A stretch of 38,515 nucleotides of DNA from Candidatus Omnitrophota bacterium (GTDB taxonomy: Bacteria > Omnitrophota > Gorgyraeia > Tantalellales > Tantalellaceae), in assembly GCA_018813285.1 (NCBI GenBank), contig JAHJBY010000060.1, positions 1-38,515 on the forward strand. The letters are read 5' to 3'. Positions 1 through 38,515 of this stretch are shown in pieces (position 1 is the stretch's first letter; the number at the start of each line of letters is the position of its first letter). Both the position numbers and the translations under genes were made by a program. The notes below the pieces were generated by a model. That model did no database searches, was not told the origin of the DNA, and saw only the letters and a program-made list of their open reading frames with translations.

Positions 1-1
1 G

Positions 2-3000
2 TTCAAACTTATCGACACCGGTTCTTGTTTTATAGGAGCTGAAGGTACCCTTCCCGTTTTCGGCGGGTTCTGGCGGCGGGACAGCAGGGGAGGGTTGACC
101 ATCTATCTTACAAAAGGTTTCTATGACAAATATGTCCTGACATGGTTTGAGAAAGAGAAAAATCCGGAAGACAAAAATCTTCAGTTCAGGGGCACGGTGG
201 GAATGCAGTTTCTGATCGATGAATTATTGAGAGCAAGCGGAAAGTATGAGTATAAGGATGCCGGCCCTATTTTGACACGGCTTAACGGCATGTTCAAGGT
301 GACCAGAAGAAGCCCTGAGTCTATTCCGTATAACGATTTGGATCATCTTCCGAACGAATACGTCGCGCTTCTTTTGGAAGTGACCGGACTTATTGAAGAT
401 GGTAACGAAACGGCCCTTGACTGGCTTATCCGGCGCCTTTCTTTCCACGATAATGATCCTTATAACCATTTTTACAAGGCTGTTTTGATTGCTCTCGGCA
501 TGATACGAAGTGATGAGGCCGCTGTTATGTCGAAGATAAAACAGGGTTTTCTCGATGAGCTTCGCGATTTAAAAACTATTTTAAAAGACAAGAATCACCC
601 CGCCAGCGGCGATGCGATTTGGGCTTTGGACGCGATCGGATGGGAACTCGTGAAAATTTACCCGGAACTTGTGAGATGGGAGATAATCCCCGCGTTAATA
701 GACGCCATGCGGGATAAAACCGATCTGATCTCCAGAAAAGCAGTCGAAAGCGTAGGGTCGATCGGCGCGGTGCTGGCACGGTCAGAAGAATATTCGAAGT
801 TCGTGAAGGGGCGGATAGTCCCGGCGTTGTTTGTCGCCCTGAAAGACGGGACCACCGCGGTTCGCGGGAGAGCAGTTTCTGCTATAAGCAATATCAGCAC
901 GAATTTAGTAAAAGAAAACGGGGAATTTGTGTTTAAAGTGGTCGTTCCCGTCTTGAACGATATTTCAAAAGATAGAAACCACCCGGCCAGCAATGATATA
1001 CCGGATGTTTTAATGGATATTGGTATGGTTCTGGCGAGAAAATACCTGGAGTTTGATAAGAAGGAAATTGCCCCTGTTTTTGTAACCTTCTTGAAAAAAG
1101 GAAAGCTCGGAGTTCGTTTGCCGTCCGCCTGGGTTTTAGGCGAGATCGGCAGAGACCTGGTTGTGGAAGGGGATGTAAGCTTTGTGAAAGAAAAAATAAT
1201 TCCTTATTTGATAGCCGCTCTGAAAGATGAGTCCGCCGGGGTACGGGCAAACGCGGCCGATGCGCTGGGTGAAATCGGAAAGGCGCTGGCGGCAAAAGAA
1301 GATTGGAAATTTGTAAAGGAAAGTGTAACTTGCGCGTTAATGGCTGCCTTGAAAGACGAGGAATACCCGGCCTGTGAGAAAGGGGCTGTGGCTCTTGGTA
1401 AGATCGGCAGGGTATTAAAGAGTGAACATCCGGAATATGTGAAGGAAGAAGTGATTCCCGTGTTGTTGAACGCCCTAAAAAGTAAAAATCTAAGGGTCCG
1501 CGCGGATGCGGCCCAGGGACTGCTTACGATAGGAGATGCAGAAGAGTTGAAAAAAGCTCTGCCCGCCGGGTATGAGACTATACTGAACACTTATGTTTTT
1601 ATATTCAAAGGTGAGGTAACGGTAAAAGACGGTGAGCTGGAAAAATGTGAGCTGCGCGAGATTATAAAATCAACGGAACACGCGACCCGGGTGCTATTGA
1701 CTATTTTGGAAACGGAAGATCCTTTTTTTCGCGATGATACGGTTCAAGCCTTACTTGACGAAGGTGACGGGGAAGAGCTGGAGAAAGTTTTGGGAGTCAA
1801 TTATAGGAAAATATTGGAAGGATATAAAGCGGTAAGAAGAGCGGATATTGAAGATGTTGTGGAAACGGGCAGGTATGTCATTCCCGCCGTGATAAACGAT
1901 ATAATGAAGGAGATTTTCTGGTTTGATGGCAGCGCGGCGTATTCTTTAAGCGGCCGGCTGCAGAAAGGAACGGGTCCTGATGAAGTGAAATCAGGATTAG
2001 ACAGGGGAGGATCTCTTGAAGGGGTTCTATCCGAATTTTTATACGGTCCCGCTTCTTTGGTCACACTGAAAACAGCGGGGAGAGAGATAAAACTGCTTCG
2101 GACGGATGAAGAAAAGATCGAGGAAGTTATGGAAAACCGGGAGCTGGATCCGGAACATGGATTAATCCAAAGAGTTTTACTGGCGTCTCCCTCCGTTAAA
2201 CATAATATCGCCGTTTTACGGAACATTTCCCGTGAATATCCCGATTTGTTCGATTTTTTGACAGAATACCCATTGTATTTTGACGCGGTAAGATGGTTAA
2301 CGGCAGGTGAATTAGAAAGATTGAACAATGAAAATGTGATAAATAAGGCCGTGATAACCGCGGTGTTAAGAGAGAAGATTAAATCGAGTACGGAGATTTC
2401 GGGACTCGGTGAGACGGGGGTGGAAGGAATCGACGGGGAAACGATCTGGAGGCTGTACATGGGGGAGAACAACCCCGAGGCGCTGGAAGAGAGGGCAAAA
2501 CAGGAGGCGGTAAAGGGGCTGTTGTTCAGCAGGGTTTTCTCGGAATGGATAAAGGATGTACGGTTGAAAAAGATCCTGGTCAAAAAAGTGTTAACGCGTC
2601 TGGATGACGGGGATTTAGGGTTCAGCGGCCTTTCTCTTGCCGCGAAAAAGAAAAAAGCGACCGGAATAGTCAATCAATTCGTCTCCGGGCATGAGATCGA
2701 GGATTTCCAGGAGGTCACCGCGGTCTACCGGGCGTTGCTTTTTGAAAAAGGAATATTTGACAGGAAAAAGAGTTTGCTGGAACTGTGTTTCGCGGAGGCA
2801 GGCGATGTTCTGGGAGAAATTGAATGGGAAGAAGATATGATGTTCTGGCATGTTGGCCCTGAAGGGACTTATGGCGACGCCAGGGACGCGATACAGGACT
2901 TTATAAATAAAAAATACGGCAAGGTTTTTGAATTACCTAATGTATGGGAAAGGTTAGAATACGAGGGAGGAGTCTGGTCTTATCGGGTATTGATAGATGG

Positions 3001-6000
3001 CAGGCCCAGGACGTTCATGTTTTTGGGTAGGGGCGGGGACGTGAATATTTTACTTGAGAGGCTTGTCTACAGGTCAGTGGAACTGGCAGTGATGAAAAAG
3101 TGCGGCCTTTATCGGGATTCTATGGAAACATTGGGCCTGCCGGAGAAAGGTGGGAAGCCGACTACGGACGGGTTCATCGAACGCCAGCTTCGCTATGCCG
3201 CGGAGAAGGGGATACTGGGTGATGACGCGGATATTTCTCTGCTGGAACGGGGCGCGAAAAAATCCTTGGCCTATCTTGTAAGTAAGGGACTTGCGCGGTA
3301 TTTGCAGAGCCGGGTGCTTTCGCGGCTGGGTTTCGGTTTCTCGGACGCTCAACGGTTCCTGCGGGAGACAACCGAGAACCGTATTTCGCCCAAATTGAAC
3401 GCCTTATCCAGCCGTCTTCTGGGCTACTGCCTGGTTAAAGAGGCGGCGCGGGAAGTGGAGAAAGGGGTTGCCGAAAAAGAAAAAGACGCCTATTCAATCC
3501 GGGAACAAAGAGACAAAGCGGCGGATCTTCTGGCACTGACGGGAGTCCTTGTACTGTTATTATTTCTGGTCGCACCGCGTGAAGCAATACCAATATCTTT
3601 TTCCGCGGTATTGACCGGCCTGCTGACGGGTTTCCGACTCTGGCAGGTATTCGCCTCGTACAGGAATATTAAGAGAATAGGGGCCGAAGTCCTGCCGCGA
3701 TTTGATGAAGGGTATACGGAGTATTTATCGGATACGGCGGAACTGTTGAACGAACGGGGCTATCCAAGTGTCGTGGATGAAATCGGGAAGAAGATCACGC
3801 TGAAGATCAGGGGGGTTCCGCCTATAACCGTTAAATTTCCCGATAAGAAAGAAACCGTGAAGCAGATGCTGAAAAAGAGGATGTTGGCGGTTTCGGAAAG
3901 CCGGATGAGGACGATCACACTTGTTCCCGGAATATCGCCGTATCTGTTTCCCTTTGTGCCTGTGGATGAACTAAATCATCTGTCCCTCCCGCCGGAGTAT
4001 TGTGGCGAGATCGGACAGATACCGTTTGTTTTGGGAAGAGCCGTCCGGAAAAGCAGAATAGCCGGACATATCCGGAAATTCATCCGGGATGAAAGAGGCA
4101 GACTCGGGAAACGTGCGGAAGGGGACGAGGAGCCTGAAACTTTAGAAAGCCCTGAAAATATCTCGAAGAGAACCGGTGGAAGCAAGAAGGATGCCGGTGT
4201 CATTGCGAGCAAAGCGACGCAATCTCAAAACGGAGAAGAAGGAGGGAGACAAAACTTAAATGGGATAACCGATAACGAAAAACAGGGGATAGAAGTGTTT
4301 TCTTTAGATTCAGGAAGACAGGTAGAAAAAAAGGGAGTTAACAAAGTCCAGATAGCCCGGAGTCCGGATACATTGCGGGATGGTGGTCTTTCCCAATGCG
4401 TAATTGTCCTGCTGTATGATTCAGAAGAGAAAACGGGCGCTTGCATGCATGTTGATTTAAGCCTTGAAAAATTTGCCGGGTTGGGTATTGATGCAATAGC
4501 AAATAAATATTTAGATTTCACCCTCCAGGGAATGGTCTTAAGAGGGGCAACAGCGGAGAATATTAGAGCTGTGATTGTATCCAATGAAGACTATCCGGGG
4601 AATGAAAGGAGTAATCAGCTTCGCGATTTTAACCGAGACGCGATGAAGAAGGAGCTACAGGACAGGGAGATCTATAACGGAGAATACAGAATAGAGAGCG
4701 AACATATTGGAGTATCTTTAGATTTAAGAGACGGTGGTATTTTTACAAGAACAATTAAGGGAGATAACGTCCATTTAGTTTCTTTTCCTTCTTCAATAAA
4801 TTGGCCGGAAACTGTTACCGCTTTGAGGGAAGCTAAGAAATGGTTCATAAAATACGATCCAAATCCTGATAATTGCGATGATCGCGCCATGGAAACGGCT
4901 GAGATCCTGGCCGCGCGTGGATTCAAAGCAAGGTATACCGTTCGTAAAGAGCCCAAATCGTCTTTAGGAGAAGATTTCCTCTTTTACGCGTATGCCGTGG
5001 TTGAGCGGGAAGGGAAAGAGTTCATAGTTGACATTTCAGCTGACGGAGCAGAGTTCGACGGGATCCGCGAACAATATGAGGACCAGGGCGTAGTTACTAT
5101 ACCGGTTGAGGATACTAAAAACGATCCTGAAGGTGGAAGATTCTGGATGTACACGACCGGTGAAATTGTTCAGGATAAAGTGATCAGTTCACCGGATATC
5201 TTCGGGCAAAGGGATGAGCTTCTTGAAGAAATAGTTGAGAGGTATGAGGAGACTGTAGATACGGAAGAAATCACCGCCGAGGAACAGACCGCACAGGCAC
5301 TTGGGATCACGGTCAAAGAAGTTCTTAGGATGTTGAAAAAACTGGGGAGAACATCAGCTCTCAAGCCGTACAGAGAACATTTTAAAAAATTGAAGGCAAG
5401 TCCATCCCCCATAGCGCAAAAGGAAACAGTTCGAGAAAACGGAGAGAATGCGCCCAGTAGTGTGATAGTACCGGATAAAATTAAGCTTGGTCGGATACGT
5501 TTTTCCAGGCGTAACAGTCCCGAACAGGGCCGGTTAGTGACGGAGCTTATGAATGAGGTAACGGAGGGATGGGGTAATGGGAATAGAGGCAAAAAATTTA
5601 CCGATGCCTGGCAAGAAATAGATGATGCTGTACTTGAAAGCGGAAAACGGGCCATAAAAGAGGAATCGGAGCGTATCCTTGAAAGCGCTAAAAAAATAAT
5701 ACCACGCCTTGTGAACGCGATGATCGGCGCGTCGAGATCAGGGAAAGACGAGAAAGTCGTTCTTGCCCTGGACCTCGGGCTCGGTGAAGGTGAGATAAAC
5801 AGGCTCATAAGGGAGCTGATCGATATGTTTCCTGCGCTTGAAAATAATAACGGGGACTTAAAAAGATTCTTCGGCAATCTCGAGATAATCAAGGGAGAGG
5901 GAGAGGCGCTTGCCGGCAGGGTAACCAATATCACAGATCCGAAAAAGGGATCCGTCAGGCCGGAAAACCTTATCGTGATAACGAAAAGTTCTAATGTGGA

Positions 6001-6331
6001 AAAAGGATATTTTAAGAATGTCGAGGGCCGTGCTGTTATCGCCGGTGTAGGTGACGCGGAATTTCCGGAGACGGCGTACCTGCCGCTCTTGGGGATAATG
6101 CTTTTCGCGGTTGGCAAGCATCTAAAGTGGGACAGGGATACGCTTCTTAAACATTATGAGATGATCCCGAACGCGCTTCCGGTAGGAGAATATACCGAAA
6201 AAGAACGCGGAAAACTGTTCGTTCAGGATGAAAAGACCCTTGTGATCAAGCTTATCCCTGACGCGGAAGAATTGAGTGATGACCTGGAAGAATTAATTGA
6301 GAACATCAAAATAGTCCTTTCCAAAGCGTAG
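2..6331 (+). CDS. Giant HEAT-repeat multidomain protein, 5'-truncated by window edge
   Basis: The frame is open from base 2, and the residues before the TTG at 95 look coding (for example LIDTGSCFIGAEGTLPVFGG). I therefore treat it as partial, with 2,109 residues visible, rather than starting at 95. Numbering from base 2: HEAT-type repeats of about 42 residues at roughly 185-520; a two-helix membrane hairpin at about 1173-1219; DELNH at about 1322-1326, which resembles a zincin HExxH with the first His replaced; a CheD-like segment with Cys1466 and His1483 in a SQCVIVLLYD...H context; and a transglutaminase-like segment starting NCDDRAMETAEIL (Cys1625) whose expected His position reads Tyr. 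The C-terminal 300 residues are an unrecognised alpha/beta domain. A palindromic-repeat fragment is translated in frame at 4199-4226. Only 6 bp separate it from the convergent XRE gene. The overall function is unknown; an envelope-anchored scaffold or enzyme is an inference. Confidence 0.85.
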   Translation, partial: FKLIDTGSCFIGAEGTLPVFGGFWRRDSRGGLTIYLTKGFYDKYVLTWFEKEKNPEDKNLQFRGTVGMQFLIDELLRASGKYEYKDAGPILTRLNGMFKVTRRSPESIPYNDLDHLPNEYVALLLEVTGLIEDGNETALDWLIRRLSFHDNDPYNHFYKAVLIALGMIRSDEAAVMSKIKQGFLDELRDLKTILKDKNHPASGDAIWALDAIGWELVKIYPELVRWEIIPALIDAMRDKTDLISRKAVESVGSIGAVLARSEEYSKFVKGRIVPALFVALKDGTTAVRGRAVSAISNISTNLVKENGEFVFKVVVPVLNDISKDRNHPASNDIPDVLMDIGMVLARKYLEFDKKEIAPVFVTFLKKGKLGVRLPSAWVLGEIGRDLVVEGDVSFVKEKIIPYLIAALKDESAGVRANAADALGEIGKALAAKEDWKFVKESVTCALMAALKDEEYPACEKGAVALGKIGRVLKSEHPEYVKEEVIPVLLNALKSKNLRVRADAAQGLLTIGDAEELKKALPAGYETILNTYVFIFKGEVTVKDGELEKCELREIIKSTEHATRVLLTILETEDPFFRDDTVQALLDEGDGEELEKVLGVNYRKILEGYKAVRRADIEDVVETGRYVIPAVINDIMKEIFWFDGSAAYSLSGRLQKGTGPDEVKSGLDRGGSLEGVLSEFLYGPASLVTLKTAGREIKLLRTDEEKIEEVMENRELDPEHGLIQRVLLASPSVKHNIAVLRNISREYPDLFDFLTEYPLYFDAVRWLTAGELERLNNENVINKAVITAVLREKIKSSTEISGLGETGVEGIDGETIWRLYMGENNPEALEERAKQEAVKGLLFSRVFSEWIKDVRLKKILVKKVLTRLDDGDLGFSGLSLAAKKKKATGIVNQFVSGHEIEDFQEVTAVYRALLFEKGIFDRKKSLLELCFAEAGDVLGEIEWEEDMMFWHVGPEGTYGDARDAIQDFINKKYGKVFELPNVWERLEYEGGVWSYRVLIDGRPRTFMFLGRGGDVNILLERLVYRSVELAVMKKCGLYRDSMETLGLPEKGGKPTTDGFIERQLRYAAEKGILGDDADISLLERGAKKSLAYLVSKGLARYLQSRVLSRLGFGFSDAQRFLRETTENRISPKLNALSSRLLGYCLVKEAAREVEKGVAEKEKDAYSIREQRDKAADLLALTGVLVLLLFLVAPREAIPISFSAVLTGLLTGFRLWQVFASYRNIKRIGAEVLPRFDEGYTEYLSDTAELLNERGYPSVVDEIGKKITLKIRGVPPITVKFPDKKETVKQMLKKRMLAVSESRMRTITLVPGISPYLFPFVPVDELNHLSLPPEYCGEIGQIPFVLGRAVRKSRIAGHIRKFIRDERGRLGKRAEGDEEPETLESPENISKRTGGSKKDAGVIASKATQSQNGEEGGRQNLNGITDNEKQGIEVFSLDSGRQVEKKGVNKVQIARSPDTLRDGGLSQCVIVLLYDSEEKTGACMHVDLSLEKFAGLGIDAIANKYLDFTLQGMVLRGATAENIRAVIVSNEDYPGNERSNQLRDFNRDAMKKELQDREIYNGEYRIESEHIGVSLDLRDGGIFTRTIKGDNVHLVSFPSSINWPETVTALREAKKWFIKYDPNPDNCDDRAMETAEILAARGFKARYTVRKEPKSSLGEDFLFYAYAVVEREGKEFIVDISADGAEFDGIREQYEDQGVVTIPVEDTKNDPEGGRFWMYTTGEIVQDKVISSPDIFGQRDELLEEIVERYEETVDTEEITAEEQTAQALGITVKEVLRMLKKLGRTSALKPYREHFKKLKASPSPIAQKETVRENGENAPSSVIVPDKIKLGRIRFSRRNSPEQGRLVTELMNEVTEGWGNGNRGKKFTDAWQEIDDAVLESGKRAIKEESERILESAKKIIPRLVNAMIGASRSGKDEKVVLALDLGLGEGEINRLIRELIDMFPALENNNGDLKRFFGNLEIIKGEGEALAGRVTNITDPKKGSVRPENLIVITKSSNVEKGYFKNVEGRAVIAGVGDAEFPETAYLPLLGIMLFAVGKHLKWDRDTLLKHYEMIPNALPVGEYTEKERGKLFVQDEKTLVIKLIPDAEELSDDLEELIENIKIVLSKA
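4199..4226 (+). repeat. In-frame fragment of palindromic repeat inside giant gene
   Basis: The stretch from gtcattgcgag to gcaatctc matches the left arm of the palindromic element at 15644-15679, with an 8-base difference in length. It is read as VIASKATQS within a low-complexity linker before the CheD-like segment, so the repeat has been absorbed into coding sequence without breaking the frame. Confidence 0.65.
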
Positions 6332-6337
6332 AGGGTT

Positions 6338-6919
6338 TTAATAGCTTTTGGGATTTTGGATCACCTGGAATACGACCTTCCCGCCGGATATGTTCTCAAA
6401 AAAGTGCGGGATACTGCTGTGAAAAGATATTGTGTCGCCTTTTTTCAAGGTATGTGTTTCGGATCCTGTGTGGCAGGTAAGCGCCCCCTGGTTCACTATT
6501 ACAAGTTTTGTATAGGTCACGTCCTGGAGGGGATCTTCTTCGGTTTTCGTCTTTCCTCCTGGGGCTATTCTGAGCTCCGTAACGAGGTAGCCAAGAATAG
6601 AAGGGGATAAAACCTGTGATGTGGCCTTATCGTTGTATATATATTCATCCCGTTCACTGCGTCTCACGATATCCACTATTCTTGAGTTTTCATCTTCCGT
6701 GCCTTCCCTGAGATCCTTTAAAGTGATGCCCAGGGCAGTGCATAACTGATATAGGGTCTTAATGCGCAGAAAATTGCGGTGTCCGCTCTCTATGCGGCTT
6801 AATGTGTAATAGGAGAGTGCCTTATCACCGAAAATATCCACAAGCCTTGCATGAAGCTCCTGCAAAGATATATTTAGTATGTCTTTTCTTATATGTCGGA
6901 TTTTTTCATGAATCTGCAT
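6338..6919 (-). CDS. XRE-family regulator with C-terminal cupin sensor
   Basis: The product is 193 residues. The N-terminal part is an XRE-type helix-turn-helix (SYYTLSRIESGHRNFLRIKTL, then QLCTALGITLKDL). The C-terminal part is a small cupin barrel, with GALTCHTGSETHTLKKGDTISF followed by HSSIPHFFEN. This architecture is known from transcription factors that sense a small ligand through the cupin. I chose the ATG at 6919 because a strong promoter ends 6 bp before it; the frame is open 50 codons further upstream, but that part overlaps the promoter and is not protein-like. The gene is divergent from the small gene at 7151 and shares an operator-rich gap of about 230 bp, so autoregulation is likely. 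It converges on the giant gene. The ligand is unknown. Confidence 0.9.
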   Translation of the reverse strand: MQIHEKIRHIRKDILNISLQELHARLVDIFGDKALSYYTLSRIESGHRNFLRIKTLYQLCTALGITLKDLREGTEDENSRIVDIVRRSERDEYIYNDKATSQVLSPSILGYLVTELRIAPGGKTKTEEDPLQDVTYTKLVIVNQGALTCHTGSETHTLKKGDTISFHSSIPHFFENISGGKVVFQVIQNPKSY

Positions 6920-6925
6920 ATATAA

Positions 6926-6954
6926 ACTATACAGCCTAAGAGTCATTTTGTCAA
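6926..6954 (-). promoter_or_regulatory. Sigma-70 promoter of XRE-cupin gene (leaderless)
   Basis: On the minus strand TTGACA (6954-6949) is followed by exactly 17 bp and then TATAGT (6931-6926). The ATG begins 6 bp after the -10 box, so transcription should start at or next to the A of the ATG. No Shine-Dalgarno sequence is visible. Confidence 0.7.
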
Positions 6955-7014
6955 ATTTTTTTTGCTTTATTGACCAAAAAACATAACCAACAAAGCAAGA
7001 AATGCTAAATATTG

Positions 7015-7118
7015 TTTGCTCTAATCTAAAACATAACATATTTAGTTTAAATATGTTATGCAAAATCATCTCTTACGTATTTGCTCTTTTAGAATAAAAC
7101 CTATTGACAAAGAGCAAA
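7015..7118. promoter_or_regulatory. Operator cluster between XRE gene and divergent small gene
   Basis: A perfect 12-bp inverted repeat lies at 7032-7043 and 7049-7060 (cataacatattt, 5-base loop). The word TTTGCTCT occurs at 7015 and 7080 and inverted at 7109-7118 (aaagagcaaa). The last pair brackets and touches the -35 box of the rightward promoter. These are likely binding sites for the XRE regulator. Confidence 0.55.
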
Positions 7119-7132
7119 CAATGTGATATTCT
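7104..7132 (+). promoter_or_regulatory. Sigma-70 promoter of small signalling cluster
   Basis: TTGACA at 7104-7109, a 17-bp spacer, then TATTCT at 7127-7132. It is followed by a gaggtgag ribosome binding site before the ATG at 7151. Confidence 0.65.
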
Positions 7133-7150
7133 TGGTATGAGGTGAGAGAA

Positions 7151-7330
7151 ATGAAAAAAAGAGAATTCACACAAAAAATTGCTTATCTGGTTTTCGGTTT
7201 TTTAGGGATAATGGGCATGTTGAAAAATTGCTATTTAAACAACGTGACAGATCATGAATACTTGGGGGATAACTTCCCGGCAGGGACAACAGGGAGGATA
7301 GATCATGAAAGTTTTAGTCATAGGACATAA
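7151..7330 (+). CDS. Small single-pass membrane peptide, 59 aa
   Basis: This is a short ORF of 59 residues. A basic start (MKKREFTQK) is followed by one hydrophobic segment (IAYLVFGFLGIMGML) and a polar tail. The ATG at 7151 is preceded by gaggtgag and a good promoter, which is the main evidence that it is real. Its 3' end overlaps the start of the next gene by 26 bp in another frame. The tail could be incidental read-through of the next gene's leader, so this may be a leader peptide. No family recognised. Confidence 0.5.
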   Translation: MKKREFTQKIAYLVFGFLGIMGMLKNCYLNNVTDHEYLGDNFPAGTTGRIDHESFSHRT

Positions 7331-7541
7331 CGAAGAAAATCGTGGTATTCTTGTGCAAATCGACTGTGAAAAAATGACAAAGAAAATAACCAAACTTGCT
7401 CAAACGGACAGGGCAAAAGCAATGTTAGAAATCCTGGCGAAAGGTTGCATTCTTCGCATAGTGGAGGCTGAGGAATTCGGCAGCCTCGATGGCATCAATC
7501 TTATGATAAGAGAAAGCGGCGCCTGCTGGGATTTGAATTAA
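7305..7541 (+). CDS. Small protein of unknown function, 78 aa
   Basis: The product starts MKVLVIGHNEENRGILVQID. It has an alpha/beta look: a beta strand, a basic amphipathic helix (KMTKKITKLAQTDRAKAMLEIL), then strands with GCILRIVEAEEFGSL. The ATG has a strong gggagga site 6 bp upstream. It is translationally coupled to the preceding 59-residue ORF and lies upstream of the DHp-like and receiver genes. A signalling accessory role is inferred from position only; no family recognised. Confidence 0.7.
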   Translation: MKVLVIGHNEENRGILVQIDCEKMTKKITKLAQTDRAKAMLEILAKGCILRIVEAEEFGSLDGINLMIRESGACWDLN

Positions 7542-7622
7542 TGTAAAAAATTTTTGACATTTAAGAAGTTATCATGCAAGCTTTAATGCGACTATCTACA
7601 ATTTCACTAATTAAGGAATACT

Positions 7623-8105
7623 ATGGAAGATATATCTAACATGAGAGAGTTGTTTCACGGGATACTGAATCATTTTAACGCGATAAGTACCATATCGTTC
7701 GCCCTGGCAGATATCCTGGAGAAACAATCTCATTCAAAGTTCAACGCGCGGAACACAGCTGATCTTAATCTGCGGATAGAGAACGAAATTGACGCGATAG
7801 AAGAAGCATACCTGCTAAGCCGCGGTGATATAAAAAAGCTGTCGCGGATAATTTATGAAGAACTTGATCTTGAAAATGAGACTTCAGAGAACTTCACAAA
7901 GATAGAAGCCTTACTCAACGTGATAGGAAATAAATTAAAAGTATCCAGGGAACTTTTTAGGGTTTCCGGTGGCAAAGCTGCCGATTCCATGCTATCTTTA
8001 ACAAAAGAGCTTTATTCGTTTGAAGAAAGCTGCATTAACCTGGGAAAACTTGTTCGAAAGATAAAAGAAGGTCTGATATTATTAGAACTATACAAAACCA
8101 GTTAG
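7623..8105 (+). CDS. Orphan DHp-like helical protein (possible histidine phosphotransfer)
   Basis: This 160-residue protein is all-helical. It begins with FHGILNHFNAIS (residues 11-22), which resembles a histidine kinase H-box (H-x-I-x-N-x-F: His12, Asn16). No ATPase domain follows; the rest is long amphipathic helices (AIEEAYLLSRGDIKKLSRIIYEE; ALLNVIGNKLKVSRELF). An aagga site precedes the ATG. Only 22 bp separate it from the response regulator gene, so the two probably form a pair. The His12 assignment is an inference, and the protein could instead be a non-catalytic dimerisation module. Confidence 0.7.
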   Translation: MEDISNMRELFHGILNHFNAISTISFALADILEKQSHSKFNARNTADLNLRIENEIDAIEEAYLLSRGDIKKLSRIIYEELDLENETSENFTKIEALLNVIGNKLKVSRELFRVSGGKAADSMLSLTKELYSFEESCINLGKLVRKIKEGLILLELYKTS

Positions 8106-8127
8106 AACTCCAACAAAGGTGGTTGCC

Positions 8128-8856
8128 ATGAATACAAAAAAGATACTGCTGTGTGATGATGATCAAAAAATAGCACAAACCCTGACGGGTTTCTTCATGG
8201 CAAAGGGATATGACATGACCACATGCCTTACGGGAGAAGATGCCCTTAAAAAACTGGAGAAAGAAACTCCCGACCTTGTGATCATGGACCTGAAACTTCC
8301 CGGTATTAACGGGATAGAGGTCACAAAAAAGATCAAGGAAAGCAACCCTGAGACAAAGGTCATTATTCTGTCGGGATTCAGCGATGAATACGATAAGGAA
8401 TTGAAAAAGATACAGGTTGATCATGTAATGGAGAAACCGATAGGAATGCGGGAACTCACCCGTGTTATATCGGACATGCTGGCGGGAAGAACTATATCAG
8501 GTGCTCAAGAAAGTGCATCTGGCACACCAAAGGCCAAACTTCTAATATTGGAACCTCTTCAAACGACCGCTACGGGATTTAAGGAATATTTTTCAAGCTA
8601 TGAAACGAGCGGCGGAGAATATGAGATCAAACTGGCTGAGAATAATGACGATTTTTTTAATAAATTTGACTCATTTGACCCGGATGTGCTGCTTATTTCG
8701 GTGGGGGCAGATAACGCCGGTAAACTGTCTTCGGATCTTGTTAAGAAAGACACTGATGATATACCACAGATCATGGTGTCTTATGGCCTTGATATCAAAA
8801 AAGTAGCGAAAAAAGTTAAAGAAGTTTGCCTGGAAAAAGGGCTGGTCAAAAATTAG
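8128..8856 (+). CDS. Response regulator: receiver plus degenerate second receiver
   Basis: The product is 242 residues from the ATG at 8128, which has aaaggtgg 5 bases upstream; an in-frame GTG at 8119 lies on top of that site and is less likely. Residues 4-118 form a complete receiver domain: acidic cluster Asp10-12, phosphoacceptor Asp54 (VIMDLKLPG), Ser82 and Lys103 (MEKP). Residues 136-238 repeat the fold (KLLILEPL; DVLLISVGAD) but have Ser191 at the phosphoacceptor site and no acidic pair, so this half is a pseudo-receiver. There is no DNA-binding domain, so output is probably by protein contact. It lies directly downstream of the DHp-like gene. Confidence 0.92.
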   Translation: MNTKKILLCDDDQKIAQTLTGFFMAKGYDMTTCLTGEDALKKLEKETPDLVIMDLKLPGINGIEVTKKIKESNPETKVIILSGFSDEYDKELKKIQVDHVMEKPIGMRELTRVISDMLAGRTISGAQESASGTPKAKLLILEPLQTTATGFKEYFSSYETSGGEYEIKLAENNDDFFNKFDSFDPDVLLISVGADNAGKLSSDLVKKDTDDIPQIMVSYGLDIKKVAKKVKEVCLEKGLVKN

Positions 8857-8883
8857 CCCGTCGTTCACCGTTTTCTGACAATG

Positions 8884-8951
8884 CGGGGGACACAATACTT
8901 AAACCCTCTGCTAAGTTCCCATTTCATGGAACTTAAATATTGTGTCCCCCG
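8884..8951. repeat. Long hairpin repeat with GGGGGACACAATA arms
   Basis: Arms at 8884-8902 and 8933-8951 (19 bp, one mismatch) enclose a second perfect stem, aagttcc (8913-8919) with ggaactt (8928-8934). It sits 28 bp after the response regulator stop codon. Similar GGGGACACAATA palindromes in other bacteria are, from general knowledge, often REP-like elements mobilised by IS200-type (RAYT) transposases. It may also end the upstream transcript, although no T-run follows. Confidence 0.65.
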
Positions 8952-9075
8952 AAAACATATCTAACCACCATCCTTACTTGCTTAAAAATTAATTATTTTG
9001 AAAGAATTTCCTCCAAAAATGTGTCTCCAATAGTGAGGAACAGGAACGTTGTGATGACACAATAAGGAGGAGGAA

Positions 9076-9441
9076 ATGACAGAAAATGATTTTTGGTATT
9101 ACCTGCACGCGGAAAGGGACAAGGGCGTGGCAAAAGTGATGGCCGGCGGCATCAAGCTTGGAAATGATCCTGGTGATGCAAGTGTCGACTACATGACCGG
9201 ACACTCACTTCTGCCTGAAAACTATGATAACATCTCACAGGAGCGAATTATTGAAATAGGGAAACTCTTGTTCCAAGCAGACATAAAAACCAAGACAAAA
9301 GAGGCAATATTGATATTGTTGGCGCATCAACCAACAAGGGACGCGTTGTTTTTCGTTTCAGAATATAATAAACAACCGGATGAAAGATTAAAAACATTCG
9401 CCATGTTAGCTTTGGATGAATGCCTTATGTGGAATGAATAA
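9076..9441 (+). CDS. Small HEAT-like helical protein, unknown function
   Basis: The product is 121 residues. The N-terminal part is MTENDFWYYLHAERDKGVAKVMAGG. The C-terminal half looks like two or three HEAT-type helices (ERIIEIGKLLF; TKEAILILLAHQPTRDALFFVSEY; RLKTFAMLALDECLM). The start is secured by a strong aaggaggagg ribosome binding site 3-4 bases before the ATG. No signal peptide is visible. It stands alone between two palindromic repeats. A protein-binding role is inferred; no specific family recognised. Confidence 0.75.
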   Translation: MTENDFWYYLHAERDKGVAKVMAGGIKLGNDPGDASVDYMTGHSLLPENYDNISQERIIEIGKLLFQADIKTKTKEAILILLAHQPTRDALFFVSEYNKQPDERLKTFAMLALDECLMWNE

Positions 9442-9581
9442 TACGCAGATATCACCTGAAGAAGATCACCGGCGGTTTAACGGCATTTTTCCGAAAAAAT
9501 TGATTTTAATTTAAAAAATACGCCATGTTATGGTATATTAACCTCTGTGAACTAATAAGGTTTTGAAAAATGGCCAAAAAT

Positions 9582-9652
9582 GTCATTCCGAACGAAGTGA
9601 GGAATCTATAACTTATTGTTGTCATTAGATTTCTCGCTCTGCTCGAAATGAC
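9582..9652. repeat. Palindromic repeat, GTCATTCCGAACGAAGTGAGG family
   Basis: Arms of about 27 bp at 9582-9608 and 9626-9652 are imperfect inverted copies with six mismatches (gtcattccgaacgaagtgag against gtcatttcgagcagagcgag). It lies in the 276-bp gap before the FecR-GH113 gene, where I see no other gene. It shares the core cgaacgaagtgag with the elements near 34.1 and 38.1 kb. Confidence 0.7.
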
Positions 9653-9717
9653 AAAATGAGTCATTTAGTCAGTTTTGCGGGACCCTGTTGTAACCAACGA
9701 TAACGATAAGGAGGGAA

Positions 9718-11427
9718 ATGAAAATTAAAACCTTGATTATGGCGGTCGTAGCCGTTTGTGTCATAATCCCGGTTGGATATTTCGCGTACCTGATTTTTCT
9801 GAATGGGTCGTCTTTCGCCCATAACGGAGATGTAAGCGTATGTAAGGCGGAAACCGGTAAATGGGAAACACTCGATGACAAATATACTCTAAAAAAAGGC
9901 GACAAATTAAAAACAGGCAAGGGAGCCAGTTGCAGTATTCTTCTTGGAAATACAGCTGCCGTTATGGTTATGGCTGATGAAAATACTGAAGTTGCGATAA
10001 CGTCCAAGGATCCGGTGGAACTCGATCTCATAGACGGAAAACTCCTCGCGAATCTTACAAGGCATACTCGACTGAAAAAATTCACCGTCACAACACCTGT
10101 AGGAGCCTGCGGCATCAGGGGAACCGGGTGGCAAGTCACGACGGATAAAGATTCAAAAACTACGGTGGAAGTGTTCGACGGCCGGGTCAAGTTCGGACAG
10201 ACAGAAATGCTTTACGAGCATGACCCCTATACCGTCCCGAATGATTTCGAACTTGATGTAACAAAAGATGAGACCACCCGGTTTGTCCGCAAAAAACTGG
10301 ATCCTGAGAAATATGCAAACTGGAATAAATGGGTTGGTAGATCATCTGAAGAACTGACAAAGATCAAAGTGATAAACTACATGGTCCAAAGCGAACCCGA
10401 TCCGTATCCCACGTGGCAGGAGGGCGTGTCCTACACGTCATGGCTACCCGGGAAATATTCGGGGCTTGAATCCGGTATATCTATTCCTGAAATGGCAAAG
10501 GAAACAAATGCGTCCTGGGTCAATCTGGTCACCACGTGGTACCAGGGCGACTCCCATTCGACTAAAATATACCGCCGACATGATAAAACCCCTACTGACA
10601 CAAGTTTGACTTCTGCCATACAGAAAATGCAGCGCTTGGGCATGCATATTATGCTGAGTCCGCATCTCAACCTTGAAACTTACTCTACGGGCACTTGGAG
10701 AGGGGAGATAGGGTTTACCGACAATGAGAATTGGGATGCATGGTTCGAAAGTTACTCGGCGTTTGTCCTGCATTACGCGCAAATGGCCGAAGACCTCGGT
10801 TTAGAAATATTCAACATCGGCACCGAGCTCTCCATGACAACCACCCAGCGGCCGGATAAATGGATCGGCCTCATCGCCAGGATAAGAGAGGTTTACTCGG
10901 GAAGGCTTGTTTACACAGCCAACTGGTTCGAGGAATATGAGAATATCCGTTTCTGGGGACATCTCGACTACGCGGGTATATCGGCGTATTTCCCGCTGTC
11001 AAGAAAAGATAAACCATCATATTTCGAGATTAAAAATGGCTGGAAACCGTGGCTTGAAAAAATCGAGGCGTGGCAAAAAACTCACGGCAAACCTGTGATC
11101 TTTCCGGAGATCGGATACAGAAGCGCCGCGGGAAGCGCGAAAATACCCTGGGCTCATAGATCAATGAGTGAAATAGACCTCCGGCAGCAATATAACTGCT
11201 ATAAAGCCACCTTCGAAACTTTTTGGGGAAAGCCTTGGTTCTACGGGTTTTACTGGTGGACCTGGAGAACAAATCCCCGCATCGGCGGCAAATATAACCG
11301 TGGATTCACCCCTCATGAAAAACCCGCCGGGAGCCTTATTAAGACGTGGTATCTAAAACCGGATCCTCACAAATACAAAAGCATTTTGGAACTGGCAAAA
11401 GATAAGGTTAAAAGCTCGATAAAATAG
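9718..11427 (+). CDS. Membrane-anchored FecR-domain / GH113-like glycoside hydrolase
   Basis: The product is 569 residues, with a strong ggaggga site before the ATG. Residues 5-29 are an uncleaved signal anchor. Residues 35-200 are a FecR-type domain (DKLKTGKGASCSILLG; TPVGACGIRGTGWQV; VEVFDGRVKFG). Residues 215-555 match the GH113 TIM-barrel pattern known from beta-mannanases: EGVSYTSWLPGKYSG, LVTTWYQGD, MLSPHLNLE, WRGEIGF, then the acid/base candidate Glu370 in NIGTELS and the nucleophile candidate Glu464 in FPEIGYRS. The tail carries FYWWTW. The predicted location is periplasmic or outer side of the inner membrane. Likely substrate: a mannan-type or other beta-linked polysaccharide. The fusion suggests a hydrolase tethered through a ligand- or polysaccharide-binding FecR module. 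Confidence 0.88.
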   Translation: MKIKTLIMAVVAVCVIIPVGYFAYLIFLNGSSFAHNGDVSVCKAETGKWETLDDKYTLKKGDKLKTGKGASCSILLGNTAAVMVMADENTEVAITSKDPVELDLIDGKLLANLTRHTRLKKFTVTTPVGACGIRGTGWQVTTDKDSKTTVEVFDGRVKFGQTEMLYEHDPYTVPNDFELDVTKDETTRFVRKKLDPEKYANWNKWVGRSSEELTKIKVINYMVQSEPDPYPTWQEGVSYTSWLPGKYSGLESGISIPEMAKETNASWVNLVTTWYQGDSHSTKIYRRHDKTPTDTSLTSAIQKMQRLGMHIMLSPHLNLETYSTGTWRGEIGFTDNENWDAWFESYSAFVLHYAQMAEDLGLEIFNIGTELSMTTTQRPDKWIGLIARIREVYSGRLVYTANWFEEYENIRFWGHLDYAGISAYFPLSRKDKPSYFEIKNGWKPWLEKIEAWQKTHGKPVIFPEIGYRSAAGSAKIPWAHRSMSEIDLRQQYNCYKATFETFWGKPWFYGFYWWTWRTNPRIGGKYNRGFTPHEKPAGSLIKTWYLKPDPHKYKSILELAKDKVKSSIK

Positions 11428-11579
11428 ATGGGAAACAGATGGAAATAGGAAAGCTCGCCGGATGAACTGTTCCAATGGCTGGCAAAGAACGATTGGCCTG
11501 GGAAAAAGGCATGGGATATGGCCTCAGAACACACTACCGCACGCGCGTTATTGGTAAAATACAGCTCACAAAAATAACC

Positions 11580-12383
11580 ATGAAGAGCTATATCAGGATA
11601 CCTATAGTTTTTTTCGCGCTGGCACTCATCATGCTGCCGGCAATAATAGGCGGGGCAGGGGGCTCACCGCGCAACTTATCAAGGGAAATAGCGGAATATT
11701 CCAGGGGCAAAAACATCGTCTGCCTTAAGTTGAAAAATAAAGGAGAAATAAACGGCGTGATCACCAATTACACCGCCTGTGGGTTAACATTGGACATCGG
11801 GTTCGGAACAACAGTTATCGCGAACAGTGATATCGAAAAGATCACGCCACAAAAAGACTCAAAAAAGCGAAAAAAACATATTGACCCCAGAAGCGCGGAA
11901 AAAAAGGAAAACCAAAAGAAAAGAGAGACGGAAGATGTTTTTAAGCGCATAGAAGCCGCCGAAAGGATCAAACAGGAATCCCTTAAAAAACAGAACATGA
12001 TAACTGACATACGGTTCGAGGATAAATCCAGGATCCAGGTTAACGCGCTTTTAAACGATACTGTCAGCATCCGGTTAATTGTGGACACAGGCGCTAACGT
12101 GGTATCTATACCACCGCATGCCGCAAGAAAATTGGGAATACAACTAAGCCGAAAAAACGCGGTATCTGTTAAGCTGGCGGATGGAAGCATGGGACAGGCC
12201 ATACCGGTGACACTAAAATCCCTGAAAGTCGGAAATGCCGAGGCCCTGAACGTCAAAGCCGTTGTCGCGATCGGCGAACAAGGCAAACCCCAAACAGTCG
12301 GCTTGCTCGGCATGTCGTTCCTTAATGGATTCCACGTTAAGCTGGATACCGATAAAAACATCCTTACGCTCATCAAGAAATAA
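11580..12383 (+). CDS. Membrane-anchored retropepsin-like aspartic protease
   Basis: The product is 267 residues from the ATG at 11580. That start places a signal anchor at the N-terminus (SYIRIPIVFFALALIMLPAII); the frame is open back to 11475, but that part is polar and unlike a signal. No clear ribosome binding site is seen. Residues 40-95 form a small beta-rich domain, followed by a highly charged coiled-coil linker (about 95-140). The protease domain has the active-site motif LIVDTGANVVSIP with Asp169 and ends with GLLGMSFLNGFHVKLD, as in TIGR02281-type clan AA proteases, which act as dimers. It lies 150 bp after the GH113 gene and 23 bp before a small membrane protein. The substrate is unknown. 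Confidence 0.88.
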   Translation: MKSYIRIPIVFFALALIMLPAIIGGAGGSPRNLSREIAEYSRGKNIVCLKLKNKGEINGVITNYTACGLTLDIGFGTTVIANSDIEKITPQKDSKKRKKHIDPRSAEKKENQKKRETEDVFKRIEAAERIKQESLKKQNMITDIRFEDKSRIQVNALLNDTVSIRLIVDTGANVVSIPPHAARKLGIQLSRKNAVSVKLADGSMGQAIPVTLKSLKVGNAEALNVKAVVAIGEQGKPQTVGLLGMSFLNGFHVKLDTDKNILTLIKK

Positions 12384-12406
12384 GGCAACTAATAATTGGA
12401 GGAATC

Positions 12407-12574
12407 ATGGAAGAGAAAACAGTAAAAGCAATAACAACGGTGGCAGGGGCTCTCGGCACCATACTTATCCTCATGTCAGCTTTTGATATCATCCCCAAAT
12501 TTGACAATGTTCTGATTTTTGCCGGGCTATCTTGTTTTATAGTGGCAGGCGTTATCAAAAAACTGGCTAAATAG
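12407..12574 (+). CDS. Small two-helix membrane protein, 55 aa
   Basis: The 55-residue ORF starts MEEKTVKAITTVAGALG. Two hydrophobic stretches (GALGTILILMSAFDII and VLIFAGLSCFIVAGVI) are joined by PKFDN and end with a basic tail (KKLAK). A ggagg site lies 4 bases before the ATG. It follows the aspartic protease with a 23-bp gap, so co-transcription is likely. A membrane partner for the protease is speculative. No family recognised. Confidence 0.7.
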   Translation: MEEKTVKAITTVAGALGTILILMSAFDIIPKFDNVLIFAGLSCFIVAGVIKKLAK

Positions 12575-12653
12575 GGGGGATGGGAAGATCCCCCGACAAA
12601 ATGAGAACCGTTTCCCCATCTTATCCTCAGAAATATTCACAAATATATTGAAA

Positions 12654-12722
12654 GAAAAGACCTCTTTTTTGTGTCTCTAACGGTATAGAGACGAACAACT
12701 TAAAAGAGGTTTTTTCTTTTTA
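12654..12722. terminator. Two-tier hairpin, probable bidirectional terminator
   Basis: Outer arms gaaaagacctctttt and aaaagaggttttttc pair around an inner stem gtctct/agagac (12672-12691). Poly-T follows on the plus strand and the 5' arm also ends in T-rich sequence. It closes the protease / small membrane protein unit. A further stem gggggat/atccccc directly follows the stop at 12574. Confidence 0.6.
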
Positions 12723-12814
12723 ACTAATGATGATGAATTCAATGACAAAATAAGGTATGTATTTTTATATGTATAACTATATTGACAAATAGTTCAATGT
12801 GAGGTAAACTTAAA

Positions 12815-13090
12815 ATGGAGAACAAATGCAGCTTTGAGTGGGATCCGGAAAAAGAGAGGATCAATATTTACAAGCACGGCATAGATTTTGTAACAGCCGC
12901 TGAAGTTTTCAAAGATCCGCGAAGGAAATTAATAATTGATTCAGAGCATAGCAGAACGGAAGAACGGTTATTTTGCATAGGTAAAGTTGGAGGCAAAATA
13001 TTAACCGTAAGATTTACCTGTCGCGGACAAAAAATCCGGATCATAGGAGCCGGTTGCTGGAGAAAAGGAGCATCACATTATGAAAAATAA
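12815..13090 (+). CDS. brnT: BrnT-family toxin (RNase), module 1
   Basis: The 91-residue protein has the BrnT (DUF497) signature: CSFEWDPEKERINIYKHGIDF at the start, VFKDPRRKLIIDSEHSRTEERLFCIGKVGGKILTV in the middle and RIIGAGCWRKG at the end. Family knowledge: BrnT is a RelE-fold ribonuclease neutralised by BrnA. A gaggt site lies 9 bases before the ATG. A TTGACA (12782-12787) with 17-bp spacing to TAAACT is a possible promoter but would put the start site almost on the ATG. The gene overlaps the antitoxin gene by 11 bp. It is the first module of the toxin-antitoxin island. Confidence 0.93.
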   Translation: MENKCSFEWDPEKERINIYKHGIDFVTAAEVFKDPRRKLIIDSEHSRTEERLFCIGKVGGKILTVRFTCRGQKIRIIGAGCWRKGASHYEK

Positions 13091-13316
13091 GAAAAAAGAC
13101 AAAAATATGCCTACTGGCAAAGTAACGGAAATCCCGGATTTTCTGCCGCCACCGGAGGAGTTAATACTGCCGGAAAAAAGGATAAAGGTTACCATTCTTT
13201 TAAACGAAAAAAGCATAACCGCCTTTAAGGGGCTCGCTAAAAAACACCACACGAAATATCAAAAACTTATCCGCAACTTAATCGACAAATACGCCAAGGA
13301 ATATCTGGCGCATTAA
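13080..13316 (+). CDS. brnA: BrnA/CopG-type antitoxin, module 1
   Basis: The 78-residue protein has a basic, disordered start and the linker VTEIPDFLPPPEEL typical of antitoxins paired with BrnT. It ends in a ribbon-helix-helix segment (KRIKVTILLNEKSITAFKGLAKKHHTKYQKLIRNLIDKY) that would bind DNA and repress the operon. The ATG lies inside the last codons of brnT, so the pair is translationally coupled. Confidence 0.88.
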   Translation: MKNKKKDKNMPTGKVTEIPDFLPPPEELILPEKRIKVTILLNEKSITAFKGLAKKHHTKYQKLIRNLIDKYAKEYLAH

Positions 13317-13658
13317 ATCTAACCAATCAAAAGGAACGTTTCTATGAAGAATTCTCCAGCTTCTCCAGCTATTGTATTTAAGAATATGCAGTTAAAACGG
13401 TTATAGACCCATCAAAATACCCCTGAAAACCCATGATATATTATCGTATCGGCCGGATTTGATGAAAAAGAGCCTTAGAACGCAAATATGAGCGTCTGGT
13501 GCATGGTGTAAATCGTATCTGATGCCAGGTTGTTTCGAGCACAAAAGGCCCCGCGATGACAGAAGTGTAATCGAGAAACCCCGCAGGAACTTGATGTCAG
13601 GTATCCATAAGTCCCGCCTTGTCAAGTTAACATAACATACATTATCGGACGTTAGGAG
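13317..13658. other. Gene-free spacer of about 340 bp in toxin-antitoxin island
   Basis: I see no credible gene. A 74-codon minus-strand ORF here (13401-13625) lacks a convincing ribosome binding site and any family resemblance. The DNA may be a decayed module or structured non-coding sequence. The right end meets the direct repeat at 13659. Confidence 0.4.
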
Positions 13659-13718
13659 TTTAATACCAAGATGGCAACAGCGAAGAGAAAAATAGTTATT
13701 TTGTGCGGTTTTTCGGAA
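13659..13718 (+). repeat. Direct repeat copy 1 flanking MazEF module
   Basis: A 60-base sequence running from tttaatacc to tttttcggaa. It is repeated at 14362-14420 with three substitutions and a one-base indel. The two copies bracket the toxin-antitoxin pair on both sides. Confidence 0.9.
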
Positions 13719-13719
13719 G

Positions 13720-14034
13720 TTATTCCAGGCCTAAAGCAAACTTCAACGCTTCATCAATTTGTTCCACTTTATCTGATCGAAGCGAACAAATTCTCTCAAC
13801 AAGAATTGCCTTTCTGATAGTAGTAACTGTATCAAGATTTGCAACACATTTCCTGGGTAATCCATCTTTTTTATCAAGAAAAACTTCCACAGGAATGCCA
13901 CGCATAGTTGTTGTAACCTGCGCAATGGTTATCGCGTTTCGCACTTTGTATGCCTCATCGCGAGAAAGCAAAACTACCGGACGCTTTCCAATCGGCTCAG
14001 GTTGCTCTGCCCACCAAACTTCGCATCTTCTCAT
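13720..14034 (-). CDS. PemK/MazF-family mRNA endoribonuclease toxin
   Basis: The 104-residue toxin has the PemK/MazF pattern RRCEVWWAEQPEPIGKRPVVLLSRDEAY, then AQVTTTMRGIPVEVFLDKKDGLPRKCVANLDTVTTI and a C-terminal helix. Family members cleave mRNA at short sequence motifs. I start at the ATG at 14034 (4-bp ATGA overlap with the antitoxin stop; gaggaagg upstream) rather than the in-frame TTG at 14040. The stop codon lies directly beside direct repeat copy 1. Confidence 0.93.
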   Translation of the reverse strand: MRRCEVWWAEQPEPIGKRPVVLLSRDEAYKVRNAITIAQVTTTMRGIPVEVFLDKKDGLPRKCVANLDTVTTIRKAILVERICSLRSDKVEQIDEALKFALGLE

Positions 14035-14288
14035 TTCCAACCTTCCTCTTCAAATGCCTCAGCAGAAGCTTTTTCCATTGCCTTTATATCTTCCGCAGAT
14101 TCGGGGTTGTCTCTATAACCTTCCTCGTATTGCGTTATCTTTTTTTTCATTTCCACACTTTTAAGCCACCAACGAATCGCCTTGTCGATAATCGCGCTTC
14201 GCTGCAACCCCATTTTCTTGCGCATACGCTCGATCTTCGCAAAATCTTCCCCGGGCAAGCTAATTGCTATTTTTACTGTTCTTAACAT
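14031..14288 (-). CDS. Ribbon-helix-helix antitoxin of MazF/PemK pair
   Basis: The 85-residue protein starts with an RHH motif (VKIAISLPGEDFAKIERMRKKMGLQRSAIIDKAIRWWL). An acidic tail (SAEDIKAMEKASAEAFEEEGW) is the likely toxin-binding part. A strong aaggagg site lies 8 bases before the ATG. Its promoter is overlapped by a palindrome, as expected for autoregulation. Confidence 0.9.
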   Translation of the reverse strand: MLRTVKIAISLPGEDFAKIERMRKKMGLQRSAIIDKAIRWWLKSVEMKKKITQYEEGYRDNPESAEDIKAMEKASAEAFEEEGWK

Positions 14289-14313
14289 GATTATAGCCTC
14301 CTTATCCTACTAA

Positions 14314-14342
14314 AGTATAACATAGTTCATACTAAATTACAA
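14314..14342 (-). promoter_or_regulatory. Promoter and operator of MazEF/PemK module
   Basis: On the minus strand TTGTAA (14342-14337), 17-bp spacer, TATACT (14319-14314). The imperfect palindrome agtatgaactatgttatact (14333-14314) covers the spacer and -10 box, so bound antitoxin would block RNA polymerase. Confidence 0.65.
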
Positions 14343-14361
14343 CTTTTTTAAAGTTTTCATT

Positions 14362-14420
14362 TTTAATACCAGGATGGTAACAGCGAAGAGAAAATAGTTA
14401 TTTTGTGCGATTTTTCGGAA
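14362..14420 (+). repeat. Direct repeat copy 2 flanking MazEF module
   Basis: A 59-base copy of the sequence at 13659-13718. The DNA after it (14421-14542) is a GC-rich stretch without a recognisable gene. Confidence 0.9.
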
Positions 14421-14542
14421 TCGGAAATGGATACTTTTTCCCATAAAAACTTGCCTATACCCCAGATCGCCGTGCTCCGCCCTGCCGGGTCGCTTCGGGA
14501 ACCGCCCGCGATGCTTAACTGATGTTAAATGTATTAAAATAG

Positions 14543-14570
14543 TTGCTTTTAGGTATATATATGGTATATT
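14543..14570 (+). promoter_or_regulatory. Promoter of second BrnTA module (possibly leaderless)
   Basis: TTGCTT (14543-14548), a 16-bp spacer, then TATATT (14565-14570). The preferred ATG starts 6 bases after the -10 box and has no ribosome binding site, which fits a leaderless transcript. Confidence 0.45.
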
Positions 14571-14575
14571 TTAGT

Positions 14576-14842
14576 ATGAACTTTGAGTATGATACCAATA
14601 AATCTAAGCTTAACAAACAAAAGCACGGTATTGATTTTGAAAAATCTAAAGGTATTTGGTTTGAAGATAATGTTATAGCACCTGCCGTTACTAAAGATGA
14701 ACCAAGGTTTATGATTATCGGTAAAATCGAAGGTTCTTTATACTCATGTATATATACGATGAGATCCAGGAAAATAAGATTATTTGCCTGCAGAAAAAGC
14801 AGGGCTAACGAAAAGAAGGTGTATTATGGAAAAATCTCGTGA
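14576..14842 (+). CDS. brnT: BrnT-family toxin, module 2
   Basis: The 88-residue protein carries the BrnT pattern: MNFEYDTNKSKLNKQKHGIDF, then GIWFEDNVIAP, PRFMIIGKIEGSLYSCIYTMR and a C-terminal RKIRLFACRKSRANEKKVYY. I start at 14576 because family members begin just before the F-E-[WY]-D motif; the ATG at 14561 is an alternative. It is clearly divergent from module 1, so this is not a recent tandem duplication. It overlaps the antitoxin gene by 17 bp. Confidence 0.9.
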   Translation: MNFEYDTNKSKLNKQKHGIDFEKSKGIWFEDNVIAPAVTKDEPRFMIIGKIEGSLYSCIYTMRSRKIRLFACRKSRANEKKVYYGKIS

Positions 14843-15065
14843 AAAAATATCTGCTTCTCGGTTCGATAAGAAATTTAATGATGGTAAAGACATAACTCAA
14901 CATCTTGACCTTAAAAGTGCTAAAGTTAACAAAAAGATCCAACGAGTTAATGTTGACTTCCCTGTCGCTCTCTTAAAGAAAATAGACACTGAAGCCCAAA
15001 AAATGGGTGTCGCAAGGACTGCCCTCATAAAAGTCTGGCTTGCTGAAAGACTGGGACACGCTTAA
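14826..15065 (+). CDS. brnA: BrnA-type ribbon-helix-helix antitoxin, module 2
   Basis: The 79-residue protein has the BrnA-type core ASRFDKKFNDGKDITQHLDL. It is followed by a ribbon-helix-helix (QRVNVDFPVALLKKIDTEAQKMGVARTALIKVWLAERL). The ATG at 14826 has aaggtg upstream and lies inside the end of the toxin gene. It would repress the operon and bind BrnT. Confidence 0.92.
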   Translation: MEKSREKISASRFDKKFNDGKDITQHLDLKSAKVNKKIQRVNVDFPVALLKKIDTEAQKMGVARTALIKVWLAERLGHA

Positions 15066-15116
15066 TTACAATTTGTCCAGAACTATACCTGATCGCTATC
15101 GATCATCATCTTCTCG

Positions 15117-15368
15117 TTATCTGTACACTTCCCGCCGGTGTTTGATCCTATAGATGTAAACAGCTTTTTCTTTATCATTTACACGATACAAAATTCTGTA
15201 ATCGCCTTTTCTTATTCTATACCCACCGTCCCCGGTCAATTTCAAGCATTCCGAGGGACGTGGATCATCCGCCAATAACAGGATCTTATCCTTGATCCTG
15301 CTTAATTCTTTCATAGGCAACGCATCCAGATCTTTTCTCGCGGAAGGGATCAAAAGAAGCCTATACAT
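15117..15368 (-). CDS. relE: RelE/ParE-family toxin
   Basis: The 83-residue protein has the full RelE pattern: YRLLLIPSARKDLDALP, RIKDKILLLADDPRP, LTGDGGYRIRKGDYRILYRV and the C-terminal VYIYRIKHRREVYR. RelE cleaves mRNA on the ribosome. It overlaps the antitoxin by 8 bp and is downstream of it. Confidence 0.94.
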   Translation of the reverse strand: MYRLLLIPSARKDLDALPMKELSRIKDKILLLADDPRPSECLKLTGDGGYRIRKGDYRILYRVNDKEKAVYIYRIKHRREVYR

Positions 15369-15588
15369 TCCTTTCCTTTAAGTACTCGTCGAAAGATTCC
15401 GCGTTTTCCTCTTCCTGGCGCGACATTTTAAAATCAAGCAGGTCTTCTTTTCTCTCTTCCGCCGCTAATTTCTCCTGTATGGCTTTTTCCACAAAAAAAC
15501 TATATTTTGTCCCGTGTTCGACACAAAACTGTTTAAGCATGGACAAAACCCCTTCATTGAGTTTTACAGCAAACGTAACTTTACTCAT
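15361..15588 (-). CDS. relB: RelB-type/ribbon-helix-helix antitoxin
   Basis: The 75-residue protein starts with a ribbon-helix-helix-like motif (VTFAVKLNEGVLSMLKQFCVEHGTKYSFFVEKAIQEKL). Its acidic tail (DFKMSRQEEENAESFDEYLKER) should bind RelE. A ggagga site lies 8 bases before the ATG. The original promoter lies about 185 bp upstream because of an inserted palindromic element. Confidence 0.88.
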   Translation of the reverse strand: MSKVTFAVKLNEGVLSMLKQFCVEHGTKYSFFVEKAIQEKLAAEERKEDLLDFKMSRQEEENAESFDEYLKERNV

Positions 15589-15618
15589 CCCGGGTTCCTC
15601 CTTTTAATCAACTATACC

Positions 15619-15769
15619 AGAGTCCTGCAAAATGGCTCGTCCCGTCATTGCGAGGGAGCGCAGCGACTGAAGCAATCTCTGTAACCTGTTATATTTATTG
15701 AGATTGCTTCGTCACTCACTCCGTTCGCTCCTCGCAATGACGACGGAAATACGCATTTTACAGAACTCT
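15619..15769. mobile_element. 151-bp MITE-like palindromic element with target duplication
   Basis: Terminal inverted repeats (15619-15634 and 15754-15769; 14 of 16 match) enclose a second inverted pair, gtcattgcgag...gcaatctc (15644-15679) with its complement (15700-15741). It has no ORF. The 11-bp sequence caactatacca occurs directly on both sides (15609-15619 and 15772-15782), consistent with a target-site duplication. The insertion point lies within the RelBE promoter/leader. Confidence 0.8.
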
Positions 15770-15773
15770 AGCA

Positions 15774-15802
15774 ACTATACCACAAAAATATAACTTTGTC
15801 AA
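15774..15802 (-). promoter_or_regulatory. RelBE promoter, displaced by the element insertion
   Basis: On the minus strand TTGACA (15802-15797), 17-bp spacer, TATAGT (15779-15774). An inverted repeat atataacttt/aaagttatat (15788-15797 and 15816-15825) reaches into the spacer and is a likely RelB operator. The -10 box lies inside the target duplication, so a second TATAGT without a -35 box remains next to the gene. Confidence 0.7.
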
Positions 15803-15961
15803 ACTTTAGTCGCATAAAGTTATATTTAGCAATATAATCTATTTACTGCCTTCTATGTGTCTGAAATACTCCTTTTTTTCTGTCACGCCAGGAAAGAATT
15901 GTGGGAGGTAATTTTTTAAGTTGTCCGAGCAAATCTCTGGCGATTGACAATAAACGGTAAG

Positions 15962-16390
15962 TTATTTTGCGCGATCACTGATATATCCGGCGATCTGCGA
16001 ACAGAATTCCATAAAATCCCCCATATGCAAGTTCAAGTTGTCGAACAACTGTCCATGGTCGGTCTCTAAATAATCGTGAGCCAGGATATTTCTTAAACCG
16101 GCAAGAAGCTTAACTTTCATCATTAAGGTATCATCTATAATTGAATTTTGAGCTAACACTTCAAATATTTCACCGTAATTCTCGGGCTTTTTTAACGATT
16201 CACTCGCGATTATATGCGACCCGATATCTATCATCGATTGGACAATTATTTCGACAAGCCTTTCCGCCTTCAGGAAAAGATCCGGATCTCCCGCAAATTT
16301 CCCCCTATCAACTTCTTTTATAAAACTCAAAAGTTCCGTCGCTTCCTTGATCCTTGAGATTCGCGTGGCGATTATATTTTTATCGACCAT
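15962..16390 (-). CDS. hepT: HepT-family RNase toxin (DUF86)
   Basis: The 142-residue helical protein has the HepT active-site motif R-x4-H-x-Y: Arg100, His105, Tyr107 in RNILAHDYL. Its partner is a MntA-type nucleotidyltransferase encoded immediately upstream, with an 11-bp overlap. Known biology: HepT is a HEPN RNase, and MntA blocks it by adding AMP to the tyrosine of this motif. All three key residues are intact. Confidence 0.95.
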   Translation of the reverse strand: MVDKNIIATRISRIKEATELLSFIKEVDRGKFAGDPDLFLKAERLVEIIVQSMIDIGSHIIASESLKKPENYGEIFEVLAQNSIIDDTLMMKVKLLAGLRNILAHDYLETDHGQLFDNLNLHMGDFMEFCSQIAGYISDRAK

Positions 16391-16823
16391 TAACTATCCC
16401 CCTCATTTTAATATTTTCCAGCAAAGACCCCGCGTATTCTTCACGCATAAATTTTGTTTCAAAATATTCCTGCATTATCCGCGATTCAAATTTATAGCGT
16501 TCAGACGGCTGTATATCGCGAATAACGATGCCATTTTTTATTATATTAAAATTTAACTCAGCAGACCTGGACTCATTTAATAGAACAATATCCACCCTGT
16601 TACAATCAAATATTTTCGAAAATTCATTGATAAGGGCGAGTTTTATCTCCAAATACGCGGAACACGTGATCTTGTGGTCCAAAAAGATCGCTATATCCAC
16701 GTCACTCAAGGCCCCGGGCTGCCCAATAGCCCGCGATCCAAAAAGGTAGCCAAAAATCACGTTATATTGACAAAGTGATTTTTTGATACGCGATTTAAAT
16801 TTTTCCATACTGAATGTTTTCAT
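16380..16823 (-). CDS. mntA: MntA-type nucleotidyltransferase antitoxin
   Basis: The 147-residue protein is a minimal nucleotidyltransferase: GSRAIGQPGALSDVDIAIF with Gly29-Ser30 and catalytic Asp41/Asp43, and a third acidic position in RVDIVLLN. I start at the ATG at 16823, which has aaggga 6 bases upstream; the frame is open 21 codons further, into the promoter. It precedes and overlaps hepT. Confidence 0.94.
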   Translation of the reverse strand: MKTFSMEKFKSRIKKSLCQYNVIFGYLFGSRAIGQPGALSDVDIAIFLDHKITCSAYLEIKLALINEFSKIFDCNRVDIVLLNESRSAELNFNIIKNGIVIRDIQPSERYKFESRIMQEYFETKFMREEYAGSLLENIKMRGIVNGR

Positions 16824-16848
16824 ACGTTTTCCCTTGTTGACCATTCTT

Positions 16849-16877
16849 AATATATCACACCCTTTCATAAATAACAA
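16849..16877 (-). promoter_or_regulatory. Promoter of mntA-hepT
   Basis: On the minus strand TTGTTA (16877-16872), 17-bp spacer, TATATT (16854-16849), about 25 bases before the mntA ATG. Confidence 0.55.
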
Positions 16878-16939
16878 ATTACGCACGTTCTGGGGAACGT
16901 CGGACTAAAAACGGATCGGACGTTGGGCAATTCTAGCCT

Positions 16940-16985
16940 TCAGGGGATGGAATCCAACGATTGGATCTTGTCTGAAGTTTTTAAG
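16940..16985 (+). terminator. Possible terminator-like hairpin between modules
   Basis: Nested stems cttcag/ctgaag and atccaa/ttggat are followed by ttttt on the plus strand. The neighbouring genes run on the minus strand, so its use is uncertain. Confidence 0.3.
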
Positions 16986-17005
16986 AGGTCTATATGTTTT
17001 TTGTA

Positions 17006-17809
17006 CTATTTTTTTCTATATTTTTCTATCAACAATGGAATGATTTCATGCGCGTTTACGAGCATGTTTGCTTCACTTTCTTCGAACAAAAAAGGCCTTA
17101 ATGTCTCGGCTTGTTTCGATAATTCTTCTTTGGTAAGATCTTTTACCCTATCGGAGATCATCTCCAGTGGATCTTTGTTTAGACCAAGGTTTTTTAGAAC
17201 ATCTCCACTAATGGGATATTTATTTGAAAGCATGAACATAATATCATATAAATGCCGTCCACGCGTCTTTTTGTTCAATGCATCTATCTTATTCGCAAAC
17301 AAAGTACCTTTTTCAGTACAAATGCACGGATAAAATTCACCAAATCCGGAAATTACCTGGGTTTCCGTTTTTATTTTCCATTCAGTCTTATTCAGTTCAA
17401 CTTTTATAATGATCCCTTCTTTTTTTGAATATTTCGATACCACATTGTAAGTTTTTTCTACCTCAGGAAAAAGCAAATTTGACACATACAGATTTTCCCG
17501 GTAAGAAAACTCAATCTGCGTTTCAAGCCCGATCCTTTTTAATTCTACTTTTATTTCTTTTTGAAGCTTTTCAAATTCTTTTCGAGTAATATTTTTTACA
17601 TCGAAATCTAAATCCTCAGAAAACCTTTTAAGACCGCAAACTAATCTCAGGTATGTCCCTCCTGTAAAATAAAATCTCTTTCCCTCTTCATTTTTATAAA
17701 GTCCTTTCAGAATAAGCACCTGAAGATATTCCCTTAAAATACCTCGAGTTTTCGCGGGAGGCATCCCTCCGATCTTTGCCTGCTCGACCAGTGAATCATA
17801 TGTAAGCAT
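17006..17809 (-). CDS. AbiEii-family nucleotidyltransferase toxin
   Basis: The 267-residue protein has the AbiEii/DUF1814 signature: YFTGGTYLRLV (Gly50-Gly51-Thr52) followed by KRFSEDLDFDV (Ser64, Asp66, Asp68), then a long alpha/beta body with VELNKTEW and FANKIDALNKKTRGRHLYDIMFML. Known members are type IV toxins that use nucleotides to block growth and act in phage abortive infection. It overlaps the AbiEi gene by 14 bp. Confidence 0.95.
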   Translation of the reverse strand: MLTYDSLVEQAKIGGMPPAKTRGILREYLQVLILKGLYKNEEGKRFYFTGGTYLRLVCGLKRFSEDLDFDVKNITRKEFEKLQKEIKVELKRIGLETQIEFSYRENLYVSNLLFPEVEKTYNVVSKYSKKEGIIIKVELNKTEWKIKTETQVISGFGEFYPCICTEKGTLFANKIDALNKKTRGRHLYDIMFMLSNKYPISGDVLKNLGLNKDPLEMISDRVKDLTKEELSKQAETLRPFLFEESEANMLVNAHEIIPLLIEKYRKK

Positions 17810-18404
17810 AAAACTCCTTTAAATCAAGATTATACAATTTGGCGTATTTATTTATCACGTTTTTTTTGAACCCTAAAATTACATCTCTATCCAGTCGCTC
17901 TTTCCTGAGATCAAATTTACTATTTCGGTATTTCTTGAAGTATAAATAATCAACAAGCGCCTTTTCAGGCTCCGCGATAAGAATATCATAAACACCATGT
18001 TTCTCTACGTAATACCCCTTAAAAACATTTGTATTAACTGTTCGATACGTGAAAAGACCGTGATCATTTTTAAACCTTCGTGTGGGCTTTGTCGTAATAG
18101 AAGTAACCGCCATTGCAACTTCAGGAATTACGTTATAACCGGATAGAGCCGTTTCCAACGAAACATAGGAAGGACTGTACAGCTTGTTAGCAACATATAC
18201 GTCCGGAATATTGAGGTTAACAGGATATGTAAGCTCATACAGCCCTCTTTTAAGAGCATAAATCCACCCTTTCTTACTCCATCTATAAATCATTTTTCTC
18301 AGATTAAGTTTTTTTTCTTTCGGAAAAAATGACAGTAAGTCATTGTAAGTAAAGATGTGAAATTTATGCCGTACTAATGTTCTGTAAACATCCTTGAACT
18401 TCAT
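17796..18404 (-). CDS. AbiEi-family antitoxin / transcriptional repressor
   Basis: The 202-residue protein has an N-terminal winged helix (FTYNDLLSFFPKEKKLNLRKMIYRWSKKGWIYALKRGLYEL) and the AbiEi C-terminal domain (SPSYVSLETALSGYNVIPE; ILIAEPEKALVDYLYF). AbiEi represses its own operon rather than binding the toxin tightly. An inverted repeat directly before the ATG and a good promoter fit that role. Confidence 0.94.
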   Translation of the reverse strand: MKFKDVYRTLVRHKFHIFTYNDLLSFFPKEKKLNLRKMIYRWSKKGWIYALKRGLYELTYPVNLNIPDVYVANKLYSPSYVSLETALSGYNVIPEVAMAVTSITTKPTRRFKNDHGLFTYRTVNTNVFKGYYVEKHGVYDILIAEPEKALVDYLYFKKYRNSKFDLRKERLDRDVILGFKKNVINKYAKLYNLDLKEFYAYI

Positions 18405-18470
18405 TTCAGTAAATACCCCATTTTGTCCATCTACTGAAACAAGTGTACCATATTTCTAAGTAATTGTCAA
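18405..18470 (-). promoter_or_regulatory. AbiE promoter and operator
   Basis: On the minus strand TTGACA (18470-18465), 17-bp spacer, TACACT (18447-18442). The leader carries an inverted repeat ttcagta (18438-18432) with tactgaa (18411-18405) ending at the ATG; this is the likely AbiEi binding site. Confidence 0.65.
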
Positions 18471-18594
18471 GAATTAGGGACAGGTGTATCCGGCAGTCTG
18501 ACCCCCTTAGGGACGTCCTGCTTGTCTAATTGTAAATGTCAGGGGTTATCCGGCCGAAACAAGAGCTATGTGCTTGTGAGGTTTTGACATTTCA

Positions 18595-21500
18595 TTATGC
18601 CGCGGAAAGGACACGCCAGGCTTCTCTTAGGGCTTCCTCTAGACGCTGTATCATCTCCCGCGGAGATAACGCGCGCGGCAGGATTATGTTTATGGTGGAT
18701 TTTTCACCGTTGCGGATACTCCCCAACCAGTTGTTGAGTATCTTCGAAAGAGAAAAAACACTTTCTCTTGAATCCGGCCCGACCGGGATCCGTATCGAAA
18801 TATTACCCCGAAGTTCGCTCTTTAATTTATTGCGCAGTTCTTCAGCCTCTTCTTTATCACGGACAGCATCCGTCGCTATGGCCATATATTCCCCGGCCGG
18901 CAATTCCTGCGTGCCAAGACCCTGAAGATATAAATCTCGTATCATCCATGCTTTTGTTTGAGGGTTGATCTCATTCATCTTAAATGTACGTGCCATCTCC
19001 TGAATCTCTCGTTCAGTTATCATCATTATTTCAATATTCTCCGGCAAACCAAGCGCCTTTTTGACATCAAGCTTACCAAGACTTTGGATCAGTCCCCTGT
19101 CTTCCTCCTTAACGTCCGTAACCACAAGCGTAAAGGGAACATCCTTTCCCAATCTGCTCAGCCTGTTCAGCGCGAGAGTGACGTCCGGCGCGTTTTTGAA
19201 AACCTCGACAGGCACGCAAAAGTGCAGCGCGGATACCCCCCGCGTCCTGCGGCAGGCCCGGCTGAGGTTGCTGACGGCAGAGATCAATCCGCTCCCTCTT
19301 ATTTTTTTATCAAGCGCGCCGAAAGCCTGCTGAATCCCGACCTCGCTTGTCTCATGAAGGACGGATTTGATCTCGTTTTTTTGGGATTTATATACTGCCC
19401 CAATCAAAGGATCGTACTGGTAAGTCTTCCGATAAAAAGGAGCCATACTAAAGTTGTCAATATTTATCGAGTTCTGTTTTACCAGTCTAATACCCAATTT
19501 TTGTTCAAGCTTTTTAATTATTCGATTATCTATCCATTCCAAATTGCTTCCTAATCCTTTCGGCACGCTATAAAAAAATCTTCCTCCATCAGGACATAAA
19601 TACTTTAAAATTGAGCTAATAAATGGCATTAGCTGGCCTTCTATGATTCTATCTTCTGGCATGAATGCCCAAAATGCATCCTTTTCATCCACTACTCCCA
19701 AGGCCGCTACATAATCAAAACGTTTAGACTGCAATTTTTCATAAGTACCATACACATCAATCTCCTGTTCCAATACAAATCTTTTATGCAGGTTCACCAA
19801 GTATTTCAATGTCGTTCCATCAATATCAATCACACTCACATCAAGTCCCAATTTCGCGAGCAAAATTGGAAAATAGTCTAAAGAACCTGGCCCCACCACA
19901 AGCGCGCTCTTGCCACGCACCAGCCCCATACCCATGACCTTCCGCGCGATTTCGTGTTTTATCTCATCATCAAATATAACATCACCCTCGACCTTGTTTA
20001 TCTCGTCGATAATATTCACGATTTCTTCGCGGGTAATGGGGGCAAGCTGTTGAATATTTTCCCTGATAGCCTCTGCCTCTTCCTCATTCAAACTCGCCTT
20101 CTTCAACTCCGGTTTTTCGTCTAGGATCTCTTCTTTTAGTATGGACAGTATCTCCTGAAAATAAAAAGGTTTCTCTACTATGGCGACAATATTTTTGTTC
20201 TTGTACCGTTTCTTTGACATAATAGTCGCTTCGCTGCTGGTTATGACAAATTTTGTTTCGGAATTTTTCGCGGTTATTTTTTTCAGTATTTTGCTTAAGT
20301 TGTGTTTACCTTCCACGATGTCATCGGTTACGACCAGGACGGGGTTGTTTGAGACAAGTTCTCTTTCCAATTTCCAGATCGAGTCTATCACGACTATCGG
20401 CATATCACCCAGTTCTTCCTTGATAACCCCGGCTAACTCGCCGGCTTCTGAGAATGAGTTGTTGATGATGAAGATGGAACCTGACTTTTCTTCTGCCGCG
20501 GCCTGTTCCCGGGTTTGATACCGCGCCAAAACTTTCTCATAAACTTCGATTTGTTTTCGCCTCTCTTCCCTCACGATCCGGGCGGCATTTTCGTAAAGTT
20601 CTCTAATCTCCATTGTTTTGACATTTTTATACCTCTTTTTGATGTTCGCGAACAGGTTGTCATAACCGCTAAAAGCGTATAGAGAAATGTCCCGGTTCCC
20701 GGATCCGGCTTTCCCGGCGGCGAGGTCCAATATCGTAAATATACCTTTTTCTTCTATTTGCGCGTCTTTCTCAAAAGGAAGATTGCAATCGACAAACAGG
20801 ACATCAACCCGTTTTTTCTGTAAATACTCGATCGCGTCCTTAACGTACACGCAATGCTTGATATTTCCCGCTTTAGTGGCTGTTCCGAACTTGTCCAAAA
20901 GGTAATCAGCAACGTCTAAATTGTCCACCACCAACAGCACTTTGATCTCTTCCGGCGGCAACGGTTTTTCTTTTAACCCATTTTCCCGAGCGGCTCGCCA
21001 TTTCGAAAGGGCTTTTTCGTATTCCTCGATTTGTCTTTGTCGATACTTTTGGATTCGAGATATCAGTTCCTCAACACTATCCCCTGTTTTTTCAAATATA
21101 TCTATTTTTTTGAGAATTTTTTGGTCGTATCTCTCGTGTATGTTTTCCTTTATCCGATAGTCGGGCATGCCTGATATTGCCAACATCCGCGGGATATCTC
21201 TAAGTTTATCGTCAAAAAGGCGACAAATCGCAGGCGTTTCAGATTCTTTAAGCGGCACTGTCACGTCGAAGACAAGGCAATAAATGTCTTCCTTATCCAA
21301 CATGTCTACGGCTTCGGTATGAGTTTCGGCGCCAAAAAAAGCATATTCTTCCGGTGAAAATCTTGATTCTGAAAGGTCCTTGAGTGCCCGGTCATCATCA
21401 AAAAATAATACCCTGAGTTTTTCCGGCTCCTCCGGCGGTAATCCTGCCCCTTCTCGTTCTTCCTGCTTTTTAAGCCATTTTTTAATGCCTGGCCTTTTAA

Positions 21501-24500
21501 TAAGCTTGTCATATCTTTCCGCTATACGCTTTACAGCGAGGTTTATTTTTTTGTTCCTCCCGCGTTTTTTTCGTACTCTATCTTTTTTCCCCTCAATGTA
21601 TCGCGCCAGATCTCCCTGACGCAAACTCTTTTCAAAACCGAGTATACGGGAAACAATGTCTCCCGCCGCTTTTACCCCCGGCGCTGCCCATTCTTCGGGT
21701 AATATCGGTAAACCGGCTGTATTTTTCAACTTCCGAATAAAGAGATCGATGTAGGTTTCCCATTTCTCCGGGCCAAATTTTTCTTTCAGGTCCAGCAAGT
21801 ACTCTTCAACCGGGATAAAGGCGTTCAATCCGGCGGGCGGCGCTTCCGCTTTACCTTCGAGCCAGTCATCAAAGAGTTTGTCGTCAGCAAAGATTAAGAA
21901 AAAACTCTCATCCATACAATCAATAACCCCGGAAACGGCGATTTTTTCAAACGATCTGTCAAAAGTGACGAGAAGCGTGCTGCGGAATGCCGCGTCGTCC
22001 ATGTCCAGTAATTTTTCCTTGAACGATAAGATGAATTTTTTATCGAAGAATTTTCCCATGTTCTCACGGAACACCGCAAGCAAGGCTTCCTCTAAACAAG
22101 AGATCCTTTTTTTGCTTCGCTGAGTTTCATCAATGAGGAATTCAGCGTTCAATCCGTCAGAAAAGTAGGTTAATTGTTCACTCGCGCGCCATATTCCGGG
22201 ATAACCTATGACAGGCCAAAAATCCAACTCCGCCAGGCCTTCTCTGAGTTTGGGACCGCTGCAGTAGCTGAACTCGCCCCTGTAGATCCCTTCAATGATA
22301 AGATCCACGTTATGCGCGTTTCTTGAGCCAAAATAAGGATCTACCAGAACGCGCGCTTTTTGAGCGCGCCCTGCCCGTAAATACGCGCCACTTGCCGCGT
22401 CAGGTTGAACGCGTATATATTCCTGGTCAAACTTTTTCTCAAATGACAATATTTCTTCGTTTGTCACAGTACCGCTGACCAAGATGACACTGCCGGTAAA
22501 ACCCTCAGGCCCTGTCTGCCCTATCGTAACATTGGTCGAGGCAAGCAGTTTTTTATCCTTAAGCTTTTCGGCTTTTTTGACAAGTTTCTTACTGAAATCT
22601 CCGGTATCCGGCCGGACCTGTATGATATAAAGTTTCCCATCCAGGAAACCGAACTCTATATCCAGCGGCGTGCCTATCTCCTTTTCCAGCTTGGCGGCGA
22701 CTCTATAAACCTCTCTGGCTTCTTCTTCCTTTAGAGGAGGGCAGTGTCGTGAAGACGCTTTATCAGCCTCCGGCGCGGCGGGGTACAATTCGTTCCAGAG
22801 CCCGAGCATCTCCTCCGGGTTTTCTGACCGGCAATATCTTTTTCCCTTATAGACAAACTCGTACGGCATCTCAAGAAACGCGGTATCATACCGAAAATCT
22901 TCCGGATTCTCTCTGTCAAATGTATAACTCGCGGTGTTGGCGTAATTGCCCCGCACGGCACTACTCGCGTCTCCGCAAACCGCTTCGATCACAAGATGAT
23001 TATGGAAATTCGATCTTATCGTTCCTGACTTTTGAAAATGTAGGAATGGCTGGATCACTACGCCAAAACCTTCCCCAGCGTCCAGAAGGTTCGGGATTCC
23101 CTCAACTCTTTTCTCGCTATTCTGTGCGATCCAGATCGTCTCTACCGCCTGATCAAAAATCTCCCGCACCGCGCACGGGACAAGCCGCCTGTCTTTTTTC
23201 TTCGGTGAGATAAATATTCCGGCAAGTTTCCTGATAAAAGAATCCTCCCATTTCCCGCTTGAACGGCTAATAATGGGGTCCTTCAGGCCGGTTGTACGTT
23301 CGTTTATCAATGAATTCAGTTTTTCGGGAAAAGTGAATCTCTGTATCAGTTCTTCCAGCCGGTCCAATGTTTGCCGGCTTACGGCCCCTTTTATTCGCGT
23401 ATCTTTTCGTACGAGACGATTTCCTTTACTGACCAATTTATGATTCGCCTTTATAAATTCACCCCATACTTCTTGTATAGTGATATACCGTGACGGAGGA
23501 ATGAAAAACTCTATTTTTTCCGCCAGTTTTTCAATTATCCGTGACCATGAACCCTTGCCGCCGAAAACTCCCGCGTTATCTTCAAAAATTTCGCGTATAT
23601 TCTCCCCTTCCTTTCGCGGTTTCCTGACACTCTTCTCGCCCTTCTTTGCTCTCTTCCCGCTCAGAACCTTCTGCGTTATTTCGTGTTTTATCTCATCATC
23701 AAATACTGTCTCCCCTTCAACCTCGTTTATCTCGCCAACAATCGCCTCGATCTCATCCTGGGTTATTTCTGGAGGTCTTTTAGCCCGGATCATATCGGCG
23801 GGGATGAGTTTTTCACGTCTTTCGCGGAAATATTCGACAACCCTTCTCTGGACAAGCATCGCCGCGACGGGGTTGACGATATTGTCGTTTACTCCGGCGC
23901 TACCCGCGTGGTCGATATCCGGCATACTCTCGACTTTATCCTGCGGAACCGCGATAAGCCGGCCGTCCTCCTGCCGTTCTATCGCGCCATAATGCCCATG
24001 AAAATGGGGCAGTAGCTGCAATGCCGCCGCCAGGACAATATTTGATGTCACATCCCTGCCCAACGTCTTGAACCAGTATTCTGCCACAGATGATGTCCTG
24101 GGGAACATCCCCTGTATATTATCCATATCAACATTAAGTGACATCAATTCTTTCCCGAAATAAAAAATTTCATTACCCGGCAGAAGAGGCTTACTCATCC
24201 CGACAAGTCTTACATTAATATTCGGCATTCTGTCACTTTTGCGCAGATTATATAGAATCTTTTGCAAAAGCTTGCCGACAGACCCCTTAAAACCGGTATC
24301 CAGAAACAGGATATTCTCCTGTCCGTCAAAGGTGTCCTGTGTTATGCCAAAACCTTCCAAGAACTCCCTCTGCAAACTTTCTTCTCCCGGCAATTTTTCA
24401 ATAAACTCTCGGCTTCCCGGAAATAAGATGACTTTTTCCTCATAAAGTGTGCCGGCCAATAGCGGCCTCAAAGCGTCATAAAATATCTCCGCATCACGTC

Positions 24501-25566
24501 CCGCGATCAAGATCCTGTCATAGCGGCCCGGGAATGTCTTTAATATCTCCTCCACCAACTGTTCTACAAATAGCAGAAGAAATTCCAGTTCCCAAAAAGT
24601 CACCGAGTTCAAGTATGAATCGCATTCCTCCTCCCCGAAGGCCTGTTTCGCGCCTTCGGCGATATCCTCCACAGAAAACCCTCCCGTTTCCAGAGGATCG
24701 GGCCTTCTTTTCCAGTCGAGCAGAAGCTCTTTGACGCGTTCTGAGCTCCTGATGCTATTTCTGACTTCTGTTGTGCCGTCCGCGTCCGCCGCTCTGTAGA
24801 ACCTCTCCTCCTTCTCATCCTGTAGTTTCCATACAAAGCGTGACCTTTTTTCCACGTCAAAGAAGATTTTGGAAAAGTTTTTGTAATGGCCCCGGCTGTC
24901 CTTAGCTATCAGAGCGGGGCGCATCAAATCGAGAAACTCCTTTTCTATTTCTGTGAGTTCTCTATCCGCGATTACATGTTCATTTGTCAGAAAAAGAAGC
25001 TCAAAGGCTTGGGCAACAAGATCGTTGAAGATGATATTCCTCTTTTTTCTTTTGTTCCCGAGCCGTTCCGCGGCATCTTTGTAAGAGGTTAACCCGAGAT
25101 ACAGCTCCACGATCCTGTCATCGGCGAGGATCTTTTCCATCAGCCCCCGGTATTTCGCGGGACGCAGTTTCTCTTCTCTCTGCATAAGTATCTCGAAATC
25201 CTCGTGCGTAACCGCGCGGATAAGCGCGAGGTCGTCATCGGCGGTTTCCTGCCGCATGAGGTACCTGCCGGAAGGAAGGATAAGCGCCAGGGCTCTATAG
25301 TTGTCCAGAAGATCTTGATATTTTTCGGAATGGGCGATCCATATAAGACGGTTTTTCCGGTAAAGCGAGGCAAGAAATTCCCGCTGGACATCGCACTTTT
25401 CCGTAAATGTCCATGCACTGAGAAAAGACGGCCTGCCTGCCTCCGGCCGGACCGCCCATGCCGCGTTCACGCACAAGCAGTTAAATAGGAACAGCCCCGC
25501 GACAAACACGGAAGTTGTTTTCAGAAAAATATTTCTCATGATCTTTGAAAACTTAAACCGGTTCAC
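18595..25566 (-). CDS. Giant exported multidomain protein: PPDK-type ATP-grasp, three receivers, methyltransferase-like
   Basis: The product is 2,323 residues. The GTG start has aggag 6 bases upstream. Residues 1-38 are a signal peptide ending NAAWA before VRPEAGRPS. About 348-430 carries RILIAGRDAEIFYDALRP and ILFLDTGFKGSVG, weakly reminiscent of COG5610-type hydrolases. About 700-985 is a pyruvate phosphate dikinase/PEP synthase ATP-grasp part (GFGVVIQPFLHF; PLDIEFGFLDGKLYIIQVRP); I see no swivelling phosphohistidine domain. Three receivers follow: about 1382-1489 (FFDDD, Asp in VFDVTVP, SG), 1540-1665 (FVDCNLP) and 1695-1817 (VVTDDI, EKPF). About 1884-2000 is a Rossmann methyltransferase-like domain (ALVVGPGSLDYFP; VSVIDID). 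The last 250 residues are an unrecognised domain. A 30-residue motif occurs at about 600 and 1848. No function can be assigned. Confidence 0.85.
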   Translation of the reverse strand: MNRFKFSKIMRNIFLKTTSVFVAGLFLFNCLCVNAAWAVRPEAGRPSFLSAWTFTEKCDVQREFLASLYRKNRLIWIAHSEKYQDLLDNYRALALILPSGRYLMRQETADDDLALIRAVTHEDFEILMQREEKLRPAKYRGLMEKILADDRIVELYLGLTSYKDAAERLGNKRKKRNIIFNDLVAQAFELLFLTNEHVIADRELTEIEKEFLDLMRPALIAKDSRGHYKNFSKIFFDVEKRSRFVWKLQDEKEERFYRAADADGTTEVRNSIRSSERVKELLLDWKRRPDPLETGGFSVEDIAEGAKQAFGEEECDSYLNSVTFWELEFLLLFVEQLVEEILKTFPGRYDRILIAGRDAEIFYDALRPLLAGTLYEEKVILFPGSREFIEKLPGEESLQREFLEGFGITQDTFDGQENILFLDTGFKGSVGKLLQKILYNLRKSDRMPNINVRLVGMSKPLLPGNEIFYFGKELMSLNVDMDNIQGMFPRTSSVAEYWFKTLGRDVTSNIVLAAALQLLPHFHGHYGAIERQEDGRLIAVPQDKVESMPDIDHAGSAGVNDNIVNPVAAMLVQRRVVEYFRERREKLIPADMIRAKRPPEITQDEIEAIVGEINEVEGETVFDDEIKHEITQKVLSGKRAKKGEKSVRKPRKEGENIREIFEDNAGVFGGKGSWSRIIEKLAEKIEFFIPPSRYITIQEVWGEFIKANHKLVSKGNRLVRKDTRIKGAVSRQTLDRLEELIQRFTFPEKLNSLINERTTGLKDPIISRSSGKWEDSFIRKLAGIFISPKKKDRRLVPCAVREIFDQAVETIWIAQNSEKRVEGIPNLLDAGEGFGVVIQPFLHFQKSGTIRSNFHNHLVIEAVCGDASSAVRGNYANTASYTFDRENPEDFRYDTAFLEMPYEFVYKGKRYCRSENPEEMLGLWNELYPAAPEADKASSRHCPPLKEEEAREVYRVAAKLEKEIGTPLDIEFGFLDGKLYIIQVRPDTGDFSKKLVKKAEKLKDKKLLASTNVTIGQTGPEGFTGSVILVSGTVTNEEILSFEKKFDQEYIRVQPDAASGAYLRAGRAQKARVLVDPYFGSRNAHNVDLIIEGIYRGEFSYCSGPKLREGLAELDFWPVIGYPGIWRASEQLTYFSDGLNAEFLIDETQRSKKRISCLEEALLAVFRENMGKFFDKKFILSFKEKLLDMDDAAFRSTLLVTFDRSFEKIAVSGVIDCMDESFFLIFADDKLFDDWLEGKAEAPPAGLNAFIPVEEYLLDLKEKFGPEKWETYIDLFIRKLKNTAGLPILPEEWAAPGVKAAGDIVSRILGFEKSLRQGDLARYIEGKKDRVRKKRGRNKKINLAVKRIAERYDKLIKRPGIKKWLKKQEEREGAGLPPEEPEKLRVLFFDDDRALKDLSESRFSPEEYAFFGAETHTEAVDMLDKEDIYCLVFDVTVPLKESETPAICRLFDDKLRDIPRMLAISGMPDYRIKENIHERYDQKILKKIDIFEKTGDSVEELISRIQKYRQRQIEEYEKALSKWRAARENGLKEKPLPPEEIKVLLVVDNLDVADYLLDKFGTATKAGNIKHCVYVKDAIEYLQKKRVDVLFVDCNLPFEKDAQIEEKGIFTILDLAAGKAGSGNRDISLYAFSGYDNLFANIKKRYKNVKTMEIRELYENAARIVREERRKQIEVYEKVLARYQTREQAAAEEKSGSIFIINNSFSEAGELAGVIKEELGDMPIVVIDSIWKLERELVSNNPVLVVTDDIVEGKHNLSKILKKITAKNSETKFVITSSEATIMSKKRYKNKNIVAIVEKPFYFQEILSILKEEILDEKPELKKASLNEEEAEAIRENIQQLAPITREEIVNIIDEINKVEGDVIFDDEIKHEIARKVMGMGLVRGKSALVVGPGSLDYFPILLAKLGLDVSVIDIDGTTLKYLVNLHKRFVLEQEIDVYGTYEKLQSKRFDYVAALGVVDEKDAFWAFMPEDRIIEGQLMPFISSILKYLCPDGGRFFYSVPKGLGSNLEWIDNRIIKKLEQKLGIRLVKQNSINIDNFSMAPFYRKTYQYDPLIGAVYKSQKNEIKSVLHETSEVGIQQAFGALDKKIRGSGLISAVSNLSRACRRTRGVSALHFCVPVEVFKNAPDVTLALNRLSRLGKDVPFTLVVTDVKEEDRGLIQSLGKLDVKKALGLPENIEIMMITEREIQEMARTFKMNEINPQTKAWMIRDLYLQGLGTQELPAGEYMAIATDAVRDKEEAEELRNKLKSELRGNISIRIPVGPDSRESVFSLSKILNNWLGSIRNGEKSTINIILPRALSPREMIQRLEEALREAWRVLSAA

Positions 25567-25622
25567 ATAAAACTCCTACAGACGCATTTCTACCTTTCTT
25601 TTTTCATACAAAAACACACCTT

Positions 25623-25650
25623 ATTCTACCATAAAATATAAAATAACCAA
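25623..25650 (-). promoter_or_regulatory. Possible promoter of the giant exported protein gene
   Basis: On the minus strand TTGGTT (25650-25645), 16-bp spacer ending tgg, TAGAAT (25628-25623), about 57 bases before the GTG start. Confidence 0.4.
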
Positions 25651-25703
25651 CTATTTATTATTTTATTGTAACGGAATTTTGAAAAAAAGATGAAGATTTG
25701 TTA

Positions 25704-25905
25704 AGAACAAACATTGGGTATGATCCGTACGGGCCTTTGATGAAGCGAGAAAGCCAGGTATTATAAAAAAGTAAGTTGTTCCGCGTGATCTATTTTCAGT
25801 AAAAACAAATTACTTTTTTATAATTTTCGAGCGAATCATAGAGCAAGGCCTGCCGCTGGGAGCAGGCCGAGCGTGCCCGGTAGGATCATACCCAATGGTT
25901 GTTCT
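25704..25905. repeat. 202-bp long inverted repeat element
   Basis: Arms at 25704-25734 and 25875-25905 match at 27 of 31 positions. Inside, tattataaaaaagtaa and its complement near 25810-25824 form a second stem. An asymmetric hairpin ggcctgc/gcaggcc (25847-25868) sits in the right half. It occupies the 446-bp gap between two minus-strand genes and has no ORF. Confidence 0.75.
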
Positions 25906-25914
25906 GCGAATAGC

Positions 25915-26000
25915 TGAAGAGAGCTATCAGCTTTCAGCTAAAAAGAGGAGCACGGGGCAGAGTGCAAGACACAGAACGCAAAACGCAATACGAAAAAACT
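25915..26000. repeat. Patchwork of short tandem words
   Basis: Short words are repeated two or three times with drift: agctatcagctttcagct, then gaacgcaaaacgcaatacg, then gacatctgaaatct. No ORF. It lies just downstream of the cation efflux stop codon. Confidence 0.55.
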
Positions 26001-26012
26001 GACATCTGAAAT

Positions 26013-26948
26013 CTAACGCAAGTATGGGCATCTTTCCTCACGACGGCTGAATTCACAATCCTTATCGCAGGGGTGCAATTTTATTGTTACCTCACAAAAA
26101 TGAATATTAGCCCTTATGTCGTTCTCAAGCGCGCTGACAATTTCGTGGCCTTTCTTGAATGAAATATCCTCCGGCACGATGATCTTAAATTCTATGAATT
26201 TTTTACGACCGGCGGTACGCGTCTTCAGATCTCTGAACTCACAGTATTTATCAATATGCTTGTTCAGCTGTTTCAGCACCTCCATCTGCGAGTCTTCTTC
26301 TATTGTCGCGTCAAGTAACTTGAAGAACGAGCTTTTCGCGAGCTTGCATGACGGGATTATTACACATACGCTGACAAGGAGCGCCGCCAACGGGTCAATA
26401 TAGTCCGCCAGCGCGTCGGATCCATGCGCGCCGAGCGCCATTGTAATGACGAAGGCCGCGGCGATCATCCCTGATATGTATCCTTCCAACTTAAAATGCA
26501 GGCCTTCGGCATATATGGCCGGCGAACCGCTTTTTGCCGCCATTTTGAATATGTAGTACGCGCCACCAAAATTTAACAAAACGTTGACCATGCTGGATCC
26601 AAAACCCACCCATGGCAGTCTTATCGGGTTGGGGTGTAGCATGCCCACAAGCGCCTGCGAGGACATTGCCAGGGCGATACCGATAAGAACAACGCCTTCC
26701 ATACCTTCACAGACATTTTCCACTTTGCCGTACCCGTAGTTGTGAACATGGTCCGCAGGCTGAATGGAGAGTCTTATGGAATAGTACAGGATAATGGAAA
26801 CTGCGAGCCCCACGATCGATATTCCAAGATCCATGGCAATGGCAAGAGAATTCACCAGAAAAAGCGCGGTGGATTTCACGAGAACAAGCACGACGTTACA
26901 CGTAAGGCTCACGAGCGTCGCGCGGTACATGTGTGATTCGCCTCTCAC
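26013..26948 (-). CDS. Cation diffusion facilitator family transporter
   Basis: The product is 311 residues. It has the CDF layout: membrane helices in residues 7-200 with metal-site helix motifs (SLAIAMDLGISI, where the usual second Asp/His pair is partly altered; YIDPLAALLVSV), the family motif HNYGYGKVE before helix 3, and a cytoplasmic alpha/beta tail with a Cys/His-rich end (HPCDKDCEFSRREERCPY). CDF proteins export Zn, Fe, Mn or similar divalent ions by proton exchange. The extra Cys cluster may bind metal. The start is GTG 26948 or ATG 26930; both are plausible. It is the last gene of a DUF134-STAS-CDF operon (19-bp gap). Confidence 0.93.
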   Translation of the reverse strand: MRGESHMYRATLVSLTCNVVLVLVKSTALFLVNSLAIAMDLGISIVGLAVSIILYYSIRLSIQPADHVHNYGYGKVENVCEGMEGVVLIGIALAMSSQALVGMLHPNPIRLPWVGFGSSMVNVLLNFGGAYYIFKMAAKSGSPAIYAEGLHFKLEGYISGMIAAAFVITMALGAHGSDALADYIDPLAALLVSVCVIIPSCKLAKSSFFKLLDATIEEDSQMEVLKQLNKHIDKYCEFRDLKTRTAGRKKFIEFKIIVPEDISFKKGHEIVSALENDIRANIHFCEVTIKLHPCDKDCEFSRREERCPYLR

Positions 26949-26967
26949 GGCTGTTTAACCCCCACTC

Positions 26968-27267
26968 TTAACCGGTAAACAACGGAAGGATACCCACCAT
27001 CTCGAGTATCTCACGCGCCTTCCCGAAAATATTCGCTATTGTGATCTTCTTGCCGGATTTGATGGATTTTTTATGCGCGAGCATCAGTACACGGATACCT
27101 ATGCTGGAGATATATTTGACATCTTCCATGTCCAAGATAATATCTTTTATATTTTTAGACATTATCTTGTCCAATTCGCCTTCCACCACAAAACCGCTGG
27201 ATTCATCAAAATTGCCGTCTAAAAACATTGTCAGCTCATCACCGTCAATCTGTTCCCGTATCCTCAT
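26968..27267 (-). CDS. STAS-domain anti-sigma factor antagonist-like protein
   Basis: The 99-residue protein is a single STAS domain: MFLDGNFDESSGFVVEGEL, IKDIILDMEDVKYISSIGIRVL with the usual phosphoacceptor region at Ser54-Ser55, and KKITIANIFGKAREILEMVGI. Family members are switched by serine phosphorylation in partner-switching pathways. No anti-sigma kinase is encoded in the window. Its ATG overlaps the DUF134 stop by 4 bp. Confidence 0.93.
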   Translation of the reverse strand: MRIREQIDGDELTMFLDGNFDESSGFVVEGELDKIMSKNIKDIILDMEDVKYISSIGIRVLMLAHKKSIKSGKKITIANIFGKAREILEMVGILPLFTG

Positions 27268-27614
27268 GGTTCTCCTGTTGCCCTTGTCCCTGCCAGTGGC
27301 GGGGAAACCCCGCCACTGGCAGGGAACTTGTCCTCAATGCGCAATATTTTCGCGTTCACTATCGCGTCGGCAACGGATCTCCGCGCCGACCTGACGATAC
27401 GGCTGAAAGATTGCTGTGATACTCCCATCATGGCGGCGCCCGCCTTCTGTGTCATATCCAGGTGATCGGCCAACCGGATGGCTTCATAGCCCGCAATATC
27501 TATCACCACTTCATCAGGCCTTCCCGGCCTGCCACGGGGGCTGAAACGAATCGCCCGCGGCCCGCAACACACCTTTTTCTTTTTTTCCGGCCTGCCGATG
27601 ATCTTATTTTTCAT
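27264..27614 (-). CDS. DUF134-family DNA-binding protein
   Basis: The product is 116 residues. Start GRPEKKKKVCCGPRAIRFSPRG and core EVVIDIAGYEAIRLADHLDMTQKAGAAMMGVSQQSFSRIVRSARRSVADAIV match DUF134, with a sigma-70 region 4-like helix-turn-helix. The tail after KILRIEDKF is encoded by a perfect 17-bp hairpin (27288-27324) and is probably not part of the fold. It is the first gene of the DUF134-STAS-CDF operon. An inverted repeat lies in its promoter region. Confidence 0.9.
   Translation of the reverse strand: MKNKIIGRPEKKKKVCCGPRAIRFSPRGRPGRPDEVVIDIAGYEAIRLADHLDMTQKAGAAMMGVSQQSFSRIVRSARRSVADAIVNAKILRIEDKFPASGGVSPPLAGTRATGEP
27288..27324. repeat. Perfect 17-bp hairpin inside 3' end of DUF134 gene
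   Basis: ccctgccagtggcgggg, loop aaa, then the exact complement. It is GC-rich, sits 21 bp before the STAS start codon, and has no T-run after it in either direction. Confidence 0.85.
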
Positions 27615-27623
27615 ACTGCCTCC

Positions 27624-27667
27624 GGTATATGCTCATCTTAAACCGGGGGTACTTATGAGTATATGCC
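27624..27667. promoter_or_regulatory. Inverted repeat upstream of DUF134 operon
   Basis: ggtatatgctcat (27624-27636) and atgagtatatgcc (27655-27667) match at 11 of 13 positions. They begin 10 bases before the DUF134 ATG. This is a probable operator, perhaps for DUF134 itself. Confidence 0.45.
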
Positions 27668-27711
27668 TATTAATAATACTACCTTATCATGTGAAAGCGC
27701 GCAAGGAAAAA

Positions 27712-28497
27712 TTATCGGATCTCGGATCGGAATTTTTTCCAGGGAAATCTTGTCCCGGGACATTCCGTTTGCGCACCGGGGACATCTTTGTGCCCCATTA
27801 CGCGGCTTGAGGGTATATTGTAATAATTTTTAAGCTTTTGTGTCAGTATTACAAGCGACCGCATTTGACGGGCCGACACTTCTTCCTCGGAAAAATTACC
27901 GACCAGGCAAATGCCTATGCCGTCCGAGTTCATCCCCCCCACCTTGCAATGCGCTCCATCCAGCTGTTTTATCCATCTCGGAGTAGTCTCTATCTGGCCG
28001 TTCTCTTTTCCACACGTGCCGTTATCGATCACAAAATGATATCCCACTCCCTGCCAACCTCGATTCTTGTGCGCCATATCAAAATTTTCGGAATTCCCTT
28101 TATCCGTCGCGCTGTGATGAATTATGATATATTTCCATTTTCTGTTCGGGTAAAGAGTGATAATATCTTTTCTGGGCGCGGCCTCGGGGATATAAAGCCG
28201 CTTTCCTATGTCCAGATCCTTGACGTTTTTTATGCGGTTCACCCTCATAAGCGTCCTCGCGTCTACATCATACATCTTGCCGATGCGCCAAAGCGTTTCG
28301 CCGGGAGCGACGGCATGATAAAGCGCCGCCCTCTCGGGCTGGATAATACTTATGGGTTCAGGGCCGGCCGGAGGAGGAAAAAGCGAGCCTCCCGGCCTCA
28401 AGCCGGTGGTTACCGTACATGAAGTGAGAAAAACCGCGAGAATGGGGATCAATATTATTTTGAGGGTTTCGGAAAAGCTGTTCACTCTGTTTTTCAT
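27712..28497 (-). CDS. Lipoprotein N-acetylmuramoyl-L-alanine amidase with LysM domain
   Basis: The product is 261 residues. Signal peptide with lipobox FLTSC gives lipid-modified Cys27. A LysM domain (residues about 60-104, YHAVAPGETLWRIGKMYDVDARTLMRVN) binds peptidoglycan. An Amidase_2/PGRP-type catalytic domain follows (about 120-258), with zinc ligands His127 or His128 (IIIHHSAT), His236 (MGHKDV) and Cys246 (TECPG). It would cut the bond between muramic acid and the peptide stem in the periplasm. Confidence 0.95.
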   Translation of the reverse strand: MKNRVNSFSETLKIILIPILAVFLTSCTVTTGLRPGGSLFPPPAGPEPISIIQPERAALYHAVAPGETLWRIGKMYDVDARTLMRVNRIKNVKDLDIGKRLYIPEAAPRKDIITLYPNRKWKYIIIHHSATDKGNSENFDMAHKNRGWQGVGYHFVIDNGTCGKENGQIETTPRWIKQLDGAHCKVGGMNSDGIGICLVGNFSEEEVSARQMRSLVILTQKLKNYYNIPSSRVMGHKDVPGAQTECPGTRFPWKKFRSEIR

Positions 28498-28541
28498 TTA
28501 TGATCTTTAGTTTCGATATGATCTGCCGAAAAGTTTATCCT

Positions 28542-28569
28542 ATTATACAAGCGGCGCGGAAAAAGACAA
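28542..28569 (-). promoter_or_regulatory. Promoter of LysM-amidase gene
   Basis: On the minus strand TTGTCT (28569-28564), 16-bp spacer, consensus TATAAT (28547-28542), 44 bases before the ATG. Confidence 0.6.
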
Positions 28570-28602
28570 TGGTTTTTTGAGAAAACCGGGAAAATACGGC
28601 GG

Positions 28603-29001
28603 CTATTCCACGATGCGGACCTCAACGTCTACAAGTCCTTCGGCAAGATCGGCGATCTTTTTGAATGAAGCCATGGTAAGATCTATGACACGGCCTTTGC
28701 GGCATAATCTTTTAGCCGGCCCGCGGTCATTTACGCGAACCCGGACTTTTTCACCGTTCCCAAGATTGGTCACTTCTAAAAATGTATCAAAAGGAAAATC
28801 CCAGATCGCGCATGTCATGGCATTGTGATCGAATGTTTCCATATTGGCGGTGGTTTCCCGGATGCCCGGCGAGAACTCGGCATACCATGAAGCAACTCCC
28901 AGTATCTCCTGCATCGTACCTAAACTTGTATCGGCGCGGGATACACAAAAAACACCCGCAAGAAAAGCAACGTATACGATCCTTTTTGTTATATGTGCCA
29001 T
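28603..29001 (-). CDS. RlpA-like double-psi beta-barrel protein
   Basis: The product is 132 residues with a signal peptide (residues 1-23). The barrel has GVASWYAEFSPGIRETTANMETFDHNAMTC, then DTFLEVTNLGNGEKVRVRVNDRGP (Asp92) and RVIDLTMASFKKIA. RlpA proteins are septal-ring lytic transglycosylases acting on denuded glycan. This copy has no SPOR domain and no lipobox. Start supported by gaggtgg before the ATG. Confidence 0.92.
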   Translation of the reverse strand: MAHITKRIVYVAFLAGVFCVSRADTSLGTMQEILGVASWYAEFSPGIRETTANMETFDHNAMTCAIWDFPFDTFLEVTNLGNGEKVRVRVNDRGPAKRLCRKGRVIDLTMASFKKIADLAEGLVDVEVRIVE

Positions 29002-29041
29002 GTGCCACCTCTTCTAAAAAACTCACGAAAGATTCTAACTT

Positions 29042-29083
29042 TATGTTTACCTAAAACATAGCACAAGATGAGGTGGTAGGCAA
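29042..29083 (-). promoter_or_regulatory. Promoter with overlapping palindrome, RlpA-like gene
   Basis: On the minus strand TTGCCT (29083-29078), 17-bp spacer, TATGTT (29060-29055). The perfect inverted repeat tatgttt/aaacata (29042-29060) starts at the -10 box and is a candidate operator. Confidence 0.5.
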
Positions 29084-29214
29084 CTTTTGTAAGATTAACA
29101 ATATGGCGTGAGAACTACCCCGCCTTTAGTGTGTAGTCCGGTGGGTTATTTGGATTTTTTGTGTTTGATGAAGCGGATGAGAATGATGCCGATCTTCTGG
29201 ATATGTCGTTTTCG

Positions 29215-29466
29215 CTAATACAACGCGGCAAGTTGCCTGTATGACTCCGCTACGTTATTAACGATCTCTACTGTCGCGACAAACAGCCACACCGTGGCGG
29301 CAACGACCAGCGCCGAAACACCGGCCTTGATCAGTACACTTGTTTTAGGACGGAACCATAAGGGTAAAAGACCAAGGGGACCAACACACAATATAGCGGC
29401 CGTGATCGTCCACGGATTGAAATACCATTTGCCTTTCTTTTGCCCCATCCCCTCTAACGTGTCCAT
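29215..29466 (-). CDS. Small two-helix membrane protein, 83 aa
   Basis: This is a hydrophobic protein with a soluble start (MDTLEGMGQKKGKWYFNPW). It has two membrane helices (TITAAILCVGPLGLLPLWF; AGVSALVVAATVWLFVATV) and a short polar tail. It follows the BON-domain gene with a 3-bp gap, so the two are probably co-translated. Function not recognised. Confidence 0.75.
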   Translation of the reverse strand: MDTLEGMGQKKGKWYFNPWTITAAILCVGPLGLLPLWFRPKTSVLIKAGVSALVVAATVWLFVATVEIVNNVAESYRQLAALY

Positions 29467-29469
29467 ATA

Positions 29470-29916
29470 TTACCAGTCCATATCAAAATTCCGACCTTCC
29501 TTTTTATGACGCGGCCGCTCATCAAGTTCTTCGACCGGTGAAGTTGTCGGCGGGATATACGGCATGCCGTCCTCGATGGCCTGATAAGCATCCTCGGTCC
29601 CTATGCACTGGTTATCTTCATCGTACAATTCACTGTCATCATCCTCTGCGGGATCACCATACCTGCCGTCCATTACCTTCATCTCATCAACAACACCTTC
29701 TATTCCCACAATATCCATTATGGTCTGGACAACAAGAGCCTTTTCGCGCCGGGAATCTATCTCCCCTCCCAACACTACTTTTGAACCCTTTTTTACCTTT
29801 ATTGAGATAAGTTCAGGATCGATATGAACCCCTTTGAGGCTTTTCACTATCAATTCGCGCATCTCGTTATCCGACAGACCTTCAATATTTCTCACAGCTC
29901 CTCCCCCTTTGCCCAC
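29470..29916 (-). CDS. BON-domain protein
   Basis: The product is 148 residues. Residues 14-84 form a BON domain (DNEMRELIVKSLKGVHIDPELISIKVKKGSKVVLGGEIDSRREKALVVQTIMDIVGIEGVVDEMKV), a fold that usually contacts phospholipid or envelope partners. The second half is acidic and low in structure. No signal peptide is visible. It is first in a two-gene unit with a small membrane protein. Confidence 0.88.
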   Translation of the reverse strand: MGKGGGAVRNIEGLSDNEMRELIVKSLKGVHIDPELISIKVKKGSKVVLGGEIDSRREKALVVQTIMDIVGIEGVVDEMKVMDGRYGDPAEDDDSELYDEDNQCIGTEDAYQAIEDGMPYIPPTTSPVEELDERPRHKKEGRNFDMDW

Positions 29917-29968
29917 AATAAAAGTATACCATATGTGCGTAAAAATGCCAATTTTACGGGATTTTAGC

Positions 29969-30385
29969 CTATTCGCCTATGATCTTAACAAGCACTCGTT
30001 TCTTTCTGCGGCCGTCAAACTCACCATAAAAGATCTGTTCCCATGGCCCGAGATCCAATTTTCCCGCGGTAACCGCGACGACAACTTCGCGCCCCATTAT
30101 TTGCCTCTTTAAATGCGCGTCGCCGTTGTCTTCACTGAAATTATGCCGGTAATGTTTCACGGGTTCATGCGGCGCCAGAGTCTCCAGCCACTCATCGTAA
30201 TCCTGCAGGAGACCGGGTTCATCGTCGTTTATATAAACGCTCGCTGTTATGTGCATCGCGTTTACCAGACATAATCCTTCTTTTACCCCACTCCCGGCAA
30301 GGACTTCATCTACGCGCGGGGTTATGTTGATATAATCTCTGCGACGCGGGGTTTTAAACCAGAGATATTCGGTTTGTGATCTCAT
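29969..30385 (-). CDS. YjbQ/UPF0047-family protein
   Basis: This 138-residue protein matches the family over its full length: [98 protein letters not shown]. The conserved His and Asp residues are present. E. coli YjbQ has weak thiamine-phosphate synthase activity; the true role is uncertain. It is last gene of the rlmB-HD-trmH-unknown-yjbQ operon (21-bp gap). Confidence 0.93.
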
Positions 30386-30406
30386 GGAATCCTCCGTAGG
30401 TAGGTG

Positions 30407-31324
30407 TTAAAATCTTATTTTAAAGCCGCCAATGACCCGGCTTTCGTTGCCGGTACGGCTTAACGCCAAAAAAAGCTCAGCGTCGTTCTTGAACTTCTTT
30501 GTGATGTCCAGCTCCACGCCGAGCGTCTCCCCTTTATTTGACGTAAGCGAAAGCTTTACTTTGTCGCCGGTGCCGATAAGTTTTTCTGCCCCAAATTCTA
30601 TCCGACCCCGGCGTCCGCCGGAATACGCGATGGAAAAGGTGACTTTCAAACCCTTTTTTATGTCCCACCCGCCGTAAAGGGTCACGACTTTTTTAACGCC
30701 GCGTCTAACCTTTTTTTGTAAAAAGTGTGTGCCGACCTTAAACTTAATGACCCTGTCGAGAACGGACAATTTGCCGGATAGAAATTCGGCTTTGAACACA
30801 AAGAATGAGTTGAAGGAACGCTCAAGCCTGTATACCAGGCGATTCTTCCCGATATTCCATTGACCCCGAAAAACCACTATATGTTCTTCGCGGATCTTCG
30901 TTTTGAGGGATGTTTTGACATATTTGTATGTCAATTCATTGTTCCGGTTCACCAGCCAGGCGCCGTCAAAGGTCAGGGTGTCATAGCGGCCCCGGGCTTT
31001 CGCGACATTGAACGTTATCCGGTTGTTCCTGTCCGCCTGCCAACGTCCGCGGAGGGTGATACTGCCTGTCCGGACACCCGGAATACTCTCGTGGTCCCTT
31101 ACCCTGAAACGCAGCGCGTTGCCACGAGCATTTTCTATCTCCCCGTAAAAAATCAGCGTCCTGCCGGCAATATCCGGGTCATCTGAATATGTGACATGAA
31201 ATTTGAGGTCATGTTCCGGGGTCAAAGACCAGGTGCCGTCTGAAGTAACCCGGCGGCCGGACTTGCCCTCTCCGTTTACAATGAGCCTGTTCCTGAGGTC
31301 TGTTTTTATCCGGCTTTTATACAT
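30407..31324 (-). CDS. Repetitive all-beta protein of unknown function
   Basis: The product is 305 residues without a signal peptide. It is built from about seven units of 40-45 residues with a G-x-W or G-x-A turn followed by paired strands (GRWQADRNNRITFNVA; GAWLVNRNNELTYKYV; GQWNIGKNRLVYRL; GGWDIKKGLKVTFSIA), ending in ALSRTGNESRVIGGFKIRF. The alternating pattern suggests a long beta sheet, solenoid or barrel. The final Phe would suit an outer-membrane barrel, but no export signal is seen. It lies 4 bp after trmH. Confidence 0.75.
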   Translation of the reverse strand: MYKSRIKTDLRNRLIVNGEGKSGRRVTSDGTWSLTPEHDLKFHVTYSDDPDIAGRTLIFYGEIENARGNALRFRVRDHESIPGVRTGSITLRGRWQADRNNRITFNVAKARGRYDTLTFDGAWLVNRNNELTYKYVKTSLKTKIREEHIVVFRGQWNIGKNRLVYRLERSFNSFFVFKAEFLSGKLSVLDRVIKFKVGTHFLQKKVRRGVKKVVTLYGGWDIKKGLKVTFSIAYSGGRRGRIEFGAEKLIGTGDKVKLSLTSNKGETLGVELDITKKFKNDAELFLALSRTGNESRVIGGFKIRF

Positions 31325-31328
31325 GGTT

Positions 31329-32138
31329 CTATTTTTCGCTGAGGCGGGCTTTACTGAATTCGTACAAGGCTATGGCAGACGCCGATGTAACGTTGAGCGA
31401 TTCCACATCGTCGGATACCGGTATGTGAAAAAAAGTGTCTGCCCGGGAGATGATCTTTTTTGAAACGCCGCTTCCCTCGCTGCCAAAGGCAATTATCGCG
31501 AACCGCGGGAGGCGTTTTATCTCTTCTATTCTCGAGGCGGCGTCCTGATCTACATGGCTTACAAGCACTCGATAACCGTTATCTTTAAAGCGGTCCAGCT
31601 CGGCGTACGAACATGAAATTATCGGGATATCCAACATCGTTCCGCTTGAAGAACGGATGACCTTCGGATTGTATATGTCCACCGCGTCACCCGTAAGGAT
31701 GAGGCATCCCGCGTTAAAAGCCGCGGCATTCCTGATGATAGCGCCAAGGTTGCCGGGGTCCTGCAACCCGTCGCACAAAACGATAAACGCGGGTTTTATA
31801 TCTTCTATTTCTTTCAGAGAACAACTCTTCTTCTGAAAGAGAGCAATGATCCCTTCCGGGCTTTTTAAAGAAGATGCCCGGTCAAATTCGCGAGACCCCG
31901 TATAAAAAACGGGTATGTTCTTCTCTTCGATGAACGCGCTCAGGCAAGACCCACCGGATATGAAACTGGATGATACCAACGCGGAATTAACGACATGGCC
32001 TTTGTCTATCAGATCGCGGACTATCTTCTCGCCTTCGGCCGCGAAAACGCCTGCTTTCGCGCGGGCTTCTTTTTCCCTAAGCAGCTCGCGCGCTTGTTTC
32101 AAATATGTTTTTGAGGCTTTTTCCATATTATCGCTCAA
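31329..32138 (-). CDS. TrmH/SpoU-family RNA 2'-O-ribose methyltransferase
   Basis: The product is 269 residues with an N-terminal SpoU substrate-binding domain (KTYLKQARELLREKEARAKAGVFAAEGEKIVRDLI) and a knotted SPOUT domain: LCDGLQDPGNLGAIIRNAAAFNAG, AFGSEGSGVSKKI and HIPVSDDVESLNVTSASAIALYEF. It uses S-adenosylmethionine to methylate rRNA or tRNA ribose; the target is not set by sequence. It overlaps the HD-domain gene by 11 bp. Confidence 0.94.
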   Translation of the reverse strand: MSDNMEKASKTYLKQARELLREKEARAKAGVFAAEGEKIVRDLIDKGHVVNSALVSSSFISGGSCLSAFIEEKNIPVFYTGSREFDRASSLKSPEGIIALFQKKSCSLKEIEDIKPAFIVLCDGLQDPGNLGAIIRNAAAFNAGCLILTGDAVDIYNPKVIRSSSGTMLDIPIISCSYAELDRFKDNGYRVLVSHVDQDAASRIEEIKRLPRFAIIAFGSEGSGVSKKIISRADTFFHIPVSDDVESLNVTSASAIALYEFSKARLSEK

Positions 32139-32703
32139 ACCTGCCTAAACGTTCCCACCAGACACTGCTATCCCAGGACTGCATATCATCCCATAATTGC
32201 CGCGCGGCTTCCGTCCGCAATTTTTCCGGGGCGCTTTTGAAGAATTTTTCAGCCGTTTTAAAACCGAGGTCGCAGTACTCTTTGGCCTGCAAAAGACACT
32301 CCAGTATATCCGCATCCCTGGCTATTATGCTCCCGGCGGTTGATTGGTCATCATACTCGTTCCTCAACTCCTGAAGTTCAGTTTTCAGGCCCTCTTCCAA
32401 CAGCTCAATCTGTTCGCGATAAGCCGTTTTTTCGGCCGTCCGCCCATCCAGATATCTGTTGGCCACTTTATGAAGATCGTTTATTCGGGCCTCCGGTATA
32501 TCCCCGAAAAGACCCATGACTATCGCTTTATAAGGCTCCACCCCTTCCATCCGCGCGAGAATATACGCTATTACCGCGCACCGAAAACTATGTTCGGCGA
32601 CACTTTCTTCATACGGCACGCCTACCATCCACCATCCGCTTCGCTTGATCCTTTTCAACATCCCGGCTTCGGCAAGAAAATCCAGCGTACTTTTTGTCTC
32701 CAT
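32128..32703 (-). CDS. HD-domain nucleotidase-like protein with HD-to-GD change
   Basis: The product is 191 residues from the ATG at 32703 (aggag 6 bases upstream). It resembles the COG1896/YfbR group of HD phosphohydrolases (5'-deoxynucleotidase-like): AEHSFRCAVIAYILA with metal ligand His38, GLFGDIPEARINDLHKVANRYL where the usual His-Asp pair reads Gly67-Asp68, and ARDADILECLLQAKEY with Asp130/Asp132. Losing the central His may weaken or change metal binding. It is flanked by two RNA methyltransferase genes in one operon. Confidence 0.88.
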   Translation of the reverse strand: METKSTLDFLAEAGMLKRIKRSGWWMVGVPYEESVAEHSFRCAVIAYILARMEGVEPYKAIVMGLFGDIPEARINDLHKVANRYLDGRTAEKTAYREQIELLEEGLKTELQELRNEYDDQSTAGSIIARDADILECLLQAKEYCDLGFKTAEKFFKSAPEKLRTEAARQLWDDMQSWDSSVWWERLGRFER

Positions 32704-32720
32704 ATGGTCTCCTGTTCGTT

Positions 32721-33440
32721 TTAAAGACACTTCATCTTTCTTTTGATCTCGTAACAAAATAATGCCGCGGCACTGCCTGCGTTGTAAGACAACTTCGCCC
32801 CGGGCATAGGCAAAGATAACCTCGCGTCAAGATGCTTCAGTATGCCCGGACGTATCCCTTTTCCTTCGGAACCGATCACGACGGCGAGAGGGAATTTAAG
32901 ATCACAGGCGATAAGTTCATCTCCGTCATCGCATACCGCGCCGGCGCAATAAAATCCTTTCTCTTTCGCGGCCAGTATCCCTCGAACAGAATTAACGACT
33001 TTCGCGATCGTGATATAGTTCTCTCCGCCGCACGCGACGCGTAAAACTGTCTCGTTCACACACACAGACTCATGCTCCGGGATAATAAGGGAAAAACCTC
33101 CGAGGCAGGCAAGGTTCCTGATCATGGATCCGAAATTCTGAGGATCCGTCACTCCGTCCACAAAGACCAGTACCTTTTTTTCTTTCAGGGCATCTTTCAG
33201 CATCACCGGCAACGGCGTGTAACTATACTCTTTCACTTCGGCCATTACCCCCTGGGCGTTCACATCCCCGCATAAACGAGAAAACTCATTTGACGGAACC
33301 GACTCAAATGTAAGCCCGGCCCGCTTGGCCTCGTTGACTACGAGAGCGAGCTGCACCTTCTGCCGGAGATAAAGGGCCGTTATTGAACCCGGATCCGTTT
33401 TTATCCTTTCAAGAACCGGTTTTTTACCAAAAAGTCTCAT
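32721..33440 (-). CDS. rlmB: RlmB-like 23S rRNA ribose methyltransferase
   Basis: The product is 239 residues. N-terminal substrate-binding domain starts MRLFGKKPVLERI and includes SRLCGDVNAQGVMAEV. The SPOUT knot follows: LVFVDGVTDPQNFGSMIRNLACLGG, VIGSEGKGIRPGILKHLDARLSLPMPGAKLSYNAGSAAALFCYEI. RlmB methylates G2251 in the 23S P-loop in E. coli; the same target is likely but unproven. It is first gene of the five-gene operon (17-bp gap to the HD gene). Confidence 0.93.
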   Translation of the reverse strand: MRLFGKKPVLERIKTDPGSITALYLRQKVQLALVVNEAKRAGLTFESVPSNEFSRLCGDVNAQGVMAEVKEYSYTPLPVMLKDALKEKKVLVFVDGVTDPQNFGSMIRNLACLGGFSLIIPEHESVCVNETVLRVACGGENYITIAKVVNSVRGILAAKEKGFYCAGAVCDDGDELIACDLKFPLAVVIGSEGKGIRPGILKHLDARLSLPMPGAKLSYNAGSAAALFCYEIKRKMKCL

Positions 33441-33554
33441 ATTGCCTTTCTATCGGCCTTAACGGCGAAATAATCCCTTCAGGCGGCCGGTGCTAATAAC
33501 ATGCCCCTCTCGTCGCCCCAGGAACGGATCTCTTGTCAAGGCACTCCCTATACC

Positions 33555-33923
33555 CTACAGCGCGCTGATCAACAACACGCCGATCACAACGGGAATGGTT
33601 CCTATCAGCCTGATCGTCTTCGGTTTGGCATTCGTGACCATCTTGTCAATTATTTCAAAAGCTTTCTCTTTTTTTATGACAAACACAAAAACCCCGGCGA
33701 CTATCAACAACCAGCCTATCACCGTAACTATCCATCCTGACCGTGCCATGACGGCCGCCAGTATGAATATTATCCCAAACAATATACGTAAAGCCGCGAC
33801 ACCGTATATTCTGTTCCCAACCTTTACATATTCGAGAATTGTTTTCACCACACCGCGCTTCATGATAACTATACACCCTATAATGATAAAGGCGATAGCT
33901 ACCAGCTTTGCCAATAAAACCAT
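33555..33923 (-). CDS. Small four-helix membrane protein
   Basis: The product is 122 residues, almost all hydrophobic, with four predicted membrane helices (LVAIAFIIIGCIVIM; AALRILFGIIFILAAVMA; WIVTVIGWLLIVAGVFVFVI; TIRLIGTIPVVIGVLLISAL). Basic loops connect them. No specific family recognised. It stands alone; a ggagga site precedes the ATG, and 395 bp of repeat-bearing DNA separate it from the next gene. Confidence 0.78.
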   Translation of the reverse strand: MVLLAKLVAIAFIIIGCIVIMKRGVVKTILEYVKVGNRIYGVAALRILFGIIFILAAVMARSGWIVTVIGWLLIVAGVFVFVIKKEKAFEIIDKMVTNAKPKTIRLIGTIPVVIGVLLISAL

Positions 33924-33949
33924 GTCTCCTCCTTTTTTAGCTTTCAGCT

Positions 33950-34040
33950 CTCAGTTTTCAGCTCTCAGACTTTTTCTTGAACCCATTCACGATTCACTCT
34001 CGCCTATTCACGACATCACTTATCCGCTTTAAAGTGTCAG
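33950..34040. repeat. Patchwork of short tandem words
   Basis: tttcagctctcag occurs twice in tandem (33952-33980), then attcacgattcac...attcacga, then gtgtcagagtgtcaaagtgtcag runs into the adjoining palindromic element. No gene seen between 33924 and 34318. Confidence 0.55.
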
Positions 34041-34165
34041 AGTGTCAAAGTGTCAGAGAACTAGAATATAGCAGCATTCGAATATAAGCCTTATTTTTCT
34101 TTCTTTACACTTTGATACCAACGAACGAAGTGAGCGATGACACTTTGACCCTTCCTGTTACTCTT
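34041..34165. repeat. Palindromic element, copy A of 38-kb family
   Basis: Closely matches 38049-38171, including gaatatagcagcattcgaat, ctttacactttgatacca and cgaacgaagtgagcgatgac. The right terminal repeat is kept, but the left arm is replaced by tandem gtgtcara units, so this copy looks truncated or rearranged. The gap 33924-34318 holds no gene. Confidence 0.85.
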
Positions 34166-34318
34166 GCCCCGTGCCCCCGGATCAAAGTCTGGTCGACTGA
34201 CTATCTGAAACCTGAAGCCTGACAACTAAAACCACATCCACGATGGCGTCACCACCACTACTCAAATTTCTCGTCGCGTCATTCCTCTCAATGGCAACGG
34301 AAACACACATTTTACTGT

Positions 34319-35506
34319 TTATTTTTTGTCTAAAAACCCTTTTATCGCGTCAAAAACTTTGTCAGCATCGGAAGCTCCGCCGGATGTTTCCTCACCCTCC
34401 GAACCTGATGATTGAAATAACCGCGATATCTTATCCACCGTCATCTGTTGAAGAGCTTCCTTAACTACCGGCCCCGGATAGAACATCGGGTTCTCCATGC
34501 TTCCCTTTATCTTGAAATCAAACGTTATTTCTCCCGGCGATGACTGCAAATATTTTATAATATCAGGCAAAGCGACATCCCAAAATACCGCTCCGGTGAA
34601 CCCCGTTTTCTGCCGAAACCTCAGATCCGACAATCTTAATGTATTCATCGATCCTATATTCCCGTTATCAAAGTCAAGGACTATGGTCCCGGAGAACCTG
34701 CCACGGTCGATCTCGACCGGCGCATACTGATCATAATACGGCTTAAATAACGTTATGTCCAGATTTGATGCTTCTATTCTATTTGACATCGTAAGAGCGG
34801 AACTACCCGGGTCAAGGTAAACCACCCAACTGATCCGTTGTGAACTGTCGCCGTTTATATTGCCCGTACCCGTCGCGCCGACGGAAAGCACACCCGTATA
34901 ATCCCTGTTCAATCTAATAACCGCTTTAGCCCGCGCATCCCGAACCGTTAGACCGTATTGCTTAAAGTTTTTTATCCCGCAATCGATAAAATTCACTTGC
35001 CCGTTCTTGATATTTATTGTTTCTGTCAGTTTGATCAGGTTGGATATATCGAACATGCCGGGGGCCTTTTCTTCGGTCTTGTTCTTTTGATCCGCCGGGA
35101 TCTCCGGTTTTTTTCTGCCGTCGCCCATTATCTGTTCCATCTCGTTCACGTTGATGCGCCCGTCCGGGAGTCTCTCGATGTTGATCACAACGCCGGCGGC
35201 TTTGATATCCGTAATTTCGATGCCGTCGAGTATCTGTTTCCCTCTCATCTTATAGGCACAAACAACGGTATCAATGTGCGCCAGGTATCTATTCCGATAT
35301 CTCCCGGGGTTTTTTATCCCTACCCCGGATGCCGTTAAGATACCGCTTTTGAGGTCGAAATCGAATGTGTCCACAGATATAAAGGGAGGCAGATTTTTTT
35401 TGATGATGTTTTCAGCTGAAACCTGAAATATTTCAAATCGAAAAAAATACGCGGCAGCGCCGGCTGCTAAAAGTAAAATGAGAATGATAATGCCCGATTT
35501 CTTCAT
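34319..35506 (-). CDS. AsmA/DUF748-like envelope protein
   Basis: The product is 395 residues. N-terminal membrane anchor (SGIIILILLLAAGAAAYFF) followed by a long beta-rich periplasmic region. Features of the AsmA/DUF748 group: VDTFDFDLKSGILTASGVGIKNP near the start, KGDGRIN-like RLPDGRINVNEME, INIKNGQVNFIDCGIK and AVFWDVALPDIIKYLQSSPGEITFDFKIKGSMENP near the end. Such proteins take part in lipid or outer-membrane homeostasis. It is last in the lpd-amrS-AsmA unit (18-bp gap). Confidence 0.85.
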   Translation of the reverse strand: MKKSGIIILILLLAAGAAAYFFRFEIFQVSAENIIKKNLPPFISVDTFDFDLKSGILTASGVGIKNPGRYRNRYLAHIDTVVCAYKMRGKQILDGIEITDIKAAGVVINIERLPDGRINVNEMEQIMGDGRKKPEIPADQKNKTEEKAPGMFDISNLIKLTETINIKNGQVNFIDCGIKNFKQYGLTVRDARAKAVIRLNRDYTGVLSVGATGTGNINGDSSQRISWVVYLDPGSSALTMSNRIEASNLDITLFKPYYDQYAPVEIDRGRFSGTIVLDFDNGNIGSMNTLRLSDLRFRQKTGFTGAVFWDVALPDIIKYLQSSPGEITFDFKIKGSMENPMFYPGPVVKEALQQMTVDKISRLFQSSGSEGEETSGGASDADKVFDAIKGFLDKK

Positions 35507-35524
35507 ACCTCGCCCTTCACGAAC

Positions 35525-36514
35525 TTACCTCCAAGCGCCTTTGATAAGGGTCCCGCATTTAAGACATTTACTTATTTCTATAAAATCCGGAGTTTTATCA
35601 ACAACGGTCTTGCATCCGGGACATATGGTATCCCCTGAAGGATAGACATTCCCGAGATACACATATTTAAGGCCCGCATCGTCCCCCATCTGTTTCGCGG
35701 CCATCATGGTTTCTACCGGCGTCGGTTTAACGGTGTTCATCTTATGGTCCGGATGAAAACGGCTTATATGCCATGGAATACCTTCATCGAGATCCGCAAT
35801 GAACGAAGTTATTTTCCTCAACTCTTTTTCAGAATCATTGATCCCGGGGATCAGAAGTGTTGTGATCTCAACCCAGACCCCGCTTTCCTTCAGGTTACGT
35901 ATGGAATCCAGCACCGGCTGCAGGCTGCCCCCGCAGATCTCCCTGTATGAACTTTCTTTGAAAAATTTCAGATCAACGTTCGCGGCATCAAGATACGGAG
36001 ATATCATATCAATGGCCTCAGGGGTCATGTAACCATTAGTGACAAAAGCGTTGGATAATCCTTTCCCCTTGGCGATTTTTGAAATATCATACGCATATTC
36101 AAAAAATATGGTTGGCTCGGTATATGTATACGCGATGCTCATGCAATCTTTTTTTATCGCTTCGGCAACAACATCGGTCGGAGACAGATTGTGTCCGCTT
36201 GGCCCCGCGTTCTTTACCGACCGCTGTGAAATGGTCCAGTTCTGACAAAACTCACATTTAAAATTGCATCCTATTGTCGCGATGGAATAAGCGTAGGAAC
36301 CGGGCAAAAAATGATAGAACGGTTTTTTCTCTATCGGGTCGACATGACCGGCAATTATTTCTCCATATGCATAGGTAAACAACTCGCCTTTAATATTCTG
36401 CCGCATACCGCAGATCCCGTACCCGTCTTCCGCGATGCTGCAGCGACGCGCGCACAGGCCGCACGTAACGCTGCTGCCTTCCCGGGATCTCCAAAGCACA
36501 GCTTCATGGCGCAT
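35525..36514 (-). CDS. amrS: AmmeMemoRadiSam system radical SAM enzyme
   Basis: The product is 329 residues. N-terminal four-Cys cluster Cys18, 21, 25, 35 (CGLCARRCSIAEDGYGICG). Radical SAM motif CNFKCEFC (Cys83, 87, 90). The conserved PIEKKPFYHFLPG and HPDHKMN-like HISRFHPDHKM segments follow. The tail has an added zinc-ribbon-like set (CPGCKTVV...CLKCGTL). Family proteins partner with the AMMECR1 and Memo proteins in a modification system of unknown product; neither partner is in this window. It lies 6 bp after the lpd gene. Confidence 0.94.
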   Translation of the reverse strand: MRHEAVLWRSREGSSVTCGLCARRCSIAEDGYGICGMRQNIKGELFTYAYGEIIAGHVDPIEKKPFYHFLPGSYAYSIATIGCNFKCEFCQNWTISQRSVKNAGPSGHNLSPTDVVAEAIKKDCMSIAYTYTEPTIFFEYAYDISKIAKGKGLSNAFVTNGYMTPEAIDMISPYLDAANVDLKFFKESSYREICGGSLQPVLDSIRNLKESGVWVEITTLLIPGINDSEKELRKITSFIADLDEGIPWHISRFHPDHKMNTVKPTPVETMMAAKQMGDDAGLKYVYLGNVYPSGDTICPGCKTVVDKTPDFIEISKCLKCGTLIKGAWR

Positions 36515-36520
36515 ATCGTA

Positions 36521-37906
36521 TCATCTCCCTCCGGTCATATGCCCTTGCCCATGTATCGGTTTATCAAAAACTGCCCTGCAGGCATCAACGATCGTTTCTG
36601 AAAAAGTGGGATGCGCGTGAGAAGTCCCAACAATGCTGTCTGTGGTCAATCCCATCCTTAAAGCGAGAGCGAACTCATGGATAAGTTCATCTGCCTGGAC
36701 GCCAAGGATATGTGCCCCAAACAGCCGGTGTGTTCCTCTGTCCGCTATCACTTTTATGAAACCTTCCTCCTCATCCTGAGCCACAGCCCGGCCGTTTGAT
36801 CTGAAAGACTGTTTTCCAGTCTTGTACCGCGCGTCTTCAGCCTTTAGCTGTTCCTCGTTCCGTCCCACACTGGCAAGCCTGAGACGCGAATAAACCACGT
36901 TGGGTACGCAATCATAGGCAAGAGCTTCCGGGTTGCCGCCCGCGGCGGATACCGCCGCTATTTCGCCTTCGGCAGACGCGACATGGGCCAACATGGGAGA
37001 ATTTATCACGTCTCCCGCGGCATAAATATTTTCCGCGGTGGTCCGCATTTCGCGATCCACCACGATATATCCCCGTTCATCTATTTTCACGTTTGCTTTA
37101 TCAAGCCCTATGCCTCCTGAAGAAGGAACACGGCCGACAGATACGATAACTCTTTCATACGCGGCAGCGTCTTCCGCGCTTAATGATTCCCCCGTGACAA
37201 CCCTTATGCCGCGACGTTTAAAGATCGCCTGCAAACGTTTTGACATTTCCCTGTCGAAAAGCGGCAATATGGTCTCCTCCCGTTCCATTATCGTAACCCC
37301 GGAACCAAGTATATTGAAATAACTCGCCAACTCCACGCCGATGGCGCCGCCCCCCACTATCAGAATGGTTTCGGGGATCTCTCGGAGCCTTATCGCATCG
37401 GAACTGGCGATAACTCTTTCTCCGTCAAAAGGCAGCACAGAAAGCACTTCCGGTGATGACCCTGTGGCAATAAGAAATTTATCAGCTTTAACCTCGATAT
37501 CGCCGGCATCGTTCGTGATCACACACATGGTTTTCTCATCGATAAAACTGCCGGCACCGAATATGACATCTATCCTGTTTTTCCTGCATAAAAAAGAAAG
37601 GCCTTCGCGAAGCTTGCTGGCCGCTTGCCGGCTGCGTGAAACAATGATTTCCATGTTTATTTTTTTCGAATACGCGCCATCCGACACGAACAGATCATGG
37701 TTTTTCCTGATGTCCTCTATCAATTTCGCGCTATGATACAACGATTTTGCCGGGATACACCCTTCGTTAAGACAAATACCGCCGAACATGTCCTCGTTTC
37801 TTTCAATTATCGCTGTTTTTAGGCCGCGTTGGGCAGCGCGTATGGCCGAGACATGTCCCGCCGGGCCGCTTCCCAAAACCAGGTAATCATACCGGGCATT
37901 TTTCAT
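36521..37906 (-). CDS. lpdA: Dihydrolipoyl dehydrogenase
   Basis: The product is 461 residues, the usual length. FAD-binding GSGPAGHVSAIRAAQ, redox-active disulfide Cys45/Cys50 in GGICLNEGCIPAKS, NAD-binding VGGGAIGVELASYF, a second FAD segment YAAGDVINSPMLAHVASAEG, and the C-terminal His-Glu pair in SHAHPTFSE. It reoxidises lipoamide in 2-oxoacid dehydrogenase or glycine cleavage complexes. No other complex subunit is encoded nearby. A gggagga site precedes the ATG. Confidence 0.96.
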   Translation of the reverse strand: MKNARYDYLVLGSGPAGHVSAIRAAQRGLKTAIIERNEDMFGGICLNEGCIPAKSLYHSAKLIEDIRKNHDLFVSDGAYSKKINMEIIVSRSRQAASKLREGLSFLCRKNRIDVIFGAGSFIDEKTMCVITNDAGDIEVKADKFLIATGSSPEVLSVLPFDGERVIASSDAIRLREIPETILIVGGGAIGVELASYFNILGSGVTIMEREETILPLFDREMSKRLQAIFKRRGIRVVTGESLSAEDAAAYERVIVSVGRVPSSGGIGLDKANVKIDERGYIVVDREMRTTAENIYAAGDVINSPMLAHVASAEGEIAAVSAAGGNPEALAYDCVPNVVYSRLRLASVGRNEEQLKAEDARYKTGKQSFRSNGRAVAQDEEEGFIKVIADRGTHRLFGAHILGVQADELIHEFALALRMGLTTDSIVGTSHAHPTFSETIVDACRAVFDKPIHGQGHMTGGR

Positions 37907-37943
37907 GATCCTCCCCCGAAGCTAAGTTATAGTGCACCTACAT

Positions 37944-37972
37944 ATAATACCTATCACTATTTGGAAAAGCAA
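37944..37972 (-). promoter_or_regulatory. Promoter of lpd-amrS-AsmA unit
   Basis: On the minus strand TTGCTT (37972-37967), 17-bp spacer, TATTAT (37949-37944), about 37 bases before the lpd ATG. Confidence 0.5.
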
Positions 37973-37973
37973 G

Positions 37974-38004
37974 TGTAGAATTATCCGGTGTAGAATTATC
38001 CGGT
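37974..38004. repeat. Two-unit tandem repeat
   Basis: gtgtagaattatccg occurs twice in a row just upstream of the lpd promoter. The surrounding gap (37907-38197) holds no gene, only this and the palindromic element. Confidence 0.7.
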
Positions 38005-38035
38005 CAGAAAAGGCAAGAGGTACGGGTCAAGGGGC

Positions 38036-38171
38036 AAGAGTAACAGGAAGTGTCAAAGTGTCAGAGAATCAGAATATAGCAGCATTCGAATATAGCCCTA
38101 TTTTTATTCTTTACACTTTGATACCAGCGAACGAAGTGAGCGATGACACTTTGACACTTCCTGTTACTCTT
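38036..38171. mobile_element. 136-bp MITE-like element with perfect 28-bp inverted ends
   Basis: Ends at 38036-38063 and 38144-38171 are exact inverted complements (aagagtaacaggaagtgtca at the outer left). There is no ORF inside. A second, damaged copy lies at 34041-34165. The interior carries cgaacgaagtgag, also present in the repeat at 9582. Confidence 0.8.
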
Positions 38172-38197
38172 ACCTCCCACCGCAAACCTCAAACCCA

Positions 38198-38515
38198 TTA
38201 CGCGGAGGCATAGAAGGCTTTTAGCGCGCGAAGCCCCCATTCAAGTTTCTCTATCAAACTAATGGCCAATCTTCCCGACAGGAACGGCTGTATCCTGTTC
38301 AGGATCTCTTCCGGGGCCGCGCCGGGTGTGTCAGTCTTGATCAACTGCTCGATAAATTGTCCGGTGGTTATTTCCTCTGAGGAAAAAGAATCTTCCAGCG
38401 TTTCTGACAACTGTGCTCTGATAGCAAGAAAGTGTTTCCCTCCTTCTTCCAGAATACGCGCGAGTATGGCCGTTCTTAACAATTGTGCCTGAAAGACGGT
38501 TTTTTGCCGATTCGA
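38198..38515 (-). CDS. Partial protein of unknown function, 5' end beyond window
   Basis: The frame stays open from the stop codon to the right edge (105 codons seen). The TTG at 38482 is therefore probably not the start. The visible C-terminal part is helical and charged (LLRTAILARILEEGGKHFLAIRAQLSETLEDSF; APEEILNRIQPFLSGRLAISLIEKLEWGLRALKAFYASA). No family recognised. It may be the tail of another long protein. Confidence 0.65.
   Translation of the reverse strand, partial: SNRQKTVFQAQLLRTAILARILEEGGKHFLAIRAQLSETLEDSFSSEEITTGQFIEQLIKTDTPGAAPEEILNRIQPFLSGRLAISLIEKLEWGLRALKAFYASA

Follow-up and report, generated by a model that had tools for sequence, protein, structure and literature searches.

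The window, a stretch of 38,515 nucleotides from a genome of Candidatus Omnitrophota, carries a gene (9718–11427, + strand) whose product is probably a membrane-tethered periplasmic hydrolase of family GH113 acting on beta-mannan or manno-oligosaccharides, mounted on a FecR docking module and possibly coupled to CHASE2 sensing. This assignment is based on the sequence and on an AlphaFold2 (AF2) model. The gene is a single unbroken ORF with an ATG start that codes for 569 aa plus stop (ORF list and Pfam). Its product starts with a membrane helix (residues 2–27, 9721–9798; helical in AF2, with the hydropathy peak at 10–28), followed by a FecR-type beta module (residues 31–193, 9808–10296), a post-FecR helix with a WxxW motif (residues 196–215, 10303–10362; alignment A2 and AF2), a (beta/alpha)8 barrel (residues 234–545, 10417–11352) and a C-terminal helix (residues 552–568, 11371–11421; AF2, pLDDT about 71–76), all encoded on the + strand. 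Pfam identifies FecR (PF04773) at residues 62–158 (9901–10191, motif TPVGACGIRGTGW) (E 8.6e-11; 42.6 bits, cut-off 24) and GH113 (PF22612) at residues 245–532 (E 2.9e-67; 227.5 bits, cut-off 27). The earlier note had read an anchor, a FecR module and a GH113-type barrel in one chain at this position; Pfam, the PDB search and the AF2 model confirm the architecture and its coordinates.

The fold and the active site of the barrel are those of its family. The seven matches obtained in a PDB sequence search are all GH113 endo-beta-1,4-mannanases (best E 7.6e-38). In the AF2 model (mean pLDDT 92.7, pTM 0.83) the barrel has the GH-A (beta/alpha)8 fold of solved GH113 members and superimposes on 5yli over 301 residues (Z 42.4, rmsd 1.4). 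E370 (10825–10827), the predicted acid/base, and E464 (11107–11109), the predicted nucleophile, correspond in the sequence alignment to residues 151 and 231 of AaManA (4cd6), which we take to be the catalytic pair of that enzyme. Both positions are Glu in 36/36 rows of the GH113 alignment, so that the two catalytic glutamates named in the earlier note are indeed present, in a barrel whose profile is that of GH113. A separate model of the FecR module (pLDDT 87.5) matches the fold of anti-sigma periplasmic domains of FecR type (4m0h/4m0n, E 5.7e-7) and of the PupR signalling domain 6ovk (E 3.6e-6). Only the fold search found these matches; a sequence search of the PDB with the FecR part alone gave nothing better than E 0.3.

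This organization, a single N-terminal helix, a FecR-type beta module, the WxxW helix and a barrel with intact glutamates, would place the enzyme at the cell envelope. The cytoplasmic end of the helix is short and positively charged, with two K/R residues ahead of the hydropathy peak, and positive charge precedes the helix in 4/4 of the fusion N-termini that could be read. By the positive-inside rule the helix would therefore sit in the inner membrane as an anchor, and the remainder of the protein would lie in the periplasm. An outer membrane is likely, since Mla genes are found in the genome. The barrel would cut incoming mannan chains or oligosaccharides, a substrate suggested by the family, while the FecR module would hold or dock the enzyme to an envelope partner. 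That partner may be a CHASE2/outer-membrane sensor complex, because FecR modules of this type are often encoded beside CHASE2 sensors.

The fusion is rare and conserved in relatives. In surveys that scored up to three best candidates per genome, 50 of 384 genomes of the class had a GH113-type match (E 1e-40 or better) and five had the fusion: the window's genome (G000), G014, G002, G012 and G051. A draw of 384 genomes from the phylum returned the identical five, and the family survey found a match of E 1e-99 or better in 4/19 genomes (G000, G014, G002, G012). Three fusions are intact, one is split over two contigs and one is cut within the FecR module. The latter is that of G012, whose gene ends at the contig end, while the G051 gene begins on contig C9, the end of which overlaps contig C60 by 136 identical nt. 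Pfam assigns FecR plus GH113 to the G014, G002 and G051 proteins. The order of anchor, FecR, helix and barrel is kept in G014 and G002 (identity 49–50%) and the G051 protein has the same domain order as that of G000, its N-terminal hydrophobic helix being read from C9. A FecR module is found in 5/83 GH113 ORFs, a set taken from search-derived loci rather than at random and in which some ORFs touch a contig or locus end. A contig scan for the barrel gave nine loci, all with the barrel only and none with FecR. The window's genome itself codes for three further GH113 proteins and for other FecR proteins. According to the available part of a 2022 survey, the vast majority of GH113 proteins are single-domain, with one exception that carries CBM8 (PMC9032380), and a literature search for GH113 with FecR, or for a FecR domain fused to a glycoside hydrolase, found no report. 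The combination was rightly called unusual. Note that GH113 proteins of ~790 aa with ~465 residues ahead of the barrel are found in KSB1 and Caldithrix (L041, L042, L043).

Two separate fusion events are likely from the barrel phylogeny. The tree, built on 46 barrels, unites the four family fusions in a single clade (100/100) and joins the G051 fusion to an unfused GH113 protein of its own genome (100/95), a topology that favours two events. Two origins are likely rather than demonstrated, since forcing a single fusion clade on the barrel tree costs 10 log units and is not rejected (AU test, p 0.229). One origin is not rejected in the FecR tree either (p 0.387; long branches).

The FecR module of the fusion aligns with the stand-alone FecR proteins of the phylum (alignment A2), many of which, not all, share the WxxW helix. 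In this alignment the window's fusion has a FecR module and WxxW helix like those of the CHASE2-adjacent stand-alone proteins. Among 59 relatives there are 73 matches to CHASE2 at E 1e-10 or better and, at E 1e-4 or better, 112 to FecR. For 20 of the 73 CHASE2 matches a same-strand FecR match lies no more than 5 kb away, where random placement that disregards contig ends would predict 0.51. The CHASE2-adjacent FecRs are distributed by size as 17/54 (201–350 aa), 7/12 (200 aa or less) and 2/15 (431–530 aa); adjacency is 0/27 for other sizes and 0/4 for the fusions counted in this way. FecR proteins also occur in CHASE2 clusters of Campylobacterota (PMC9239204) and Burkholderia (PMC5192318), as described in the accessible portions of these papers. 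In G051 the fusion itself lies in such a setting: contig C9 carries, in order, genes for HATPase_c_2, STAS, MlaE, an ABC ATPase, MlaD and CHASE2-SpoIIE. The start of the fusion comes 19 nt past the CHASE2-SpoIIE gene once the split of the contig is taken into account. In G012, with genes named by eye, contig C39 ends with two stand-alone FecR genes that follow a MlaD-like gene, and contig C40, which presumably adjoins it, starts with an OMP-like gene, a CHASE2 gene and a phosphoglycerate mutase-like gene. The earlier proposal that glycan detection and cleavage are coupled at the envelope finds in the G051 gene order and in the wider pattern a suggestion that CHASE2 could provide the link.

A stronger version of this idea makes the fusion a catalytic co-receptor. 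Its FecR module would dock on the CHASE2-SpoIIE sensor phosphatase, joined in some genomes by an OMP barrel, and the binding or cutting of glycan by the GH113 barrel would alter the phosphatase and thereby RsbW/RsbV-like partner-switching and Mla output. The position of the G051 fusion in a partner-switching/Mla cluster, the G012 gene order (provided its two contigs adjoin), the 20 same-strand associations and the published clusters, as described in the accessible parts of those papers, are in its favour. However, the sole CHASE2 match of the window's genome is on contig C68, away from the fusion, in a cluster where the MlaD-like gene leads directly to CHASE2-SpoIIE with no FecR or OMP-like gene between them. 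The fusion lies off CHASE2 contigs in all four genomes of the window's clade, the single fusion-CHASE2 adjacency could be due to chance, and in Sinorhizobium meliloti, according to the accessible text, a FecR gene near a CHASE2 cyclase gene is dispensable for signal perception (PMC5498481). The co-receptor is possible, if rather unlikely. Similarly doubtful is an evolutionary extension of it, a sensor-enzyme that would have arisen when a FecR module, elsewhere in the phylum paired with CHASE2-SpoIIE phosphatases, gained a GH113 hydrolase, probably twice. A partner-switching pathway with Mla lipid transport genes in its cluster would then directly read the cutting of glycan at the membrane. The preferred reading, a tethered mannan or manno-oligosaccharide hydrolase, takes from the CHASE2 association a candidate docking partner.

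The fusion gene is followed 47 nt downstream by a gene for a retropepsin-like aspartic protease (11475–12383, + strand; PF13975/PF13650), membrane-anchored by eye, with which it is possibly co-transcribed and which is not found beside the fusion in other genomes. The neighbours named by Pfam between 6338 and 18404 code for HTH-cupin, response regulator, aspartic protease, BrnT, HepT, nucleotidyltransferase and AbiE proteins; none is a mannan uptake or breakdown gene. The fusion loci share no neighbours by blastp, with two exceptions: the gene downstream of the G051 fusion (L048, 3654–4715) has a homologue at 30407–31324 of the window, and the window ORF at 18595–25566 is matched by a large one adjacent to the G002 fusion. 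Promoter-like sites (7 against a shuffled mean of 6.5) and terminator-like sites (7 against 4.3, sd 1.8) are at or near background. The window also holds two very long ORFs of 2078 and 2323 aa (95–6331 and 18595–25566), the second with a 1202-aa counterpart that adjoins the G002 fusion and has a receiver-like start by eye. Further features are a toxin-antitoxin-like row at 15962–18404 (HepT-like and Polbeta nucleotidyltransferase, AbiEii/AbiEi pair), BrnT at 12815–13090 and a small protein at 9076–9441 with a sub-threshold Pfam match to the Acb2/Tad1 hairpin.

Elsewhere in the genome, contig C129 carries a mannan cluster (two GH113 genes, a GH130 mannooligosaccharide phosphorylase, a ROK regulator and ABC permeases) that makes use of beta-mannan by the organism plausible. 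The fusion gene lies outside this cluster. This location, and the suitability that tethering would have for trimming at the envelope, are consistent with an enzyme that processes or edits mannose-containing envelope or exopolysaccharide of the cell itself rather than acquiring food. Against such a role, no polysaccharide biosynthesis gene is present among the window ORFs scanned by Pfam, and self-glycan editing is considered quite unlikely. Tethering may be usual among the GH113 proteins of these bacteria, since 48 of the 74 unfused GH113 ORFs in which the N-terminus is present have fewer than 90 residues ahead of the barrel, and several of these begin by eye with a hydrophobic helix.

The FecR module appears to be of the kind found in the phylum's stand-alone FecR proteins and to be no anti-sigma regulator, judging from sequence comparison. 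The earlier note stated that FecR normally signals to sigma factors and asked for a sigma factor nearby; such a link is not borne out. Canonical FecR proteins have a cytoplasmic sigma-binding part, as stated in the accessible part of the source (PMC9249621). The fusion has about 4–9 residues ahead of its membrane helix, and Pfam finds no zf-HC2 or DUF4880 match in it. No match to sigma-70 region 2 (PF04542) is present on the fusion contig in four of the five fusion genomes; the window's contig (G000 C9) has none, and the matches of that genome are on C5, C17 and C128. In G051 the opposite strand of the fusion's contig does carry a pair of genes, for a sigma factor and for its own zf-HC2/FecR partner, about 2.9 kb from the fusion. 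The five fusion genomes together code for five FecR proteins (frames of about 440–500 aa) near a sigma-70 gene (G002 contigs C11, C29 and C37; G051 contigs C60 and C65), and the one scanned by Pfam has zf-HC2 at its start. These five anti-sigma-type FecRs group away from the rest in the weakly resolved FecR tree (89/94), though the data do not reject a tree that unites them with the fusions (p 0.372). A classical FecR-type regulator of an ECF sigma factor that would use the barrel as its sensor domain, although it can point to the anti-sigma fold of the module and to the G051 gene pair, is accordingly very improbable: it is opposed by the missing cytoplasmic anti-sigma domain, by four contigs without a sigma match and a fifth whose sigma factor is otherwise partnered, and by the separate branch of the anti-sigma-type FecRs, tempered by the joint grouping that is not rejected. 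Sigma-factor coupling was set aside on the combined evidence of domains, contigs and tree. An artefact of assembly or frame that joined two genes, for which the fragmentation of the genomes is the sole argument, has practically no chance of being correct and is refuted by the fusions in other genomes, those of G014 and G002 being 49–50% identical end to end, by the unbroken frame in the window and by the high confidence of the AF2 model.

Other FecR architectures were observed. The anchored FecR proteins L030, L032 and L033 end in a domain of ~165 aa, perhaps carbohydrate-binding; the two scanned (L030 and L033) have no further Pfam match in this domain, and a sequence search of the PDB with the L030-type domain gave nothing up to E 1. 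Big proteins with two FecR domains each are encoded on G014 C144 and G002 C5 (frames of 970 and 2868 aa).

With the fusion, the FecR proteins, mostly regarded as sigma regulators, gain a form that bears an enzyme, and GH113 gains a new modular architecture. The fusion indicates CHASE2, rather than sigma factors, as the likely partner of its FecR type, and raises for CHASE2-adjacent FecR proteins the testable question of whether FecR binds a ligand and passes it on.

Four systems come closest to the fusion. The Campylobacterota cAMP clusters, the Burkholderia LysM-FecR/CHASE2 kinase and CyaD1/SMc02177 of S. meliloti all have a FecR protein beside CHASE2. The G051 fusion resembles them in that it adjoins CHASE2 itself, whereas the window's fusion does not, and the accessible portions of these reports mention no FecR protein that includes an enzyme. 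FecR/PupR anti-sigma regulators share with the fusion the periplasmic FecR fold (4m0h, 6ovk); unlike them, the fusion lacks a cytoplasmic sigma-binding part and an adjacent sigma gene, and has by Pfam no receptor-facing C-terminal domain. A further architecture outside the published GH113 survey, as far as its available part goes (PMC9032380), occurs in the mannan cluster of C129, where the protein encoded at L049 5516–7231 combines an F5/8-type-C domain with a GH113 barrel; the domain was identified by Pfam in this protein, and other long GH113 proteins are alike by eye. Like the fusion, it has its barrel behind an N-terminal beta domain. It differs from the fusion in that it starts like a lipoprotein (by eye), has a discoidin-type domain, is encoded among the mannan genes of C129 and belongs to another clade of the barrel tree. 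The beta-mannanases of GH113 (AaManA 3civ/4cd6, 5ylh/5yli and BaMan113A 7dv7) have in common with the fusion the barrel fold and both glutamates, the similarity of the barrel being about 1e-37 (E) by sequence and Z 41–42 by structure. Almost all known members are single-domain proteins in the available part of the same survey (PMC9032380), while in the fusion an anchor and a FecR module precede the barrel.

What the first reader, a model, noticed from the sequence alone, without database searches (positions are those of the whole stretch)
18595..25566. Exported giant protein carrying normally cytoplasmic signalling and metabolic domains
A clear signal peptide precedes an ATP-grasp (PEP synthase-type) part, three receiver domains and a methyltransferase-like domain. 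ATP, aspartyl phosphorylation and SAM are cytoplasmic resources, so export poses a puzzle. Either the leader acts as a membrane anchor with the body inside, or the domains are used as structural or binding modules. I know of no described system with this architecture.
Basis: partly seen in the sequence, partly recalled or inferred. Interest (0 to 1): 0.72.

Follow-up and report, generated by a model that had tools for sequence, protein, structure and literature searches.

The report
Exported mosaic giant protein of Omnitrophota
A 2,323-residue protein of an uncultured Omnitrophota bacterium has an export signal at its front, a shared tail at its end and, in between, signalling and enzyme domains that normally work inside cells; it belongs to a lineage-specific family of such giants, possibly made to act inside a partner or prey cell.

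Summary
One uninterrupted 2,323-codon gene (25566..18598, minus strand) with a GTG start and ribosome-binding site begins with a Sec-type signal peptide. It carries a PEP-synthase-type ATP-grasp domain (Pfam PPDK_N, E = 4.6e-18), three divergent receivers and a weak methyltransferase-like module. The genome is Candidatus Omnitrophota.

It is not a lone oddity. It belongs to an unnamed family: signal peptide, a ~190-residue N-terminal module with no Pfam or PDB match, a variable middle, and often a shared C-terminal module. Of 36 open frames carrying the N-module, 34 have a signal-peptide-like leader. ATP-grasp, receiver 1 and several P-loop sites in relatives look intact, so "purely structural" is unlikely. 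Charge bias (32/34) argues against an anchor with the body inside.

New here: strong homologues of its modules were found almost only inside other giants, and a short C-terminal tail (strand, Pro, helix, terminal Ala) recurs across giants with different C-terminal domains.

Best explanation: a Sec-exported, domain-shuffled protein acting outside its producer, perhaps in a prey or host cytoplasm. Delivery is inferred, not shown. Omnitrophota giants with signalling and metabolic domains have been noted before (PMC12419801, PMC10066038).

The parts
18598..25566 (-). Whole gene: 2,323-aa mosaic giant protein, GTG start (18595-18597 is the stop codon)
25573..25577 (-). AGGAG ribosome-binding site, 6 nt before the GTG start
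   Evidence: sequence
25453..25566 (-). Sec-type signal peptide, aa 1-38, predicted cleavage AWA|V
   Evidence: sequence; similar leaders in 34 of 36 N-module frames; Nin-Cout charge bias 32/34
24775..25449 (-). N-terminal module (profile match aa 49-246) at the mature N-terminus, no Pfam/NCBIfam match
   Evidence: AF2 pLDDT 79, no PDB fold match
23767..24759 (-). aa 270-600, module with invariant AGRDAE and DTG motifs, unknown, enzyme-like; homologues only in long open frames (1693-3715 aa)
23641..23766 (-). Linker repeat copy 1 (aa 601-642, ITQDEIEAIVGEINEVEGETVFDDEIKHEI..)
   Evidence: sequence; (internal match E 3e-9)
22561..23565 (-). PEP-synthase-type ATP-grasp domain (PPDK_N), aa 668-1002; K671, R768, D969, E971, Q983, R985 present
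22138..22560 (-). Conserved extension of the ATP-grasp module (aa 1003-1143, motif VLVDPxxGSxxAHN)
   Evidence: phosphohistidine-domain homology tested and not supported
21067..21420 (-). Receiver 1: D1390-D1392, D1434, S1465, K1486/1487 all present
20572..20949 (-). Receiver 2: D1548-N1549, D1593, S1633; Lys doubtful
20122..20484 (-). Receiver 3: acidic pair replaced by Asn-Asn; D1748 and K1799-Pro kept
19912..20037 (-). Linker repeat copy 2 (aa 1844-1885), before the methyltransferase-like module
19345..19935 (-). Methyltransferase-like module, aa 1878-2074 (VVGPG, VIDID motifs)
18598..19326 (-). C-terminal module, aa 2081-2323, shared with relatives whose middles differ
18598..18687 (-). 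C-terminal tail (last 30 aa): strand, Pro, helix, terminal Ala-Ala, shared across giants with different C-domains
25700..25915 (-). 216-bp dispersed repeat with inverted ends upstream of the gene; 95% identical copy upstream of the C75 paralogue, two more elsewhere
   Evidence: copies on C41/C87 not next to giants

Best explanation
A member of an Omnitrophota family of exported mosaic giants. Sec recognises the leader, signal peptidase removes it, and the mature protein begins with the conserved N-module. The middle is a swappable cargo of phosphoryl-transfer and signalling domains with at least partly intact active sites. The C-module ends in a tail shared by giants with unrelated cargo, so the tail (perhaps with the N-module) serves sorting or assembly rather than catalysis. 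Because the cargo needs ATP (and SAM if the methyltransferase is real), the protein most likely works in another cell's cytoplasm, or in a space opened to it, during an epibiotic or predatory contact. Shown: domains, leader conservation, module sharing, tail. Inferred: cleavage, crossing of the outer membrane, delivery, target.
For: Signal-peptide-like leaders in 34/36 N-module frames and Nin-Cout charge bias 32/34. ATP-grasp residues kept in this protein and two relatives with leaders; intact receiver 1, and intact P-loops in AAA and MutS relatives. Cargo varies while the ends are kept. Strong homologues of the modules lie almost only in giant or contig-truncated frames. A tail matrix trained without own-genome sequences ranks own-genome giants at the top of 562 frames; 35/52 long vs 19/634 shorter ORFs carry the tail. 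A secretin is encoded. An Omnitrophota predator shows open cytoplasmic contact with its archaeal victim (PMC13153191).
Against: No localisation, proteomic or interaction data; the lifestyle of this species is unknown. No translocation domain was recognised; the ATP/ADP translocase search was empty but so were its controls. Receivers 2 and 3 are partly degenerate. The N-module is patchy (15 of 285 phylum genomes). The predation example is a different, distant Omnitrophota.
Confidence: 0.42

Rival explanations
1. Exported but acts in the periplasm or at the cell surface, using ATP and metabolites from lysed neighbours; the tail sorts it to the envelope, and nothing is delivered into cells.
For: A Sec leader alone leads to the periplasm; no translocation domain found. 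Published proposals for Omnitrophota giants are surface adhesins or weapons (PMC10066038).
Against: Extracellular ATP and SAM are normally scarce; receiver and histidine-kinase ATPase modules are normally cytoplasmic (established knowledge).
Confidence: 0.28
2. Exported, but the enzyme-like domains are used as binding or structural modules without catalysis.
For: Receivers 2 and 3 and the methyltransferase copy are divergent; individual receiver scores are weak.
Against: ATP-grasp Lys, Arg, Asp, Glu, Gln, Arg kept here and in two relatives; receiver 1 complete; four of four midasin-type Walker A motifs and the MutS P-loop intact in relatives.
Confidence: 0.15
3. The leader is an uncleaved membrane anchor and the body stays in the cytoplasm.
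For: Would resolve the cofactor puzzle without delivery.
Against: Positive charges precede, not follow, the hydrophobic core (32/34); AxA-type site; conserved mature N-terminus right after it.
Confidence: 0.1
4. True start downstream of the leader, or a decaying gene.
For: The C75 paralogue has its leader split between two frames near a G-run.
Against: Good ribosome-binding site at the GTG; leader conserved in the family; 2,323 codons open.
Confidence: 0.03

Closest known systems
Gigantic Omnitrophota proteins with Skillet-clade Lipocone domains (PMC12419801)
   Same: Same phylum; large proteins combining signalling (kinase-receiver), methylase and metabolic domains; predation proposed
   Different: No TM segments beyond the leader and no lipocone domain recognised here; the passages read do not describe this N-module, C-module or tail
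Omnitrophota giant ORFs of Seymour et al. 2023 (PMC10066038)
   Same: Same phylum, very long proteins of unclear function, some thought to be at the surface
   Different: Those are over 20 kb, often with TM helices and adhesin domains; this is 7 kb with enzyme-type domains
PEP synthase / pyruvate phosphate dikinase and relatives (PigC, rifampicin phosphotransferase)
   Same: ATP-grasp PPDK_N domain with conserved nucleotide-site residues
   Different: No recognisable PEP/pyruvate barrel and no supported phosphohistidine domain; exported
Polymorphic toxins and other exported mosaic effectors
   Same: Conserved trafficking ends and swappable domains
   Different: The variable part is in the middle, both ends are kept; no toxin domain or immunity gene identified
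C-terminal sorting signals (T9SS CTD, PEP-CTERM class)
   Same: A conserved C-terminus shared by exported proteins with unrelated bodies
   Different: No TM segment or beta-sandwich domain; strand-Pro-helix-Ala pattern; no sorting machinery identified

Membership tests
Exported N-module family (defined here) | Signal peptide followed directly by the N-module | tested here: met
Exported N-module family (defined here) | Ala-ending C-terminal tail | tested here: met
PEP synthase / PPDK | ATP-grasp nucleotide-binding domain with conserved residues | tested here: met
PEP synthase / PPDK | Phosphohistidine (PEP-utilizers) domain | tested here: not met
   no Pfam match; hhalign probability 0.4%
PEP synthase / PPDK | PEP/pyruvate-binding barrel | tested here: not met
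   no PEP-utilizers_C match
Two-component response regulator | Receiver with acidic pair, phospho-Asp, Ser/Thr, Lys | tested here: met
   receiver 1 complete; 2 and 3 partial
Two-component response regulator | Cognate histidine kinase and cytoplasmic location | not testable with these tools
   relatives carry HATPase_c, partnership unknown
SAM-dependent methyltransferase | Class I motifs and significant family score | tested here: inconclusive
   window copy below threshold; homologues 2.2e-5
Seymour giant ORFs | ORF longer than 20 kb | tested here: not met
   6,972 bp
Lipocone giants | Lipocone domain and TM segments | tested here: not met
   no TM-like segment beyond the leader; no such Pfam match; no dedicated lipocone profile searched
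Polymorphic toxin | Variable C-terminal toxin domain | tested here: not met
   the C-terminus is the conserved part
Polymorphic toxin | Adjacent immunity gene | not tested
   neighbours not studied for immunity function

The most novel reading that the evidence does not exclude
The Ala-ending tail is a sorting or translocation signal of an undescribed Omnitrophota export system that sends domain-shuffled, ATP-using enzymes and signalling modules into other cells.
Probability: 0.22. Interest if true: 0.88.

Novelty: new variant of a known kind. Interest (0 to 1): 0.6.

Why it matters
Omnitrophota giants have been described as poorly annotated and of obscure function. A defined anatomy (signal peptide, N-module, cargo, tail) gives a handle: it predicts which proteins belong together, turns the question why a receiver or MutS-like domain is exported into a testable localisation question, and, if the tail is a signal, points to an unknown secretion or delivery route in an uncultured phylum with predatory members.

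Tried and rejected
Phosphohistidine reading of aa 1003-1143: it looked like a mobile His domain with a conserved His, but profile comparison with the genome's own PEP-utilizers domains gave probability 0.4%, so dropped. Metallopeptidase (HExxE) reading of the N-module: the motif is lost in several members. Fold of the N-module: fair model (pLDDT 79) without PDB match. C-module model too poor (pLDDT 62) for its Rossmann-like hits, best E 3e-3, to count. The 216-bp upstream repeat as a shared regulator of giants: two of four copies are elsewhere. Phage or plasmid origin of the N-module: no match. The first genome-contig query had no conserved stretch. A first run of the tail statistics skipped loci below L100 through an id-formatting error; one search is the corrected one. 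The ATP/ADP translocase search gave nothing, but neither did its controls. The L051 row of the ATP-grasp alignment was taken from a wrong stretch and is ignored.

Full report
What was checked. The gene runs from a GTG at 25566 to the stop at 18595 on the minus strand, 2,323 codons without a stop. AGGAG lies 6 nt before the GTG; the overlapping ATG is followed directly by TGA. The leader has a basic n-region, a hydrophobic core and an AWA cleavage site at residue 38. Pfam finds PPDK_N at 668-1002 (E 4.6e-18) and Response_reg above its cut-off when stretches are summed. Singly the three receivers are weak. The methyltransferase-like segment is below threshold in this copy, but homologues of the same module hit Methyltransf_12 and Methyltransf_23.

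Where it is. The window is one whole contig (C9) of a 1.76-Mb, 97%-complete genome. Relatives found by an alignment search carry Omnitrophota titles, among them Candidatus Omnitrophus magneticus SKK-01.

A family, not an oddity. A paralogue on contig C75 shares only the first ~260 and the last ~250 residues (43-44% identity) and has a histidine-kinase ATPase in the middle. Within the taxonomic family, 11 of 19 genomes have the N-module by single-sequence search; in a phylum sample it is in 15 of 285 genomes, all of the same class. The C-module is in 4 of 19. Pfam of the middles: HATPase_c, Response_reg, PPDK_N, a GWD-type phosphohistidine domain followed by PPDK_N, AAA_5/midasin, VWA, methyltransferases, GNAT, MutS_V, SNF2-related, lysine-decarboxylase-like, metallophosphoesterase, HpcH aldolase. 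Nearly all are cytoplasmic domain types.

Is the leader real? Of 36 distinct open frames with the N-module, 33 have a start codon followed by a hydrophobic segment just before it by a simple hydrophobicity rule, and one more (L050) has the segment although the rule assigned no start: 34 in all. The two exceptions are a frame that lacks the first part of the module (L049) and the C75 paralogue, whose leader is split between two frames near a G-run. Net charge is higher before than after the core in 32 of 34 scored leaders, the pattern for an exported body. SignalP was not available, so cleavage is inferred.

Are the domains alive? ATP-grasp: K671, R768, D969, E971, Q983 and R985 match the nucleotide-site pattern of PPDK (residue roles from memory) and are kept in two relatives with leaders, in L036 and L038. 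Receiver 1 has all phosphorylation residues; receiver 2 has D-N in place of the acidic pair; receiver 3 has N-N. In relatives, all four Walker A motifs of a midasin-like array and the MutS P-loop are intact. So catalysis is likely kept in a good part of the family.

Modules circulate among giants. The aa 270-600 module has homologues only in open frames of 1,693-3,715 aa; the methyltransferase-like module only in frames of 3,533-4,870 aa; the ATP-grasp module in frames of 984-2,655 aa for strong hits (the 984-aa one is cut by a contig end). These searches reach only moderately distant relatives.

The tail. The last ~30 residues follow a pattern: hydrophobic strand, Pro, then a helix ending in Ala, even where the preceding domain differs. 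A position matrix trained on two tail types recognises the third (AUC 0.89-0.96). Trained without own-genome sequences, it puts the window protein first among 562 own-genome frames, and most of the next ranks are giants or contig-cut C-termini. By a simple rule, 35 of 52 frames of 1,000 aa or more carry it against 19 of 634 shorter ones (p 3e-32; own genome 5 of 13 against 10 of 456, p 2e-5). Caveats: the rule was drawn after seeing tails, many long frames are related and were fetched by homology, and the p-values ignore this.

Mechanism. Sec export is the best-supported step. A secretin exists in the genome. Beyond that, delivery into another cell is the reading that best reconciles intact ATP-dependent domains with export; Velamenicoccus shows open cytoplasmic contact with its victim (PMC13153191), and giants in this phylum are already linked to predation (PMC10066038, PMC12419801). 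Whether this species preys on anything is unknown.

Novelty. The general idea of Omnitrophota giants with signalling and metabolic domains is published in a few sentences. The N-module, the module pool found almost only in giants and the shared tail were not found described in the papers searched, a library limited to open-licence PMC papers.

Noticed in passing
window 2-6331 (+): A second giant, 5'-cut by the contig start: 2,109+ codons, HEAT repeats, ending in the same kind of tail (..IVLSKA).
   Followed up: partly
window 25700-25915: 216-bp dispersed repeat with inverted ends, upstream of both N-module giants of this genome and at two other intergenic or contig-end places; MITE-like.
   Followed up: partly
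L004 (C75), about 9850-9960: The paralogue's leader is split between two reading frames near a G-run; assembly error or real frameshift.
   Followed up: no
window 17006-18404 (-): Two adjacent ORFs that look like an AbiE-type toxin-antitoxin pair, from memory only.
   Followed up: no
L122 288-9200 (-): 2,971-aa giant with signal peptide and tail in the same genome carrying a PEP-utilizers_C domain and an HPr domain of the PTS.
   Followed up: partly
L158 306-9269 (-): 2,988-aa exported giant with nucleotidyltransferase and phosphoglucomutase domains, next to another tail-bearing C-terminus.
   Followed up: partly
L187 (C59) and L192 (C64): Open frames of more than 6,666 and 4,727 codons that run off the sequence held.
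   Followed up: no
L060: An N-module giant on a contig titled Nanoarchaeota; probably a binning mistake, or transfer.
   Followed up: no
L051 2468-8749 (-): Exported giant with a glucan-water-dikinase-like order: phosphohistidine domain, then PPDK_N.
   Followed up: no
L050, L055: Exported relatives carrying MutS_V and SNF2-related ATPase domains, normally acting on DNA.
   Followed up: partly
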